A stretch of 64,000 nt of DNA from Amphiura filiformis (lineage: Eukaryota > Echinodermata > Ophiuroidea > Amphilepidida > Amphiuridae). Positions 1-64,000 of this stretch are shown here, in pieces. Made by a program: the position numbers and the translations under genes. The notes beneath the pieces were generated by a model. It did no database searches, was not told the origin of the DNA, and was given only the letters and a program-made list of their open reading frames with translations. Location of the stretch: assembly GCF_039555335.1 (NCBI RefSeq), contig NC_092637.1, positions 42,486,990 to 42,550,989 on the forward strand, in the 5' to 3' direction. Position 1 is the stretch's first letter. Every line of letters begins with the position of its first letter.

Positions 1-430
1 ATAGCCTGAATCCGTAAATATGGTACCTCTCGCCCTTTTTTTAGGTCAAGGCTATTTTTACCATTATGCAGCAAACCATTGTTAAAGCTATTTCACATAC
101 ATGTACAAAACATTCTAGAGAAAGAATGAGAGCATATAGTGTTGAAATATCATTTGTTGATTTCGAATGATAATGTCATGAAGTCGTAAATTTTAAGGTC
201 AAATTCCTAAAACCAAAACAAAACATTGCGACGCAGATAATTCCCGACTTACGCAATTTCATCATCACATCAGTGTCTTTATTATTTGTTTGAAACCTTT
301 CCCAAACGTTCGTGCTATTTATGCATAAAACGGCTAATTTATCTTTACAAAACGCGTCTTTTTTTAGTAAACAAAAGGCTAAAGATGGCATTATAAGATT
401 TATCTTTTATCATTACACTCATCCGCGCAA
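1..430. other. AT-rich sequence, no gene seen
   Basis: I see no exon, RNA gene or clear repeat here. Short open frames exist but show no domain and no splice context. Confidence 0.4.
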
Positions 431-433
431 CTG

Positions 434-528
434 CCACGGTGGCCGAGCGGTAAAGCACTAGACGCGTAATCGAAGGAAGTTTAGAATCGTTGGTTCGAGT
501 CCCAACGAAGCCTGTGGAAACTTTTTTT
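434..528 (+). tRNA. tRNA-like sequence (degenerate class II tRNA or SINE head)
   Basis: An A box (TGGCCGAGCGGT, 440-451) and a B box (GGTTCGAGTCC, 492-502) sit at tRNA spacing. CCACGG at 434-439 can pair with CCTGTGG at 511-517 as an acceptor stem, and a run of seven T (522-528) follows as a Pol III terminator. The 84-nt length and the long gap between anticodon and T arms fit a Ser/Leu-type tRNA. The anticodon stem pairs badly and the T loop is one base too long. It is more likely a tRNA pseudogene or the head of a tRNA-derived SINE than a working tRNA. Confidence 0.45.
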
Positions 529-629
529 CTTCAAAATTCATGATCGCATTCCGAAATGAGTCACTTGTCGGTAAATCATGTATCGTATCCTTAAATTCAA
601 TATGTGTGGTAAGAAACCGTAATATGTGA

Positions 630-1281
630 CATGATCTGGTCCATGGAGGCCAAAGGCGGCAAATTTGAAATGGAGATAAAGGCATAAATATAAAGAAAAA
701 ACAATAAAATACATAAGAAACCTTTAAAACCAAGTATGCTACCGGTATAATGAAAGACAAAGATAAAAAGACCAGTTTGCGTCTGACGTCATCTGTCAAT
801 CAAACTTCGAGCACGGTGTTTGTTTACAAGTGTCGTGATGATGACTTGCTGAACGCGGATTTATAACCGGGCGCCTTATTGTTAATTTTGCACCTTTCGA
901 CATGCAAACCATCTCAAAAGTTAGGTCTTTATAGTAGGAAACTTTCTTAACCGAAGGTACCAAATGCCTAGAAAAGCTGCTTTTCGCCTTGTAAAAGTAC
1001 GTAATTTTCGCCATCCTCGCCATTCACTGCTATTCCTTTTCTCCGATCGGCACCAGCCAGACGAATTGACCTTCCTTATACACGCTATTAGCCAATCAAG
1101 GATCGTAGAGAATTTGATTGACAGTGACGTCAGACGCAAACTAGTCTTTTTATCTTTGTCTTTCATTATATACCTTTGATGCTTCCAGTTTTATGATAGC
1201 CTTATGTTTGTTTTGTAGAAGGTAATTATAGTAACTCAATTTTCACAAAAAGTCTCCTTTGGCCTCCACGGACCAGATCGT
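630..1281. mobile_element. Foldback (MITE-like) element, arms about 165 bp
   Basis: The left arm (about 630-796) is the imperfect reverse complement of the right arm (about 1114-1281). The outer match is GATCTGGTCC(A/G)TGGAGGCC, and the inner match of about 50 bp covers the stretch reading AAGACAAAGATAAAAAGAC. The loop is about 318 bp and has no transposase. Short open frames inside are by-products of the repeat. Confidence 0.7.
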
Positions 1282-1449
1282 GCTATCGGGTATCATGTTC
1301 TATGCGTCATAATATGAAATCGGCTGCAACAATACCAGAACAGAATCTCCATAGCTCTGTCACAAATACCGGCAATAAATCACATAATGAAATTTCCCGT
1401 CTTTATCCTATAATATTTTTTAGAGAAGTATCATAATTATTTTCCTTAC

Positions 1450-1683
1450 CAATGACATTAACCTCAAAGTAGCAACTTGCTCGTATGCTCTCATCTTCAT
1501 CCTCGACCCAACATGTTACGTTCGTGGTCCCAAATGGGAAGGCATCGCCTGACATATAATTACATGTCACGTTCAAAATTCCTGTTGTATCATTGGCTAT
1601 TATATCGGGCCACGTGACTTCAGCAGTAGGCATTCCAGGATCAGTCGGATGGTCAAGATAGTTATCTGGACAGAGCATGTCAA
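1450..1683 (-). CDS. HYR-domain exon (gene A, copy 1)
   Basis: This 234-bp exon encodes one hyalin-repeat (HYR) module, an immunoglobulin-like extracellular adhesion fold. Visible family marks are the opening CPDNY, the TDPGMPTAEVTWP segment, an inner Cys in NVTCNY, SGDAFPFGTTNVTC and the closing CYFEVNVIG. It is bounded by a CAG acceptor (1684-1686) and a GTAAGG donor (1449-1444), both phase 1. Adding or losing it would therefore keep the frame. It is nearly identical to the exon at 3414-3647 and comes from a local duplication. It belongs to the minus-strand gene whose signal-peptide exon is at 18952-19033. The link across the transposons between them is inferred from strand, phase and domain type. 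Confidence 0.85.
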
Positions 1684-1740
1684 CTGTATGAGGAAAATAA
1701 TTTGAATAGGCTTTTACGACGGGAATTCATAACAATTCGT

Positions 1741-2153
1741 GGGTTTTTATCGGGTTCGCCGTCGGACAAGTTAAGAACTGTCAAGCTTTTGTCAGGAGTA
1801 GCTCTGACTTCTTCAGGACAAAGTACCTAAGAATGAGACATGTAGGCAGGCCCATGCGTACTGATGGCTCTGAAAGAACCGTTACTGAAGACTGTCCCTT
1901 GTCAACAGAGAACAAGCAGATCTCGCCCATCTGCTAAATTAAAGGTTTGGTGGTTCTGAAAAGAGCCGTTCACTGAAGACTGCCTCTTGTCTACAAAAAA
2001 CAAGCAGACCTCGCCTATCTGCTAATTTTGCAGATAGCAGAAACAGATGACTTAGGTACTTTGTCCTGAAGAAGTCAGAGCTACTCCTGACGAAAGCTTG
2101 ACAGTTCTAAACCATTTGTAAACTTGTCCGACGGCGAACCCGATAAAAACGCA
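1741..2153. mobile_element. Foldback element with hammerhead-like motif in its arms
   Basis: Two inverted arms of about 95 bp (1741-1832 and 2058-2152) flank about 225 bp. The arms include TTTTTATCGGGTTCGCCGTC on the plus strand at left and its complement at right. Near the inner side each arm holds the order CTGAAGA, a GTCAG/CTGAC stem, then GAAAG, which resembles the core of a hammerhead ribozyme. In the left copy GAAA has become AAAA after CTGAC. The layout resembles the inverted terminal repeats of Penelope-like elements, but no reading frame remains. The element sits inside one of two duplicated gene A intron segments and is absent from the other, so it arrived after the duplication. Confidence 0.65.
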
Positions 2154-2375
2154 CTAATTGAAAGATATATTCACATTCGTTTCATAAGTACAGAATAAAT
2201 TCAAACAAGCCAGCGATTTACAAGACATTTACAAGTATTTGTTTCATAAGTTCAAAAATACTAACTTAATTAATCACTATATAATCAAATTTTCATTCAC
2301 ACGGTCTCAGTTTGGTTACAAGAAATGAACTATTTTTTCCTCCCTTATTTCACGCTTGAATTTAAATGAACTTAC

Positions 2376-2621
2376 CAATCAATATTACAATAACATTGAA
2401 GTTACAGACAGCTTTGTTATTAGAAGGATCCCAAGCGGAGTACGTCACTGTAGTGTTACCTACGAAGAACACGTCATTTGGACTATGGGTTGAATTTGTC
2501 CTTAACACATCTCCAGAATTGTCAGTCGGCACGGGCGGTATCCATTCTACTGGAATAGATACTGTACTTTCAGCGTAACTTGTGATGTCTTGAGGACATT
2601 CCAAAACAGGTGCTTCGATAT
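2376..2621 (-). CDS. HYR-domain exon (gene A, middle)
   Basis: A 246-bp exon with AG acceptor (2623-2622) and GTAAGT donor (2375-2370), both phase 1. It encodes a diverged HYR module. The start reads IEAPVLECPQDITSYAES, followed by IPVEWIPPVPTDNSG, an FFVGNTTVTYSAWDPSNN segment and the end VCNFNVIVI. The second conserved Cys of the family is replaced by Tyr (VTYS), so the usual internal disulfide may differ. It lies between the two near-identical HYR exons, so the gene order here is HYR (3414-3647), this one, HYR (1450-1683). Gene A probably continues beyond the left edge with more modules or a membrane anchor. Confidence 0.8.
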
Positions 2622-2649
2622 CTATTTATTGGTTTTTTTTATAATAACA

Positions 2650-3277
2650 AATTATACAGAAATAAAAGGAAGAATATTATTCGTTACGTTAAGATATCCT
2701 GAATTTTAGACTGAATAGATTTTTTTTAAAATTAAAATATCATGATCAAAGTCGATAACAGAATATTTCTGTGTCATCATACTCCCCAAATATATAACAT
2801 AAAATCATAATGCACTTACCAGCAGAACAACGATAAAATATAATGATCAGTATTTTGGTCGAATTCAGTTTAGGCTTAAATCCAATTTCAAGGTTGGGAC
2901 ACAGTGAATTTCAGTCCACTGTACCATTTCCATTTTACTAAATTTGAAAGATGGATAATCGGATAGTTTAATAAATATTCAACCTTTTTTAATGCTGTTA
3001 GCAAACAAAATAACAAACCATTATTATGCGATGAGGAATCGAGCTTAAAACCTCTTGAAGCAATTGCTACATGTAGTACAAGAATGACTGCAACAGCTAT
3101 AAATCTAACAATTATAATTAAACAGCTATAGTTATTGTTATTAATTATAATTTTAATTATAATAATTATATTCAATATAATTACAATTATATAATTGTTA
3201 TTATGTATTCGTGTTAAAACACGAATACATTCCCAGTGTGCCAATTGGTACCAAAGAACCTGTACAGATTCCATCGG
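2650..3277. other. Intron sequence with AT-rich low complexity
   Basis: This is gene A intron. About 3100-3205 is almost pure A and T (ATTATAATTA-type). A small hairpin made of TATTCGTGTT and AACACGAATA lies near 3207-3228. No exon was recognised. Confidence 0.4.
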
Positions 3278-3755
3278 ATCTTAATGTTCTATGACGAAAC
3301 CTGCTGCAACGAAATACGAAACTTTATCACAGATAATGTCAACAAAACCCGATAATGAAATTTCACGACTTAGTCCTCCTTTTACGGCAACATGTATCTT
3401 ATTCCTTCCTTACCAATGACATTGACCTCAAAGTAGCAACTTGCTCGTATGCTCTCATCTTCATCCTCGACCCAACATGTTACGTTCGTGGTCCCAATTG
3501 GGAAGGCATCACCTGACATATAATCACATGTCACGTTCAAAATTCCTGTTGTATCATTGGCTATTACGTCGGGCCACGTGACTTCAGCAGTAGGCATTCC
3601 AGGATCAGTCGGATGGTCAAGATAGTTCTCTGGACAGTCGATTTCAACTGTTTCAAGAAAATAATTTGAATGATATCATTCATTAATAGTTTCGTTTGAT
3701 ATAATTATAAAGAATGTGATCAAACAAACTAGCGCTTTATTTTACGAGAACTAAA
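3278..3755. repeat. Gene A segmental duplication, copy 2
   Basis: Direct duplicate of 1300-2230, without the foldback element found in copy 1. It contains exon 3414-3647. Confidence 0.7.
3414..3647 (-). CDS. HYR-domain exon (gene A, copy 2)
   Basis: A 234-bp exon with CAG acceptor (3650-3648) and GTAAGG donor (3413-3408), phase 1 at both ends. The protein is nearly the same as that of exon 1450-1683, starting EIDCPENYLDHPTDPG. Most changes are at the first residues and at D/I and Y positions. It carries the typical HYR order: opening Cys, WP, TTGILNVTCDY, SGDAFPIGTTNVTC and CYFEVNVIG. This is the most upstream HYR exon of gene A seen in the window. Upstream of it the intron is filled by a LINE (3860-7330). 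Confidence 0.85.
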
Positions 3756-4261
3756 AGCAAGAACCAGCAAGGACATCTGGCCGCATGTCGTACTCTTAAC
3801 ATTTCCACTAGCTTTAAAGAAAATCCAAGAATATCTATTTATTTGACCTCAGATGGCCCTTTCAATTCAATTCAATTCAAGTTTATTTGGTTTCTTCTCA
3901 CATATATACAAATTATTATTAAATACAGATAATCAAATACATTATAAATTATATGAGATGTGGATGCCATCAAGAACGCTGAGCGTGTGGCTGATGGCAC
4001 CCAAGGTTACATGAAAATATTACAATGAAAAACATAGAATTTAATAATTTATTAAATATGAAAATAACATTTTTGCAAAGAAAAGAAAAACAGTAAATGG
4101 ATGTCATATTAGGTACATATACATATACCACATGAATATATTTGACAAAAATTACTTTGATATGAACTAGAACATCCATGAAAATGAGGGTGCAGAAAAA
4201 AAAGCATCAAGGGGGGGGTAAGGAAATTTACATGATTGATGCGTACTCGTTATTGACGGTT

Positions 4262-4960
4262 TCAGAGTGGTATTGATCCAGGATATAATTTTTCATTCGT
4301 TTTTAAAGGAGGATAGGGAGCAAGAGTTTTAATGTCGTCGTTCAGTGAATTCCAAGTGGTAGGTCCCTGGGTTTTAATTGTGTTTTTGGCTAGCAGTGTG
4401 TTTGTCGTCGCGATGTTAAGGTCAAGGGCCTGTCTGGTCTCATAATTATGAATTTCAGAATTTGTCATGAAATGATTATTTGGTAAGTCCTGTGGGAGGA
4501 GGTCATGGTGGTAACGATACATATGAGTTGCTAGTTGAAACGTGTAAATATCACAAATTTTTAGTTTTTTTAAGGAAATGAAAAGAGGGGTTGAATGATC
4601 CAGCCAAAGTGAATAAGTGCATGTTCTGATGATTTTCTTTTGCATAATAAAAAGGGATTCCAAGTTACTATTATTTTTATCACCCCATACCATTGTACAA
4701 TAGGATAGGTATGGTAGCACCAGAGTGTTGTAAAGTGTTTGGAGTGAATACTGGTTTAAAAATGGTCTGACTTTCCTAATTATGCCGTTATATTTTGAAA
4801 CAATTTTTGATATATGGGATGTATGGGTCTTCCATGAAAGGTTGTTATCAATTAAAATACCTAGGAATTTAGTTACTTCTACTTTTTCGATATCTTTATT
4901 ATCAATTTCAATGTTAAAATTATGGTCAGGTTTATTGTTGTATTTATTTTTAAAGATCAT
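4262..4960 (-). pseudogene. LINE reverse transcriptase C-terminal region
   Basis: This frame carries the post-catalytic part of the LINE protein, with the family-typical FLGILIDNNLSWKTHTSHI and LVLPYLSYCTMVWG motifs. It ends about 380 bp before the 3' tail. Confidence 0.8.
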
Positions 4961-5138
4961 GAAGTTAGTTTTATCTATATTTAATGAAAGCTTATTGAAT
5001 TTAAACCAGTTCGAAATTTTCTTGAGTTCTTTATTTATTAATTCTTCAAGTTGTTCTGGGTCTTTGTGGGAAAAAAGAATGTTGGTGTCGTCAGCAAAAA
5101 TAATAAAATGGGAGGAAGGAGATGAAAGTGGAGGTCAT

Positions 5139-5813
5139 TTATATATAAAAGGAATAAAAGTGGCCCAAGGATTGATCCCTGGGGACACCGCATATTATGT
5201 CACCTTCTGCAGATTTCTGGTGGTTATAAACGACATACTGTTTTCTTTCACAAAGATAATTTTTTATTTTTAGATTGGCAAGACCTCTGATACCGTAGCT
5301 ATTTAGTTTTTGGAGAAGTATATCATGGTTGAGGGTATCAAAGGCCTTGCTTAAGTCTAAGAATATCCCAAGACTATGCAATTTTTCGTCTAACGCACCT
5401 GTAATTTTGCAGTAAAGGTCATTTATTGCCATGTATGTGGACCGGTTTGGTCTAAAACCATATTGGTGGGAACTTAAGATATTATTTTTAGCAATGAAAT
5501 CAGAAAGCCGGGTGTATATTATTTTTTCAAGTATTTTCGAGACAGAAGGTAATATTGAAATCGGCCTATAATTACTACAAATCTGATTATCACCAGATTT
5601 AAAAATTGGTATTACTTTTGCGATCTTGAGTAAAGATGGGACAATGCCTGTGAGTAGGGACCTATTGAAAATATGTGAGAGAACAGGGGCTATTTCATTG
5701 ATTATTGTTTTGAGTAGTTTAGTGCTTATATTGTCAAAGCCACTACTGTTGCTAGCCGTAAGTTTTTTAGTTATTTTAATTATTTCGTCAGGGGATGTTG
5801 GGTTTAAGAACAT
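5139..5813 (-). pseudogene. LINE reverse transcriptase core
   Basis: Reverse-transcriptase blocks are visible: GFDNISTKLLK, LLKIAKVIPIFKSGD, NYRPISILPSVSKILEKII, QYGFRPNRST and FLDLSKAFDTLNHDILL. The frame shifts at the GVPQG motif, which reads GVPR because one base is missing. A further shift lies before the FADD motif at 5098-5087. No active product is expected. Confidence 0.85.
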
Positions 5814-5893
5814 ACTGCTATGCTGATTTAATGAATTTAGTGGAGAGATGTAGTCATCGTCAGGAGTAGTTATTTTCTCAGCTAGCTTAGTGC

Positions 5894-6511
5894 CTATGTT
5901 GGTAAAAAAAAATTATTGAAGTTATCGGCTATTTCAGTTGAATTGGTAATTTTTTTGCCATCTTTATCTTTAAAGAAGTCGGGTAATTTGGTACGTCTGT
6001 TTCTACCTAGAAGATTATTCAATGTTTTCCAAGTTTCTTTCATGTTAAATTTATTTGATTCAATTTGGGCGGTAATATGGGATTTTTTGGCTGTACGTAG
6101 TAAATTATTTAATATATTTCTATATTTAGTATATTTAAGTTTATTTTCTGATGTAGGTTTAGAGATGTACTTTTTATATAGTTTATCTTTAGTTCTAATT
6201 GATTTAACAAGGCCTGTAGTGATCCAGGGCTTACGTGGTGATTTACGTTTGGACATTTTAGTTGTTCTTATAGGGCAGTGGATGTCTAATAGGCCAGTGG
6301 TTTTATTAATGAATTTCGTGTATGAGTTTTCAGGATTATCGTCGTGGAGTATAAAATCCCAATTGACAATAGACAGGGAGTTTTTGAAACCTTTAATATT
6401 ATTTGGTTTGAATTGCCTTGTTTGTTTAGTTATAGGTTGAGAAATGTTATCAAAACGAGAGCCTTTAACAGAAATAAAATTTGGGAAATGATCTGAGAGG
6501 TCTGTAACCAA
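5894..6511 (-). pseudogene. LINE endonuclease end and linker region
   Basis: The open frame starts near the conserved LSDHFP motif, which closes the AP endonuclease. It continues through a basic linker containing RKSPRKPWIT and NLLRTAKK. It stops at an 8-base A/T run near 5905; after a one-base shift the frame continues toward the reverse transcriptase. Confidence 0.75.
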
Positions 6512-6561
6512 GTTGCCAGAAGTTATTTGGTTATCAGTATCATTTGTAAAAATATTGTCAA

Positions 6562-7311
6562 TTAGCGAGATTGTAGTACCGGTCTTGGTTGTGTAGACTC
6601 GGGTGGGTCGATCAATACAGGGAAAAATGAATAGGCGTACATCAGATTAACGAATGTATTGACTTGATGGTTATGGTCAAATTTTAGGAGATCGATATTG
6701 AAGTCGCCTAAGACAAAACATTTTTTCCTTTCTTTAGAGATGGTATTCAGGGCTGATTCTAGGTCAGAAATGAACTGATGGTAATCGACATATTCTGGTT
6801 TATAAATGACGCCAACGATTATATTTCTATCAGGGATTTCGATGAAAACAGAGTCGCAGTGAGTGGCTTTTATTTTAAGGTCAGGTCTTTGAATGAAATT
6901 ATGTTTAGAGTGGATAAATAAGGACGCACCTCCACCAGATCTATCGGGGCGTATACAGTCTATTCTGTCATAGTTGTCAAGGTCAATTAAATTGGATTCA
7001 TCGGTTGAATTGAACCAGGTTTCTGTAAAACCTATAATGTCAAAATCATGATTTAGAATCGAAATGTAATCCACAATAGTACTAGCCTTTTTGTTAATAC
7101 TTCTGGTGTTGTGGTGGAATAAAGAAAATTTATTTTGGCGGAGGGCATTTTCATTAATAATTGAATTAGTGTCGTAATATTTGCATTTGCAGCACAGGTT
7201 TAGGTCAATGTTACATGAATTATCTGAAGTTTGGGAATGTGAATTGAGTACGCTACTAAATTTAGACGGAGTGAATTTGTGCTCTGACATGAAAGTTGAC
7301 AAATCGGGCAT
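6562..7311 (-). pseudogene. LINE AP endonuclease domain
   Basis: About 250 residues are open. AP-endonuclease marks run in order: the N-terminal HHNTRSINKKAS segment, FTETWF, SGGGASLFI, VIYKPEY and the FVLGDFNIDLL catalytic motif. The frame breaks near 6562, where the sequence before the SDHFP motif shifts. The family domain nicks target DNA to prime reverse transcription. No separate ORF1 was recognised upstream. Confidence 0.8.
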
Positions 7312-7555
7312 GGTGCGAACGGGACAAAGGGTGCAGGAGAGAAACTAAATTAAAGTGGAATTTGGTTAAAAAAAAGCAAATAAGGTTGGATTTGGTCTGA
7401 GGGAAAAGAGGAAAGAAGCCATTTTACGAGAACAAGCTGAAACCATGAAGATAAAATAAATTCATGGTTAAGTTAACAATCAATATGTGGTTTAGAACAA
7501 ATATAAGGGACTCATAGTCCCCTTTGATAATAAATACAATACAAGAAGTAAATAC

Positions 7556-8295
7556 ATTGTAATTCCAGCTGTGTTTTGAATGATTTCGTTTGGGGCACAA
7601 TACTAGTTGAAAAACTCTTTCAGTACTGGATCAGCTGTCTGTATTTTACTGATTATTGATACATGCAGGTCATTCACATATGACTACAATGCCATTCATG
7701 GAGTTCACAAAGCCAAGAAACCGATTGCAAGGGTAAAATAGTATCCTTGATCAAGAATAATGAGGGAACACCTGGATAAAAAAAAAAAGCAGATGAATCC
7801 TATTATAATGTGGGATAGCATGCATGGACGGCTAACAGAGTCAATTGTGAAAAACCTACATGCCTCGGTTGACTGGTGAATATTATCAAAGAATAACTGA
7901 TGATTGATGTACAATACATGAGATAAATACCATGCAATTTCAGCTGTGTTTTGATGGATTATGTTTGTAACACAATAGTAAAAGTCTATGAAAAGTACTC
8001 GCAATACTAGATCAGCTGTCTGTGGTTTACTGATTATTGAAATACATGCAGGTCATTCACATATAACTACAATGCAATTCATGGAGTTCACAAAAGCCAA
8101 AAAATCGAATTTCAAGGATTAAACAGTATCCTTGATCTAGAAAAATGAGCGAACACCTGGATTTTTCCCCAGATGAAGCCTAATTATCTTGTGGGATAGC
8201 ACGCATGGACGGCAAACAGAATGAATTGTGGAGAGGAACAATTGCAAGTTGTTAAATTGCGAAAAACCTACATGTATCGGATGACTGCTGACTTG
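7556..8295. repeat. Tandem duplication, two units of about 370 bp
   Basis: Units 7556-7905 and about 7928-8295 are diverged direct repeats. Shared stretches include CAGCTGTGTTTTGA, GATCAGCTGTCTGT, CATGCAGGTCATTCACATAT, GAACACCTGGAT and GTGGGATAGCA. Neither unit is coding. Confidence 0.75.
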
Positions 8296-8299
8296 TATG

Positions 8300-9540
8300 G
8301 ATGATTAAATCAGATTCAATCAACGAGATGACCATTACCCCAGTATTGTAAGATAATATAATGGTAATAGATGGAAAAAAAATAAGTCTCATGGTAATGA
8401 GATGATTACCATATTACAATGTATCAAGAGCACGCAATCTAATACATCACGAGTTATTATGCATCATTGGTAACAAGAAAAACCAGTAGTATTTAAAACA
8501 TATTGAACATGACAATGTTATATAACAGACTGTTATGAACATTTATATCAGGGTGAGCAAAACACTTGGATAATATAAATCACATCAAATATACCTTACG
8601 CGATAACAAACATAGCTTTAGTAATTAAAAAAAAAAAAATGAGGGGGAATATGTGGGACGAATTGACCCCTTGCACACAAATTTTAGACTGACCGTATCA
8701 GAGAATGAATGTGAGTGAGATTCACCTGTTGGCAGAAGATGGATAGATCAGTGTGTGTACAAAAGATCAATTACCATTTCCACGTTATCACAACGCTGCG
8801 GTGATAAGTGCATTTATTATATAATCAGGTAGCAAAATGATAACAAATTTATATGACCATGCCAAAATAATGGCTTTCAATTTCATGAAAATCTGACCAG
8901 ATTCGTTGACTTTGGCCAAGTTACCCCTATATTAAAAATTATAAACGCACGGCCACAGCAAATGTGATAAAAGGCTGAACATTTCAGAATATGGTCAATT
9001 TAACCCAAAACCGCATGTTTTAAGGACACCAAAAAGTTTCATTTGACGCAAAGTGCATAAATGGCCTTCCTAGACCTAAAACTATGTATGTAGATACAAT
9101 GTACCAAAAATGCATTTACATATCCTTAATGTGACAAAATTACCGTAAAACTAGCAAATAAAAGTCAAATAGACCCCCCCCCACCCACCCTATTGTATGA
9201 CGTTTTTTTTTGTTTTTGTTTTTTGTTGTTTTTTTTGGCTGGCACTATCTCGGCTTTTGGACGAATAAAATGGTGTAAAATTACTCAAAACAAAAAGCTG
9301 CATCAAATAAGCCGGTACCCTAGGCTGTCTGAAACATCGCCATTATACAGTCTCTCACTAATACGTAACTGTGTGATACTGGTGATCGGCCGACGAAATA
9401 TTACTCAACGGGAAACATCTGTAAGAACGTGCGTGAGCGTAAAGTGCCCATCAGGAGGATGAAACTTCATAAGTGAAATGTCGGGACCTCGGGTCACAAG
9501 GAAGGAGAAAAGATGATATCACCACGGCCATTTAAATCAT
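8300..9540. other. AT-rich intron of gene A, no gene seen
   Basis: No exon or known element was recognised. A C-rich run (9174-9189) is followed by a T-rich run (9203-9236). Confidence 0.4.
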
Positions 9541-9579
9541 TCTAACGCATAGTCGCTGTTGTAACTATTTTCTGTCGGA

Positions 9580-11100
9580 CGGTCTGTGGCTAGTAGAGAG
9601 ATTGCGAAATTTACGTGAAACGGGAACGCCAACGGCAAGCTACAATAGTCGAAAATCAGTTAGTATGCCCTCTAGAGGGTGATATCTATTGTGAAATGGT
9701 CAATCGTGGAATTACCGTAAGGCGATTACGTTGCGGTTGGTAGCAAAAATGGCGTTCCAAAATTACAAAAAACGCATTATAAAATGCAGAAAAATGTTAT
9801 GTTTGAAGTGTTATGAAGCGAATCAAAGTATCCTAATAGAACAAGTAGAGTCTGACATGTAATAAAATCTATTTTGAGGGTTACAATTTGGCCTAGTATA
9901 GACAAGAAGAAGTGAATAAATTTAGATTTTTTCGACGCGAATTCGAACGGGCAGATTGCCTATTCATTTGTGTGTGGAAAATGCCGTCCAAAAATCAGCT
10001 TGCGAAGAGGCGTTTTAGGCAAGATCGTGTCGTGTTACCGCATAATGCGGTATGAATTGTCTGTTATGGACGGGGAACAGAAGTTCGTGCAACGCCATTT
10101 TTCGCCTTGATTTTTCGTTGTGTTAAACAGCTGTCAAAGTGTTTTGCTTATGGATACTATTCAGCAAACACCAAAATGTTTTTAAAACATGATAATGCAT
10201 GTGTTTTTGGTTTTAGTTAAAACATTTTGATAACATATCAATGTCGGTTTATATAAAAAAAAATCATGAAAACTCTTTTTTAAAACGTGTTATACTGAAA
10301 AAATAATAATACAACAACATTTTAAACCAAAATTCAAAATGCTATAATAAAATATTATTTGGCAAACATTTTGTATACTTAAGTCTATTATGTTAGAATG
10401 TTTTGCAGCAGGTTTTGAACAAAATGTTTTTAGAATGTTATTAAAACCTTTTATACCCTTGACCCTCACATACCCTTTAACCCGAATGTTTTTTTGTAAT
10501 ATATTTGTGTTTACTAGGTAGTAATCGAACTAGGCATATTAAATTATCTATTTTCATTTTGCTTTGAAAAGTAAACAGGGTACTATTTATATGATAATGG
10601 GGTTTGTTTCTTGTTGTTCGAATAATATACCCCATGGCGACTTCCAAGGCATCCAACACCAAACTCTTTTTAGGTTATTTTGATAGACAAATAGCATACA
10701 CGTGTGAACGATAGGCCTACTCATTTGGCAAGTCGTATTTGCATATCAATACCAAGGAAAATGGGTTTGAAGAGAGAAGATGAGAACCTATTCTCATCTT
10801 CTTGGTTCGATGCACCCAAGGCGAATCAATGGGTGCTTCCTATATCTTTAGATATATTTGTCTCAGCATAGCGCCACCATGAGCTTATTGCAATTGCGTT
10901 TGAGATTTAGTCTTAGGTCAGACTGTATGCAGCTATCACAAACATACTAGGAACGATGAGCGTTAGGACCGACACAAACTGGCGGTGTAGGAGACTAGTT
11001 TGGATGTGAACTGCACTATCACGTTCCACCGCATCGTAATACGTAACACGTATGGCGTTTCTAGTGAACGCCTCTTCGCAATCTCTCTAGTATCATATAA
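9580..11100. repeat. Scattered inverted copies of one short repeat family
   Basis: TAGAGAGATTGCGAA at about 9594-9608 and its reverse complement near 11080-11094 flank the region. The segment near 10005-10020 (TTGCGAAGAGGCGTT) also matches the reverse complement of about 11068-11082. The segment from 10150 to 10480 is AT-rich with many AAAATGTTTT-like words. These may be the ends of an old element, but no complete structure could be drawn. Confidence 0.35.
10775..10802. repeat. 12-bp perfect hairpin
   Basis: AGAAGATGAGAA (10775-10786) and TTCTCATCTTCT (10791-10802) are perfect complements around CCTA. Weaker pairing (ACCAAG with CTTGGT) extends outward. Confidence 0.7.
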
Positions 11101-11246
11101 TATGCCTCATGAGTTCCTTGGTACAACCGATTTACTACAGTTTTTCTACTATGTTTACTGTATATGACAAAATGTATAAGTATTATGTGAAACACAAGAA
11201 TAATATCATCTACGGAACGTGACTACTAAGCTTTGGGGTCGTGACT

Positions 11247-11449
11247 CTGCGCGGGCGTAGCCAGGAATTATTTGGGAGCTGATTTTGCAAAAGTGCAAAA
11301 AGACTTTTTGCGACCTACGCTCGGAAATGGGCCAATATTGTACAAGTTGGGACCTATTTTGACAGAAAAAGAATAAAAAACCTTTTGGGCTTTTTGGTGA
11401 TTTGGGGAGGGAAACCCCCCCCCCCCCCCCTGCCTACGCCCCTGACGTC
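11247..11449. mobile_element. hAT-like MITE with 8-bp target duplication
   Basis: Subterminal inverted repeats GGGCGTAGCCAGG (near 11252) and the complement of CCTGCCTACGCCCC (to 11442) bound a 203-bp element. TCGTGACT occurs directly before it (11239-11246) and after it (11450-11457), a perfect 8-bp target duplication as made by hAT transposases. No transposase is present. Confidence 0.75.
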
Positions 11450-11457
11450 TCGTGACT

Positions 11458-11832
11458 TTTTGTCAGTCGCCCTTCCCGGGTATCATCAAAATTCCCTGTG
11501 CCCATGCATTCGTGACAGTGTCGAGAAATTGCCATTTCTCTACCACAACTTCCACAAGAAAAGAAAATATATCGTACTTAGCCTCACATCCCCCTTTTCG
11601 ATATATTGGAAGTAGGGGATGTATCTCGCAGTCAGTTTCGAAAAGAGTATGATATAACCCCTGACTGTTCAAATCCATTACGGTGTTGTTTGGATATAAT
11701 AATGGAACGGACATTGGCGTGCTAATGATCCTGACGTTCAATATACAGTGGCGCTATGAAATGGTGTCCACATTAAGCGCTATAATAGTTGTGTATATGT
11801 TGTTTTAAAAGTGGTGCTTGTATTTTACTCAC
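11458..11832. other. Gene A intron, no exon confirmed
   Basis: This intron follows the donor at 11832. A 92-codon minus-strand open frame (11741-11463) has no recognised domain and no convincing splice borders. Confidence 0.4.
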
Positions 11833-11947
11833 CCATATCGCATGTTAATTGAGTAAAACTGTGATCCAAAGCATGGCCGTAAGAAGAAACGTCTCCAAAC
11901 CCATATAGATATGCAAGGAATTTGACATGATTCGATACATGATTAAT
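11833..11947 (-). CDS. IgGFc-binding exon, distal piece (gene A exon 2)
   Basis: The last 115 nt of gene A exon 2 are cut off from the rest by a 5.2-kb insertion. The minus-strand reading includes FLAYLYGFGDVSSYGHALDH and ends at LTCDM before a GTGAGT donor (11832-11827), phase 1 like every other gene A junction. The YLYGFG..SSYG pattern is typical of the end of an IgGFc-binding-type unit. The reading frame is the direct continuation of 17183-18351: the near side ends SHRIN and this side starts INHVSNH, with ATTAA repeated at both junctions. Without the insertion and one extra base near 17900, exon 2 would be 426 codons with symmetric phase. A continuation exon is therefore well supported, although it cannot be translated as it stands. 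Confidence 0.8.
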
Positions 11948-11953
11948 ACAATT

Positions 11954-12041
11954 ACACAGCCGTGACGTTAGTCACGGCTGTGTCTTTTTTCTTACAGGTT
12001 CTTCTTTCTTTACACAGCCGTGACGTTAGTCACGGCTGTGT
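11954..12041. repeat. Two identical hairpins, 58 bp apart
   Basis: ACACAGCCGTGAC, GTTA loop, GTCACGGCTGTGT forms a perfect 13-bp hairpin at 11954-11983, repeated exactly at 12012-12041. Each is followed by a T run and CTTACAGG. They mark the left end of the concatemer. Confidence 0.9.
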
Positions 12042-12162
12042 CTTTTTTCTTACAGGTTCTTCTTTCTTTCTTTCTTCTTTCTTCTTTCTTCTTTCTTCTT
12101 TCTGTCAACCATTACATTTGCTCTAGCACTCACATGCTTACATAGATTTTGACCTAACTTGT

Positions 12163-15100
12163 GGGGTCAAAGGTCACACAGGGGTCATAGGGGTCAAAAA
12201 CGCGATTTCGACTCAAAATGCATCTTCTCCTACAAATTACGTAGAACAGTGACGCCACTTGCACACATGCATTGTAATTACCAAGTGTCTATAAGGTGTA
12301 CACAGATTTGGGGTCAAAGGTCATTAAGGGGTCACTTCCGGTATAAAACGGAATACCTTCAAAAATTTTTATTATCTAAGGAAAACATAGGACAATAATG
12401 GTATGTTCACATATGAGTTGCAGTTATCCAATGTATATGTGGTATTTTTTTTTTATTTGGGGTCAAAGGTCATTAAGGGGTCATTTCCGGTATAAAACGA
12501 AATACCTTTAAAATGCATCTTCTCCCACAAATTACGTAGGACAGTGACACCACTTGCACACATGCATTGTTATTACCCAGTGTCAATGTGGTGTACACAG
12601 ATTTGGGGTCAAAGGTCATTAAGGGGTCACTTCCGGTATAAATTGAAATATTTTCAAAACATTTTATTAGCTAAGAAAAACATAGGAGAGTGATGGTATG
12701 TTCACACATGAATTGTTTTTTCCCAATGTATATATGGTGGTTTTTTTTTATTTGGGGTCATAGGTCATTAAGGGGTCATTTCGGTTTGAGACAAAAAAAC
12801 TTTCAAAATGCCCCTTCTGCCACAAATAACATGGCAAAGTGATGCCACGTACACACATACATTGACATTAGCCAATGTCTATGGGGTTTTCATATATTTT
12901 GTGGTCAAATGTCATTAAGGGGTAACAACACGGCTGTGTTCGTGGTCTTAGACCACAGCTAATTCTTCTTCTTTCTTCTTCTGTCAACCATTACATTTGC
13001 TCTAGCACTCACATGCTTACATCGATTTTGACCTAACTTCGTCACAATGATCATTGACCTTGCCCCTACATGTCACATGACACTGGTGGGGTCAAAGGTC
13101 ATGCTGGGGTCACAGGGGTCAAAACGTGATTTCAACTCAAAATGCACCTTCTCCTACAAATTACGTAGGACAGTGACGCAACTTGCACACATGCATTGTA
13201 ATTACCCAGTGTCTATAAGGTGTACACATATTTGGGGTCAAAGGTCATTAAGGGGTCACTTCCGGCATAAAACGGAATACCTTCAAATTTTTATCAGCTC
13301 AGGAAAACATAGGACAGTAACGGTATGTTCACATTTGAATTGCAGTTACCCAATGTACATGTGGTATTTTTTTATTTGGGGTCAAAAGGTCATTAAGGGG
13401 TCACTTCCGGTTTAAAACAAAATACCTTTAAAATGCATCTTCTCCCACAAATTACGTAGGACAATGACACCACTTGCACACATGCATTGTTATTAACCAG
13501 TGTCAATGTGGTGTACACAGATTTTGGGTCAAAGGTCATTAAGTGGTCACTTCCGGTATAAATCGAAATATCTTCAAAAAATTGTATAAACTAAGAAAAA
13601 CATAGGAGAGTGATGATATTTTCACACATGAATTGCGTTTACCCAATGTATATATGGTATTTTTTTATTTGGGGTCAAAGGTCATTAAGGGGTCATTTCC
13701 GGTATAAAACGAAATACCTTTAAAATGCATCTTCTCCCACAAATTACGTAGGACAGTGATGCCACTTGCACACATGCATTGTTATTAACCAGTGTCAATG
13801 TGGTGTACACAGATTTTGGGTCAAAGGTCATTAAGTGGTCACTTCCGGTATAAATCGAAATATCTTCAAAAAATTGTATAAACTAAGAAAAACATAGGAG
13901 AGTGATGATATGTTCACACATGAATTGCGTTTACCCAATGTATATATGGTATTTTTTTATTTGGGGTCAAAGGTCATTACGGGGTCATTTCCGGTATAAA
14001 ACGAAATACCTTTAAAATGCATCTTCTCCCACAAATTACGTAGGACAGTGATGCCACTTGCACACATGCATTGGTATTAACCAGTGTCAATGTGGTGTAC
14101 ACAGATTTTGGGTCAAAGGTCATTAAGTGGTCACTTCCGGTATAAATCGAAATATCTTCAAAAAATTGTATAAACTAAGAAAAACATAGGAGAGTGATGA
14201 TATGTTCACACATGAATTGTGTTTACCCAATGTATATATGGTATTTTTTTTTATTTGGGGTCAAAGGTCATTAAGGGGTCATTTCGGTATAAAACGAAAT
14301 ACCTTTAAAATGCATCTTCTCCCACAAATTACGTAGGAGAGTGATGCCACTTACACACATGCATTGTTATTACCCAGTGTCTATGGGGTGTACACAGATT
14401 TGAGGTCAAAGGTCATTAAGGTGTCACTTCCGGTATAAAACGAAATAACTTCAAAAAACTTTATCAGCCAAGAAAAATATAGCACAGAGACGGTACATTC
14501 ACTCATGAATTGATGTTACTCAGTGTATACGTGGTATTTTTTATTTGGGGTAAAAGGTCATTAAGGGGTCACTTCCGGTCTGAGACATAAAAGCCTTCAA
14601 AATGCCTCTTCTGCCATAAATAACATGGCAAAGTGATGCCACGTGCACACATACGTTGACATTAGCCAATGTTTATGGGATTTTCATATATTTTGGGGTC
14701 AAATGTCATGAAGGGGTCACAAAACGGCTGTGTTCGTGGTCTTAGACCACAGCTAAGTCTAGTTCTTTCTTCTTCTTCTGTCAACCATTACATTTGCTCT
14801 AGCACTCACATGCTTACATCGATTTTGACCTAACTTAGTCACAATGATCATTGACCATGCCCCTACATGTCACATGAAACTCGCGGGGTCAAAGGTCACG
14901 CAGGGGTCACAGGGGTCAAAAACGTGATTTCAACTAAAAATGCATCTTCTCCCACAACTTACGTAGGACAGCGACCCCACTTGCACACATGCATTGTTAT
15001 TACCCAGTGTCTATGTGGTGTACACAGATTTGGGGTCAAAGGTCCTTAAGGGGTCACTTCCGGTATAAAACGAAAAACCTTCAATTTATTTTATTAGCTA

Positions 15101-17130
15101 AGTAAAATATAGCACAGTAACGGTATGTTCACACATGATCAGCAGTCACCCAATGTATATGTGGTATTTTTTATTTGGGGTCAAAGCTCATTAAGGGGTC
15201 ACTTCCGGGATAAAAAGAAATACCTTTAAATGCATCTTCTTCCACAAATTATGTGGGACAGAGACGCCACTTGCACACATGCATTGTTATTACCCAGTGT
15301 CTATGGGGTGTACACGGATTCGGGGTGAAAGGTCATTAAGGGGTCAATTCCGGTATAAAATAAAATGCCTTCAAAAATGTTTTATTAGCTAAGTAAAACA
15401 TAGGGCAGTAACGGTATGTTCACACATGATCTGCAGTCACCCAATGTATATGTGGTATTTTTTTATTTGGGGTCAAATCTCATTAAGGGTCACTTCCGGT
15501 ATAAAACGAAATACATTTAAAATGCATCTTCTTCCACAGATTCTGTAGGACAGTGACGCCACTTGCACACATGCATTGTTATTACCCAGTGTCTATGGGG
15601 TCAAATGTCATTAAGGGGTCACCTCCGGTTTAAAACGAAAAACCTTCAAAAAATTGTATTTGCTAAGAAAAACGTAGGACAGTAACGGTATGTTCACACA
15701 TGAATTGTGGTTATCCAGTTTATATGTGGTATTATTTTATTTGGGGTCAAAGGTCATTAAGGGGTCACTTCCGGTATAAAACGATATACCTTCAAAATAC
15801 CCCTTCTGCCACAAAAAGCATAGCAAAGTGATACCACATGGACACGTGCATTGACATTAGCCAATGTCTACGGGGTTTTCATATATTTTGGGTTTAAATG
15901 TGATTAAGGGGTCACAACACGGCTGTGTTCGTGGTCTTAGACCACAGCTAAGTCTAGTTCTTCTTTCTTCTTTCTTCTTCTGTCAACCATTACATTTGCT
16001 CTAGCACTCACATGCTTACATCGATTTTGACCTAACTTGGTCACAATGATCATTGACCATGCCCCTACATGTCACATGAAACTTGTGGGGTCAAAGGTCA
16101 CGCAGGGGTCACAGGGGTCAAAAACGGGATTTCAACTAAAAATGCATCTCTCCCCACAACTTACGTAGGACAGCGACCCTACTTGCACACATGCATTGTT
16201 ATTACCCAGTGTCTATGTGGTGTACACAGATTTGGGGTCAAAGGTCATTAAGGGGTCACTTCCGGTATAAAACGAAAAACCTTCAAAATTTGTATTAGCT
16301 AAGTAAAACATAGCACAGTAACGGTATGTTCACATATGATCTGCAGTCACCCAATGTACATGTGGTATTTTTTTTATTTGGGGTCAAAGCTCATTAAGGG
16401 GTCACTTCCGGTATAAAAAGAAATGCCTTTAAAATGCATCTTCTTCCACAAATTATGTGGGACAGAGATGCCACTTGCACACATGCATTGTTATTACTCA
16501 GTGTCTATGGGTGTACACAGATTTGGGGTCAAAGGTCATTAAGGGGTCACTTCCGGTATAAAACGAAATACCTTCAAAAATTTTTATTAGATAAGTAAAA
16601 CATGGGACAGTAACGGTATGTTCACACATGATCTGCAGTCACCCAATGTACATGTGGTTTTTTTTTTTTATTTGGGGTCAAAGCTCATTAAGGGGTCACT
16701 TCCGGTATAAAAAGAAATGCCTTTAAAATGCATCTTCTTCCACAGATTCTGTAGGACAGTGACGCCACTTGCACACATGCATTGTTATTATCCAGTGTCT
16801 ATGGGGTGTACACAGATTTGGGGTCAAAGGTCATTAAGGGGTCACTTCCGGTATAAAACGAAAATCTTGAAAATGCTTCTTCTTCTTCTACTAATTACGT
16901 TGGACAGTGACGCCACTTGCACACATGCATTGTTATAACACAGTGTCTATATGGTGTACATACATTTGGGGTCAAAGGTCAGTAAGGGGTTACTTCCGGT
17001 ATAAAACGATATACCTTCAAAATATCCCTTCTGCCACAAAAAGCATAGCAAAGTGATGCCACGTGGACATGTGCATTGACATTAACCGATGTCTATGGGG
17101 TTTTCATATATTTTGGGGTCAAAGGTGATT
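12163..17130 (+). promoter_or_regulatory. Array of DR1 nuclear-receptor half-site pairs
   Basis: The minisatellite contains GGGTCAAAGGTCA, a direct repeat of RGGTCA-type half sites spaced by one base (DR1). By eye I count about 18 exact copies (for example near 12163, 12310, 12460, 12605, 13088, 13234, 13672, 13966, 14258, 15743, 16235 and 16820). Roughly ten more differ by one or two bases. DR1 is the known binding pattern of HNF4, RXR and COUP-TF receptors. Whether any receptor binds here is not shown by sequence. Confidence 0.6.
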
Positions 17131-17182
17131 AAGAGGTCACAACACGGCTGTGTTCGTGGTCTTAGACCACAGCTAAGTCTAG

Positions 17183-18351
17183 TTAATTCTGTGGCTAGTT
17201 AAGTCCCTCCTAGCGACGCATTCGTCTCCTTCTGATACGATATCTCGCCAATCGCTTATGTTAAAAGTCTCTCCATTGTATAGGATTCCGTCTAACTGGT
17301 CACACTTTATAACTAGGTTGAGATAATTGTTCAGAATATTATACAAACTCATATCGAAACTCGCAAAAGATATGAAATTATTGTATTGTTCCCACGGAGG
17401 AATTTCCATCATAAAAGGACTTCCAATCATATCAGTCATGAAGCCCTTAGCGAACTGTGCCACCAATATTGGCTTGTTGTATCTTATGATTGTCACGTTG
17501 TTTTTCCCCTGTATATCACCTGTATAGTATTGCCCTGCGTTTATAGCGACATCTCCTAGAGAACTTATTGTGGTATTCGTATCATCTCTAACAGCTACTA
17601 TGCGAAATATATATCCAGAGTCCCGACCGCTGAATGGTGCCAACGTAAAATGCCTATCAAGTCGATTGACAGAAGGCATATACGCTGCAATGGCATCGCA
17701 GTAACGCACATTGACTGGAACATTGACGCATTGCCCAGCAGATATGACACTAACCACGGCATTTGCTGTAACACGCAACCCACTGATATCCGATTCGTAT
17801 CTAAGTTGGGCAGATGTATATGACGGAATAACAAAGGATATGTTATAGTCATTTGTTTCATGTTGAAAATTGTGTGAAAACGGCCAATCATTGATTGGCG
17901 TCTTCTTTACCAGCTGTAATCATGAGTTCATATGGATAATTCCTCGACACGGGAGGATAATTAACAGCATAAAATTCCAAACCTGAAGCAGAGTGAAACG
18001 GAATTATAGGGAAGCTTGCAAGCGAACCCGGACTACGATATGAGACAGCTGTTACGTAGATATCCTGATCTGAAGTAATAATGATCGTACCATTCTGCAA
18101 TACCTCATCGGGGTTGGCTTCAGCCTCATCTGGAGCTCTAATGGAGTTGATTTCTTCTGGCTGCAAAATGACTTGCTCATACCAAGATATACCTGGAGCG
18201 GCAATAGTGATATTGCTTACGTCTAAATTTCCTGATTGAAGTTGGATATCCATGAATAGTTCTCCTGTTGGATAACGCATGCTTGGGAAACAGAAGACAA
18301 AATGTTTTCCCGCCAAAGTTTGGGTGGGTGGATAAGCCTGTGACAACATCT
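17183..18351 (-). CDS. IgGFc-binding-type exon, main piece (gene A exon 2), frameshifted
   Basis: The exon opens after a CCAG acceptor (18354-18352) in phase 1. It first reads GKHFVFCFPSMRYPTGELF, then NGTIIITSDQDIYVTAVSYR, FPIIPFHSASGLEFYAVNYP and YPYELMITAG. These are hallmarks of the IgGFc-binding N-terminal domain of secreted mucus and gut proteins. Near 17890-17915 the frame shifts by one base. The second part (to 17183) continues with NISFVIPSYTSAQL, NAGQYYTGD, NNVTIIRYNKPILVAQFAKG and MIGSPFMMEIPPWEQYNNF. It is then interrupted by the satellite element and resumes at 11947. Either the copy is a pseudogene, or the shift is a sequencing error and the insertion a removable or allelic event. 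The signal-peptide exon lies 600 bp upstream. Confidence 0.8.
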
Positions 18352-18699
18352 CTGGAGAGAAAATAGTTCAAAAATCAAGCAAAACATGACATCATTATGA
18401 CTATTCCATCACAAAACACGGTCAAGATTGAAGAAGACTAGTATTTATTATTGATCATATTATATTTCCGTTCACAATATATTCCATACTAGGTTTCAGT
18501 GGCACCACTAACTTTTTAACATTTAGTATGTGTGGCCAAGAAAATGGTTCAGCATATTTTAATATGTATAATTATGTAATTATAGTACCTTAAAAGGTGC
18601 TACAATTTGTAATTGATAGTTGGGCTATATTAAGAATAAAGTAATAATATAGCAGTATAATGCCTAAAAAACCTGTTGATAACACCAACATCCCCCAGT

Positions 18700-18842
18700 T
18701 TGCCCCTCCCACTTTTGAGGCAACCTCCCCCTCCTCCCCCCCCCCAAATAAAATTACGTAAATTTCCACTTTTTTGTCGATTTTGCCCTCCCTGAAATTC
18801 ACTTTGCCCCCCCCCTCGAAAAAAATTCCTGGTGCCGCCACT
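18700..18842 (-). mobile_element. hAT-like MITE end (CAGTGGCGGCACCAGG type)
   Basis: On the minus strand the sequence starts CAGTGGCGGCACCAGGA and continues with G-rich blocks and AGTGGAAATTTACGT. The same start and inner sequence occur at 21465-21596. It lies in the intron between gene A exons 1 and 2. The other end was not identified. Confidence 0.55.
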
Positions 18843-18951
18843 GTTGACAATGTTCTAATAGCATTTGCGGGAAATATGCTTTTAAAACGATGCGCCAGAT
18901 TATTATAATTAATTATGCTTAAAAGATTTACTGAAAGTCATTTCGTCTTAC

Positions 18952-19033
18952 CTCTATGAATTAAGGCCAATAAAACCAGAATCACAATAACTTTCCACAG
19001 TTTAAGCCGACACGTAAGGGAAAACCTTGCCAT
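18952..19033 (-). CDS. Signal-peptide exon (gene A exon 1)
   Basis: ATG at 19033 opens a 27-codon stretch that ends in a GTAAGA donor (18951-18946), phase 1. The peptide has a basic start (MARFSLTCRLKLWK) followed by a hydrophobic core (VIVILVLLALIH), a classic secretion signal or signal anchor. The phase matches exon 2 exactly (G + AG makes Glu). The exon is too short and split to stand out as an open frame. It starts the gene and points to an extracellular product. Confidence 0.8.
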
Positions 19034-19048
19034 CTTTTTATGGATACA

Positions 19049-19080
19049 GAATTCCCGCATTCTTGCGAGATGCTTTATAG
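19049..19080 (-). promoter_or_regulatory. Possible TATA box of gene A
   Basis: TATAAAG reads on the minus strand at 19079-19073, about 40 bp before the ATG. A start site 30 bp on would give a leader of only about 15 nt. A TCAGTC initiator-like word lies near 19110-19130. The real start may be further upstream. Confidence 0.3.
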
Positions 19081-19089
19081 GTAGGTTTA

Positions 19090-19440
19090 ATGAACGCCTC
19101 TGGTTCCGATATTTCAAAACTTGACTGATTGATCACATAGTTTTGTTTGATTTGTGGATCAACTGACAAACCATATTGTTTATATGAAAAATACAATCTT
19201 AGAGTAAATACCAATGTTATCGGTACAGTTTCGAAAACTTAACCCGGAATCGCCACCAAGTCCTGATTAAGACTGATATGCGCATAACTTAATAATATTT
19301 GCACTTAAAGCCATATAAGTAGTATAATGTAGTAGTAATGTTTGTTTTATTTCAATGTCATATATGTAAATACAATGATAGTGGCTGAATTAATTAAGTT
19401 AGCAGGACAGTCCTGGGCAGGTAATATGAAAAAACCTCTA
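19090..19440. other. Upstream region of gene A, nothing specific seen
   Basis: AT-rich sequence with no recognised gene. Any upstream control of gene A would lie here. Confidence 0.35.
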
Positions 19441-20745
19441 ATTATTCAATAAACTAATAAAAAATGGGATGGGGCTACCCTGGAAGTTCTGGCAAAAAGC
19501 AATTTGTCAGCATTACGTAGGTTGCGACCAAGGACTCTGCCCCTGACAGTGGGTAGTAAATCATTTGTTCTGGAATTGTTGGAGAGCCCTTCGGCAAACC
19601 TCAGACAATGGTTCACCCTCCTATCACAGAGAGAGTCCAGATCCCAATCACTCAGTGCTTCAGAATAAGAAATTCCTGCCTATGACTATCATGCAAGCTC
19701 TTCTCTGCAGCTCTCCAAGTGATTTAGATTGGCCAGCAGATAAAGATGAGTGCCATGCTATGTTACAATACTCTAAAAGAGGTCTGATGTACCCTGAGGG
19801 CCTGACACTTGCTGGGATTCAAACACAGTTTATTATCACTGGTCCATTGCGAAAAATCATCTAAAACCTCTTGGAGCTTGCCAGGCGTGGAATAAGTGCG
19901 ATTCTCAGCAAGTGTCAGGTCATCCACATATTTCAAACACTTACAATTTGGGGCAAGATCAGCGGCAGCATCATTAATTATGGCTTGAAAGCCCCCTTTT
20001 CAGAACTTTAACGCTCTTCACGCGGGTGTCGACTGCAAAATTTTCAGAAATGTAAATTTTCATTACCATATTAAATCAGCATGAAAAATGCATTAAAATG
20101 AGTACAAACAAGCCTAGTATTGATTCAGTAGTTCTTAAGATAGCTCTTGATATTTTGAGAAAATATTTCAAAACTTGAACTTTTCCCATTGAAGCGCTTG
20201 GCTAGCACGCAGAGCATTAAAATCTGAGAATGACTGATTACATTTAACACATTGCAGACGCTCGTTGATGAAATCACACAACCATGGCACGATGCCCCCC
20301 CCCCCATGACTCCCAAATGAATAAACTTCTCAAAGGTCAACCATGTCAAACGCTTTTGAGAAATCAGCGAGGACCACCGTACCAATGGTGTTGATAACAT
20401 CAGCACCTGTATGAAGAAAATGTAAAAGACTATAACTGGGTAGTGGGAAGTAGACACCCCCTTTACATTACCAAATTGTTGAGTGTCTATTTTCTCAGAA
20501 ACATCCTCGAACACAGTTGGTAATAAAACTCTCACTGACTTTGGCAAAGCAATCAGTCAGTGAGACAGGGCGTAATTGTCTTCCCTGGGTGGGTGTGTCT
20601 TAGGGATGGGAACAACCACGGCTCTTTTCGATCCACTGTTTCGGGACCACACCTTCAGTAAACGAGCAATTGAGCAAGTTAGTAGAGGGGTACTTAATTC
20701 ATAAGAGAATTCTTTGACTAATTTAGGAGATGAGTCGACCAAGGA
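19440..20745 (-). mobile_element. LINE reverse transcriptase fragment (KYVDD type)
   Basis: Minus-strand motifs run in order: RAVVVPIPKTHPP (near 20600), DTQQFGNVKGVSTSHY (near 20470), VVLADFSKAFDMVD (near 20350), FIHLGV (near 20310), IINDAAADLA (near 19970), CLKYVDDLTLAENR (near 19920), LCLNPSKCQAL (near 19820) and a C-terminal LGRNLRNAD (near 19520). The order is that of an invertebrate LINE reverse transcriptase whose catalytic motif is YVDD. Stops and shifts occur throughout, and the endonuclease is missing. It lies between genes A and B. Confidence 0.75.
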
Positions 20746-20751
20746 GTTGGA

Positions 20752-20935
20752 GACACAACTTCCAAGATCACCCAACTTCTTGATCATAAAGAGAAGGTAG
20801 ACAGAGACCTGAACAACCTTGAACAATATTCAAGAAGGAATAACATCAGAGTATTTGGCATACCACAGATAGAAAAGGAGGATACCAACGCCAAAATCAT
20901 GAAATTTGCTTCTGAACATCTTGTTCATACATACT
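20752..20935 (+). pseudogene. L1-like ORF1 fragment, first part
   Basis: The plus-strand reading contains LEQYSRRNNIRVFGIPQ, the well-known core of L1-type ORF1 (nucleic-acid chaperone), and runs to KFASEHL. It is the only piece of an L1-type element here. Its continuation appears after an insertion, at 21355-21430. Confidence 0.75.
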
Positions 20936-21354
20936 CACGATATAACGACGTTTCTGATTGGATTTGGGGCCTTTCTTGCTGGTCATAAATTCCGTTTATG
21001 ACCAGTACGCAGGGCATAAACAAGCTGCGTCACGCAGCGTTGGAACCCAATTAACACGATCCACGATTTGCTAGTGTTGCGTACACGCGCATGTAACCGC
21101 GCCCATCTCACGCGGAGCGAAAAAGATGACGCGTTGACTCCCGGCAGTTGACCTCATGAGCCGATCTGCTTACCTGCAAGTAGTCCTACTCATTTTCTCC
21201 CAATTTTTGAAGGAAAACGCTATGGAAATGTTATTTAAATGTTGGGTATGTATGAACGTGGTTCATTCATAGGATTTCGGGGATGATCGCTGTTTATGCC
21301 CTCGGCTCACGCCTCGGTCATAAACAGCGATCATGCCCTGAATCCTAAGAATGA
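20936..21354. mobile_element. Insertion in the L1-like ORF1, with two strong hairpins
   Basis: About 419 bp separate the two ORF1 parts. Inside are CTGGTCATAAA/TTTATGACCAG (about 20980-21006) and a 16-bp perfect pair, ATGATCGCTGTTTATG (21283-21298) with its complement (21319-21334). Weaker pairing extends the second hairpin to about 28 bp. The word GTTCATACATA near the left end recurs inverted near 21245. No coding content. Confidence 0.6.
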
Positions 21355-21430
21355 ACCCCTAAATATTGAACTCACAGAAGAAGATATTGACAGATCGCAC
21401 CGCGTAGGGATTGAAGATCCTTATTTCTGA
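21355..21430 (+). pseudogene. L1-like ORF1 fragment, second part
   Basis: The reading LNIELTEEDIDRSHRVG continues the L1 ORF1 domain after the 419-bp insertion, and a stop follows shortly (IEDPYF then TGA). Confidence 0.7.
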
Positions 21431-21464
21431 GGGTATGTTAGTTAGTGCGACAGAAGGACGGGAA

Positions 21465-21596
21465 CACGTCAGTCTTTGCCATGACGTCACGTAAATTTCC
21501 ACTTTTGCAGCAATTTTGCCCCCCCGAAATTCACTTCCCCCCTTCCCCAATCCTTCTCCCCTCCTCCCAAAAAAAACACAATCCTGGCGCCGCCAC
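21465..21596 (-). mobile_element. hAT-like MITE end, second copy
   Basis: Minus-strand CAGTGGCGGCGCCAGGAT, a G-rich block, GTGAATTTC and AGTGGAAATTTACGTGACGT match the element at 18700-18842. Confidence 0.55.
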
Positions 21597-21619
21597 TGCT
21601 CCTAACTCAACAAAAATCA

Positions 21620-23597
21620 CCAAAACATATTTTGTCAAAGTATACAGATGCAATTTATTTGTTAACGAATATTGCATACAGCAAACATGAAGTTCATACT
21701 TTGTTTACTGTCAAACTGCATTTTGCAACCCAAATATCTCAGCCCACGTCACTTTTCAGAAATTGCAGCCGGGTAAAATAAGAAGATATCAGAGTACACG
21801 TGTGTAGATACATTTTAACACCATAATGAAGCTTTGACACTTCAAAATCACTATGTGGTCTCTCTACAATCTTAAATCATAGGACTTTTTATTACGGCCT
21901 TATTATATTTACATGACTGTATAAAAATGAAAAAATCCAAATAGTATTTATATCATGATAAAATGGGCTATGGTTATCTAATGGTCATAATACAAAAACT
22001 ATGGGTCACAGAAACATGTCACTGTGAACTTTTTTCAATTCAAACATCCAGCTTAATACATTTTCTTGTCAAATAAATAATTTTTACAAAAATAGCGTAA
22101 AAATGGGCATTTTGGGTAAAACATTATGAAAATCGTGAAAAAACATGTTTTAACCCAAATTTTGCCTCAATATGGTATGATGGAATATATTTGTTCACAA
22201 ATTTAAAAAATTAAGGTTGTAACCATTTTTCTCTTGAAATTATGGCTACTTTAATATTTGACATTTTTGAGTAAAAATTGGAAAAAGTCACAAAAAATAC
22301 ATTTTTCAACAACAATATTTCAGTCCACGTCACTTTTCAGAATTGCCAACCGGGTTAAACAGATATAGGAGACTCAAAACTGATGCACGGGACCCTTTAT
22401 ATGGCCACATCTATGTGGAAATCATTAGAGATTTTTTTTCTGAAAATTTTTAAATAATTTAAGCAATATCTAATGCTTGCAGTTAGTACAGTTTTATTGG
22501 GTATAGTGTCTTTTGCACACCAAACCGATACATGTTCAGAATTATAGCCTTCATATTGAATCTGTTCCAAGGTTGTTCGGGTGAGCAGTACTGAGCACTT
22601 GTTAGTTCAAGTCGTATTAATTGGTTTATAAGTTAAGGTTTTTTTTAAGTAGGCCTATTCTACATGGTTATTATATAAACAAACTGTTCGTCTTATTTCT
22701 ACGTCAAGATGCAGCCATTGCTAAATATTATAAGGACGCAATTACAAATTTATCTTAAACGTAGTCTAGTCGAAAGCTGGCAAATTTCACTAACATTTAT
22801 GTGTCTATTGAACTCTTTGTTTTTTTCTTTTCATATAAAACATGTTTTATTTTGTTTTGAAGTCCCAAGGTATTTCAAGGAGCTAAAACAGGAATAAAGC
22901 AGTTGGATAACCGTACCTTAATCTCGATTTTATGGAGATTATCCAAAGCTACAATATGATGCTTACTAAACTTTTGTGCCAAATCTGTATTCGCTTTAAC
23001 CAACATATCTAAACAGCCAGAGTATAAACGTAAGATAAGAGAGATGTGATAACGCAGGTAGAACTGTTTCAATGACCCTCGTATATCAACAAAAAGTGAA
23101 ACCGATATTAATTTATCATTATAAGCATTATATTCAATCATATAAGTACCTTATGTTGAGCTTTAATATTGACTTTACATTGTCAATCAAAATGCAAAAA
23201 CAATGTATTACTATTAATCCGCTGACACACGCGTCACGTGATGTACGAGGCTGACATAACTACTTCAAAATAGACGATTAAAGGCTTTTTAAACTTCTTT
23301 ATCAAATTTGTCATATTTTTCTGCAGTTTGTGGTAAATTTAATTCTATAAACTGTATATTTGTGTGCGAATTGAGGACGCTATTTATATATATTTTAAAT
23401 TTAATTTAGTCCAATGATATGAATTATTCCTTTCATTTCATAATAAAAAGTAGTTTGAAAATTTCCTTGCTATATGTTACTATTTTTATGTTTTAACACC
23501 ATTATACAAGTGTCTACCCCTTCTAAAGTTGCAAACAAGAATAAAGATAAATAGCGCCATCAGTGTTCAACTTTGCTTTAAAATGAACAGAGTTTTA
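21620..23597. other. AT-rich intergenic sequence between genes A and B
   Basis: No gene recognised. CACGTCACTTTTCAGAA with a following GCCGGGT/CCGGGTT word occurs near 21735-21775 and again near 22325-22360, a diverged direct repeat about 590 bp apart. Confidence 0.4.
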
Positions 23598-23605
23598 CAT
23601 GGCAT

Positions 23606-23924
23606 CATAGGCGTAGATCCGGGGATGGGGATTTATCCCCCCCAATATTTTGCCAGGGGATGGTCCATACAATCATCCCCCAATGTTGACACCTGATAAT
23701 AGGTTTCTGACCACATTAACCCCATATTTGCCCATTGTAGCCCCAAATGTGCACATTTTCGCGCGCTTCGAGCGCATTTATTCTACTTTTACACCATATT
23801 TCATCAGTTTAGCTTCAAAATAGTACACATTTTTCGCGCGCTTCCCTCGCAATTGTACCATAAACTTATTCTAACGCCATCCACCCCCCCCCCCCCCCAT
23901 GTCAAAAAGAAATCTACGCCACTG
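23606..23924. mobile_element. hAT-like MITE with 8-bp target duplication
   Basis: The element begins CATAGGCGTAGATCC and ends TCTACGCCACTG. CATGGCAT is present directly before (23598-23605) and after it (23925-23932), a perfect 8-bp duplication. The interior is rich in C and G runs and has no gene. Confidence 0.8.
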
Positions 23925-24216
23925 CATGGCATCAAACAACCGTGCATCACGGAGGGTTGTAAGATGTAGAAACAAAGAATAAACAATATTGAAAATTGTA
24001 GAACATTCTTTTTTTTTATATATCTTTTATTTTATTTGCTTCGTTTGATTTCATCACATTATAGATTTACATATTTCATTCCATTACATCATTATCTATT
24101 TTCTGTCTTTTACTACATCACTACATAAGCTTTCTAATTTTTGAATTCGGAATATACCGGTAGTAAACTAATCAGATCGGGATATATCCGGTAAGGATAT
24201 TTACTTACTCTATTCA

Positions 24217-24637
24217 GTCCCAGAACAACGCCAAATATGGATTAAAAGACCTTTGACCTTGGATGTACAACAGCATGTTATGATCTAATGGGAAACTGTG
24301 CACATCAACAAACACCATTTCTATAAAAAAGGCAACGTCTGATATAATTTGAAACCACATAAATTACTAGAGTTGGTTCTTCTCTTGGATTTGGACCAAG
24401 CTTTAGAATATCGAATGTTGCGTTTTGAAATAAAACAAACCAGAAATTTATCACCCATTGTAAAAGATATGGCACATGTACCGAATACATGTACATACAT
24501 TGGCTGACCTTGTGGATTTCCTGGCCCAGCCATGCTAACCGCATAAGGAGATTATACGATTAACCTAGTGCAGCTATTGTCATAGCAGGGTATTATTATG
24601 TAATACTCCTGATCCATATTTGGCGTTCTCTTGGACT
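24217..24637. mobile_element. MITE-like element, TIR about 30 bp
   Basis: CAGTCCCAGAACAACGCC (near 24217) followed by AAATATGGATTA is matched by its reverse complement at 24608-24637 with few changes. No protein is encoded. Confidence 0.6.
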
Positions 24638-24762
24638 GCTATTATTCACTTACATTTAGTATTTTATTAAGAAAACTTAATAGGATTAAATTCCACTGTC
24701 ATTAGAATATATCAGCTGCCATACAATGCCCAAGGTATGCTCATAACTTTTGGCGGCGCTCA

Positions 24763-24905
24763 ATGGACAATATTCATAACAGCTATCCATTTCACCCCTG
24801 GGTAGAGAGGGGCAAGTATGGTAATGTGCCTTGCCTAAGAGCTCGAACTCGCAATCCACCGATTGTAAGGCAGAGCCCGTACAGCTACGCCACTGTGCCC
24901 TATAA
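24763..24905 (-). repeat. tRNA-derived SINE
   Basis: On the minus strand a tRNA-like head carries GTGGCGTAGCTGTACGGGC and a B-box-like GAGTTCGAGCTC. It is followed by CTCTACCCAGGGGTGAAATG, a layout common in tRNA-derived SINEs of marine animals. No Pol III terminator was traced. Confidence 0.6.
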
Positions 24906-25537
24906 TCGCACACGTAGAGTTTACTCATTAGGTTTGTTCGCGTAACTGCTCCACGAATTGATTAATAATCATTGTCCATTGGCCTATCATAGCACCCTCT
25001 GCTAGAAAACGTATGTTGACCATGGTTTCTCTATCCGACGTCAAGTGTTTACTAGCTTATGATTTACCTAACCTTAAAACCAAAGTTTAAAAACATTTTG
25101 TGTAGATTTGAAGACAACTGGCAGCATATGCATATAAGTCCTTACACAGATGACAATCTCCAAACCGGTGTTACTTTCACCAATCACTACTTTCTTCTGC
25201 AACAGACCAGTAATCCAATCTGCTCCACTTACATTGACAGACCTGTCGTTTTATAAACCAGACTTTTGCATTTCTACAGAAGACCAATATAAATCCTTTA
25301 TTAGAGTTTATTTAGTTATCTGCAATCTTATATACAACAAAACAATTGTGAGTCTGCCCAGAGATATTCTTGTCTCCAGAAATTGTGTGTATGTGTGTCG
25401 GAGTTTGCGGTTCTCTGGTGTTTGTATCCTCATACAAAATCTATTATTTTCAATAATTATAGTTCTACTTGCTTGCATGGTGTGCCACACAGTGTGGGTG
25501 CCGGTAGTGGATGTGGTTGTAGGTGTACGTAGGACCA

Positions 25538-25553
25538 GGGGGGGTGGGGTGGG
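25538..25553 (+). promoter_or_regulatory. G-quadruplex-capable G run upstream of gene B
   Basis: Runs of 7, 4 and 3 G separated by single T provide four G3 tracts about 350 bp before the predicted start of gene B. A GT-repeat follows. Confidence 0.4.
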
Positions 25554-25862
25554 TGTGTGTGTGTTAAAAAACCTGAAATTGTACTGGATACAGACATACG
25601 TAATTTGCAAATGGAAATGAGTCGAAAGAAACGTCATCAAGTTTACAATTAATTTTGTAAGTCACAAAAATTCCTGTTGCTCTTACTCCAAATCACTTTT
25701 CTAAAATTATATATCTTGATAAATTTGATAAAATTTTGGTGAAATTAATTTCCTGCACCTTACCCGCCTTGTCTTTCCATTTTTTTAAATTTATTTTTAA
25801 TTTATTTTTTCAGTTTGTCGCTCATTTTTAATTTTTGGCTGTGTAACATGTTTATTGAGATC

Positions 25863-25899
25863 TATAAAAGGAATAAGCCTAAACGGATCGAATCAGTTC
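25863..25899 (+). promoter_or_regulatory. Core promoter of gene B (TATA and initiator)
   Basis: TATAAAAG at 25863-25870 is followed by TCAGTT, an initiator whose A lies at 25895, 32 bp from the first T of the TATA box. This is the spacing expected for Pol II. It predicts a 5' leader of about 110 nt before the ATG at 26005. Confidence 0.65.
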
Positions 25900-26004
25900 A
25901 TTGCACACAAATAACAGGTCAGGTGAGCGGGTTTTGGTAGAATTTTGCTACATCATGCATTCGGCTTTGACTATGAACCTTGTTCACACTCAACATAATA
26001 CAAA

Positions 26005-26077
26005 ATGGCAATTACTTGTACAATGAAGTATTTCAGCCTTCTGTGGGTTCTATTTATTTGCATTGTTGGAATATCAG
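26005..26077 (+). CDS. Signal-peptide exon (gene B exon 1)
   Basis: ATG at 26005 starts 24 codons ending in a GTGAG donor (26078), phase 1. The peptide has a short polar start and a hydrophobic stretch (FSLLWVLFICIVGIS), a typical secretion signal. It lies 110 bp after a TATA/Inr promoter and on the same strand as the mucin exons. All of those also begin and end in phase 1. The first intron holds a Penelope-like relic and a LINE. Assignment to gene B rests on strand, phase and the lack of another start. Confidence 0.75.
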
Positions 26078-26091
26078 GTGAGATTAAAAAC

Positions 26092-26268
26092 AAGCGGCTA
26101 CGGGACGACAGGTAACCTCGGTATTTTCTTGTCAACCTAACCCTAACCCTAACCCTTACCCTAAACCCTACCCCTAACCCCAATTAGATGTCGATTGACA
26201 GGATAGTGGTCAACGGATTACTGCTTACTGCGTGACAACAATAGTTACATGTCGCCCTGTAGCCGCTT
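26092..26268. mobile_element. MITE with telomere-like repeats inside
   Basis: AAGCGGCTACGGGACGACAG at the left is matched by the complement of GTCGCCCTGTAGCCGCTT at the right. Between them lies a short (CCCTAA)-type array (about 26140-26181) with variants. GATTAAA flanks both ends and may be the target duplication. Confidence 0.65.
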
Positions 26269-26970
26269 CTGATTAAAGTTATATCAACTCGTTTAAAATT
26301 ACTTCACATGTATTTATGTCAATGGTGTACAAAATATGAAACACATTAAAATACTTCGGGGATCCCGGATTGGAGATCCTAGAGACTGACATTCAGCCAT
26401 TAGGATTGAACATTTCTGGCAGAATAGCTTGTTCGGGGATTCATATTATACAGACACCGCACCGTAGATTACTTTCATACTGCAAATCTTGTTTCACTAT
26501 AGACCACAATAGTCTCATCCTAATGGCATAGTTCAATAACCTCAAATAAACAATCATAGTGCAAATTTTGACCTCATGTTGCAGAGTATGAGTTTTTGTA
26601 CTTAAATTTTCAAAGGTAATTCAATGAATGTCAGAATGTATTGGGGTTATAGAACTGAGCCCTTATAGATGAGCTTGTTATGGATCCCAGTGTTTATCCT
26701 TATGAAAGAGATTGTTTGACCTTTTTGCAGTCAGTGTACTTCTGTTTTGCTATGACTTGCGAGCAGCGTTACATGATTTGTCACACGTACACGTGCAGTG
26801 ATTAAATGTCATCTCAAACCTCTAAAGGGCTAGTAAGAATTTAAAAAAAAGACAAGAGAAAAATAATTGTAAGTAACTTTTAAAGACTTAGGAAGAACTG
26901 TGTCAACTATTGATAATTAGAGTTTCTTGTATACAAATCCAAAATTTGGGTTGATGTTACGTACCTCAAT

Positions 26971-27012
26971 GACAGTTTCGTGCTAAGACTTAGCACTTTC
27001 TCAAATTGACTG
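26971..27012 (-). ncRNA. Degenerate hammerhead-like motif
   Basis: On the minus strand TTGAGAA is followed by a 7-bp stem (GTGCTAA, GTC, TTAGCAC) and GAAAC. This is the same layout as in the element at 38235-38855, but the CTGANGA box is damaged, so self-cleavage is unlikely. Confidence 0.45.
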
Positions 27013-27892
27013 ACCAATTCCTGCACCTTGACGGCTGCTTCCGGTTGGAGCTGACGTTGGTGGCGCTGTTAGGAGTTGGTCGTAGATGTGCGGTAGAAAG
27101 TAATTCCCTCGTCTCTGTTGAGTGTTTTGGCCCCTCTTTCTTATCCAGATGGCTTCCTTTATGTGTCTTCTTCTTTCTGTTCTGTTCTCTGTCTCTGATT
27201 TGTGATTCTTCCCATCCAATTACGTGATTGTCTTCTGCGACATGATCTGTTATAGCGGACTTGTTGTCCACCCCTGTAATGGATGCTTGTCTTTGAGATC
27301 TAGTATATGCTTTCTTTAAAGCTTTTTCCGCATCGGTTTTATGTTCTTTGAGTCTAGTTCCAAACAGTCTGGCGGTTTCTCCAATGTATGTTTTGTCGCA
27401 ATTGAGGCATGGGATCTCGTATACGCAGTCAGATGTTTGTGTGATGTCCCGCTTGTCTTTTGGGTGCACTAAAATATTTCTCAGCGTTTGGTGAGGTTTG
27501 AAGGCGGTGTTAATGCCGTGCTTCTTAAAGACCCGTCTCACACGCTGGGAGAGCCCTTCTTTAAAAGGGAGGACTACCATTCCTCTGGATTTAGACTCTG
27601 GTTGATCCTTGCTATGCGATTTATTTTTGCTTTGCGTTTGTTTAAAAGCCCATTCAGGGTAGCCGCACAACTTGAGAGCTTCTTTGATTTTGGCTTCTTC
27701 CTGTTTCTTATCTTCATCTTCTGTTACTACTTTGTCTTTCCTGTCCATGAGAGTGCGTATGACGCTAAGTTTGTGCTGTAGGGGGTGATGCGAATTGAAA
27801 TGCAAATACTGATCGGTGTGTGTCTTTTTGCGATATATGAGCAATTTGATGGAGCCGTCCTGCTTTTTGACAAAAATCCCGTTCCTCGACAC
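26990..27892 (-). pseudogene. Penelope RT end plus GIY-YIG endonuclease
   Basis: The frame is 300 codons. After the RT end (residues 1-45) comes a charged linker with LCGYPEWAF (near residue 95). A second segment follows with GLSQRVRRVFKKHGI. The GIY-YIG domain has VYEIPCLNCDKTYIGET, GTRLKEH and SAITDHV near residues 180-245. Penelope-like proteins join these two enzymes. The frame is still open, but the missing RT core makes it inactive. It is antisense to gene B, in its first intron. Confidence 0.85.
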
Positions 27893-28139
27893 CCTTATTG
27901 TTGGTGTTTGGTTGTTATTTGTTACACGTTTTGCTTCCGCTTTACATTTCTTTTGTTACACGTTTCGCCATTTACACGTATCTTGTTCTATTTAGTACTA
28001 ATGTTTCATGTTTCAACTATTCAGTAACACAATATCAAAATAACTACCAACATTCAACAACAAAAAAAACAATGGCTGCCAGAGGTTGAGCTGCTGTCAT
28101 GTCTGTGTCTGAAAATATCATCTTCGATCTGTACTGACT

Positions 28140-28655
28140 TTGCATGTTTGTGGGATTCCACCTGGATTAATGATGATTATCATCAGTTTTACACACCTGC
28201 TGGTTGTTTGGACTCTCACAATAACTGTTTTAGACTTGCATTTCACCAGATCCTCAGACACTGGTGTAGGCTTAACTACTGACTGCAGAATTCTGCACCT
28301 TGTTGCAGTTCATCATGGTCTAGACTTAGGCATACACCACACTTCATACAAAATTCATGGCACCAGATACCTCAACAGGCGAGTAACCTACTACGCTAAC
28401 AGCACTGCCTCATTTCAAGCATTACTCTTGTCTGGCGATATCCACCCTCATCCTGGACCACGGCAAGAGTGTTCTACGTGTAATAAGCCAATATTCAATA
28501 AATACCGTGTTCAGTGCACAGCATGTTGTGAACACTTCCACCGCAGGTGCAGCGGTTTGTCTATGCAACAGTTCCACTCTCTGAACTCACTCGTCTGGAC
28601 TTGCGTTAACTTGTTCGGATCCACTCCCACCATTTACAGACTCTTTCTTCAATAA
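28140..28655 (+). pseudogene. LINE ORF1-like segment: 2A-like relic and zinc finger
   Basis: Residues 95-107 read LLLSGDIHPHPGP (28422-28460), the position and form of the 2A-like sequence known from some LINEs (D-V/I-E-x-N-P-G-P). Here E and N have become H. A PHD-like zinc knuckle follows, with pairs CSTC, CTACC and HFHRRC and a final WTC. The frame shifts near 28620, before the endonuclease. The N-terminal part looks unlike any domain I know. Confidence 0.65.
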
Positions 28656-28729
28656 TTCTTCTGGTTCAAGTTTTCGGACTCAAAGTTATCTCAGACTATT
28701 AACTCTACATTATCACACTCCGACAATTA

Positions 28730-29202
28730 TATGTTGGGGTTCCACTTCAATGCCCAGAGTATCAAGAACAAATTCCGCGAATTTCAAACACTTATTCAGA
28801 CAAGCTCACCATCAATTTGTGCTTTAACAGAGACATGGTTGAATGACTCAATTCCAAACTCAGTTGTGCTTCAGAACTACTCCTAGCGCTGTCACCTGAA
28901 TTAGATCCCATTGTTGTCAACACCCCTCGCATTGATACCCTGCTTGAAACCAAATGGGTGTCATTTACAATCAAAAATGAAAAATGGTTGTGTGGTGTAG
29001 TCTACCGCCCTAAGGAAGTTACAAATGGTATCCAAGACCTTGAAACCATGCTCTGGGAGCTGACTGCTACACCCTACAGTGGTATCCTAGTTGTAGGTGA
29101 CTTTAATATAAACTGGAATTCCAATCACCCCTTGTTTCCTGAACTTGCCAATTTGGCAAATGCAAATAACCTCCATCAACTTGTTAATCAGGTTCTGCCA
29201 TG
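28730..29202 (+). pseudogene. LINE AP endonuclease
   Basis: Motifs in two frames: FHFNAQSIKNKFREF and CALTETWLNDSIP (28740-28855), then WLCGVVYRPKEV and ILVVGDFNINWNS (28980-29140). A one-base shift lies near 28880, and a stop at 29201-29203 is followed by the next frame. Confidence 0.75.
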
Positions 29203-29904
29203 AACCCCGAAGATGGTACCATGTTAGATCTGCTGTTTACATCAAGACCGGACCGTATTTGCAACGTTGACGTCACTGATGGGCTTGGCAAGTCTTATCA
29301 CTTGGGTGTGAAATTTCGCATCCGTGGTACTCCGAGTCGCCTTCAAAACCCTCTCCGGACATGCTTTGTTTATGCAAAGGCTGACAAGATTATATTGCAA
29401 AATCTTGTTTCCCGGACTGCATGGGACGTCTTGCTCCCCCTCGACATCGATGGTGCCTGGGATCAATTTCTCGATTTATTCATGGCATGTGTTAGGGACT
29501 CCATACCTTCTCGCACTCAAAGAAAACGTCCCAAGCCCTGGATTACACCAGAAATGCACAGACTCATAACTCGTAAACATGCCCTTTTTCGTAAGGCGAA
29601 GTCTTCTCAATCACAAACTGATTGGGCTGCATTAAAAAAAACTCGTAACAGGGTATCCAATGGTATAAAAGCTGCTTACAGTAACTACCTTCATTCTCTC
29701 CTCACTGCTGACGACAGTCAAAACCGCTTTTGGTCTTTTGTTCGTCGTCGCAACAAAGAACCCGATGTTAAATCATTTGTTGTCAACGGCAAACTGTGCT
29801 CTGACCCGGCCGTTATTGCTGACAATTTTAACCAAACTTTTGCTAGCTACTTCACTGCCCCCACCTCTCCAGCCTTTGATATCACATCTCCTTATTACCT
29901 GTGA
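29200..29904 (+). pseudogene. LINE endonuclease end and linker
   Basis: MLDLLFTSRPD and a YHLGVKF segment (a changed SDH motif) are followed by the basic linker KRPKPWITPEMHRLITRKH and FWSFVRRRNK. The linker leads to the RT start at 29901. Confidence 0.75.
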
Positions 29905-30627
29905 CCCCTTTATGCTCCCTCCAAATAACCATAGACCAAGTTATACACCGCATCAAAAAACTTAAAACTGATGGTGCTGTTGGTCCCGATGGTTTGTCAG
30001 CGAGGATGCTTAAGCTCTGCATGTACCAGGTTGCTCCAATTCTCACCAAATTATTTAATCTTTCTCTTAGTTCTGGTCACCTTCCTAGCGGCTGGAAACA
30101 AGCCAATATTGTCCTTGTTTATAAAAAGGTTTATATCAAATGTTGCCAATTACAGGCCCATCGCTTTGACTAGTATTGTCTGTAAAATGCTTGAAAGCAT
30201 CGTGGCTGACAACCTTCGTGTCCATCTAGGTAACAACAATCTCTTATCATTAAGTCAACATGGCTTTAAGCCTGGTTTATCATGCTGTACACTATTACTT
30301 GATAAAACAAATGAACTCTTGGAATTAATGGACAGTAAATCTACTCAAGTTGACCTCATTTCTCTAGACTACAGCAAAGCATTTGACTGTATATCACATA
30401 ACATTCTGATTTCTAAACTTGAAAAAACTTATGGTATCAGAGGTCAACTGCTTGCCTGGATCAGTTCCTTTGTCTTAGGTCGTGTTCAGAGGGTTACTTT
30501 TAGAGGGCAGAGTGCTGATTGGGTCTCGGTCCTTTCTGGAATTCCTCAGGGCTCTGTTCTTGGCCCCCTGCTCTTCTCCAGTTATGCCAATGATCTAGGC
30601 CAGCACTTGACCTCTGGTATCGGGTAA
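29901..30627 (+). pseudogene. LINE reverse transcriptase core
   Basis: KTDGAVGPDGLSARMLK, LPSGWKQANIV, then in the next frame NYRPIALTSIVCKMLESIV, QHGFKPGLSC, LDYSKAFDCISHNIL and GIPQGSVLGPLLF. TAA at 30625-30627 interrupts just before FADD. Confidence 0.85.
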
Positions 30628-31500
30628 TTTGCTGATGATACATTTCTTTATCGTGCTATTTGCAATGCTAATGATGTAAGGGATTTACAAATGGATCTTG
30701 ACAAGCTTTCAGTATGGTCGTCTCGTAATTCACTTCAATTGAATCCTACCAAATGTAAATTTATATCTATCACTCGTAAACGTACTTCATATCCATCAGT
30801 GTATAGTATTAACAACATCAATCTTGATCAGGTAAATAATCTTCCCCTCTTGGGTGTCATCATCTCAGATAAGCTTAATTGGGATGCCCATGTTAAGGAT
30901 GTTATAGCAAGAAGCTACAAACTTCTTGGTTTTATTCGCCATGTGGCCGGGGAATCTCCCCCAGAGGTTCTCCTCCAATTATATCGGACCATGGTCTTGC
31001 CCATCCTCGAATATTGCTCCCCTGTCTGGATGCCCCACACAAAGCGTCTCAAAAATGCTCTTAAACGCGTTCAAAGGACAGCCACCAGGGCTATTCTCCA
31101 TCAGAAGCGTCGCGAGGAGGAGTACAATGTTCGTTTGGAGCGTCTTGACCTCAGTTATTTGTCCCAAAGACGTGAATACATGTCCATTTCACTTGTTTCC
31201 AAATGCCTCCTCAATGTTGACTGCTGCAATGCTATGCCTGCTTTAAATAGAATCCGTCCAAATAGTAGGCATCCCGATCACCTTATTTTTCACCATCTCA
31301 AAGCCAAAACTGATGCTTTTCTTTATCATTCCATCCAACGCTTCCCCAAAAAATGGTCTGGCGACCCCCGTCACATCACTGATATTTATTTGTGCAATAG
31401 CTTTAACTGCTTCAAATCCCACTTGAGAGACTACTTCAGTCCATTCAAGAAATTTAATCCTTGGTGCCATCTATGTTTTGTTGTGGTGATAGGGTGGGAG
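30625..31500 (+). pseudogene. LINE RT catalytic motif and C-terminal region
   Basis: FADDTFLYR follows the stop at 30627. The long frame from 30691 then gives LNPTKCKFISI, LLGVIISDKLNWDAHVKD and LPILEYCSPVW, typical of LINE RT ends. Beyond about 31490 the frame runs into the 3' UTR. Confidence 0.8.
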
Positions 31501-31870
31501 GGGGGGGGGGCATTATCTCATTATGTTATGGTGTGTTTTTTCCCTGCTTGGCTAAGTGCAATATATTGTGTCCCTTGTATCTTAGGGCTTCATGCTTCTA
31601 GTTTTAACATAGTGCTGTTTTTAAAAAATGTTTGTACTTTTAATGTGTTAATAATCTTTGTAATGTTTATGTGTATTTATAGTGCAATACTTTGTTTATT
31701 TTCATGACCAGCTTGCAAGGGTGGGGTCCACTCATCTTTTAGATGTCAGTGCTTTCTTTGCCACTTTTGTTTGGCCCTGGCAGCCCTTGCTTGCTGGTCT
31801 AATTTTGCTGTATATTTTAGTTGAAATGCCTAATGAATAATAATAAATAATAAATAATAATAAATAAATA

Positions 31871-32132
31871 CTCTAAATGTCATGCTACACTCGGCTCCCC
31901 GGCAACATTAATGCCGGGCATTATGTTTGCCTAGAAAGTCGTACAAACATGCGATTTTTACTGGTTTGGGGAACAAATGAAAGAAAGTTAAATTACCATT
32001 TATTCGAAATACCTACGTCAATATTACTTAAAATTTTTGTGTAAGTAAAAAAACTCACTGGGCTTCGCCAAAACCCTTAGCCTCAAAGTGTAAAGACTCC
32101 GATGTTCACTTATATCTTTTTCTCGTTTACAG
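31871..32132. other. Gene B intron
   Basis: A CCCGGCA/TGCCGGG pair near 31898-31918 is the only structure seen. Confidence 0.4.
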
Positions 32133-32489
32133 GTGCTCCAACTACCCAACCCGTATTAACAACTGAAGATAATGGAACCCAACCAACGTCTACTACTTCA
32201 CTCAGTCTAACTAATTCCACAACACATCTTGAATATGCCACTACTGTCAGTTCTGATGAAATAACTACAGGAGAAGAGACTACACAGCATGAATCTACCA
32301 CTACTGTCAGTTCTGATGAATCAACTACAGGAGAAGAGACAACACAGCATGAGTATACCACTACTTTCAGTTCTGAAGAATTAACTACAGGAGAAGAGAC
32401 AACACAGTCTGAATCTACCACTACTGTCAGTTCTGTTGAATCTACAACTGTGGAAGTGTCATCAACTGTTCCATACACAACCTTAACAT
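32133..32489 (+). CDS. Ser/Thr-rich mucin exon (gene B exon 2)
   Basis: A 357-bp exon with TTTACAG acceptor and GTAAGA donor (32490), phase 1 at both ends. It encodes a proline/threonine-rich start (APTTQPVLTTEDNGTQPTST) and about four 20-residue repeats of the TTGEETTQHESTTTVSSDES type. Such regions are dense targets for O-glycosylation and form extended mucin rods. The repeats are the same family as those in the large exon at 39983-41617 but more diverged, so exon 2 may be an older or partial copy of it. Confidence 0.8.
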
Positions 32490-32804
32490 GTAAGAAAGTA
32501 ATATAATTCATTAGAAGTGTAACCATAGTAACGGTACTGTTTGAATTGAGGCTCATTTATATGTTAAATAACAAGGGTAAAAACATACATATTATGAATA
32601 TATTAATTAGACATTGAGAATAACAATTATTCAGCATTACGGAAGTTACATCTGTATACTACATTACACGCCATTTTAATGTATAGGGATATTATCGAAC
32701 AATCAGACTCAGACTGTACGGGCAGGTGAAATAATATACGTTATAGTATTTCTAAGAGTACGTTGTCGGTTATCACAGTCCCGGTGCAGCCGTTCCCTGT
32801 GTGA

Positions 32805-32907
32805 GCGAAAGTTCAGTCTGGGGTACCCCAGGGCACAGTGCTTGGCCCGCTGCTGTTTTAATCTATATAAATGACCTGCCGGAGAACATTATACGTCCTC
32901 CGTCAGG
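32805..32907 (+). pseudogene. LINE RT fragment (GVPQG block)
   Basis: QSGVPQGTVLGPLLF and, after one shift, IYINDLPENI are RT blocks from a third LINE. The piece is cut by the (GAA) run. Confidence 0.65.
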
Positions 32908-32916
32908 CTATTTGCG

Positions 32917-33101
32917 GAAGAAGAAGAAGAAGAAGAAGAAGAAGAAGAAGAAGAAGAAGAAGAAGAAGAAGAAGAAGAAGAAGAAGAAGAAGAAGAAGAA
33001 GAAGAAGAAGAAGAAGAAGAAGAAGAAGAAGAAGAAGAAGAAGAAGAAGAAGAAGAAGAAGAAGAAGAAGAAGAAGAAGAAGAAGAAGAAGAAGAAGAAG
33101 A
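32917..33101 (+). repeat. Pure (GAA) run, about 61 units
   Basis: About 185 bp are uninterrupted GAA, followed by GGA-type variants to about 33118. It lies in intron 2 of gene B. Long GAA/TTC runs can form triplex DNA and hinder transcription in known cases. Confidence 0.95.
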
Positions 33102-33349
33102 GGAGGAGGAGGAAGAGGTAGTCAGAGAAATAGCACTTGCTTTTGAACTTTTCTTCAGTTCTGATGAAGTCAGAGACCACTCATATCTAAATCTATTTAT
33201 CAAAATATTTATTAAATATCAGGTTAGACTGTTTTGCTACACGCAGTGCACCCCAACGGTCTCAGCAAGATAATCCCCGGGAAGAAGGAAGATCTTGAAA
33301 TCTTTTCTTCTTATGGTGATGAAAGTCGTATGGGAAACCTAAGAAGAGT

Positions 33350-33632
33350 CGGCCTAATCCATTTGAAGTCCACACTACCCCTGTGGAAGATTTTAGAAAT
33401 ACCTTCCACAGGGGGAGGGGTGTGTGAATTTCAAACGGAATTAGCGTATTAGCCAACTCTAGTTTGAAACTCATTCTCCCACTGTAAAAGATTCAGATTG
33501 AATCCTTGTCAGAGGGTGAAAGAAATTCAAGTAGACCTGCCTGATATGCTAATTCCATTTTAATTTCATACTTCCCCTGTGGAAGATATTTCCAAAATAT
33601 CCTCCATAGGGGTAGTGGGGAATTTAAATGGA
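33350..33632. mobile_element. Foldback MITE (TGGAATAGC family, long type)
   Basis: The left half holds CCATTTGAAGTCCACACTACC and CCTGTGGAAGATTTTAG, with its local complement. The right half repeats the same theme in inverted order and ends AAATGGAATAGCG. The family also occurs at 54228, 54690, 58600, 60057, 62665 and 63563. Confidence 0.6.
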
Positions 33633-33730
33633 ATAGCGCAATGATCCGTCTTCATGTCAAAGAAAGACCAAAGCTTGCAAACATTGAGTGCATCAGTACT
33701 AGAAGTCCTGCCCGGGTCAATCCTACAAGC

Positions 33731-35353
33731 TACGAGGGGCGGTCAATAAGTTCGTAGAATAAGGTACTTGAAAGAGTACTAGCCAAATTCTTTCTATCTC
33801 ACTCTTGAGCATGGTTACTTCAAACCTTAATCTGAAATTGTAACTAAGCTCCCCACGGGGAGCAGGAACACAAACACGAGCCAGAAGTTTTTGAGTTTTT
33901 TCAAGTGATTTTAAATGACCAATTTGGTAAGGGAGCCGCCCTGGTATTCCGTATTCCAAGATGGGTCTACATAAGGTGGAAAATAATCTGACGAGAATAT
34001 CTGGATCGTTACAACGGACCAGCCGCCTAATAAAACCAAAGAGTCTTGAAGCTCTTGAAGTAACATACTTGACATGATCACCCCATTTCATATTAGAGGA
34101 AATTAAAACACCAAGGTATTTATAACTTTGGACTACATCAATGGGCTTATTAAGAATGATATACGATTGCACCCGTCGCAATTTTTCTTGAAACCTTCTA
34201 TGTCAACACAATGGAAGCCTTCCGAAAGCTCCTTGAGCCACTCTTCAGTGAAGGCTCACCAGCATTGATCACCATTACACTTGATATTATGAAGGTAGGA
34301 CTTAAAATTCTAAAATAGGTTTTACTAACTGGAGGTCATGCCTGAACCACAATATGGTTACTTTAATTAACTGACCCCTCTGTCGTGAATGGCAGCTTGA
34401 CAAACTAAGAATAGCGTACAGGACACAATCCGAGAACAGCCACATTCCTACCATCAACCTTCTTCACATGATGGCTTGCCTCAATTTTGCTATCGAAATT
34501 GTATGATATATGCCTATGATTGTACTTTCATTTGGCAAACGATCTGTCATCAAGACTATCCCTGGATCTCAGAAATAGCGATGAAGACCTTGCACTACGG
34601 TGACCAAGTGATGATCTTCTTAGGGGGATGAGATCCTGGTGCTTCCACTAAATTCACTCATAATTCCAGTGATTAATGTATGCCTTATCACCTTTAGCCA
34701 CATATTGATTAAACTTGCCTTGGTCCTCATTCTAAGTATACAGAAGGTGTGGACCTGAATATGTCAACTGGTATCAATTTTGTGCATGATGATTTCGGGA
34801 CCCCATTTAGAAGACACCCTGGAATACCCAAATGTTAATGGAATAATATTGAAAACACATTCATAAGAGTTGTCATGCATATTTTGTGGCTACCTCATCT
34901 TTCTTATTTGGCTCTTTATTCATTATCAATGCCACTGTACCAGCGCGTATATCATTAGTAGTGACGTCAGCAAGTCTTTTGGACCTTGGATGATCTTCAA
35001 GGACGCTCATTCCATTCTTGAACTCTAAGAACCATTTCGTTGCTGTTGAATACCAAGGACTTCATTATCATTTACAACAACTCTACATTGTTAAAGTTGA
35101 GTTTTTGAGTTTTGAGTTTTCACCACTGTCGGGAGTAATTTCCATGATGACCCTGTATTCACTTCTGGTAGTACCTGTGAATTCATGGAGGTAGGCTTCC
35201 TCTGAAGAGTGTCCTGCCCATATACAGTGATGCAAAAATATAATATCTTTGCAGTAATGTTTTGAAGGAAAAAGCTTTCAAATGCGACCAAATTCAATAC
35301 CGTGCGACAAAGTAGCATACCGAGTTCTACGAACTTTTTGACCGGCCCTCGTA
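33731..35353 (-). mobile_element. Mariner-like element, decayed, with nested LINE piece
   Basis: Terminal inverted repeats ACGAGGGGCGGTCAATAAGT (from 33732) and the complement of ACTTTTTGACCGGCCCTCGT (to 35352) are flanked by TA. The minus strand near 35050-34890 has transposase N-terminal remains (FKNGMS, HPRSKRL and TNDIRAG-like words with stops between). About 400 bp of LINE sequence (33775-34181) lie inside, so the LINE piece jumped into the mariner. Confidence 0.7.
33775..34181 (-). pseudogene. LINE RT C-terminal fragment
   Basis: Open frame with VVQSYKYLGVLISSNMKWGD, RPILEYGIP and SLEKTQKLLARV, the post-catalytic part of a LINE protein. It is not the same family as the one at 4262-4960. 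Confidence 0.75.
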
Positions 35354-35557
35354 TTTGAATAATTAATGTCACTATCAGGTTTAAACTTATTTTTGACATC
35401 TGATCACCGCAGTTAATTATTGTGCTGTTTTGTTTTTGATTTTGTGAGGTGATCCACGTTTCAAAACACAGACTATGAGCTACTATGGGTTTTATAAGTT
35501 ATGACTGGCCCATGACAGAATACTGTTCTCATAATTCCGTGTGTTTTATGCTTGCAG

Positions 35558-35647
35558 GTTATGCAGGTTATATATACCCCGGGATATACCCCTGTAATAA
35601 TTGTACAAAACCTCCACCTGACTTCAATGTTACAAACATTACTGAAA
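35558..35647 (+). CDS. Short linker exon (gene B exon 3)
   Basis: A 90-bp exon after a TTGCAG acceptor and before a GTAAGT donor, phase 1 at both ends. The 30 residues include YAGYIYPGIYPCNNC and end in a TKPPPDFNVTNITE segment with two N-glycosylation motifs. Two close cysteines suggest a small disulfide. It lies between the two mucin exons and is placed in gene B by strand and phase. It was found through splice signals rather than similarity. Confidence 0.6.
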
Positions 35648-35765
35648 GTAAGTATTTTGGAGGGGAAAGTAAGGAAAACCTTACAATTGGTTAAACCAGT
35701 AAAACTCATTCCACTAATCCCTTCAGTGTTTTGTACCCTTTCAAATACCGTAGACTTTTCAATAT

Positions 35766-35985
35766 TACACGCCTATAAATGAGTGGGTTTTTTTTTTGTA
35801 ACGAAAGAACAAAATGCAGACACCCTCCACAATCAAAACATTACAATAGGTCTTACAATAATGCATATTTTTACAGCCGCCTGTATCAGTAATATAGTTG
35901 CTCAAAAATGTTTGTGAGTTTTGAGGAAGGTGTCTGCCTTTTGTCTCTTTTGTCACAAAACAATTTAGAGGCATATAATTATGCT
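35766..35985. mobile_element. MITE-like element
   Basis: AACGAAAGAACAAAATGCAG at about 35803, followed by ACACCCTCC, is matched by the complement at 35927-35956 (GGAAGGTGTCTGCCTTTTGT). Confidence 0.55.
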
Positions 35986-35999
35986 TGTAGATGCTTGTA

Positions 36000-36909
36000 T
36001 ATCTCCTTTGCAACCAAAGCAAATACATAGCCTATTCTAAGTCACAATTAGAACATTTAAATTACTAACATCTACATTCAGGTTAGGGTTTACATTCATC
36101 CATAGTGCACTTATGTCCACGGCAAATTCACCGTGACCTTTCCAGCCATAAACCCGCTTAGTGAAGATTAAACCGAGATATGCAGTACTAAACCATTATA
36201 GCAATCATTGTCCAGCGCAAATTTATTACCACGTGATAATATTAATCCAATGAGCGATCGAATTGTCTGCTACGGTCGATTCCAATTGATAATGACGCTA
36301 TTGACATGTACGGTCGGAGCTCCACTGACTGAGTTTGGGGGTATTTTTCACTGGTTTGCTGTCATTTACTCATCAAGACGCTCCACCGTTATTATAAGGA
36401 CTATGCTAATGATTTAAAGATTGACATGTAGAGAATAAACCATACTTGATTGAGAGAAAGTACTAAATTTGTACCTATTACGGTTTCGTGACACGCCTCT
36501 TGTAAATGTGACCAAGCCAGGGTGGCCCGGTGAAGCATAATGTACATTGGAATAACACGGGAGTTTGGATATATTTTTTTCTCATAAAAATGTATGCTCC
36601 CCCGTTATTAAAGCTTGTACCGGGTTGAAAATTCAGATATTTTGAAAAGAATAAGTAATTGAAACATAGAGAAAGTACTAAAATCATAGCTATGACGCTA
36701 ACTAGTTCATCTCGTATATCTACAACACAGCGCTACCAGTAGCGTTCAACTGCCTATTGTGAATGCCCCTGTGTTGTGTGCATACATGTAGTTAACAATA
36801 ACTGCACGATGCATGATGTAAATAATGTGTCCGGTGCACGTAGTGTACCATTGCTTCTATCACTACTTTCAGCTTAATCATTTCGGTTTACCAATTATTA
36901 TGATAATTA
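36000..36909. other. Gene B intron, no feature recognised
   Basis: No exon, RNA gene or complete repeat was identified. Confidence 0.35.
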
Positions 36910-37554
36910 TATACTGCTCCAAAAAAGTATCCTTACACTTAGAAAAATAATCAGTTTCAAAACTGAACCATATTGGGGTGAATTTATTTTTTTAATAGAT
37001 GCACTATCCAATCCGGCACATTATGACACCCCATTGAATCCAATGTGACTTCAAGAAGCAAATTTACAAGCAAATTTAGACGAATTTCTAGTTTTAAAAG
37101 TGTCATACTGGCCTATTCAAAACTCCACGGACTAGACATCTGGTTTGAGAGTGGTAAATGACTAATTTATGCGTGCCTTTAATTTAAAACAAAAGGAACA
37201 AAAGACAACTGAAACAAAAGAGCTGACAAATAAAATGGAAGTTATGAAAAGTACAAAGAAGTAAAAACTGAAATACATACTGCTTTAAATAAAGCTTCAT
37301 TGAAGAAACTGTGTTTGTCTCTTTGTTGCGCTTGTTGGAATCTTTCTGCGCCTTGTATATATGCCAGTTTGTCACTTTTAAAACTGGACCTTCGTCTATT
37401 CAATTGCTTGTAACTTTACTTCTTGAGTTCACATTGGATTCAATGTGGTGTCATAATGTGCATCTATCACAAAAATAAATTTACCCCAATATGGTTCAGT
37501 TTTGAAATTGTGATTATTTTTCCAAGTGTAAGGATACTTTTTTGGCGCCATATA
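36910..37554. mobile_element. Tc1/mariner-type MITE, arms about 140 bp
   Basis: Left arm CCAAAAAAGTATCCTTACAC (from about 36919) through TGAATCCAATGTGA near 37050. The right arm is the complement, from about 37420 to 37554. TA flanks both ends. No transposase in the 350-bp middle. Confidence 0.7.
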
Positions 37555-37657
37555 GTTTGATACAAAATGTGCATTTTGGAATATTTTTGGTTTCAAACAA
37601 AATGTTCCACTATCGTTGGGTTTTTTCCGCTTCATTTATTAATTCACAAGCTAATAT

Positions 37658-38116
37658 ATCACACCACCAAATCAGAGTCCCATAGAGATATGTGCTAAAT
37701 ATGCCTTAAAAGAACGTAATTTTTTCTTCACAGGAGCGACTCAGTTTTCAGCGACAGCTATGATGGTTGAAATCAGCCCTTGCCTGGCTGGGAAAAATAT
37801 AGGTTGATCATCCTTATTTTTTACGACTGGTCCTCGTAGTCTACGATGTCCGGGAATTGCCTATTTTACATGCAAAATCATGCCAGTGTTTCTGTTAAGT
37901 TAAGCCTGCTTAAAATCATTAAAAATTACTCGATCTCTCCCATCTGTGGTACACTTGCAGTATTTAACATTACTAATCATGATCAATCCAAAATTTGCCA
38001 AAATTATGCAAATATTTGCTCATTTTAATGCTTAGTTTAGCTGTCTATGGGTTTTTCTGAGAATTGAAATTCAGGGCGCACAACCATAATTATTATTCTA
38101 TTTGGTGGTGTGAAAT
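37658..38116. mobile_element. Possible MITE with 14-bp TIR
   Basis: TCACACCACCAAAT (37659-37672) has its exact complement at 38101-38114, and CCCATAGA appears on both inner sides. Otherwise there is little support. Confidence 0.35.
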
Positions 38117-38280
38117 CTTAAACCCCTAAATTGGGAGCCACTATGCAAGAGAGTTTATTTTAAGACGTGAGGCATTTTGGATTTGACCCCTAGTAACCGC
38201 TGTGAAAAACAATCATTGCTAAAAAACACAATACTAATAATTTGGAGTTTTCTTATTACAAAACCAAATTTTTGACACTG

Positions 38281-38330
38281 ACGTGACAGTTTCGTATGTC
38301 TTGGACGACATACTTCCTCAGAGTGATTGG
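38281..38330 (-). ncRNA. Hammerhead-ribozyme-like motif (left arm)
   Basis: The inverted copy of the right-arm motif, on the minus strand and so in the sense of the GIY-YIG frame. The core boxes and stem II are identical; the small stem III loop reads TGTCAC in place of TGTCAG. Confidence 0.55.
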
Positions 38331-38440
38331 TATCCCATCATCCTCTTAGCTGCTGATAACACAGTTCCATCCCCCAGGGGGCGTGGTCTTAAGGAGAATG
38401 TCATACAAGTGACTGAGATGGTAGGCCCCCTCGTCTCTGT

Positions 38441-38677
38441 TCATGACGACAGGACCTTGCGAATCCATATTGATTCTCTGATGAAGCGAGTACTCGCATC
38501 ACACTCCTTCTGTAATACTTTTGTATCATCCCAGTTTATTATATGATTCTGTTGAATAGCATGATCTGCTATTGCTGACTTGCTTTGTTCTGTGACTCTT
38601 TTCTGGTGCGCAAAATTCTTTTTGCTCCTTTCCAATTTTTCCGTTTCTTTCTGATGTTCCTTCAGCCGGGTGTTCAA
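38441..38677 (-). pseudogene. GIY-YIG endonuclease fragment (Penelope-like)
   Basis: NTRLKEHQKETEKLE, SKSAIADHAIQQNHIINWDD and STRFIRESIWIRK are the C-terminal half of a Penelope GIY-YIG domain. The CxxC and GIY region and the RT are missing. Confidence 0.8.
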
Positions 38678-38756
38678 TTTTCGGCCGGTCTCAAGACCAC
38701 GCCCCCTGGGGATGGAGCTGTGTTATCAGCAGCTAAGAGGATGATGGGATACCAAT

Positions 38757-38807
38757 CACTCTGAGGAAGTATGTCGTCCAAGACATACGAAACTGTCAGG
38801 TCAGTGT
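38757..38807 (+). ncRNA. Hammerhead-ribozyme-like motif (right arm)
   Basis: CTGAGGA, one extra A, a perfect 7-bp stem II (GTATGTC, GTCCAA, GACATAC), GAAAC, a six-base loop and GTC follow in order. CACT before the core can pair with AGTG after GTC as stem I, and ACCAA with TTTGGT further out. The extra A before stem II departs from the canonical core, so activity is uncertain. Confidence 0.55.
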
Positions 38808-38855
38808 CAAAAATTTGGTTTTGTAATAAGAAAACTCCAAATTATAATTATCTAC

Positions 38856-39982
38856 AAACCTGATGAATCTCTTCACAAACACAATACAGTCTAAGGTTGC
38901 CCAGCAGGGCTACAAATAAACAATCAAGGTTAAACTTTAAATTAGCCCCCTATAGAGGACATGGCTTGAAGAATGAGGGAAATTAAGAGGTAAAATGTAC
39001 AAAAAATTTATAAGTATATAATGGTGGACGGACTGTCTCTAAGTATGAAATGGGTCAGGGCTGTCGATAACGAAAATGGAATTCCTGTCATACTTAGATG
39101 TCAATATAGCCTTCATATGGGTCTTCTACTGGTGTCTTGCTGCTATAGAGGTCCTGGTAGAAATGTTCAACTCTGGATGCTATACCATCCCGGTCTGTTA
39201 TTATTTCCCCATCCACATCTGGCAGGGCAACCATCTGTGATCTCCCATGTGTTACTGTTGTTTTACCTCATTGTAGCTGCTGCCTTCTTCCAAAGTTTGC
39301 TGTACCTTCTTGACATTGTGTTCTTTAAGCTCTACCTTCAGTCGTTTCCTGATAGTTTTACATACTTCTGAATATTCTATTTTATACAGACGCAAGTGGC
39401 CATGCATATACCCTAAAGTCACTTACATTATGGAGGGCAGAATTAACCGTCCATTTGTTGCCAAAATGGGGTACCGAAATGAGTAACATAAACATTGTAG
39501 ACATATATGGACATAGATGGTTCTGGTTTTAAGCCCTCGATATTTTGTAACTGATTGGTTTATTGCCTATTGTTACTTTGTTCGCATGTTGCCGTTTAGT
39601 TTATAATCTAACCTTCTGAAAACCGTCAGTACATTATTTTTGAAATCTTTAACATTGGTCAAGTTTCAAATCAAAATTTTACCAGTATTGGTATTTATCG
39701 ACAGACAATGGATCAACAACAGAAAATCTGGCCATAATGACAAAGCTTACAACGCCAATCCTGCTTATTGTATGTAGCACAATAAAATGCTGTTTTTCAA
39801 TAATTTTCTTTAACCAGAAATATGCAGGAAGTATACATCAGAAAAGTACTTGTATGGATTTGGTGGCTCTTGTTGTTACACTGCATTTATGTTCTTTCAA
39901 AATCCTTGTCGTACGTTTTAAAATGCTCAATCGAGTATCTACTTTGTAAATATTTGATTTTCGTTTTTGTTTTTCATGACAG
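38856..39982. other. Gene B intron
   Basis: A 116-codon plus-strand open frame (39021-39371) has no recognisable domain and no fitting splice context. I see nothing else. Confidence 0.35.
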
Positions 39983-41617
39983 TCATTGGGTCAACAAGAG
40001 AAACACCGACCCCTCTGCCACAACTTACTACATTAGACGAGGTAACCAAGCCTAAATCTACCAATCCTGTTAGTACTGCTGAATTAATTACAGGAGGAGA
40101 GACAACCCAGCCTGAATCTACTACTCCTACCAGTCTCGCTGAATTAACTACAGGAGGAGAGACAACCCAGCCTGAATCTATCACTCCTACTAGTCTCGCT
40201 GAATTAACTACAGGAGGAGAGACAACACGGCCTGAATCTATCACTCCTACTAGTCTCGCTGAATTAACTACAGGAGGAGAGACAACACGGCCTGAATCTA
40301 CCACTCCTACCAGTCTCGCTGAATTAACTACAGGAGGAGAGACAACCCAGCCTGAATCTACCACTCCTACCAGTCTCGCTGAATTAACTACAGGAGGAGG
40401 GACAACCCAGCCTGAATCTACCACTCCTACCAGTCCTGCTGAATTAACTACAGGAGGAGAGACAACCCAGCCTGAATCTACCACTCCTACCAGTCTCGCT
40501 GAATTAACTACAGGAGGAGAGACAACCCAGCCTGAATCTACCACTCCTACCAGTCTCGCTGAATTAACTACAGGAGGAGAGACAACCCAGCCTGAATCTA
40601 TCACTCCTACCAGTCTCGCTGAATTAACTACAGGAGGGGAGACAACCCAGCCTGAATCTACCACTCCTACCAGTCTCGCTGAATTAACTACAGGAGGAGA
40701 GACAACCCAGTCTGAATCTACCACTCCTACCAGTCTCGCTGAATTAACTACAGGAGGGGAGACAACCCAGCCTGAATCTACCACTCCTACCAGTCTCGCT
40801 GAATTAACTACAGGAGGAGGGACAACCCAGCCTGAATCTACCACTCCTACCAGTCTCGCTGAATTAATTACAGGAGGGGAGACAACCCAGCCTGAATCTA
40901 CCACTCCTACCAGTCTCGCTGAATTAATTACAGGAGGGGAGACAACCCAGCCTGAATCTACCACTCCTACCAGTCCTGCTGAATTAACTACAGGAGGAGA
41001 GACAACCCAGCCTGAATCTGCTACTCTTGTCAGTCCTGCTGAATTAACTACAGGAGGAGAGACAACCCAGTCTGAATCTACCGCTCCGGTTAGTCCTGCT
41101 GAATTATTAACTACAGGAGGGGAGACAACCCAGCCTGAATCGACCACTCCTGCCAGTCCTGCTGAATTAACTACAGGAGGAGAGACCACCCAGCCTGAGT
41201 CTACCACTCCTGCCAGTCCTGCTGAATTAACTACAGGAAGAGAGACAACCCAGCCTGAATCTACCACTCCGGTTAGTCCTGCTGAATTATTAACTACAGG
41301 AGGGGAGACAACACAGCCTGAATCTACCACTCCGGTCAGTCTTGCTGAATTAACTACAGGAGGAGAGACAACTCAGCCTGAATCTACCATTTCTGTCAGT
41401 TCTGCTAAATCAACTACAAGAGAAGGGGTAGTCCAGCCTGAATTCACCACTCCTATTAGTCCTGCTAACTCAACTACAAGAGAAGAGGTAACACAGACAG
41501 AACCTATCACTCCTCTCAGTCCTGCTGAATCAACCCAGCCTGAATATATCACTTCATCCAGTACAGCTGCACCAACTACCATGACTGACGGCTTGATTTC
41601 TGCGTCAACAACCCAAG
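39983..41617 (+). CDS. Mucin tandem-repeat exon (gene B exon 4)
   Basis: A single 1635-bp exon (545 codons) after a GACAG acceptor and before a GTATGT donor, phase 1 at both ends. It holds about 24 copies of a 60-bp unit encoding ELTTGGETTQPESTTPTSLA. The units in 40081-41100 are almost identical, while the edges are more diverged, as expected for a minisatellite that grows and is homogenised from its centre. Every unit is rich in Thr, Ser and Pro, so the product is a long O-glycosylated rod. The array length probably differs between individuals. Two units near 41101 and 41281 carry one extra codon, which keeps the frame. Confidence 0.9.
40081..41520 (+). repeat. 60-bp coding minisatellite
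   Basis: About 24 units of exactly 60 bp, or 63 bp in two cases. Because 60 is a multiple of three, the antisense strand is also open for 463 codons. That frame is a by-product. Confidence 0.9.
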
Positions 41618-41928
41618 GTATGTTATTAAGACTTCATTATTCTTCATGTAATTTTCTAGTCAAGGATATAAGTAGTTTTATTTGTATTCGATCGACCCTG
41701 AGGAGGTCTGAGAGTAACATCAGCTCATATCAATTTTTAGCAGCGTGACATCGTATTCGAATTTCCCATTCCATGTACAGAATTGACGTCATCGGTATAA
41801 CTCATAGGAGTATTCCGGGCTATTTTAGTCGTTAACGCAAGTAATGGATGGACTTTCCCCCATAATACCATTACTCATCCCTCCTACCAACCCACCCACA
41901 CGTTTTTACACTATACGCTTATTATACT

Positions 41929-42237
41929 TATAGACGAATCCAACGAGCCAAGTCATGGTCAGGATTTGGTCGGCCATGACGGGTCCCCGCATGCACCAAA
42001 CTGGTGTAGTGACTGCCCAATTGGGTGGATTAAAGCCGCTTAAAATTCGATGTTAGATTCGTTTGTGTTGTACACTGTCATTATATATTCTTTTGTCTAC
42101 GTGTAACACAGGTAATAGAATGCAGTTTAAAATACCCTCCAAGCCCGCATCATTTCACATTTTAGGTGAGATGGAGCCGACGAGGGCCCAACTTTGACTG
42201 CCATTGAGGAATGCGCGTGAAATTGGATTCGTCTATA
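41929..42237. mobile_element. MITE with 15-bp TIR
   Basis: TATAGACGAATCCAA at 41929-41943 and its exact complement at 42223-42237 bound a 309-bp non-coding element in a gene B intron. Confidence 0.7.
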
Positions 42238-42467
42238 GGATGAATATATTGATTTTAGGTTCGTCGTACTGAAATTCTATATCCAACGCTAGGAAAGAAT
42301 GAAGCAACACACAATATAAACACAAGTATATTTTGCATTCAACACATATAAGTATATAAAACTGATTATTATAATATAATAGAAATTTTTTTCACAGGTT
42401 GTTCACAGAATAACTCAAATTGTATCTTTTTTTACAAGAAACAGCTAGGGAATTATTGTTTACAGGG

Positions 42468-43430
42468 ATCTATATATAAACTGGGCTCAAAAAGTTACAT
42501 ATATTTTTACACAAGGTCATATCTTAAAATCCTGTCCATAAAAATGAACCACAATAACACACAAGAATACTTCAATACTTTACTCTAAACACATGTCTGT
42601 AACTAAGCAGTTGTCCAACTGACACAACAGTAAAATGCATTGACACGAAACAGCTTCCTGGACCACATTCATATGCAAATAATTGGCATCCAACAAAGGA
42701 AATCTGTGAGAATGCGTACAAGATCCTTACACGTGTGATAATTTCCAAAGAGTAAGTGGAATACGGTGGAACGGGCTACTTTAAAATGCTTTTCACACAC
42801 TTTCTTCAAAAATCATGTCTTGTTCCACACTATTCCACTTACTCACATATTTTTTCTGTTGGGTGCCAATTATTGGGTTGTGAATGTGGTCCAGGAACCT
42901 GTTCGATGTCAATGCATTTTGCTGTTGTGTCAGTTGGACAACTGTTTAGTTATTGACCATTTATTGACTATTTAATATGCATTGTATACTTTGAATTTTG
43001 CATTGATAAATCCTGTATTTTCTCTACTTACAAGGCTTCTTTGTCTTTGTTCGTTTTTTCCCTAATGTATTAAATTTTGTTTTGTTTATTGTAGGCCTAT
43101 AATTGAAACATTACTATAGGGTGCCACAACATCACGCTGTGCGTTTGGTGGCATCCTCATCCTCTGTTTCTCATATTTTTGTCATATAATTTAAAATGTT
43201 CCGCACTATTTTATAAAAGAAAATATTATTCTGTATTATGTTAACATGTATTTTGAATGGATGAAATAAACTGAACTGAACTGAAACTGAACTGATCAGT
43301 GTTTAGAGTAGAGTATTAAAGTAACCCTGTGTGCAATTGTGGTTCATTTTTATGAACAGGATTTTAAGATATGACCTTGTGAAAAATTATAAGTTTCTTT
43401 TTGAGGCCAGTTTATATATGCATACAACAC
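42468..43430. mobile_element. Foldback element interrupted by a LINE 3' end
   Basis: The left arm (42468-42700) is matched by two separate parts of the right arm, 42860-42955 and 43295-43430. The gap between them is exactly the LINE piece 42956-43294. Matching words include GTTGGACAACTG and GGATTTTAAGATATGACCTT on the right and their complements on the left. Confidence 0.7.
42956..43294 (+). mobile_element. LINE 3' UTR fragment with (ACTGA) tail
   Basis: The piece ends with GAAATAAACTGAACTGAACT and further ACTGA units. GGGTGCCACAACATCACGCT and GGTGGCATCC match the 3' UTR of the LINE at 3860-7330 (GGGTGCCATC...TGGCATCC). It is a 5'-truncated insertion of a related family into an existing foldback element. 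Confidence 0.7.
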
Positions 43431-43595
43431 TGAAAGGAGTATTTCGTGATCCTAGCATCCTCTTTTTATGACATTTTTCAGCAGATATCCACGAAAAAAG
43501 CTTATTCCCAAAATTTCAGTTAATTCCGATTTTGCGTTTGCGAGTTATGCATGATTATGTGCATGTATTACACTGCTCTATAGACAATGTGTTGT

Positions 43596-43625
43596 AATTT
43601 CGTTCTGGTATACCAGAACGAAATT
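43596..43625. repeat. Perfect 30-bp palindrome
   Basis: AATTTCGTTCTGGTA is followed directly by its exact complement, with no loop. It may be the centre of an older foldback element. Confidence 0.9.
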
Positions 43626-43746
43626 AAAATTTCACGATATCTTTGCAAAACGCATTTTTTGAGAAAGGTGTGGGGATGATGCTGTGGATTACGAAATGCC
43701 CTTTTAAATTTAGAATAATGAAAAATAGAGTTTGTTAAAAATAATG

Positions 43747-44084
43747 TCTCCGGTAATGTCAACATTATGCCTTGTTAGAAAATAATTATCATGCACAAAT
43801 CCCGTGGTAAAACGAATAAAAACAGCCGGCTGTCAACACGCGATATTCAAAATTCCCGCGCCGAAATTGTCGAGTGCAATGACGTCATGATTATTTGTGC
43901 TCAATTATTGTCAGCCTTCATCGTATTACTGGGACGTCACTGCGTGTTGAGAGACGTGTTAGGAGACGGCTGTATTGATTCGTTTTTATGGTCAATGTGA
44001 GTTTGTTTAAAATAAAACCACGTGATGCGTGCTTGATAATTAATTTTCTAACATATAAGGCATAATGTTGTGATTGCCGGATTC
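43747..44084. mobile_element. MITE with TIR about 40 bp
   Basis: CAACATTATGCCTTGTTAGA (from about 43758) and onward is matched, with few gaps, by the complement ending near 44084 (TAAGGCATAATGTTGTGATT). Confidence 0.65.
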
Positions 44085-44398
44085 ACCCTTTAATAAGCTA
44101 TAAAGATATATTTGTATTTCGCATTCTTAAACACTTGAGAATATTCCTACAATCTTATAGAGGCCCTGCATGAAATTATCGATTGGCTCCAAACAAAGGA
44201 TTTGAGCCGGTGTCCTTCACCGTAGTTATGGCGGAGTGCAGTCCATTCAATCAAATGTTGTCATCAACCTATTTGATCGTAGTCATGGTAGTGCAGGGTT
44301 ATGTGTGTGAGTGAACTGTCACGGTAGATTGCAATCATGCAATCAGTCCGCCATATTTACGGGATGATACGTCACATGCAAGGCCTCTATTGGTTCTT

Positions 44399-44430
44399 AC
44401 CCGTGTGATATGACACGATATCACACGGGT
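44399..44430. repeat. 13-bp perfect hairpin
   Basis: ACCCGTGTGATAT, GACACG loop, ATATCACACGGGT. Confidence 0.85.
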
Positions 44431-44624
44431 CAGCGGGTGTGCATCGACGCGATACGCGTACTCGCTATTTGAACCAATCGGAGGCGCATAGCAACAACGG
44501 GACTGATCGATTTTAAGCCCTGGGTATAATTTCTTGCAACATGTAGGATTTAATTTGATTAAAATTTGTAATACTCTTGTGATATTTTTATTTAAATTGA
44601 AGTGATTAAGAATGAGAATAAAGG

Positions 44625-44711
44625 TATTGTTTTTAGCCGCTGTCGTGCATCTATCGTCTCATATAACACGGTGAGACGATAGATGTACTCCAGGGGCTAA
44701 AAACATCACCT
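44625..44711. repeat. Extended hairpin
   Basis: CATCTATCGTCTCA (44648-44661) pairs perfectly with 44672-44685. Outer words TTTTTAGCC and GGCTAAAAAC also pair, giving a structure of more than 80 bp. Confidence 0.75.
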
Positions 44712-44734
44712 TTTTTCTCTAATTAATCATCAGT

Positions 44735-45090
44735 GTCTTCGTCGACGCCGATTTCGTCTTGCTCATCGTCTTGATACTAAAACAGACCATCGAACTGAAT
44801 TTGCTGTTTACCTATCACACTATTCAGAGCTTTCATGATGTCCATGCCTTTTCCGTTTTTTCTTCGAGGTCTGCCATTATCTATGGTCAAAAATGGTTTA
44901 TCTCCACATAGAGTCTTCAGATAGGCCTTTTCCTTAGCTTGTTTTCATTCATTCCCTCGTTGATGTTTTTTCTTTTCTTCATATTTTCCGTTCTCATTTC
45001 GTGAGAGTCTTCGATACCTTGTTCGTACCAGTGTTGATAGGTCACATTGTCTTCTAGCTAATCACCAGTCATCTTTTCATTTTCAAGATG
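44735..45090 (-). pseudogene. Broken coding-like sequence of unknown family
   Basis: On the minus strand a protein-like series runs through LEDNVTYQHWYEQGIEDSHE, then with one shift KAYLKTLCGDKPFLTIDNG, RPRRKNGKGMDIMKALNSVI and an acidic end YQDDEQDEIGVDEDTDD before a stop. In-frame stops and a shift break it. The composition looks coding, but I do not recognise the family. It could be a transposon accessory protein or a processed gene copy. It lies antisense in a gene B intron. Confidence 0.45.
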
Positions 45091-45303
45091 TCCATTATAA
45101 GATCTCTTTTCTTTGCTCTTTTACGGCCCATTAAAATCAAACAAAAGAGTTATGGGCCCGTAACGTGTTTTAACAAGATTTCTAATAATAGATCACTGGA
45201 ATTATCATGTTACTGTCTGCTTTTGCCGCAAAAAGACGTTAGAGTGGTGGCAGCGTCCACATCTCGACGTAACATTTTATTTGCTCTTTTATTTCTTACT
45301 CAG

Positions 45304-45598
45304 ATCCAAATATTACATGTATATATCGCGCATGGTTGATGGTATATGAAAATCCTGTAGTGCGTTGGCCTTCAGATTTGCTGGTAGATGACTTGCTGAT
45401 TGAATATAGATTGCGGGATATGGATAGATTGCCAGGAACTGATACATGGAAGAACATTACTGTCGAGGCTAATGAAAACATGGTATTGTTGGAAGGGTTA
45501 ACAACCACAGGAGAAAAGTATGACGTACGGATATCTATAATCTAGTAATCCACATGTCACCACTGTCATGCACACCGGTGCCATGCCAACTGCGAAAG
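45304..45598 (+). CDS. Fibronectin III exon (gene B), one-base frameshift
   Basis: The exon begins after a TTACTCAG acceptor in phase 1. The reading has the fibronectin type III order: VRWPSDLLVDDLLIEYRLRD, a Trp in TWKNITVEA, LLEGLTTTGEKYDVRISII. A TAG stop (45543-45545) then appears in this frame. If one base near 45541 is ignored, the frame continues through VTTVMHTGAMPTA to a GTTTGT donor (45599) that is again phase 1. The exon would then be 98 codons, the usual size of one FN3 domain. Either the base is a sequence error or the gene copy is damaged. No later exon of gene B was recognised to the right. Confidence 0.7.
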
Positions 45599-45782
45599 GT
45601 TTGTGAAATACTTAGTCATGTTAGTTGGGGCTCACTGGCGTTTTTACACAGTTATATCAGTTAGAGAGACCGGTTCAGAAGTTCACTAGGGTGGTCCCAG
45701 TATGCTTTCCAACACTTTTCAGCGCTAGAATTATCTATAACAATGAAATAGTTTCTAATTGTGCGTAAGAATTGTAGATCAC

Positions 45783-46466
45783 TACACTCATAGAACATGT
45801 AGAAATGACTTGTTCGCCTTGTTGGCGCAATTCGAAAGGAGTAAGTTTAGACAACTCAAAATTAGTGTAAAAGTTGCCAAAACAAAATTCATTTTAGTTA
45901 TCCGAACTTAAAAAATGCTGAAAAAGCTCAAAAAGTTCCGTCAACTAATCAACTTTGTTGGCATTACTTAAAAATTTGATTCGTTGCGTCAACTTTTTAA
46001 GTAATGCCAACTCCTGAATTCAAGTTCAGGGAACTTAGAAAAATAAACAAGGTTCAAAGAACCAATTAGTTGAGTTATTGCAACTTAACATGTAAGTTGA
46101 TGTAACTCGTTCATATTAAGTTACTGGTAGGCCTACTTATTGTTTTGAGTTATTCCAATTAGGTACTTTGTTACTTAATTCACGTAATTTGATAATTTTC
46201 TGCACAATTAGCAGTATTCAAATATTTATTTTTGTAATCAGTGCAAAATTTTGTATACTATAGCACACCTCTAGAAAATTATGTTAACCTAGTTTCATTT
46301 TCTGAGTTGTAACAACTCAATAAAGTAAGTGCAAATGAGTGCGACCAACATAATGATATCGAGTCAGCGTTACTCAAAATGTACGCGTTGGCATTACTCG
46401 GAAAGTTGACGCAACGACTTACATCAACTTACTGAGTAATGCCAACGAACAATTTCTATGAGTGTA
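45783..46466. mobile_element. MITE with TACACTCATAGAA termini
   Basis: TACACTCATAGAA (45783-45795) is matched by TTCTATGAGTGTA (46454-46466), and TTGTTCG/CGAACAA lies just inside. Inner inverted words such as GTTGGCATTACT recur. No coding content. Confidence 0.75.
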
Positions 46467-46918
46467 TGTTATTAAAACCTACCCTTTGATAATAAAGACG
46501 TATCCATATTGCAATCCCAGGAAGTACAGAAAAGTTCATCTTTTCATGCAGGTTGTCTCTTTTTACCCTAATGTTTTATAAAATGGAATAATTATATGGA
46601 ATATATTTACATTCTTTACTTTGTCAACATTCTAAACTCTTGAATTTAATTACACTACACGGAGGACTTCAGTTTGCCTAGAAGTACATTATTTTTAATA
46701 TAACTTAGACTGTCGTGTATAAAAGTGCCATAAATTGCGTTGACCATTCAAGTTAATTTCATATCTCAACAATGACAAGTGTTACGTAATGGGATATAAT
46801 AAAGAGAAAGTTGTACTTTTCTGATGCTTTTGTAATAGAAACGAACATCTAATTATTGGCGATTATTGTGTTTAGCCTATGATCTTTCTTGAATCCTGAC
46901 ACCTCGTTCTGTCGTACA
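46467..46918. other. Non-coding, nothing recognised
   Basis: AT-rich; no exon of gene B was found here. Confidence 0.35.
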
Positions 46919-47585
46919 ACAGGGGCACGCAACCACAGACTACCACAGACGAATCACAAACAGTCAAAGTCCACGTGCTTTGTATGCTGTGAATGATCTC
47001 AAATTCATGAGTACCGCTCGTTCGATCCTAGTCTTCTACGCAGCCAGTTTGGTTACGCTCCCTCCACACAGTTTGCCAATGATAACGAACTGGTCCTTTT
47101 TGATTGGCTAACGGTTTTCTGACGACGTCATCCAGCTTGACGTCAAACAAAGCTTTCAATTGGTCGATCGGTTAGACGGCTACTTCATTATTCATGAATA
47201 ATTTTGACCCGCCATCTCGCCAGCTGACTGAGGTCAATCAAGTTCCCGTATGTACAGCTCTACAGCTACATACGTGTAGCCAATCAGAAACAGCGTTATA
47301 AGTGGCCATTGGCAGACTGTTTGTGTGGAGGGAGCGGAACCAAACTGGCTGCCGTGGACATGGTGGAGACTAGTTCGATCCTGCGTGCCTAGCATTGCGT
47401 GTTTTCTCGTAGGCCTATACGTGAAAGACCGTAAAATACGCGGTATGTGCGTAGCAGTTTCGTCTGTCGCAGCACACCATGGAACGCCACGGCCCCGAGG
47501 ATCGGCCCTCATTATCGGGTGATGCTGAGACTTTGACTGTTTGTTTTTCGTCTGTGGTAGTATGCACACGCAACAGACACCCTGT
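46919..47585. mobile_element. Foldback element, arms about 170 bp
   Basis: The left arm has ACTACCACAGACGAA, AACAGTCAAAGT, GCAGCCAGTTTGGTT and CGCTCCCTCCACACA. The right arm has their complements in reverse order, ending near 47585. Short open frames in the arms are mirror images. Confidence 0.7.
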
Positions 47586-47654
47586 TAAAGCAATAATGTG
47601 TGTTTTGCATAAAGAAAAGATTCCTATTTAAATGTTAGTTTCACTGATCACATT

Positions 47655-48386
47655 CCCACCCGGGGGGCACTCAACTTAAATTTTGGTAGGGGTGTGCGGC
47701 GCGGAGCGCCGAACTTTGGGAACTAAGAACTGATTTTCGGTCGACAAAATAGGGACTTGAAGAACTGAAATTAGGGCCAAATTATAGGCTGTTGAGCTAA
47801 AAATTTCTAAATTATTTCCAAATTTGAGCATAAAGAGCTACAATTGTCAGAGTTTGAGGCTCAAAGAACTGGAGTAGATCCAAATGTGGGGCTTAAGGAA
47901 ACTGCCGGAGAGCCTGAAAAAGGGACCCTTGATCGCCGCACATACCCGTACCCAGTAGCGTAGCAGCAGGGGGTGCAGGGGGCAGAGTGCCCCCTGACAA
48001 AAAAATGAAAGAAAAAGTGCCCTCTGACAAAAAAATAAAAGGGAAAATCAGGAGGGCAAAGGAAAAGAAAAGGGGCAAGGAGCCCTTTTCTACCGAAATT
48101 CAGCCCGAAAATACACAATTTTTCCTCGCTACGCGCGCATATTGCAAAGATTAAGCCCTTTCTATCCTGATAATAGGCGAAAATAGTGTAAAATACCAAT
48201 TTTTTTGCGCGCTACGCGCGCACATCGTCCAAATAAAGTCTTTCGTCTCTATGTATTGTATGATGCAACTGTCATTTTTTTCGTCTGTGCCCCAAAATTT
48301 TATTTTGCCCCCCCTGACCAAAAAAGCTGGCTACGCCCCTGCCCGTACCACCTTAACATTGTGAGTGCCCCCCCCCCTCGCCCGGG
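47655..48386. mobile_element. Outer MITE (CCCGGGGGGCACTC type), 8-bp TSD
   Basis: ATCACATT lies directly before (47647-47654) and after (48387-48394) the element. Ends contain CCGGGGGGCACTC and the complement of GAGTGCCCCCCC. It resembles the element at 55329-55642 (ATTTTGGTAGGG, GTGCGGC against ATTTTGGTAGGG, GTGCCGC). A second element is nested inside. Confidence 0.8.
47953..48341. mobile_element. Nested hAT-like MITE, 8-bp TSD
   Basis: The 389-bp element starts CAGTAGCGTAGCAGC and ends GCTGGCTACGCCCCTG. CCCGTACC directly flanks both sides (47945-47952, 48342-48349). It jumped into the outer MITE. Confidence 0.9.
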
Positions 48387-48394
48387 ATCACATT

Positions 48395-48924
48395 GTCCAC
48401 TCTAAATTTCGAACCAAACAAATAAGGTAAAACGAAATAAATTGCTATTTCATTCCAGCACCTAAAACGCGTGTATTAGCAGATTGTATTATTTATCATG
48501 TACAAACAAGACGTCAGACGAATAGCTACACTACAAGATTCCTGGCGACGTAGTACCTCTGCTGCAAAGTTACTTCGCGGCTACTACCGATGCTACTACC
48601 GAGTACCCAATCCCTTTGTGGCCGACGTTGGTACTACACCAAAGTACCAGCGTCGGCCACTCTAACATATACTTAATTTTGGTGCAATTTGTATTGTCAA
48701 CTCCTGAACTAAGCACCCTAGTGTAATATGACAACAGACTTTTTTTTATTCCTAGCAATGAGAGAAACAATGTGAGGTATATTACAACATGATACCACAC
48801 ATTTTACATTTTGATCCTATTATGACCTACGACCACCCATGGGAAGCTAGTTTAGAGGGCATAGAAAAATGGAACCAATCCTTGTTTTATCATTTGAGGT
48901 GTAAGGATTTCAAAAATCATTGGT
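48395..48924. other. Non-coding stretch with one strong hairpin
   Basis: Apart from the hairpin at 48618-48660 nothing was recognised. Confidence 0.35.
48618..48660. repeat. 17-bp hairpin
   Basis: GTGGCCGACGTTGGTAC pairs with GTACCAGCGTCGGCCAC (one G-T pair) around a 9-base loop. Confidence 0.85.
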
Positions 48925-51272
48925 TTTCAATATCATTGTAATGGAAGACCTCGGGTTACTGAAGTAGACTTCCCATGCTGCTTTGGATCTCCCCCTTTAC
49001 AATATCATTGTATAATGTATGATCTGAGGATATTAATGTAGACTTTCCATGCTTCGGACCTCCAGGGTTTACAATATCATTGTAATGTACGATCTCAGGA
49101 TACTAAGTAGACTTTCCCTACTTCGGACCTCCCTGGTTTACAATATCATTATAATATACGATCTCAAGATACTAAAGTAGACTTTCCATGCTCCGGACCT
49201 CCCTGGTTTACAATATCATTGTAATGTACGATCTCAGGATACTAAAGTAGACTTTCCATGCTTCGGACCTCCCTGGTTTACAATATCATTGTAATGTACG
49301 ATCTCAGGATAATAAAGTAGACTTTCCATGCTTCGGACCCCCCTGGTTTACAATATCATTGTAATGTACGATCTCAAGATACTAAAGTAGACTTTCCATG
49401 CTCCGGACCTCCCTGGTTTACAATATCTTTGCGATGTACGATATCAGGATACTAAAGTAGACTTTCCATGCTTCGGGCCTCCCTGGTTTACAATATCATT
49501 GTAATGTACGATCTCAGGATACTAATGCATACTTTCCATGCTTCGGACCTCCCTGGTTTACAATATCATTATAATATACGATCTCAAGATAATAAAGTAG
49601 ACTTTCCATGCTTCGGACCTCCCTGGTTTACAATATCATTATAATATACGATCTCAAGATACTAAAGTAGACTTTCCATGCTTCGGACCTCCCTGGTTTA
49701 CAATATCATTGCAATGTACGATCTCAGCATACTAAAGTAGACTTTCCATGCTTCGGACTACAATATCATTGTAATGTACGATCTCAAGATACTAAAGTAG
49801 ACTTTCCATGCTCCGGACCTCCCTGGTTTACAATATCTTTGCGATGTACGATCTCAGGATACTAAAGTAGACTTTCCATGCTTCGGGCCTCCCTGGTTTA
49901 CAATATCATTGTAATGTACGATCTCAGGATACTAATGTATACTTTCCATGCTTCGGACCTCCCTGGTTTACAATATCATTATAATATACGATCTCAAGAT
50001 AATAAAGTAGACTTTCCATGCTTCGGACCTCCCTGGTTTACAATATCATTATAATATACGATCTCAAGATACTAAAGTAGACTTTCCATGCTTCGGACCT
50101 CCATGGTTTACAATATCATTGTAATGTACGATCTCAGCATACTAAAGTAGACTTTCCATGCTTCGGACCTCCCAGGTTTACAATATCATTGTAATGTACG
50201 ATCTCCAGGATACTAAAGTAGACTTTCCATGCTTCGGACCTCCCTGGTTTACAATATCATTGTAATGTACGATCTCAGGATACTAAAGTAGACTTTCCGT
50301 GCTTCAGACCTCCCAGGTTTACAATATCCTTGTAATATACGATCTCAGGATACTAAAGTAGACTTTGCATGCTTCGGACCTCCCTGGTTTACAATATCAT
50401 TGTAATGTACGATCTCAAGATACTAAAGTAGACTTTCCATGCTTCGAACCTCCATGGTTTACAATATCATTGTAATATACGATATCAGGATACTAAAGTA
50501 GACTTTCCATGCTTCGGACCCCCCTGGTTTACAATATCATTGTAATGTACGATCTCAGGATACTAAAGTAGACTTTCCATGCTTCGGACCTCCATGGTTT
50601 ACAATATCATTGTAATATACGATATCAGGATACTAAAGTAGACTTTGCATGCTTCGGACCTCCCTGGTTTATAATATCATTGTAATGTACGATCTCAGGA
50701 TACTAAAGTAGACTTTCCATGCGTCGGGCCTCCCAGGTTTACAATATCATTGTAATGTACGATCTCAGGATACTAAAGTAGACTTTCCATGCTTCGGACC
50801 TTCCTGGTTTACAATATCATTGTAATGTACGATCTCAGGATACTAAAGTAGACTTTCCATGCTTCGAACCTTCCTGGTTTACAATATCATTGTAATGTAC
50901 GATCTCGGGATACTAAGTAGACTTTCCATGCTTCAGACCTCCCTGGTTTACAATATCATTGTAATGTACGATCTTAGGAGCTCTTAGGATACCAAATTAG
51001 ACTTTCCATGCTTCGGACCTCCCTGGTTTACAATATTATTGTAATGTACGATCTCAAGATACTAAATAGGCTTTCCATGCTTCGGATCTCCCTGGTTTAC
51101 AATGTCATTGCAATAATAAATATCAGGATACTAAAGTAGACTTTCCATGCTTTGGGCCTCCCTGATTTACAATATCATTGTAATATATATACACGATCTC
51201 AGGATACTAAAGTAGACTTTCCATGCTTCGGGCCTCCCTGATTTACAATATTATTGTAATGTACGATCTCAG
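48925..51272 (+). repeat. 70-bp satellite, about 33 units
   Basis: The unit runs ACTTTCCATGCTTCGGACCT, CCCTGGTTTACAATATCATT, GTAATGTACGATCTCAGGAT, ACTAAAGTAG. Units differ by a few bases and decay at both edges. A block of about 410 bp recurs in order (near 49380 and 49790), so a secondary multi-unit duplication took place. No coding frame. Confidence 0.95.
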
Positions 51273-52445
51273 GTTTGACCTAAGACTTCTTATTTAGAAC
51301 CGTAAACACCTTAAAATGGCAGCGCACCTTTGAAGCTGAAAGTTACAATTGTAGGACGAATATTTACTAATAACCGATGCCGATACCGATTTTAGTAATA
51401 TAACAACAAAACTGTCATAATTATGAGAGAAAATATATCACTTCGAAGCATCAAACCCCAAAATGTACTTTTTTGGCCATATAACTTGGTCAATTTCAGT
51501 GATTTTAAAATAGTCTTTTCAGTATTTCCATGCATCGCCCAGACCTATTAATGGTATATAATCTCAGGGAATGTAGAAGTTGATGTATTATGAATATGAA
51601 TGTATGATTTTTTTTTTTTTTCTTGTGTGGTGTTTTGGATGTATGTGTATGAAGTGAAGAAAGTCCAAACAAACTCTTCACACATTATGTATGTTGCATT
51701 AATGTTTGTAATAGGCCTTTATTTACTAGTGAGTAAGGGTAGGGGTGAGTTAGGCACGAGGGAGGGGTAAGTGAGCGAGGCGTGTGTGGGCGGGGCTGTG
51801 TGTGGGCGAGTGCAGGGTGTATGAGCGAGCGAGGCAGGTTTATTAAACTCACAAAACAATTGTACTTTTCTTTCAGCACTTTGCTTTTTAATTTATTTTA
51901 TTTTTACATTACACATAATAATGTACAACATCTATTTTAATATACAGTATGATACACAAGTTAGGGAACAAACAAGTAAGTTTGAAATGTTGAACGATCA
52001 ACTTTGACCAATGTATTAATTAGTTTTTTCGCAAACTTAATCAGACTTTTTGACCCCCTGCCCCTAATGAAAGGACTTACAGGACCTCATCCAACTTAAG
52101 ATTTCTTCCCTTAGGATTGTCTGTCAACCAGAAATTAACTGCCCAAGTTTTTGGCTGTCAATCAGTAATTAAGCAAAACCAAGTTAGTTGGGATATACTG
52201 TGAACACAACACAATATTTGAGATATTTTCAATATGTAGTGCTCCTGGAGCATAGCTTATTTGCTAACCATCATCATCAGTAGACTGCAGAGCAGGCAAC
52301 AACAAGTTTCCTCCACCTGCAATCATGGGCCATTGAAACAACTTACTCCGGGTGTAACATCATCAGAATCATGCACTACAAGCTGGATACCCTGCAAAAC
52401 AGTGTGCACTGTTGACCAGGTTTTCTCTTCCCTAATCAACCTCTA
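51273..52445. other. Non-coding, nothing firm recognised
   Basis: A T run (51608-51621) and a G-rich GAGCGAGG/GTGGGCGGGG stretch (51730-51840) are present. Confidence 0.35.
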
Positions 52446-52530
52446 AGGATGAGATCAAAACTTGTTCTGCCCGGTTGCCATTGTTTAGAACAATAGCTAC
52501 CGAACGGAACCGCCGGTCGAGTATTAATGG
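52446..52530. mobile_element. Partial copy of the GATGAAATCAAAAC MITE
   Basis: GATGAGATCAAAAC, CCGGTTGCCATTGTT and CGGAACCGCCGGTCG match the complete element at 54926-55034. Confidence 0.6.
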
Positions 52531-52660
52531 CATTGATTCTGTAAAGCTTCAATTTCAATTTTGCAAGAAAACACACTCACTTTTAATATCCAAACATGGT
52601 GGTCTAAAAGGAGAAAACTAAGATATATTTTGGACAAAAACTGTTGCCTAAACACCAGTA

Positions 52661-53544
52661 TACAGCCTGTCTCAAAAAAAGTTGTGCAAGTGAAAAGCGC
52701 CCTCTTTGACGATTAGGAAATACCGTTGTGACATGATGCTTAATCAACGTCAAGGGCATAGTCTTAGCTCTCAAATACCGTTTGTTCTGTTCAATTTGCT
52801 CTTTTTAATCTCGAGATATGTTCAGTTAACAACGAAAGGGTAAAATCACAATTGTGCCACTTTTACTAGGGAATAGGGCTGTACATGTAAATCAATGATA
52901 GCTGATGTTGATCGCCTAGCCGCCTAATGGACTCCCCTTTGTGGCTCGTGCATTAAACGCATCAACACCAGCGCGCGTGCATTATTTCGTATAATTTCAT
53001 TAATTTGTCAAATTTCATGAACTTGTCAAAGTTAATTAACCCATAAGTGTGTAATATTTGTTTGTCTTTTAACATGTCTTGAATGACAAAAAGAACAGTA
53101 TTTACCGTGGTAAAATCATTGACATGCACATGTATTTCATTTTGAAGGAGAATGTGAAATATTTATTTATCGTTTAATTTGTCGTAAGAGGAAAAAGAGA
53201 ATCATTATACCTTTATCATGATAAAACATTAAAAACAATTTTGTATTGTTGTGTAATTGATGCATTCTTTTGATTTCACGAAGGAACTCTTGATAAACTT
53301 AATGCTATCATTGATTTACATGTACAGCTTCTTCCTTAGTAAAAGTGGCACAATTGCGATTTTAGCCTTTCGTTGTTAAGTAAGCATATCTCGAGATTAA
53401 AACAAGCAAATTGAACAGACTAAACGGCATTTGAGAGCTAAGACTATGCCCTTGCGTCGATGTAAGCATTATGTCACAACGGTATTTTCTAATTGCTACA
53501 GAGGGCGCTTTTCACTTGCACAATTTTTTTTGAGACAGGCTGTA
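52661..53544. mobile_element. Long-TIR MITE, arms about 245 bp, TA target
   Basis: TACAGCCTGTCTCAAAAAAA at the left is matched by the complement at 53531-53544, and pairing continues for about 245 bp (52661-52905 with 53300-53544). TA is repeated outside. The termini look Tc1/mariner-like. The middle 390 bp encode nothing. Confidence 0.85.
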
Positions 53545-53661
53545 TAGGCCAACATTTTTCATAGCCTTTTATTGCTGCAAGCTTTGGTTTCCATCAGTTC
53601 AGGTATTTGGGTTCAATGTTATCTCTTGCTTATAAAGAACCCCAATGGAAATAAGCTTTTG

Positions 53662-53838
53662 CAGTGGAAACTCTTTAATACGAAATTTGTAGGGGTCACA
53701 AAATTTAGATTGTCTTATAGGATTTTGTCTTATCCATCACATATTACATAGGGATTCAGTGTCAGGGACATGAAATTCAAGCTTGTCTTATCAGATTTTT
53801 TGTATTATCAGAGCTTGTATTAAAGAGTTTCCACTGTA
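53662..53838. mobile_element. Pogo-like MITE, TIR 20 bp
   Basis: CAGTGGAAACTCTTTAATAC and its complement bound a 177-bp element. The middle has TTGTCTTAT words. Confidence 0.75.
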
Positions 53839-53894
53839 GTACCAAGTCAAAGCAAATCAAATAAAATCACCAAAATTCCCAGGCCTTTTGTTTT

Positions 53895-53990
53895 GAGAAG
53901 AGCTAGAGCTGTCACTCTCCTACAGCTCTCCTTAAATACTTTTGGTGTGAGCTATAAATCACTCCCCTTAAATACATCAGGGGAGCTGTT
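53895..53990. repeat. Diverged repeat related to 59734-59800
   Basis: CTCTCCTACAGCTCTCCTTAAAT here compares with CTCTCCTACTGCTCTCCTTA at 59743. It is probably an old fragment of the element at 59530-59908. Confidence 0.5.
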
Positions 53991-54227
53991 TTTTATGATT
54001 TCACCCAACAGTTTCACAGAAATTTATTCACAAATTATGACTAATTATATCAGTAAAACATACTTGAAATCTATCAATAAATTCTAGGTCCTTTATTAGA
54101 CATTAATGTAGAACAACTCTCGTAGCTCACCCACCACTCTTCTTAACATCTAGACCACTCCTGAAAAAATAAGCAAATAAGCAGTTTGAACAGCTCCCTT
54201 GAATACCCTCAAGGGGGGCTATTCTAT

Positions 54228-54490
54228 TTAAAATCCACACTACCCCTGCGGAAGATTTAGCTCAAGTATGCCACAGAGGGAGTATCAATTTTGAATAGAA
54301 TAGACAATTGGGTAACTTCCATTTGAAATACTCACTCCAGTTGTGCAAGATATAGGAAAGCCATAATTCAGGAGGAGTATGGTTTCAAAATGATTATCTC
54401 TGAAAAATTACATTTGAAAAACATACTCCCCCTGTGGAAGATATTTCCAAAATCTTCAAAAGGGGAGTGTGGATTTCAACCCGGAACAGT
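54228..54490. mobile_element. Foldback MITE (TGGAATAGC family, long type)
   Basis: AAAATCCACACTACCCCTGC and GGAAGATTTAG at left and the inverted CCCCTGTGGAAGATATTTCC, GGGGAGTGTGGATTT at right. Confidence 0.6.
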
Positions 54491-54689
54491 CCAATGTCTG
54501 GATTTGATACAACATCCGCTATAGCAAATCACTGCCTGTTCCTTTAAGTTAAATTATGCCATCAGTTTAAACACATTAATACTGGAAAGGTTCCATTTAT
54601 ATACAAAAAAAAAGAGACATCAAGCAACAGAGATGGATGTAAAATAGATGAAAACAAAATACATCCATTTGAAGATGATGCCACAGAGG

Positions 54690-54910
54690 CAATTCTACAG
54701 GAGTGAAGACTACATTTGAGATTCACATACCCCCTATAGAAGATGTGACCTTAATCCACCACACAGGGAGTGTAGATTTCAAATGGAGTCACCAACCCCA
54801 TTTTGAAATTTATACTCCCTGTGCAGAGAATGTGCCCTGTGTGAAAATTTTATTTAAAAGGTCATGTCTTCCATAGGAAGTATACGGATTCAACTGAAAT
54901 AGCCCTTCCT
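54690..54910. mobile_element. Foldback MITE (TGGAATAGC family, short type)
   Basis: GAAGATGTGACCTTAATCC, GTAGATTTCAAATGGAGTCA and the closing GTCATGTCTTCCATAGG, ACTGAAATAGCCC are shared with the complete copy at 60057-60239. Confidence 0.6.
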
Positions 54911-54925
54911 GAAAATCCATTTACG

Positions 54926-55034
54926 GATGAAATCAAAACTCGACCAGCGGTTTACCGGCGGTTACGTCCGGTTGCTATTGTTCTAAACAAATGGCAACCG
55001 GACGGAACCGCCGGTCGTGTTTTGATTTCATCCC
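54926..55034. mobile_element. Short hairpin MITE
   Basis: GATGAAATCAAAAC at left and GTTTTGATTTCATC at right are exact complements. GTCCGGTTGC and GCAACCGGAC pair inside, so most of the 109 bp can fold. Confidence 0.85.
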
Positions 55035-55320
55035 TTAACAGATTCATCCTGAAGAAATGTAACCTATACAAAATTGGCAACTTGACATAAACCTAGAGCA
55101 CTTACTTATGATGACATTTAACACAAAGAATCAGTATATAGTTGATTTATACACAAGTACAAAATAATTATGTTCTTATTACCACAAGTTGGCCCTAAGC
55201 ATGTATGGAAGACAGTCCAACCTCTTTCATCCAAACTTTAGCTCAAGATAAGTAATTTATGTGTTGTAAGTGAGACAATAAATTACTTCAAAAGATATGA
55301 TAACAGTCATCAAAAGATGG
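55035..55320. other. Non-coding, nothing recognised
   Basis: AT-rich sequence between two MITEs. Confidence 0.35.
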
Positions 55321-55328
55321 TTTTTAGT

Positions 55329-55642
55329 CCCGGGGGTATATTTTTTTGGTATATCACTGACCCCTTTTTCTAAGCCAACTTTGGTATATGAATGGGTCCT
55401 TTTTCAAAAAAATTTGAATTTTTTCGAAAAATAGCTTAATTTTGCCTCAATCTAGCCAAAATTTTGAAATTTTCCAACCAAAAATTGGAAAAATTTGTAA
55501 AAACTAAGATAATTTGGGTTAAATTTTGACTTTTGGTATATCAATGGGTCCAAATTTCTTGAAAAATTGGTATATTTATTGGTCCACTTTCAAATTCTCA
55601 GCGGCACGTCCCTACCAAAATCAAACTTGAGTACACCCCCGG
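55329..55642. mobile_element. MITE (CCCGGGGGTATA type)
   Basis: CCGGGGGTATA at left and the complement of GTACACCCCCGG at right bound the element. TTTTTAGT before and TTTTCAGT after form an 8-bp target duplication with one change. The right part matches the outer MITE at 47655. Confidence 0.7.
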
Positions 55643-55650
55643 TTTTCAGT

Positions 55651-56356
55651 ATACGATGAATAATGCATGAAAATAAGATGTCCTGGCAACTGGCATTGTA
55701 AAACATATTTTCCTTTGAAGATCATTTGGCCAGATAACAGAGAGAATGCGAGATAAAACAGGTCCGGATAACTGAGGTTGGACTGTATATTATTTATTGG
55801 TATGGAGTAAGCATTAATATCTCACAATATACAGTATAATCCAAGTAATAAATATGCCATTCTATTTACAATACAGTAAATCTCTATAATACGTTCCAGC
55901 TACGTTGACACCTCGTGACGTCATGCTGGACAAATTCAATTCACTGTCAGAAGAGGTTTGTGGGTGTATGAATGCAATGGAGCTGCAATAAATATGCAAT
56001 CAATACAGCATTGATTTGCTAAGAATTGACCACGGTCCCTCTCTCATCAAATCACTACCTCTTTAAAAGTGACAGAGATGTCATCGAAGTTGAAACTGAT
56101 AATAACAACAATGATTTACTGGTTACAAATTACAGAAATAGACCGCAAGGAGAACTCAAACTCCCTATATCACACCGTTACTGTATAATGGTATCGACAG
56201 CCATCAAGGAAAAAGAGTGTATATTTGGATTGTAGCTGAAAGCATGTACTTTCTTCTAAAGCATAAGTATCACTAATTAAATTAATTTAATATGCACTTG
56301 TCACATCACAAAGCATTTCAAATTAATGAACTGGTCTGTGAGTGTCTTGTTCAAGC
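55651..56356. other. Non-coding, one unassigned open frame
   Basis: A 69-codon plus frame (56026-56235) has no recognised domain. Its composition is unremarkable. Confidence 0.3.
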
Positions 56357-56786
56357 AGCAATTCTCGCTATTCGCAATAAAGGCGCCGCCAGCGGTTTGC
56401 GATGTAATCGTGATGTATCATGGGAAAATCGTGATGTATCATGGGAAAAGGTCGACATCAAGTCCAGCATACTGAATATTACCATGCTATTACATAGGAA
56501 CACGTGACAATATTTTTAGTTTGTCAATATAACGGTATTACATGCAAATCGATAGAGAAAAAATTAATTGTGCACATTTCAAATCACATTATTAAGTATT
56601 ATTGAGTATCGATTCGCGTGTAACACCTTTATTTTGACAAACTAAAAAATATTGTCACATGTTCCTATGTAATAGCATGGTAATATTCGTATTGCGCGGA
56701 CTTGGATGTCGACCTTTTCCCATGATACATCACGATTACATCGCAAACCGCTGGCGGCGCCCTTATTGCGAATAGCGAGAATTACT
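56357..56786. mobile_element. Foldback element, arms about 190 bp
   Basis: ATTCTCGCTATTCGCAATAA, GCGCCGCCAGCGGTTTGCGA and GGTCGACATC occur at left and inverted at right. The left arm has an extra tandem copy of AATCGTGATGTATCATGGG. Confidence 0.85.
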
Positions 56787-57039
56787 TCTGATTCAGAATG
56801 CATTCCATACAACAAATGCCCCAACATTTTACGCCATGCCTTACCTATAGATACCGGTAGCAGCGAGTCGGGATTCTTAATTATCGATTTTTTCACTGAT
56901 CCCTTCTACTGTCACTTCCCGGGTTGTATCATAATGTGGGCATGATCCACGGCCACACGGCAGTGCAGTTTCATAACTCTGACCAAGTGACCAGTGCTCG
57001 AGCAAAGATAATGGTAATTGGGATCCCCATCCATCATAG

Positions 57040-57112
57040 GGCTAGATAGCTCAGATGGTAGAGCACCGGTCTTGCAAACCAGAGGTCACCGGTTTGAATC
57101 CCACTTCAGACA
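57040..57112 (+). tRNA. tRNA-Ala(TGC)-like sequence, copy 1
   Basis: 73 nt with TAGCTCAGATGGTAGAGC (D arm), anticodon loop CTTGCAA (TGC) and GGTTTGAATCC (B box). The acceptor ends pair imperfectly and the T stem is broken. A tRNA pseudogene or tRNA-derived SINE is likely. It is repeated 138 bp downstream. Confidence 0.5.
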
Positions 57113-57177
57113 AATTTTCTTTGCTCCCCTTCTTCAAGCCATAATTATGTTGTTATAAAAAGGATCACCGTCCATAG

Positions 57178-57250
57178 GGCTGGATAGCTCAATTGGTAGA
57201 GCACCGGTTTTGCAAACCAGAGGACACTGGTTCGAATCCCACTTCAGCCA
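57178..57250 (+). tRNA. tRNA-Ala(TGC)-like sequence, copy 2
   Basis: 73 nt. The acceptor stem GGCTGGA pairs fully with TTCAGCC (one G-T pair). D arm TAGCTCAATTGGTAGAGC, anticodon loop TTTGCAA (TGC), B box GGTTCGAATCC. Only two of five T-stem pairs form, so function is doubtful. The flanks AAATTTTCTTTG and ATTATGTTGTTATAAAAAGG are shared with copy 1, so a unit of about 138 bp was duplicated. Confidence 0.5.
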
Positions 57251-57464
57251 AATTTTCTTTGATTCCCCCTCAAGCCATCATTATGTTGTTATAAAAAGGC
57301 AAAGGATTGTAACAAATTTAGAAGAACCTTAGTAGCCAGTAACATTGATGTCCGGATTTTTCTATTTTTGGTCACCATGTGTCTCAATTTCAAATTTATT
57401 TGCACAAAATATGCAGCATATACTATACTTGATATCTTCACTCTTATATTAGCTCATAACTCAT

Positions 57465-57951
57465 ATAGGGTCCACAACTTATTAATTCCCCCTAAATACT
57501 TTTTGAAATAAACCAAAAAATATTTAACGAAAGGCAAACATGTAAAAAGGTATAGATAGCCTTATTTGTTTTACACATGTGGACCAAATTATAGTATCAC
57601 ACACCATTGCGTTCAGTCACAATGGTTCATTATGTAAAAAAAGAGACCGATTTAAACAGTGTTAAAAGTTGCATCCGAGTACATAGGAGTCAACTCTCAA
57701 ACAATACAGTCAACCAGGTCTATTCATGCGTTCGTTAAAGAAAACCTGACTGCTGTGGACTCAGGTGCAACTTTTAAAACAGCCTCTTTTCTTACACAAT
57801 TAACCATTGTGACTGAACACTATGATGTGTGACGCTATAAATTGGTCCACATGTGTAAAACAAATAGGGCTATACGTACCTTTTTACATTTTTACATTTC
57901 GTAAAATATTTTAAAAAGTATTAGGGGGAACTCATAAGTTGTGGACCCTAT
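57465..57951. mobile_element. Foldback element, arms about 210 bp
   Basis: TAGGGTCCACAACTTATTAA at left and TAAGTTGTGGACCCTA at right. Pairing runs on through TTGTTTTACACATGTGGACC and CAGTCACAATGGTT with their complements. Confidence 0.8.
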
Positions 57952-58004
57952 AGCTGTGTTTAAAATCTTTGTGCAATTCATATTACTCTTTTTGGAGTAA
58001 GGCA

Positions 58005-58583
58005 GTGACTCAAGCCCGGATATTCGGGTACCCGCCCGTTTTTTCCCTACCCGGATACAAATTCCATTTACGGATTACCCGAATTAAAAATAAAAAAAAT
58101 TAATTTTTTTTTCAAAGTTTTTTTTTCGGTTTTGCAGGGTCTCTGGACCTAGACCTAAATGCTAGGATCATGGTTGACATAAAAAATTTAAAAAAAAATT
58201 GAATTTTGCACATTGTTTTGTAATTTTAATATGAAAATTGATACATAGTTTTCATGTCATACTCTATTAATGATATCAAAATGCATTCAAATTCAATGCA
58301 TTTTGATATCATTAATAGAGTATGACATGAAAACTAGTATCAATTTTCATATTAAAATTACAAAACAATGTGCAAAATTCAATTTTTTTTTTAGGTCAAC
58401 CATGATCCTAGCATTTAATCTAGGTCCAGAAACACTAAAACCGAAAAAAACTTTGAAAAAATTAAAAAAAAAAAAAAAAATTTTTATTTATTTATTTTTT
58501 TTTTTTGCAATTCAGTACCCGGTTACCCGCCTGAAATTTACCTCAGGTACCCGAATACGTCATTACCCGATAGGTCACAGCCT
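58005..58583. mobile_element. Very long near-perfect palindrome
   Basis: The centre lies near 58292 (CATTCAAATTCAATG). From there about 150 bp on each side are almost exact complements (58138-58290 with 58296-58440). Looser pairing extends to CCCGGATATTCGGGTACC and GGTACCCGAATACG at the ends. Such a structure folds into one hairpin of about 290 bp. Confidence 0.85.
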
Positions 58584-58599
58584 TATTTGGGAGGGATGT

Positions 58600-58760
58600 G
58601 AGGTGCCAAGGTCTATACACCCCCTATGATCATCTCCAACACAGGGGGTGTAGATTTCAAATGGAGTCACCATTCAGATAACCCTATTTGAAATTCACAC
58701 TCCCAGAGTCCCAGTATGGAAGATTACAGTTTTTCATAGGGGGATGGTTTTCAAGTGAAA
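58600..58760. mobile_element. Foldback MITE (TGGAATAGC family, diverged)
   Basis: CTATACACCCCCTATGAT, GTGTAGATTTCAAATGGAGT and AAATTCACACTCCC are shared with the copy at 60057; the ends are worn. Confidence 0.55.
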
Positions 58761-58868
58761 ATAGCCCATTTCAAAGTGTTATTGTTATGAATGTTTTTGC
58801 TCACAAAAGTACTTTATTCCGAATGCTCTTTGATCAGATTGGTCATTTTTCTACAAGGTCTTTAGTCC

Positions 58869-59420
58869 AACAGGTTTGTAGTCTGAAAGGTTATTATTCC
58901 GAAGGGTCATTTCTTCCGAAAATGATGTGTTTTTGCTCCGAAAGGTTTTTGCTCCGAAGAGTCATTTCTCCAAAAATATAGGTTTTTTTTTCCTTTCTGG
59001 GTTCCCTTATACCATCAATTACAGATTAATACCCACTTGGAATAAGTGGTTTGTAGTCTGAAAGGTTATTATTCCGAAGGGTAATTTCTTCCAAAAATGA
59101 TGTGTTTTTGCTCCGAAAGGTTTTTGCTCCGAAGAGTCATTTCTCCAAAAATATAGGTTTTTTTTTTCCTTTCTGGGTTTAACCCTTATACCATCAATTA
59201 CAGATTAATGCCCACTTGGAATAAAAACCTTCGGAAAAATATCTTTTGGAATCAATAACCAATCCGAGTAATGGCCGCCATTTTCGGATAAACGATCCTT
59301 CGGACTACATAACTTTAAATAACAACCCTTTGAAGCAAAAACCTTTCAGTTTATGAAAGTGTGTTGGGACAAACGGCCGTTCGGAATAAAAACCGTTTGG
59401 AAAAAAAGCTCTCTTTGGAA
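58869..59420. repeat. Tandem repeat with TTCCGAA motifs
   Basis: Two direct units of about 177 bp (58869-59046 and 59047-59224) share GGTTTGTAGTCTGAAAGGTT and TTTTTGCTCCGAAAGG. Past 59225 the same words come back inverted (CTTCGGAA, CGGACTACATAA), which suggests a larger foldback element. Confidence 0.7.
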
Positions 59421-59529
59421 AATTATTACTTTGGGCGTACTCCACAAAACTGACATGTTTTGATGTGATGCGTCACAAATGGTTCTTTAAGAAATGACTA
59501 CACATCATACAGGCATGCCATACATGTCA

Positions 59530-59908
59530 CACAGGGACTGCCTTTTGACAGGGGTATGATTCAAAGCTTGTGAAATATTCAGGAAGGAGTAGAAAATCCT
59601 GAAAAACAGTTTGAAATTGGGCTAAAATACCTTAAAACAGACTGAAAATCAATAAAATTGCATAAATTTTAGCCACAAAAAATCCAGGAATTCTGGATAA
59701 ATCCTGGAGAATCACACCCCTGATGAGGAGAGCGAGAGCAATTGCTCTCCTACTGCTCTCCTTAAATCTGATATGAGTGTTTTTTAGCTCTCCTTAGTGA
59801 ACCATCCTGTCTTTAGATTCTATTGTAAATGCTCCAGACAGCTCTCCTTGATGGCCCCAGAAGAGCTATGTAATGCTCTCCTGAAAATTTCAAATGGCAG
59901 TCCCTGGT
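59530..59908. mobile_element. Possible MITE with CAGGGACTGCC ends
   Basis: CAGGGACTGCCTTTTGA at left and the complement of TCAAATGGCAGTCCCTG at right. The inner part repeats GCTCTCCT words. No target duplication was found. Confidence 0.6.
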
Positions 59909-60056
59909 GAGTCACATGTTTTTGCTACAGGTGCACATCCCTACTACAAATCAATATCCCAATGTTGGTTGCATCTGCAATTATTACCAATGGCACAAGC
60001 AGCTACTTGTGCAACACCAATTCTAGATCAACTTATTTTAGCTATCATGACAATAT

Positions 60057-60239
60057 GCTATTCCAGTTGAAATCCATACACCCCCTATGGAAGACATGAC
60101 CTTAATCTCCCACACAAGGTGTGTATATTTCAAACGGAGTCATCCATTCAGGTAACTCCATTTGAAATTCACACTCCCTGAGTGGGAGATTAAGCTTGTG
60201 TCTTCTATAGGGGGTGTATGGATTTCAACTGGAATAGCC
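60057..60239. mobile_element. Foldback MITE (TGGAATAGC family, complete)
   Basis: TGCTATTCCAGTTGAAATCC at left and GGATTTCAACTGGAATAGCC at right. The whole 183 bp can fold, with CCATACACCCCCTATGGAAG pairing to its complement. It serves as the reference copy for the family. Confidence 0.85.
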
Positions 60240-60299
60240 AAATTCATCTCAACTACAGAACAATGTTACTGTTACACATTATTTAAAACCAACATCACT

Positions 60300-61270
60300 T
60301 GGTTATATCTATAGCAAAGGTCAAACTACTAGTATCACTTGGTTATATCCATAGCAAAGGTCAAACTAAAATCACTTTACTTGGTTATATCCCTGGCAAA
60401 TGCTAAACCAGTATCACTTTGCTTGGTTATATCTGAAGCAGAGGTCAAAACAGTGTCACTTTATTTGGTTATATCCACAACAAAGGTCAAACCAGTATCA
60501 CTTTATTTGGTTATATCTATATAGCAAAGTTCAAACTAGTGTCACTTAATTTGGTTATATCCATAGCAGAGGTCAAACCACTATCACTTTACTTAGTTAT
60601 ATCCATAGCCGAGGTCAAACCAGTATCACTTTGCTTGGTTATATCTGCAGCAGAGGTCAAAACAGTGTCACTTTATTTGGTTATATCCACAACAAAGGTC
60701 AAATCAGTATCACTTTACTTGGTTATATCTATAGGAAAGTTTAAACTAGTGTCACTTAATTTGGTTATATCCATAGCAGAGGTCAAACCACTATCACTTT
60801 ACTTAGTTATATCCATAGCCGAGGTCAAACCAGTATCACTTTACTTAGCCGAGGTCAAACCAGTATCACTTTGCTTGGTTATATCTGCAGCAGAGGTCAA
60901 AACAGTGTCACTTTATTTGGTTATATCCACAACAAAGGTCAAATCAGTATCACTTTACTTGGTTATATCTATAGGAAAGTTTAAACTAGTGTCACTTAAT
61001 TTGGTTATATCCATAGCAGAGGTCAAACCACTATCACTTTACTTAGTTATATCCATAGCCGAGGTCAAACCAGTATCACTTTACTTAGTTATATCCATAG
61101 CCGAGGTCAAACCAGTATCACTTTGCTTGGTTATATCTGCAGCAGAGGTCAAAACAGTGTTACTTTACTTGATTATATCCATTGCAGAGGTCAAACTAGT
61201 AATCACTTTACCTGGTTATATCCATAGCAAAAGGTCAAAACAGTATAACTTTACTTGGTTATATCCGTAG
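60300..61270. repeat. 42-bp minisatellite, about 23 units
   Basis: The unit GGTTATATCCATAGCAGAGG, TCAAACCAGTATCACTTTAC, TT repeats with changes. A block of about six units (near 60540-60850) is repeated in the same order (to about 61080). Because 42 is a multiple of three, the plus strand stays open for 243 codons, a by-product. The right-most unit contains the last codons and the stop of gene C. Confidence 0.9.
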
Positions 61271-61510
61271 CAGAGGTCAACGCAAGCAACAGTTTCTGTG
61301 ATGCCGAATCGGGATCTGTCAGATCCTCTTCAGTAACTGTGACAGTCTCTGACATGCTAGCTGCAGGAGGGCGGTGTTCTATGTGTCCATTTCGTTGGTG
61401 GCCATACTCAAATTTAATGCGTAGTTCTCCTATCTTGGACTTGGGTAGGATGTCTGGTATGTATTCTATGATGAATGGTGTTGGTTCTTTTTGGTCTGGT
61501 GCTGTGTTGC
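61251..61510 (-). CDS. Last exon of gene C
   Basis: The exon starts after a TTGTAG acceptor in phase 1 and codes for 86 codons to a TAA at 61253-61251. The reading has [30 protein letters not shown], an acidic [17 protein letters not shown] and the end LTSATDITK. The last codons and the stop lie in the first unit of the 42-bp minisatellite (TTGACCTCTGCTACGGATAT). The protein has no membrane segment here, and I do not recognise the family. A beta-rich fold is suggested by alternating hydrophobics only. Confidence 0.7.
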
Positions 61511-62148
61511 CTACAACAAGTTACACAAACAAAAACAATGATCAATTTCAAGACATTAAACTAGAGTCCAAAGTTCTCCATTTTGTAAATGTTAAATTCC
61601 GTGTTGTTTACCGTTTTCTAAAGATAACCATTAAAATTCACCCAATCTAGGGTAATCCATTTTTTTTTCATATTAAAAACACTGAAAAAAAAAAAAAAAA
61701 AAAATTCTATCTAGAAACAATAATCCAAAATAGCCATTCACATGCATGCTAAATCGCCGGCATAGCTAAAGAAAAAGATCATGAAACTGCAATATGACCC
61801 CTAAAGGCAAGTAATGACAAATTTGAAGTAAATTTCAGTGAAGTATTTAATCGATTTGTGTATTTTGTTGAATGTACATTGGAAATTAGATTAGAATAGC
61901 TTAAATTTTGCCTGTTGTTGCAAAATGCCATTTTCCGTTTCCTACTTCAAATTCCGTGAAATATCTCTGTTTTCCGTAAAACGGAAAACTTCACGCTCTA
62001 CATTAAACCCTCTCCATGTGGGTGTCGACTCACGACGTATTATTGTTTTTTGTTGTTGATCTAGACCCCCAAGAAAGAACCCCAATCCATTTCAACTCGG
62101 CAAGAACTCACCAAGACCCAGCCCAACCCGTTATTCTTAGAAACTTAC
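61511..62148. other. Gene C intron
   Basis: Contains T and A runs (near 61660 and 61685-61703). No other feature. Confidence 0.5.
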
Positions 62149-62314
62149 CAACTTTCAGATACGTCTTAAGCTCAAATGGCTTGATGTGTATTTGGCCGTC
62201 GGATCCCTTCTTATACTGCTCTATGATGTTTTCAACCTCGACTTTCTTTGGATTGTACACTGAGAATGTACCATTTCTATTCTCAACAAAGCTTCTTGTC
62301 ACTTCTAATGGCAT
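62149..62314 (-). CDS. Second-to-last visible exon of gene C
   Basis: A 166-bp exon between a TTTCAG acceptor (phase 0) and a GTAAGT donor (phase 1). It reads MPLEVTRSFVENRNGTFSVY, KKVEVENIIEQYKKG and IKPFELKTYLKV. The first ATG is internal, because the previous exon ends in phase 0 directly before it. The joins to 63906-64000 and 61251-61510 fit in frame on both sides. I do not know the family. Confidence 0.7.
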
Positions 62315-62664
62315 CTGAAATATGACAAAATAAAGTGTTGTTCTTATTGTTGTTGAGTTAGCTTGAAATTTCCCTCGTCAAGGAACTGCTAAATTAGTCT
62401 CGTTGTAACCCGTACAAAACTCGGGGAGCTGATCCTGGTTGCGAAGGCTATTTCTGGAATGTCTAGGGTGTGCGCTCTTTGAAGCAGCAAAGTCCCTGTA
62501 CTGATGTTTAATGGTTTATGGAATGATGTGGGGCTGTAGTGGTCAGCGACAACCTGTAAAGTGTGCTGAGGCTTGTGGATCAACGTCTAGGCGGGTTTTT
62601 TTTTATACTGCCTATGATGATTTCAAGCTCTACTTTCTTATCCTCAGGGATGCAAGTAGGTAAT
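62315..62664. other. Gene C intron, nothing recognised
   Basis: No element or exon was seen. Confidence 0.4.
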
Positions 62665-62945
62665 TGGGAAATTCCAGTTGAAATCCACACTGACCCTGTG
62701 GAAGATTTTGGAAATATCTTCCACAGGGGGAGTATATTTTTCAAAATTAATTGGTCAGAGTTAATCATTTTGAAACCAATACTCCCCCTGTATTATGGCT
62801 TTACCTAGCTATATCTTCCACAAATGGAGTGACTGGGTATTTCAAATGTAAATTACCCAATTGTATATTCTATTCAAAATTGATACTCCCTATGTGGCAG
62901 AGCTAAATCTTCCACAGGGGGTATTTTGAAATGGAATAGCTCATT
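62665..62945. mobile_element. Foldback MITE (TGGAATAGC family, long type)
   Basis: ATTCCAGTTGAAATCCACAC at left and the complement-like GGTATTTTGAAATGGAATAG at right. Internal TGTGGAAGATTTTGGAAATA folds with ATCTTCCACAGG. Confidence 0.65.
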
Positions 62946-63040
62946 GCTAAATTTCCTGAGAACCGAACTGGCCCATGGCCAGACGGCCGAGCGTTTGTGC
63001 GCATCATCTAACATTTATGGGAGCTTGTCTGGTGAATAGC

Positions 63041-63517
63041 CTCAACACGGTTGTTTGATGTATATAGAATTGGCTTCATTATTAAGTAAATGCAAACTAT
63101 AGATGGCGCTATTTATCCTAAATCATATTTCTTTATTTGCAAGGGGTAGGTGATTAATACTGCCAATAAAACAGCTGGAATAGGTGAAACAAGCAACAAA
63201 GAAATTTTATAAACATATTTTATCACACAATAAAAGGAATTATTTGTATTAAAAGCTTGAAAGAGTAATTTCCAGTAACTAAATAGCGCCACCAATTTTG
63301 TCATTAATAGATACATTTTATATCCGAAAAAGCTATAAAAATGCTATAAAAGTGAATAATTTTGTAAAAGAGGGGAAATTAAAGTTGAGAATGACTCAAA
63401 AGCATCTGTATACATTAGGATGATATCACATTTAGCTGTTTCAAGCCTAAAATTTGGTTGTACATGATGTTTTGTTTGAAAAACTAATAAATGATCCCAT
63501 CAAACAACCGTGTCAAG
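63041..63517. mobile_element. MITE with CAACACGGTTGTTTGATG ends
   Basis: CAACACGGTTGTTTGATG at left and CATCAAACAACCGTGTC at right. Inner GGCGCTATTTA and its complement TAAATAGCGCC also pair. It lies in an intron of gene C. Confidence 0.75.
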
Positions 63518-63562
63518 GGGGTATCACTCCTCCTTAAAAACATTTAATCTCTTTGGGTTATT

Positions 63563-63722
63563 GGGCGGTTCCAGTTTTAATCCATCACCCCCTATTGACA
63601 TCACAGGGAGTGTGAACTTGAAATACCTGAATAGGTGACTCCATTTGAAATCTACATCCCCTGTGTGGGAGATTAAGGTCATATCTTCCATAGGGGGTGT
63701 ATGGATTTTAACTGGAATAGCC
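63563..63722. mobile_element. Foldback MITE (TGGAATAGC family, short type)
   Basis: GTTCCAGTTTTAATCCATCA at left, TGGATTTTAACTGGAATAGC at right. The left arm has lost part of the sequence seen in 60057-60239. Confidence 0.7.
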
Positions 63723-63759
63723 CATTTGAAGTCCAAAGTCTCTATTATAAACCATATCA

Positions 63760-63887
63760 ACTGCTCAGTGCCAGAAGTGGGTAAGTGCAACAGCTGCCCT
63801 GTGAACATTTGGCAATTTACACACATTATATTGTACTCATCTACACATGGCAGCTATTGCACTTAACCACTTCTGGCACTGAGCAGT
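63760..63887. repeat. Inverted repeat, 39-bp arms
   Basis: ACTGCTCAGTGCCAGAAGTG and the following 19 bases (63760-63798) match the complement of 63849-63887 at about 37 of 39 positions. It ends 18 bp from a gene C exon. Confidence 0.85.
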
Positions 63888-63905
63888 CGATATATTCAAA
63901 CTTAC

Positions 63906-64000
63906 CTCAGGGGTGTCAAATATCTGTTTGACATGTAATACATTGGTCAGATGCCAGGTGTATTTTGAGAATGTCCCTAACGGCAGAGCATCCTTACGCA
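63906..64000 (-). CDS. Gene C exon, cut by the window edge
   Basis: The last 95 bp of an exon before a GTAAGT donor (63905-63900), phase 0. The reading is [20 protein letters not shown] followed by [10 protein letters not shown]. It continues in frame into 62314. The start of the gene is outside the window. Confidence 0.7.

Follow-up and report, generated by a model that had tools for sequence, protein, structure and literature searches.

The Split Exon and Its Surroundings

The window, by which we mean the whole 64,000-nucleotide stretch of Amphiura filiformis DNA that was analysed, carries an IgGFc-binding exon on its minus strand. A repeat block of about 5.2 kb, placed at 11943-17187 by reading of the sequence, interrupts this exon. 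The proximal part (17183-18351, minus strand) is defined by open frames and a Pfam PF17517 match, and directly ahead of it on the same strand stands what appears by eye to be an acceptor (TTTTCTCTCCAG). The distal part (11833-11947, minus strand) was recognised by translation after joining and by the position of a donor: excision between two copies of TTAAT leaves an open frame ending in DLTSHRINHVSNHVKFLAYLYGFGDVSSYGHALDHSFTQLTCDM, followed by a GTGAGT that begins at 11832. The sequence-only reading had let the distal part end at this donor after SSYG; the donor is present, but it follows TCDM(G), 14 residues further on.

The proximal fragment alone matches PF17517 (IgGFc_binding) at positions 47-285 of 297 with 127 bits. 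In the protein joined between the TTAAT copies, hereafter the shorter join, the match extends to position 297 of 297 (132.2 bits), while the 36-residue distal piece alone is without a Pfam match up to an E-value of 1. The proximal match, with its extension to the profile end on joining, indicates a split conserved domain rather than a chance frame, and the open reading across the excised block that had been claimed earlier is borne out. Two further open frames with HYR domains lie downstream on the same strand (1403-1726 and 3382-3675) and may be parts of the same gene. A PDB search returned Plexin-B1 as its sole match, with an insignificant E-value of 0.99. A scan of genome contigs with the window's protein found no relative; the bacterial relative found on a plasmid gave one as the query of such a scan.

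Other repeats and mobile elements also lie in the window. Remains of a non-LTR retrotransposon with reverse transcriptase and endonuclease domains lie between the IgGFc and HYR exons (4262-7344, minus strand), and a second reverse-transcriptase element, with an RVT_1 match of 75.6 bits at 29935-30627, occupies 28113-31707 (plus strand). At 26136-26180 stands a short interstitial array of (CCTAAC)n, which is the TTAGGG telomere repeat in another rotation. Near it lies an open frame (26990-27955) whose GIY-YIG match, at 20.3 bits, stays below the cut-off of 22.6; a Penelope-like element is a guess here. Two Ser/Thr-rich open frames made of 60-bp (20-residue) repeats, at 39958-41748 (24.8 copies) and 32081-32506 (3.7 copies), look related and are mucin-like in appearance. 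Tandem repeats include a 70-bp array at 48921-51273 (33.5 copies, 89% matches), repeats of 42 bp, organised in a higher-order period of 240 bp, at 60297-61280, and a (GAA)n run of 66.7 copies at 32917-33116.

Anatomy of the Insert

Read on the plus strand, the insert shows in order TT, a subTIR hairpin, a TTC/TTTC microsatellite, a conserved start, repeats of about 146 bp, a 3' subTIR, a palindrome, CTAAGTCTAG and TT. This order equals the published HINE scheme, so that the satellite corresponds to the repeats in the centre of a transposon of the rolling-circle kind. From this anatomy, set against the published descriptions (PMC4067079, PMC7492417), the insert is very probably a composite HINE, a non-autonomous Helentron with the ~146-bp satellite as its central part, that runs from TTACACAGCC to CTAAGTCTAG on the plus strand. 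The element proper thus spans 11952-17182, not the full 11943-17187 given by the sequence-only reading. That reading had described a "mobile satellite" inserted as a discrete unit in a coding exon. The discrete mobile insertion holds; the mobile unit is the HINE, and the satellite is its central repeat.

The outer 5' subTIR and its complementary arm (11954-11983, plus strand) form a hairpin with 13-bp arms and a 4-nt loop (-17 kcal/mol, z -9.1). The 5' subTIR, ACACAGCCGTG at 11954, has an 11-bp complement at 17143-17153, in keeping with the 11-15 bp of HINE subTIRs; this complement lies in the 3' subTIR ACACGGCTGTGT (17142-17153, plus strand), found by sequence search. Hairpin analysis placed the 3' palindrome GTGGTCTTAGACCAC, with 6-bp arms, at 17156-17170 (plus strand), 12 nt ahead of the CTAG end at 17182 and inside the HINE range of 8-35 bp. 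The microsatellite and central tandem repeats expected of a HINE are present, and TT stands on both flanks (11952-11953 and 17183-17184). The 3' subTIR ends 29 nt from the element end (17153 to 17182), against 38-60 bp in mite HINEs, a range stated for mites and not for all HINEs (PMC4067079). Hairpin z scores are -9.1 for both copies of the 5' end that the insert contains, and -3.2, -1.3, -2.8 and -2.8 for the 3' ends of its modules A to D (see below). Measured against canonical Helitrons, the 5' end differs, reading TTACACAG and not TC, and the 3' end agrees: CTAG ends 12 nt past the palindrome, TT is preceded by A, and CTAG is followed by T.

No Helentron protein came to light when ten open frames of the window were scanned with Pfam. 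A Rep/helicase/endonuclease encoded by a Helentron elsewhere in the genome would have mobilised the HINE by rolling-circle copying, and the copy would have entered the exon at a TT. The 3' end, the 5' hairpin and the repeat core, scanned for as exact patterns in viral contigs, had 0 matches each, a literature search with sequence strings of the element returned no title on it, and a composition profile was uninformative. The termini, the TT target and the nesting described below are all read from one locus; the strings TTACACAGCCGTGAC and GACCACAGCTAAGTCTAG would mark other copies of this family. By eye, the 5' end also reads like a splice acceptor on the plus strand (CTTTTTTCTTACAG/G, at 11984-11998 and 12042-12056), and it could create exons after a sense-orientation insertion of the element into an intron.

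The Junctions and the Empty Site

Sequence search places the TTAAT copies at 11943-11947 and 17183-17187, as claimed, and the first TT of the right copy directly follows the CTAG of the element. The sequence-only reading had taken this direct repeat for a 5-bp target duplication. HINEs are described as inserting at TT without target-site duplication (PMC4067079, PMC7492417); the authors of the DINE-1 work first proposed a 2-bp TT duplication, and later none after redefining the 5' end (PMC2374699). Joining at TT with no duplication likewise leaves an open frame here; the exon is then longer by 9 bases and reads SHRINCINHVSNH. An empty exon of the duplication type would read SHRINHVSNH, as would one reached by a new copy that carried along donor flank. 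Because both joins are open and duplication is, by published accounts, foreign to HINEs, a target duplication is unproven, and the original target, said earlier to be readable, is ambiguous by 9 bp. The empty state of the exon can nevertheless be predicted to within 9 bases.

Of 200,000 TT sites drawn at random from the window, the insert excepted, 4.3% had the 5-mer that starts at the TT once more within the preceding 14 nt, and 1.4% had it at a frame-keeping offset. The TTAAT repeat is therefore real yet only moderately improbable. The shorter join has a slight advantage of 2-3 bits in profile scores: 132.2 versus 129.3 bits with Pfam (a difference of 2.9), and 124.3 versus 122.3 bits (2.0) with a profile of our own. 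The latter was built from 35 bacterial domain rows (34 from L001-L034, plus P0001), with one gene accounting for three of the rows (L001, L002, P0001) and another for two (L003, L004); it took one best domain per open frame, dropped domains of fewer than 200 residues, and drew on 30 of the matches from a scan that matched 87 of 395 genomes.

We lean towards an insertion without target duplication, in which TTAAT already stood twice in the host, as TTAATACAA-TT-AAT. A true 5-bp duplication, with an element ACAATTACACAG...CTAAGTCTAG joined through a staggered cut, is unlikely. It would account for a repeat that chance produces at few sites and for the better score of the shorter join under both profiles, an open join that sets 239 residues over 239 profile positions, counted from the end points only. 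Against it, Helentrons and HINEs, DINE-1 included, are reported without target-site duplication (PMC4067079, PMC7492417, PMC2374699), the extra ACAA is missing from the internal 5' end, and the longer join is open too. It is rather improbable that the new copy instead brought along some 9 bases from the left flank of its donor, after a nick upstream of the usual 5' end, and was joined at TT, the AAT match being due to chance or microhomology. Such an event would reconcile the no-duplication rule with the better-scoring shorter exon, and variable nicking in T-rich flanks has been proposed (PMC4067079); that proposal, as described, concerns runs of T and not 9 mixed bases, and the present locus gives no sign of donor flank. 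In our judgement, what likelihood is left falls to causes other than these three. Whatever the history, a short direct repeat at the edges of an insert is insufficient to infer target duplication.

State of the Interrupted Gene

A stop codon directly follows SHRIN at the junction and the frame ends there, so that the end of the domain and anything downstream of it would be lost. The insertion therefore probably disrupts the gene, in agreement with the sequence-only reading, which had also found no splice-site pair that would remove the insert. We found none either. With approximate matrices, no donor above 3 bits occurs from about 17437 to about 16787, and a single acceptor above 3 bits, at 12375, lies between about 12647 and the distal exon end. 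An ordinary intron, or a join made in assembly, is a very improbable reading of the interruption: the stop comes at once, there is no such donor near the junction, and both edges coincide with HINE termini. Such a reading would be in keeping with the reliance on a single genome, with the proneness of repeat-rich junctions to misassembly and with a frame change nearby.

This frame change, absent from the sequence-only reading, lies within the exon at 17888-17919 (minus strand), where two open frames overlap and the Pfam match continues across an X. Joining the frames across the X raises the PF17517 match to 145.3 bits and extends it to positions 6-297. Independent of the insert, it could reflect either mutation or an error of sequencing. 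A short intron at this place was considered by eye only and was rejected, since the sole candidate pair checked broke the frame. Given this second lesion, the insertion may not have disabled the gene by itself; either event may have come first, and the gene need not have been alive when it was hit.

Outside the frame change, the exon holds 437 sense codons without a stop (about a dozen are counted twice, since the frames overlap). The simulated chance of such an absence of stops is 0.09 at 5% divergence and 0.02 at 8%. The loss of function, if complete, is thus probably fairly recent.

Modules of the Composite

All ends in the insert, two of the 5' and four of the 3' kind, share one orientation, and its internal junctions lie inside pyrimidine microsatellite. 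The second 5' end (12010-12067, plus strand) is 58 bp long and aligns to the first with 100% identity; it starts exactly at the element terminus TTACACAG, inside the microsatellite of the first. Repeat search delimits an uninterrupted TTC/TTTC microsatellite at 12057-12103, with TT on the plus strand only: the stretch 12053-12103 contains 13 non-overlapping TT and no AA. Module analysis divides the remainder into four modules, all on the plus strand. Module A (12104-12962) consists of the conserved start, ~146-bp repeats, 3' subTIR and palindrome, and ends in CTAA, without GTCTAG. A microsatellite remnant that starts with TT (12963-12982) separates it from module B (12983-14762), which ends in CTAAGTCTAG and has one mismatch in its 3' subTIR. 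Remnants that likewise start with TT stand between B and C (14763-14779) and between C and D (15958-15981); module C (14780-15957) ends in CTAAGTCTAG, and module D (15982-17182) forms the outermost 3' end. All three internal 3' ends (A, B and C) pass directly into TTCTT microsatellite.

The four modules contain 34 repeat anchors, 33 located by pattern search and one (15893) added by eye. Their spacings are 128-150 bp in 30 of 33 cases, and the other three, of 187-194 bp, coincide with module borders. Conservation is concentrated at the ends. All six module pairs are identical over the first 40 bp (40/40), and their tails up to CTAA agree at 38-39 of 40 positions in the last block plus 5/5. In the 240 bp ahead of the tail, identity per 40-bp block varies from 65% to 98%, and the best-scoring local alignment of each module pair has 82-90% identity (81.8% for A-D, 90.1% for C-D). 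These conserved ends suggest that every module formerly moved as an element of its own, a pattern that gene conversion could mimic.

A four-module body could have arisen if further HINEs entered TT sites in the polypyrimidine microsatellite of a resident HINE, and we hold such growth by serial self-insertion with about even confidence. Since TT occurs in the microsatellite on the strand of the element alone, stacking in the same orientation would be forced. Simple nesting needs equal numbers of 5' and 3' ends; two against four here would mean that two 5' ends were lost, or collapsed in the assembly. Also against the reading as a composite HINE stand the absence of GTCTAG from module A, and the subTIR mismatch and weak hairpin score of module B.

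Alternatively, the composite may have entered the exon prebuilt, by copying from the outer 5' end past three internal 3' ends, a reading that we regard as possible although doubtful. Tandem Helitron arrays and bypass of termination signals have been described (PMC5876387, PMC4067079, PMC5148889). The modules are 82-90% identical, while the exon is free of stops besides the frame change, so that they diverged before the gene began to decay or came from different elements. Copying of this kind would have had to skip the internal ends of B and C, which keep the palindrome and CTAAGTCTAG, and the ratio of ends is the reverse of that reported elsewhere: according to a review, plant arrays often have many 5' ends and one 3' end, and Fusarium composites are described with several 5' ends and a single 3' end (PMC5148889).

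To return to serial self-insertion, we suggest tentatively, and with some doubt, that the microsatellite acts as a landing pad for the element's own kind, and that dispersed satellite arrays would grow from inside, in one orientation, so that one insertion becomes a higher-order satellite. If true, the process would be visible here inside an exon. A correct nesting model would provide a simple, testable rule for the one-orientation lengthening of transposon-borne satellites. That HINEs spread satellite repeats is not new, and the insert adds a clear case in coding sequence. It is a new member of the HINE family with an unusually legible composite structure, lying in a coding exon, and is ordinary in kind.

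Relation to Known Elements

A lepidopteran Helitron-like family, which Coates is said to have treated in 2010, reportedly disrupts (GAAA)n microsatellites. The elements that follow are compared with the insert by layout. Cg_HINE of Crassostrea gigas resembles the insert in its subTIRs, complementary IR, microsatellite, central repeats, palindrome and TT target (PMC7492417). Its 5' subTIR is normally 11-12 bp long with the complementary IR 1-12 bp away, and its satellite-like central repeats are mostly 140-180 bp, with 147 bp in cluster CL6 (PMC7492417). The microsatellite differs, being of the GTCY type in several Cg_HINEs versus TTC/TTTC in the insert, and the body of four stacked modules with four 3' ends is unlike that described for Cg_HINE (PMC7492417). 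Complex tandemised Helitron loci are also described in oyster (PMC12628747, PMC11136912).

The arthropod DINE-1/HINE elements share with the insert the subTIRs, 3' hairpin, microsatellite in the left block, central repeats and TT (PMC4067079, PMC2374699). Their presence in predicted coding sequence is rare, with 0 to 15 cases in the 11 Drosophila species listed (PMC4067079, PMC2374699).

The proto-Helentron of Phytophthora infestans has a 5' TT and a 3' CTAG and lies between A and T, as the insert shows A, TT...CTAG, T (PMC4067079); this arrangement and the TT rule predict one and the same empty site. The proto-Helentron is a coding element of about 14 kb with Helitron-like structure, in contrast to the HINE layout of the insert with subTIRs, microsatellite and satellite repeats (PMC4067079). 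Finally, the FoHeli composites of Fusarium oxysporum also have multiple termini, explained by self-insertion (PMC5148889). They carry several 5' ends and one 3' end (PMC5148889), whereas the insert has two 5' and four 3' ends, joined in microsatellite.
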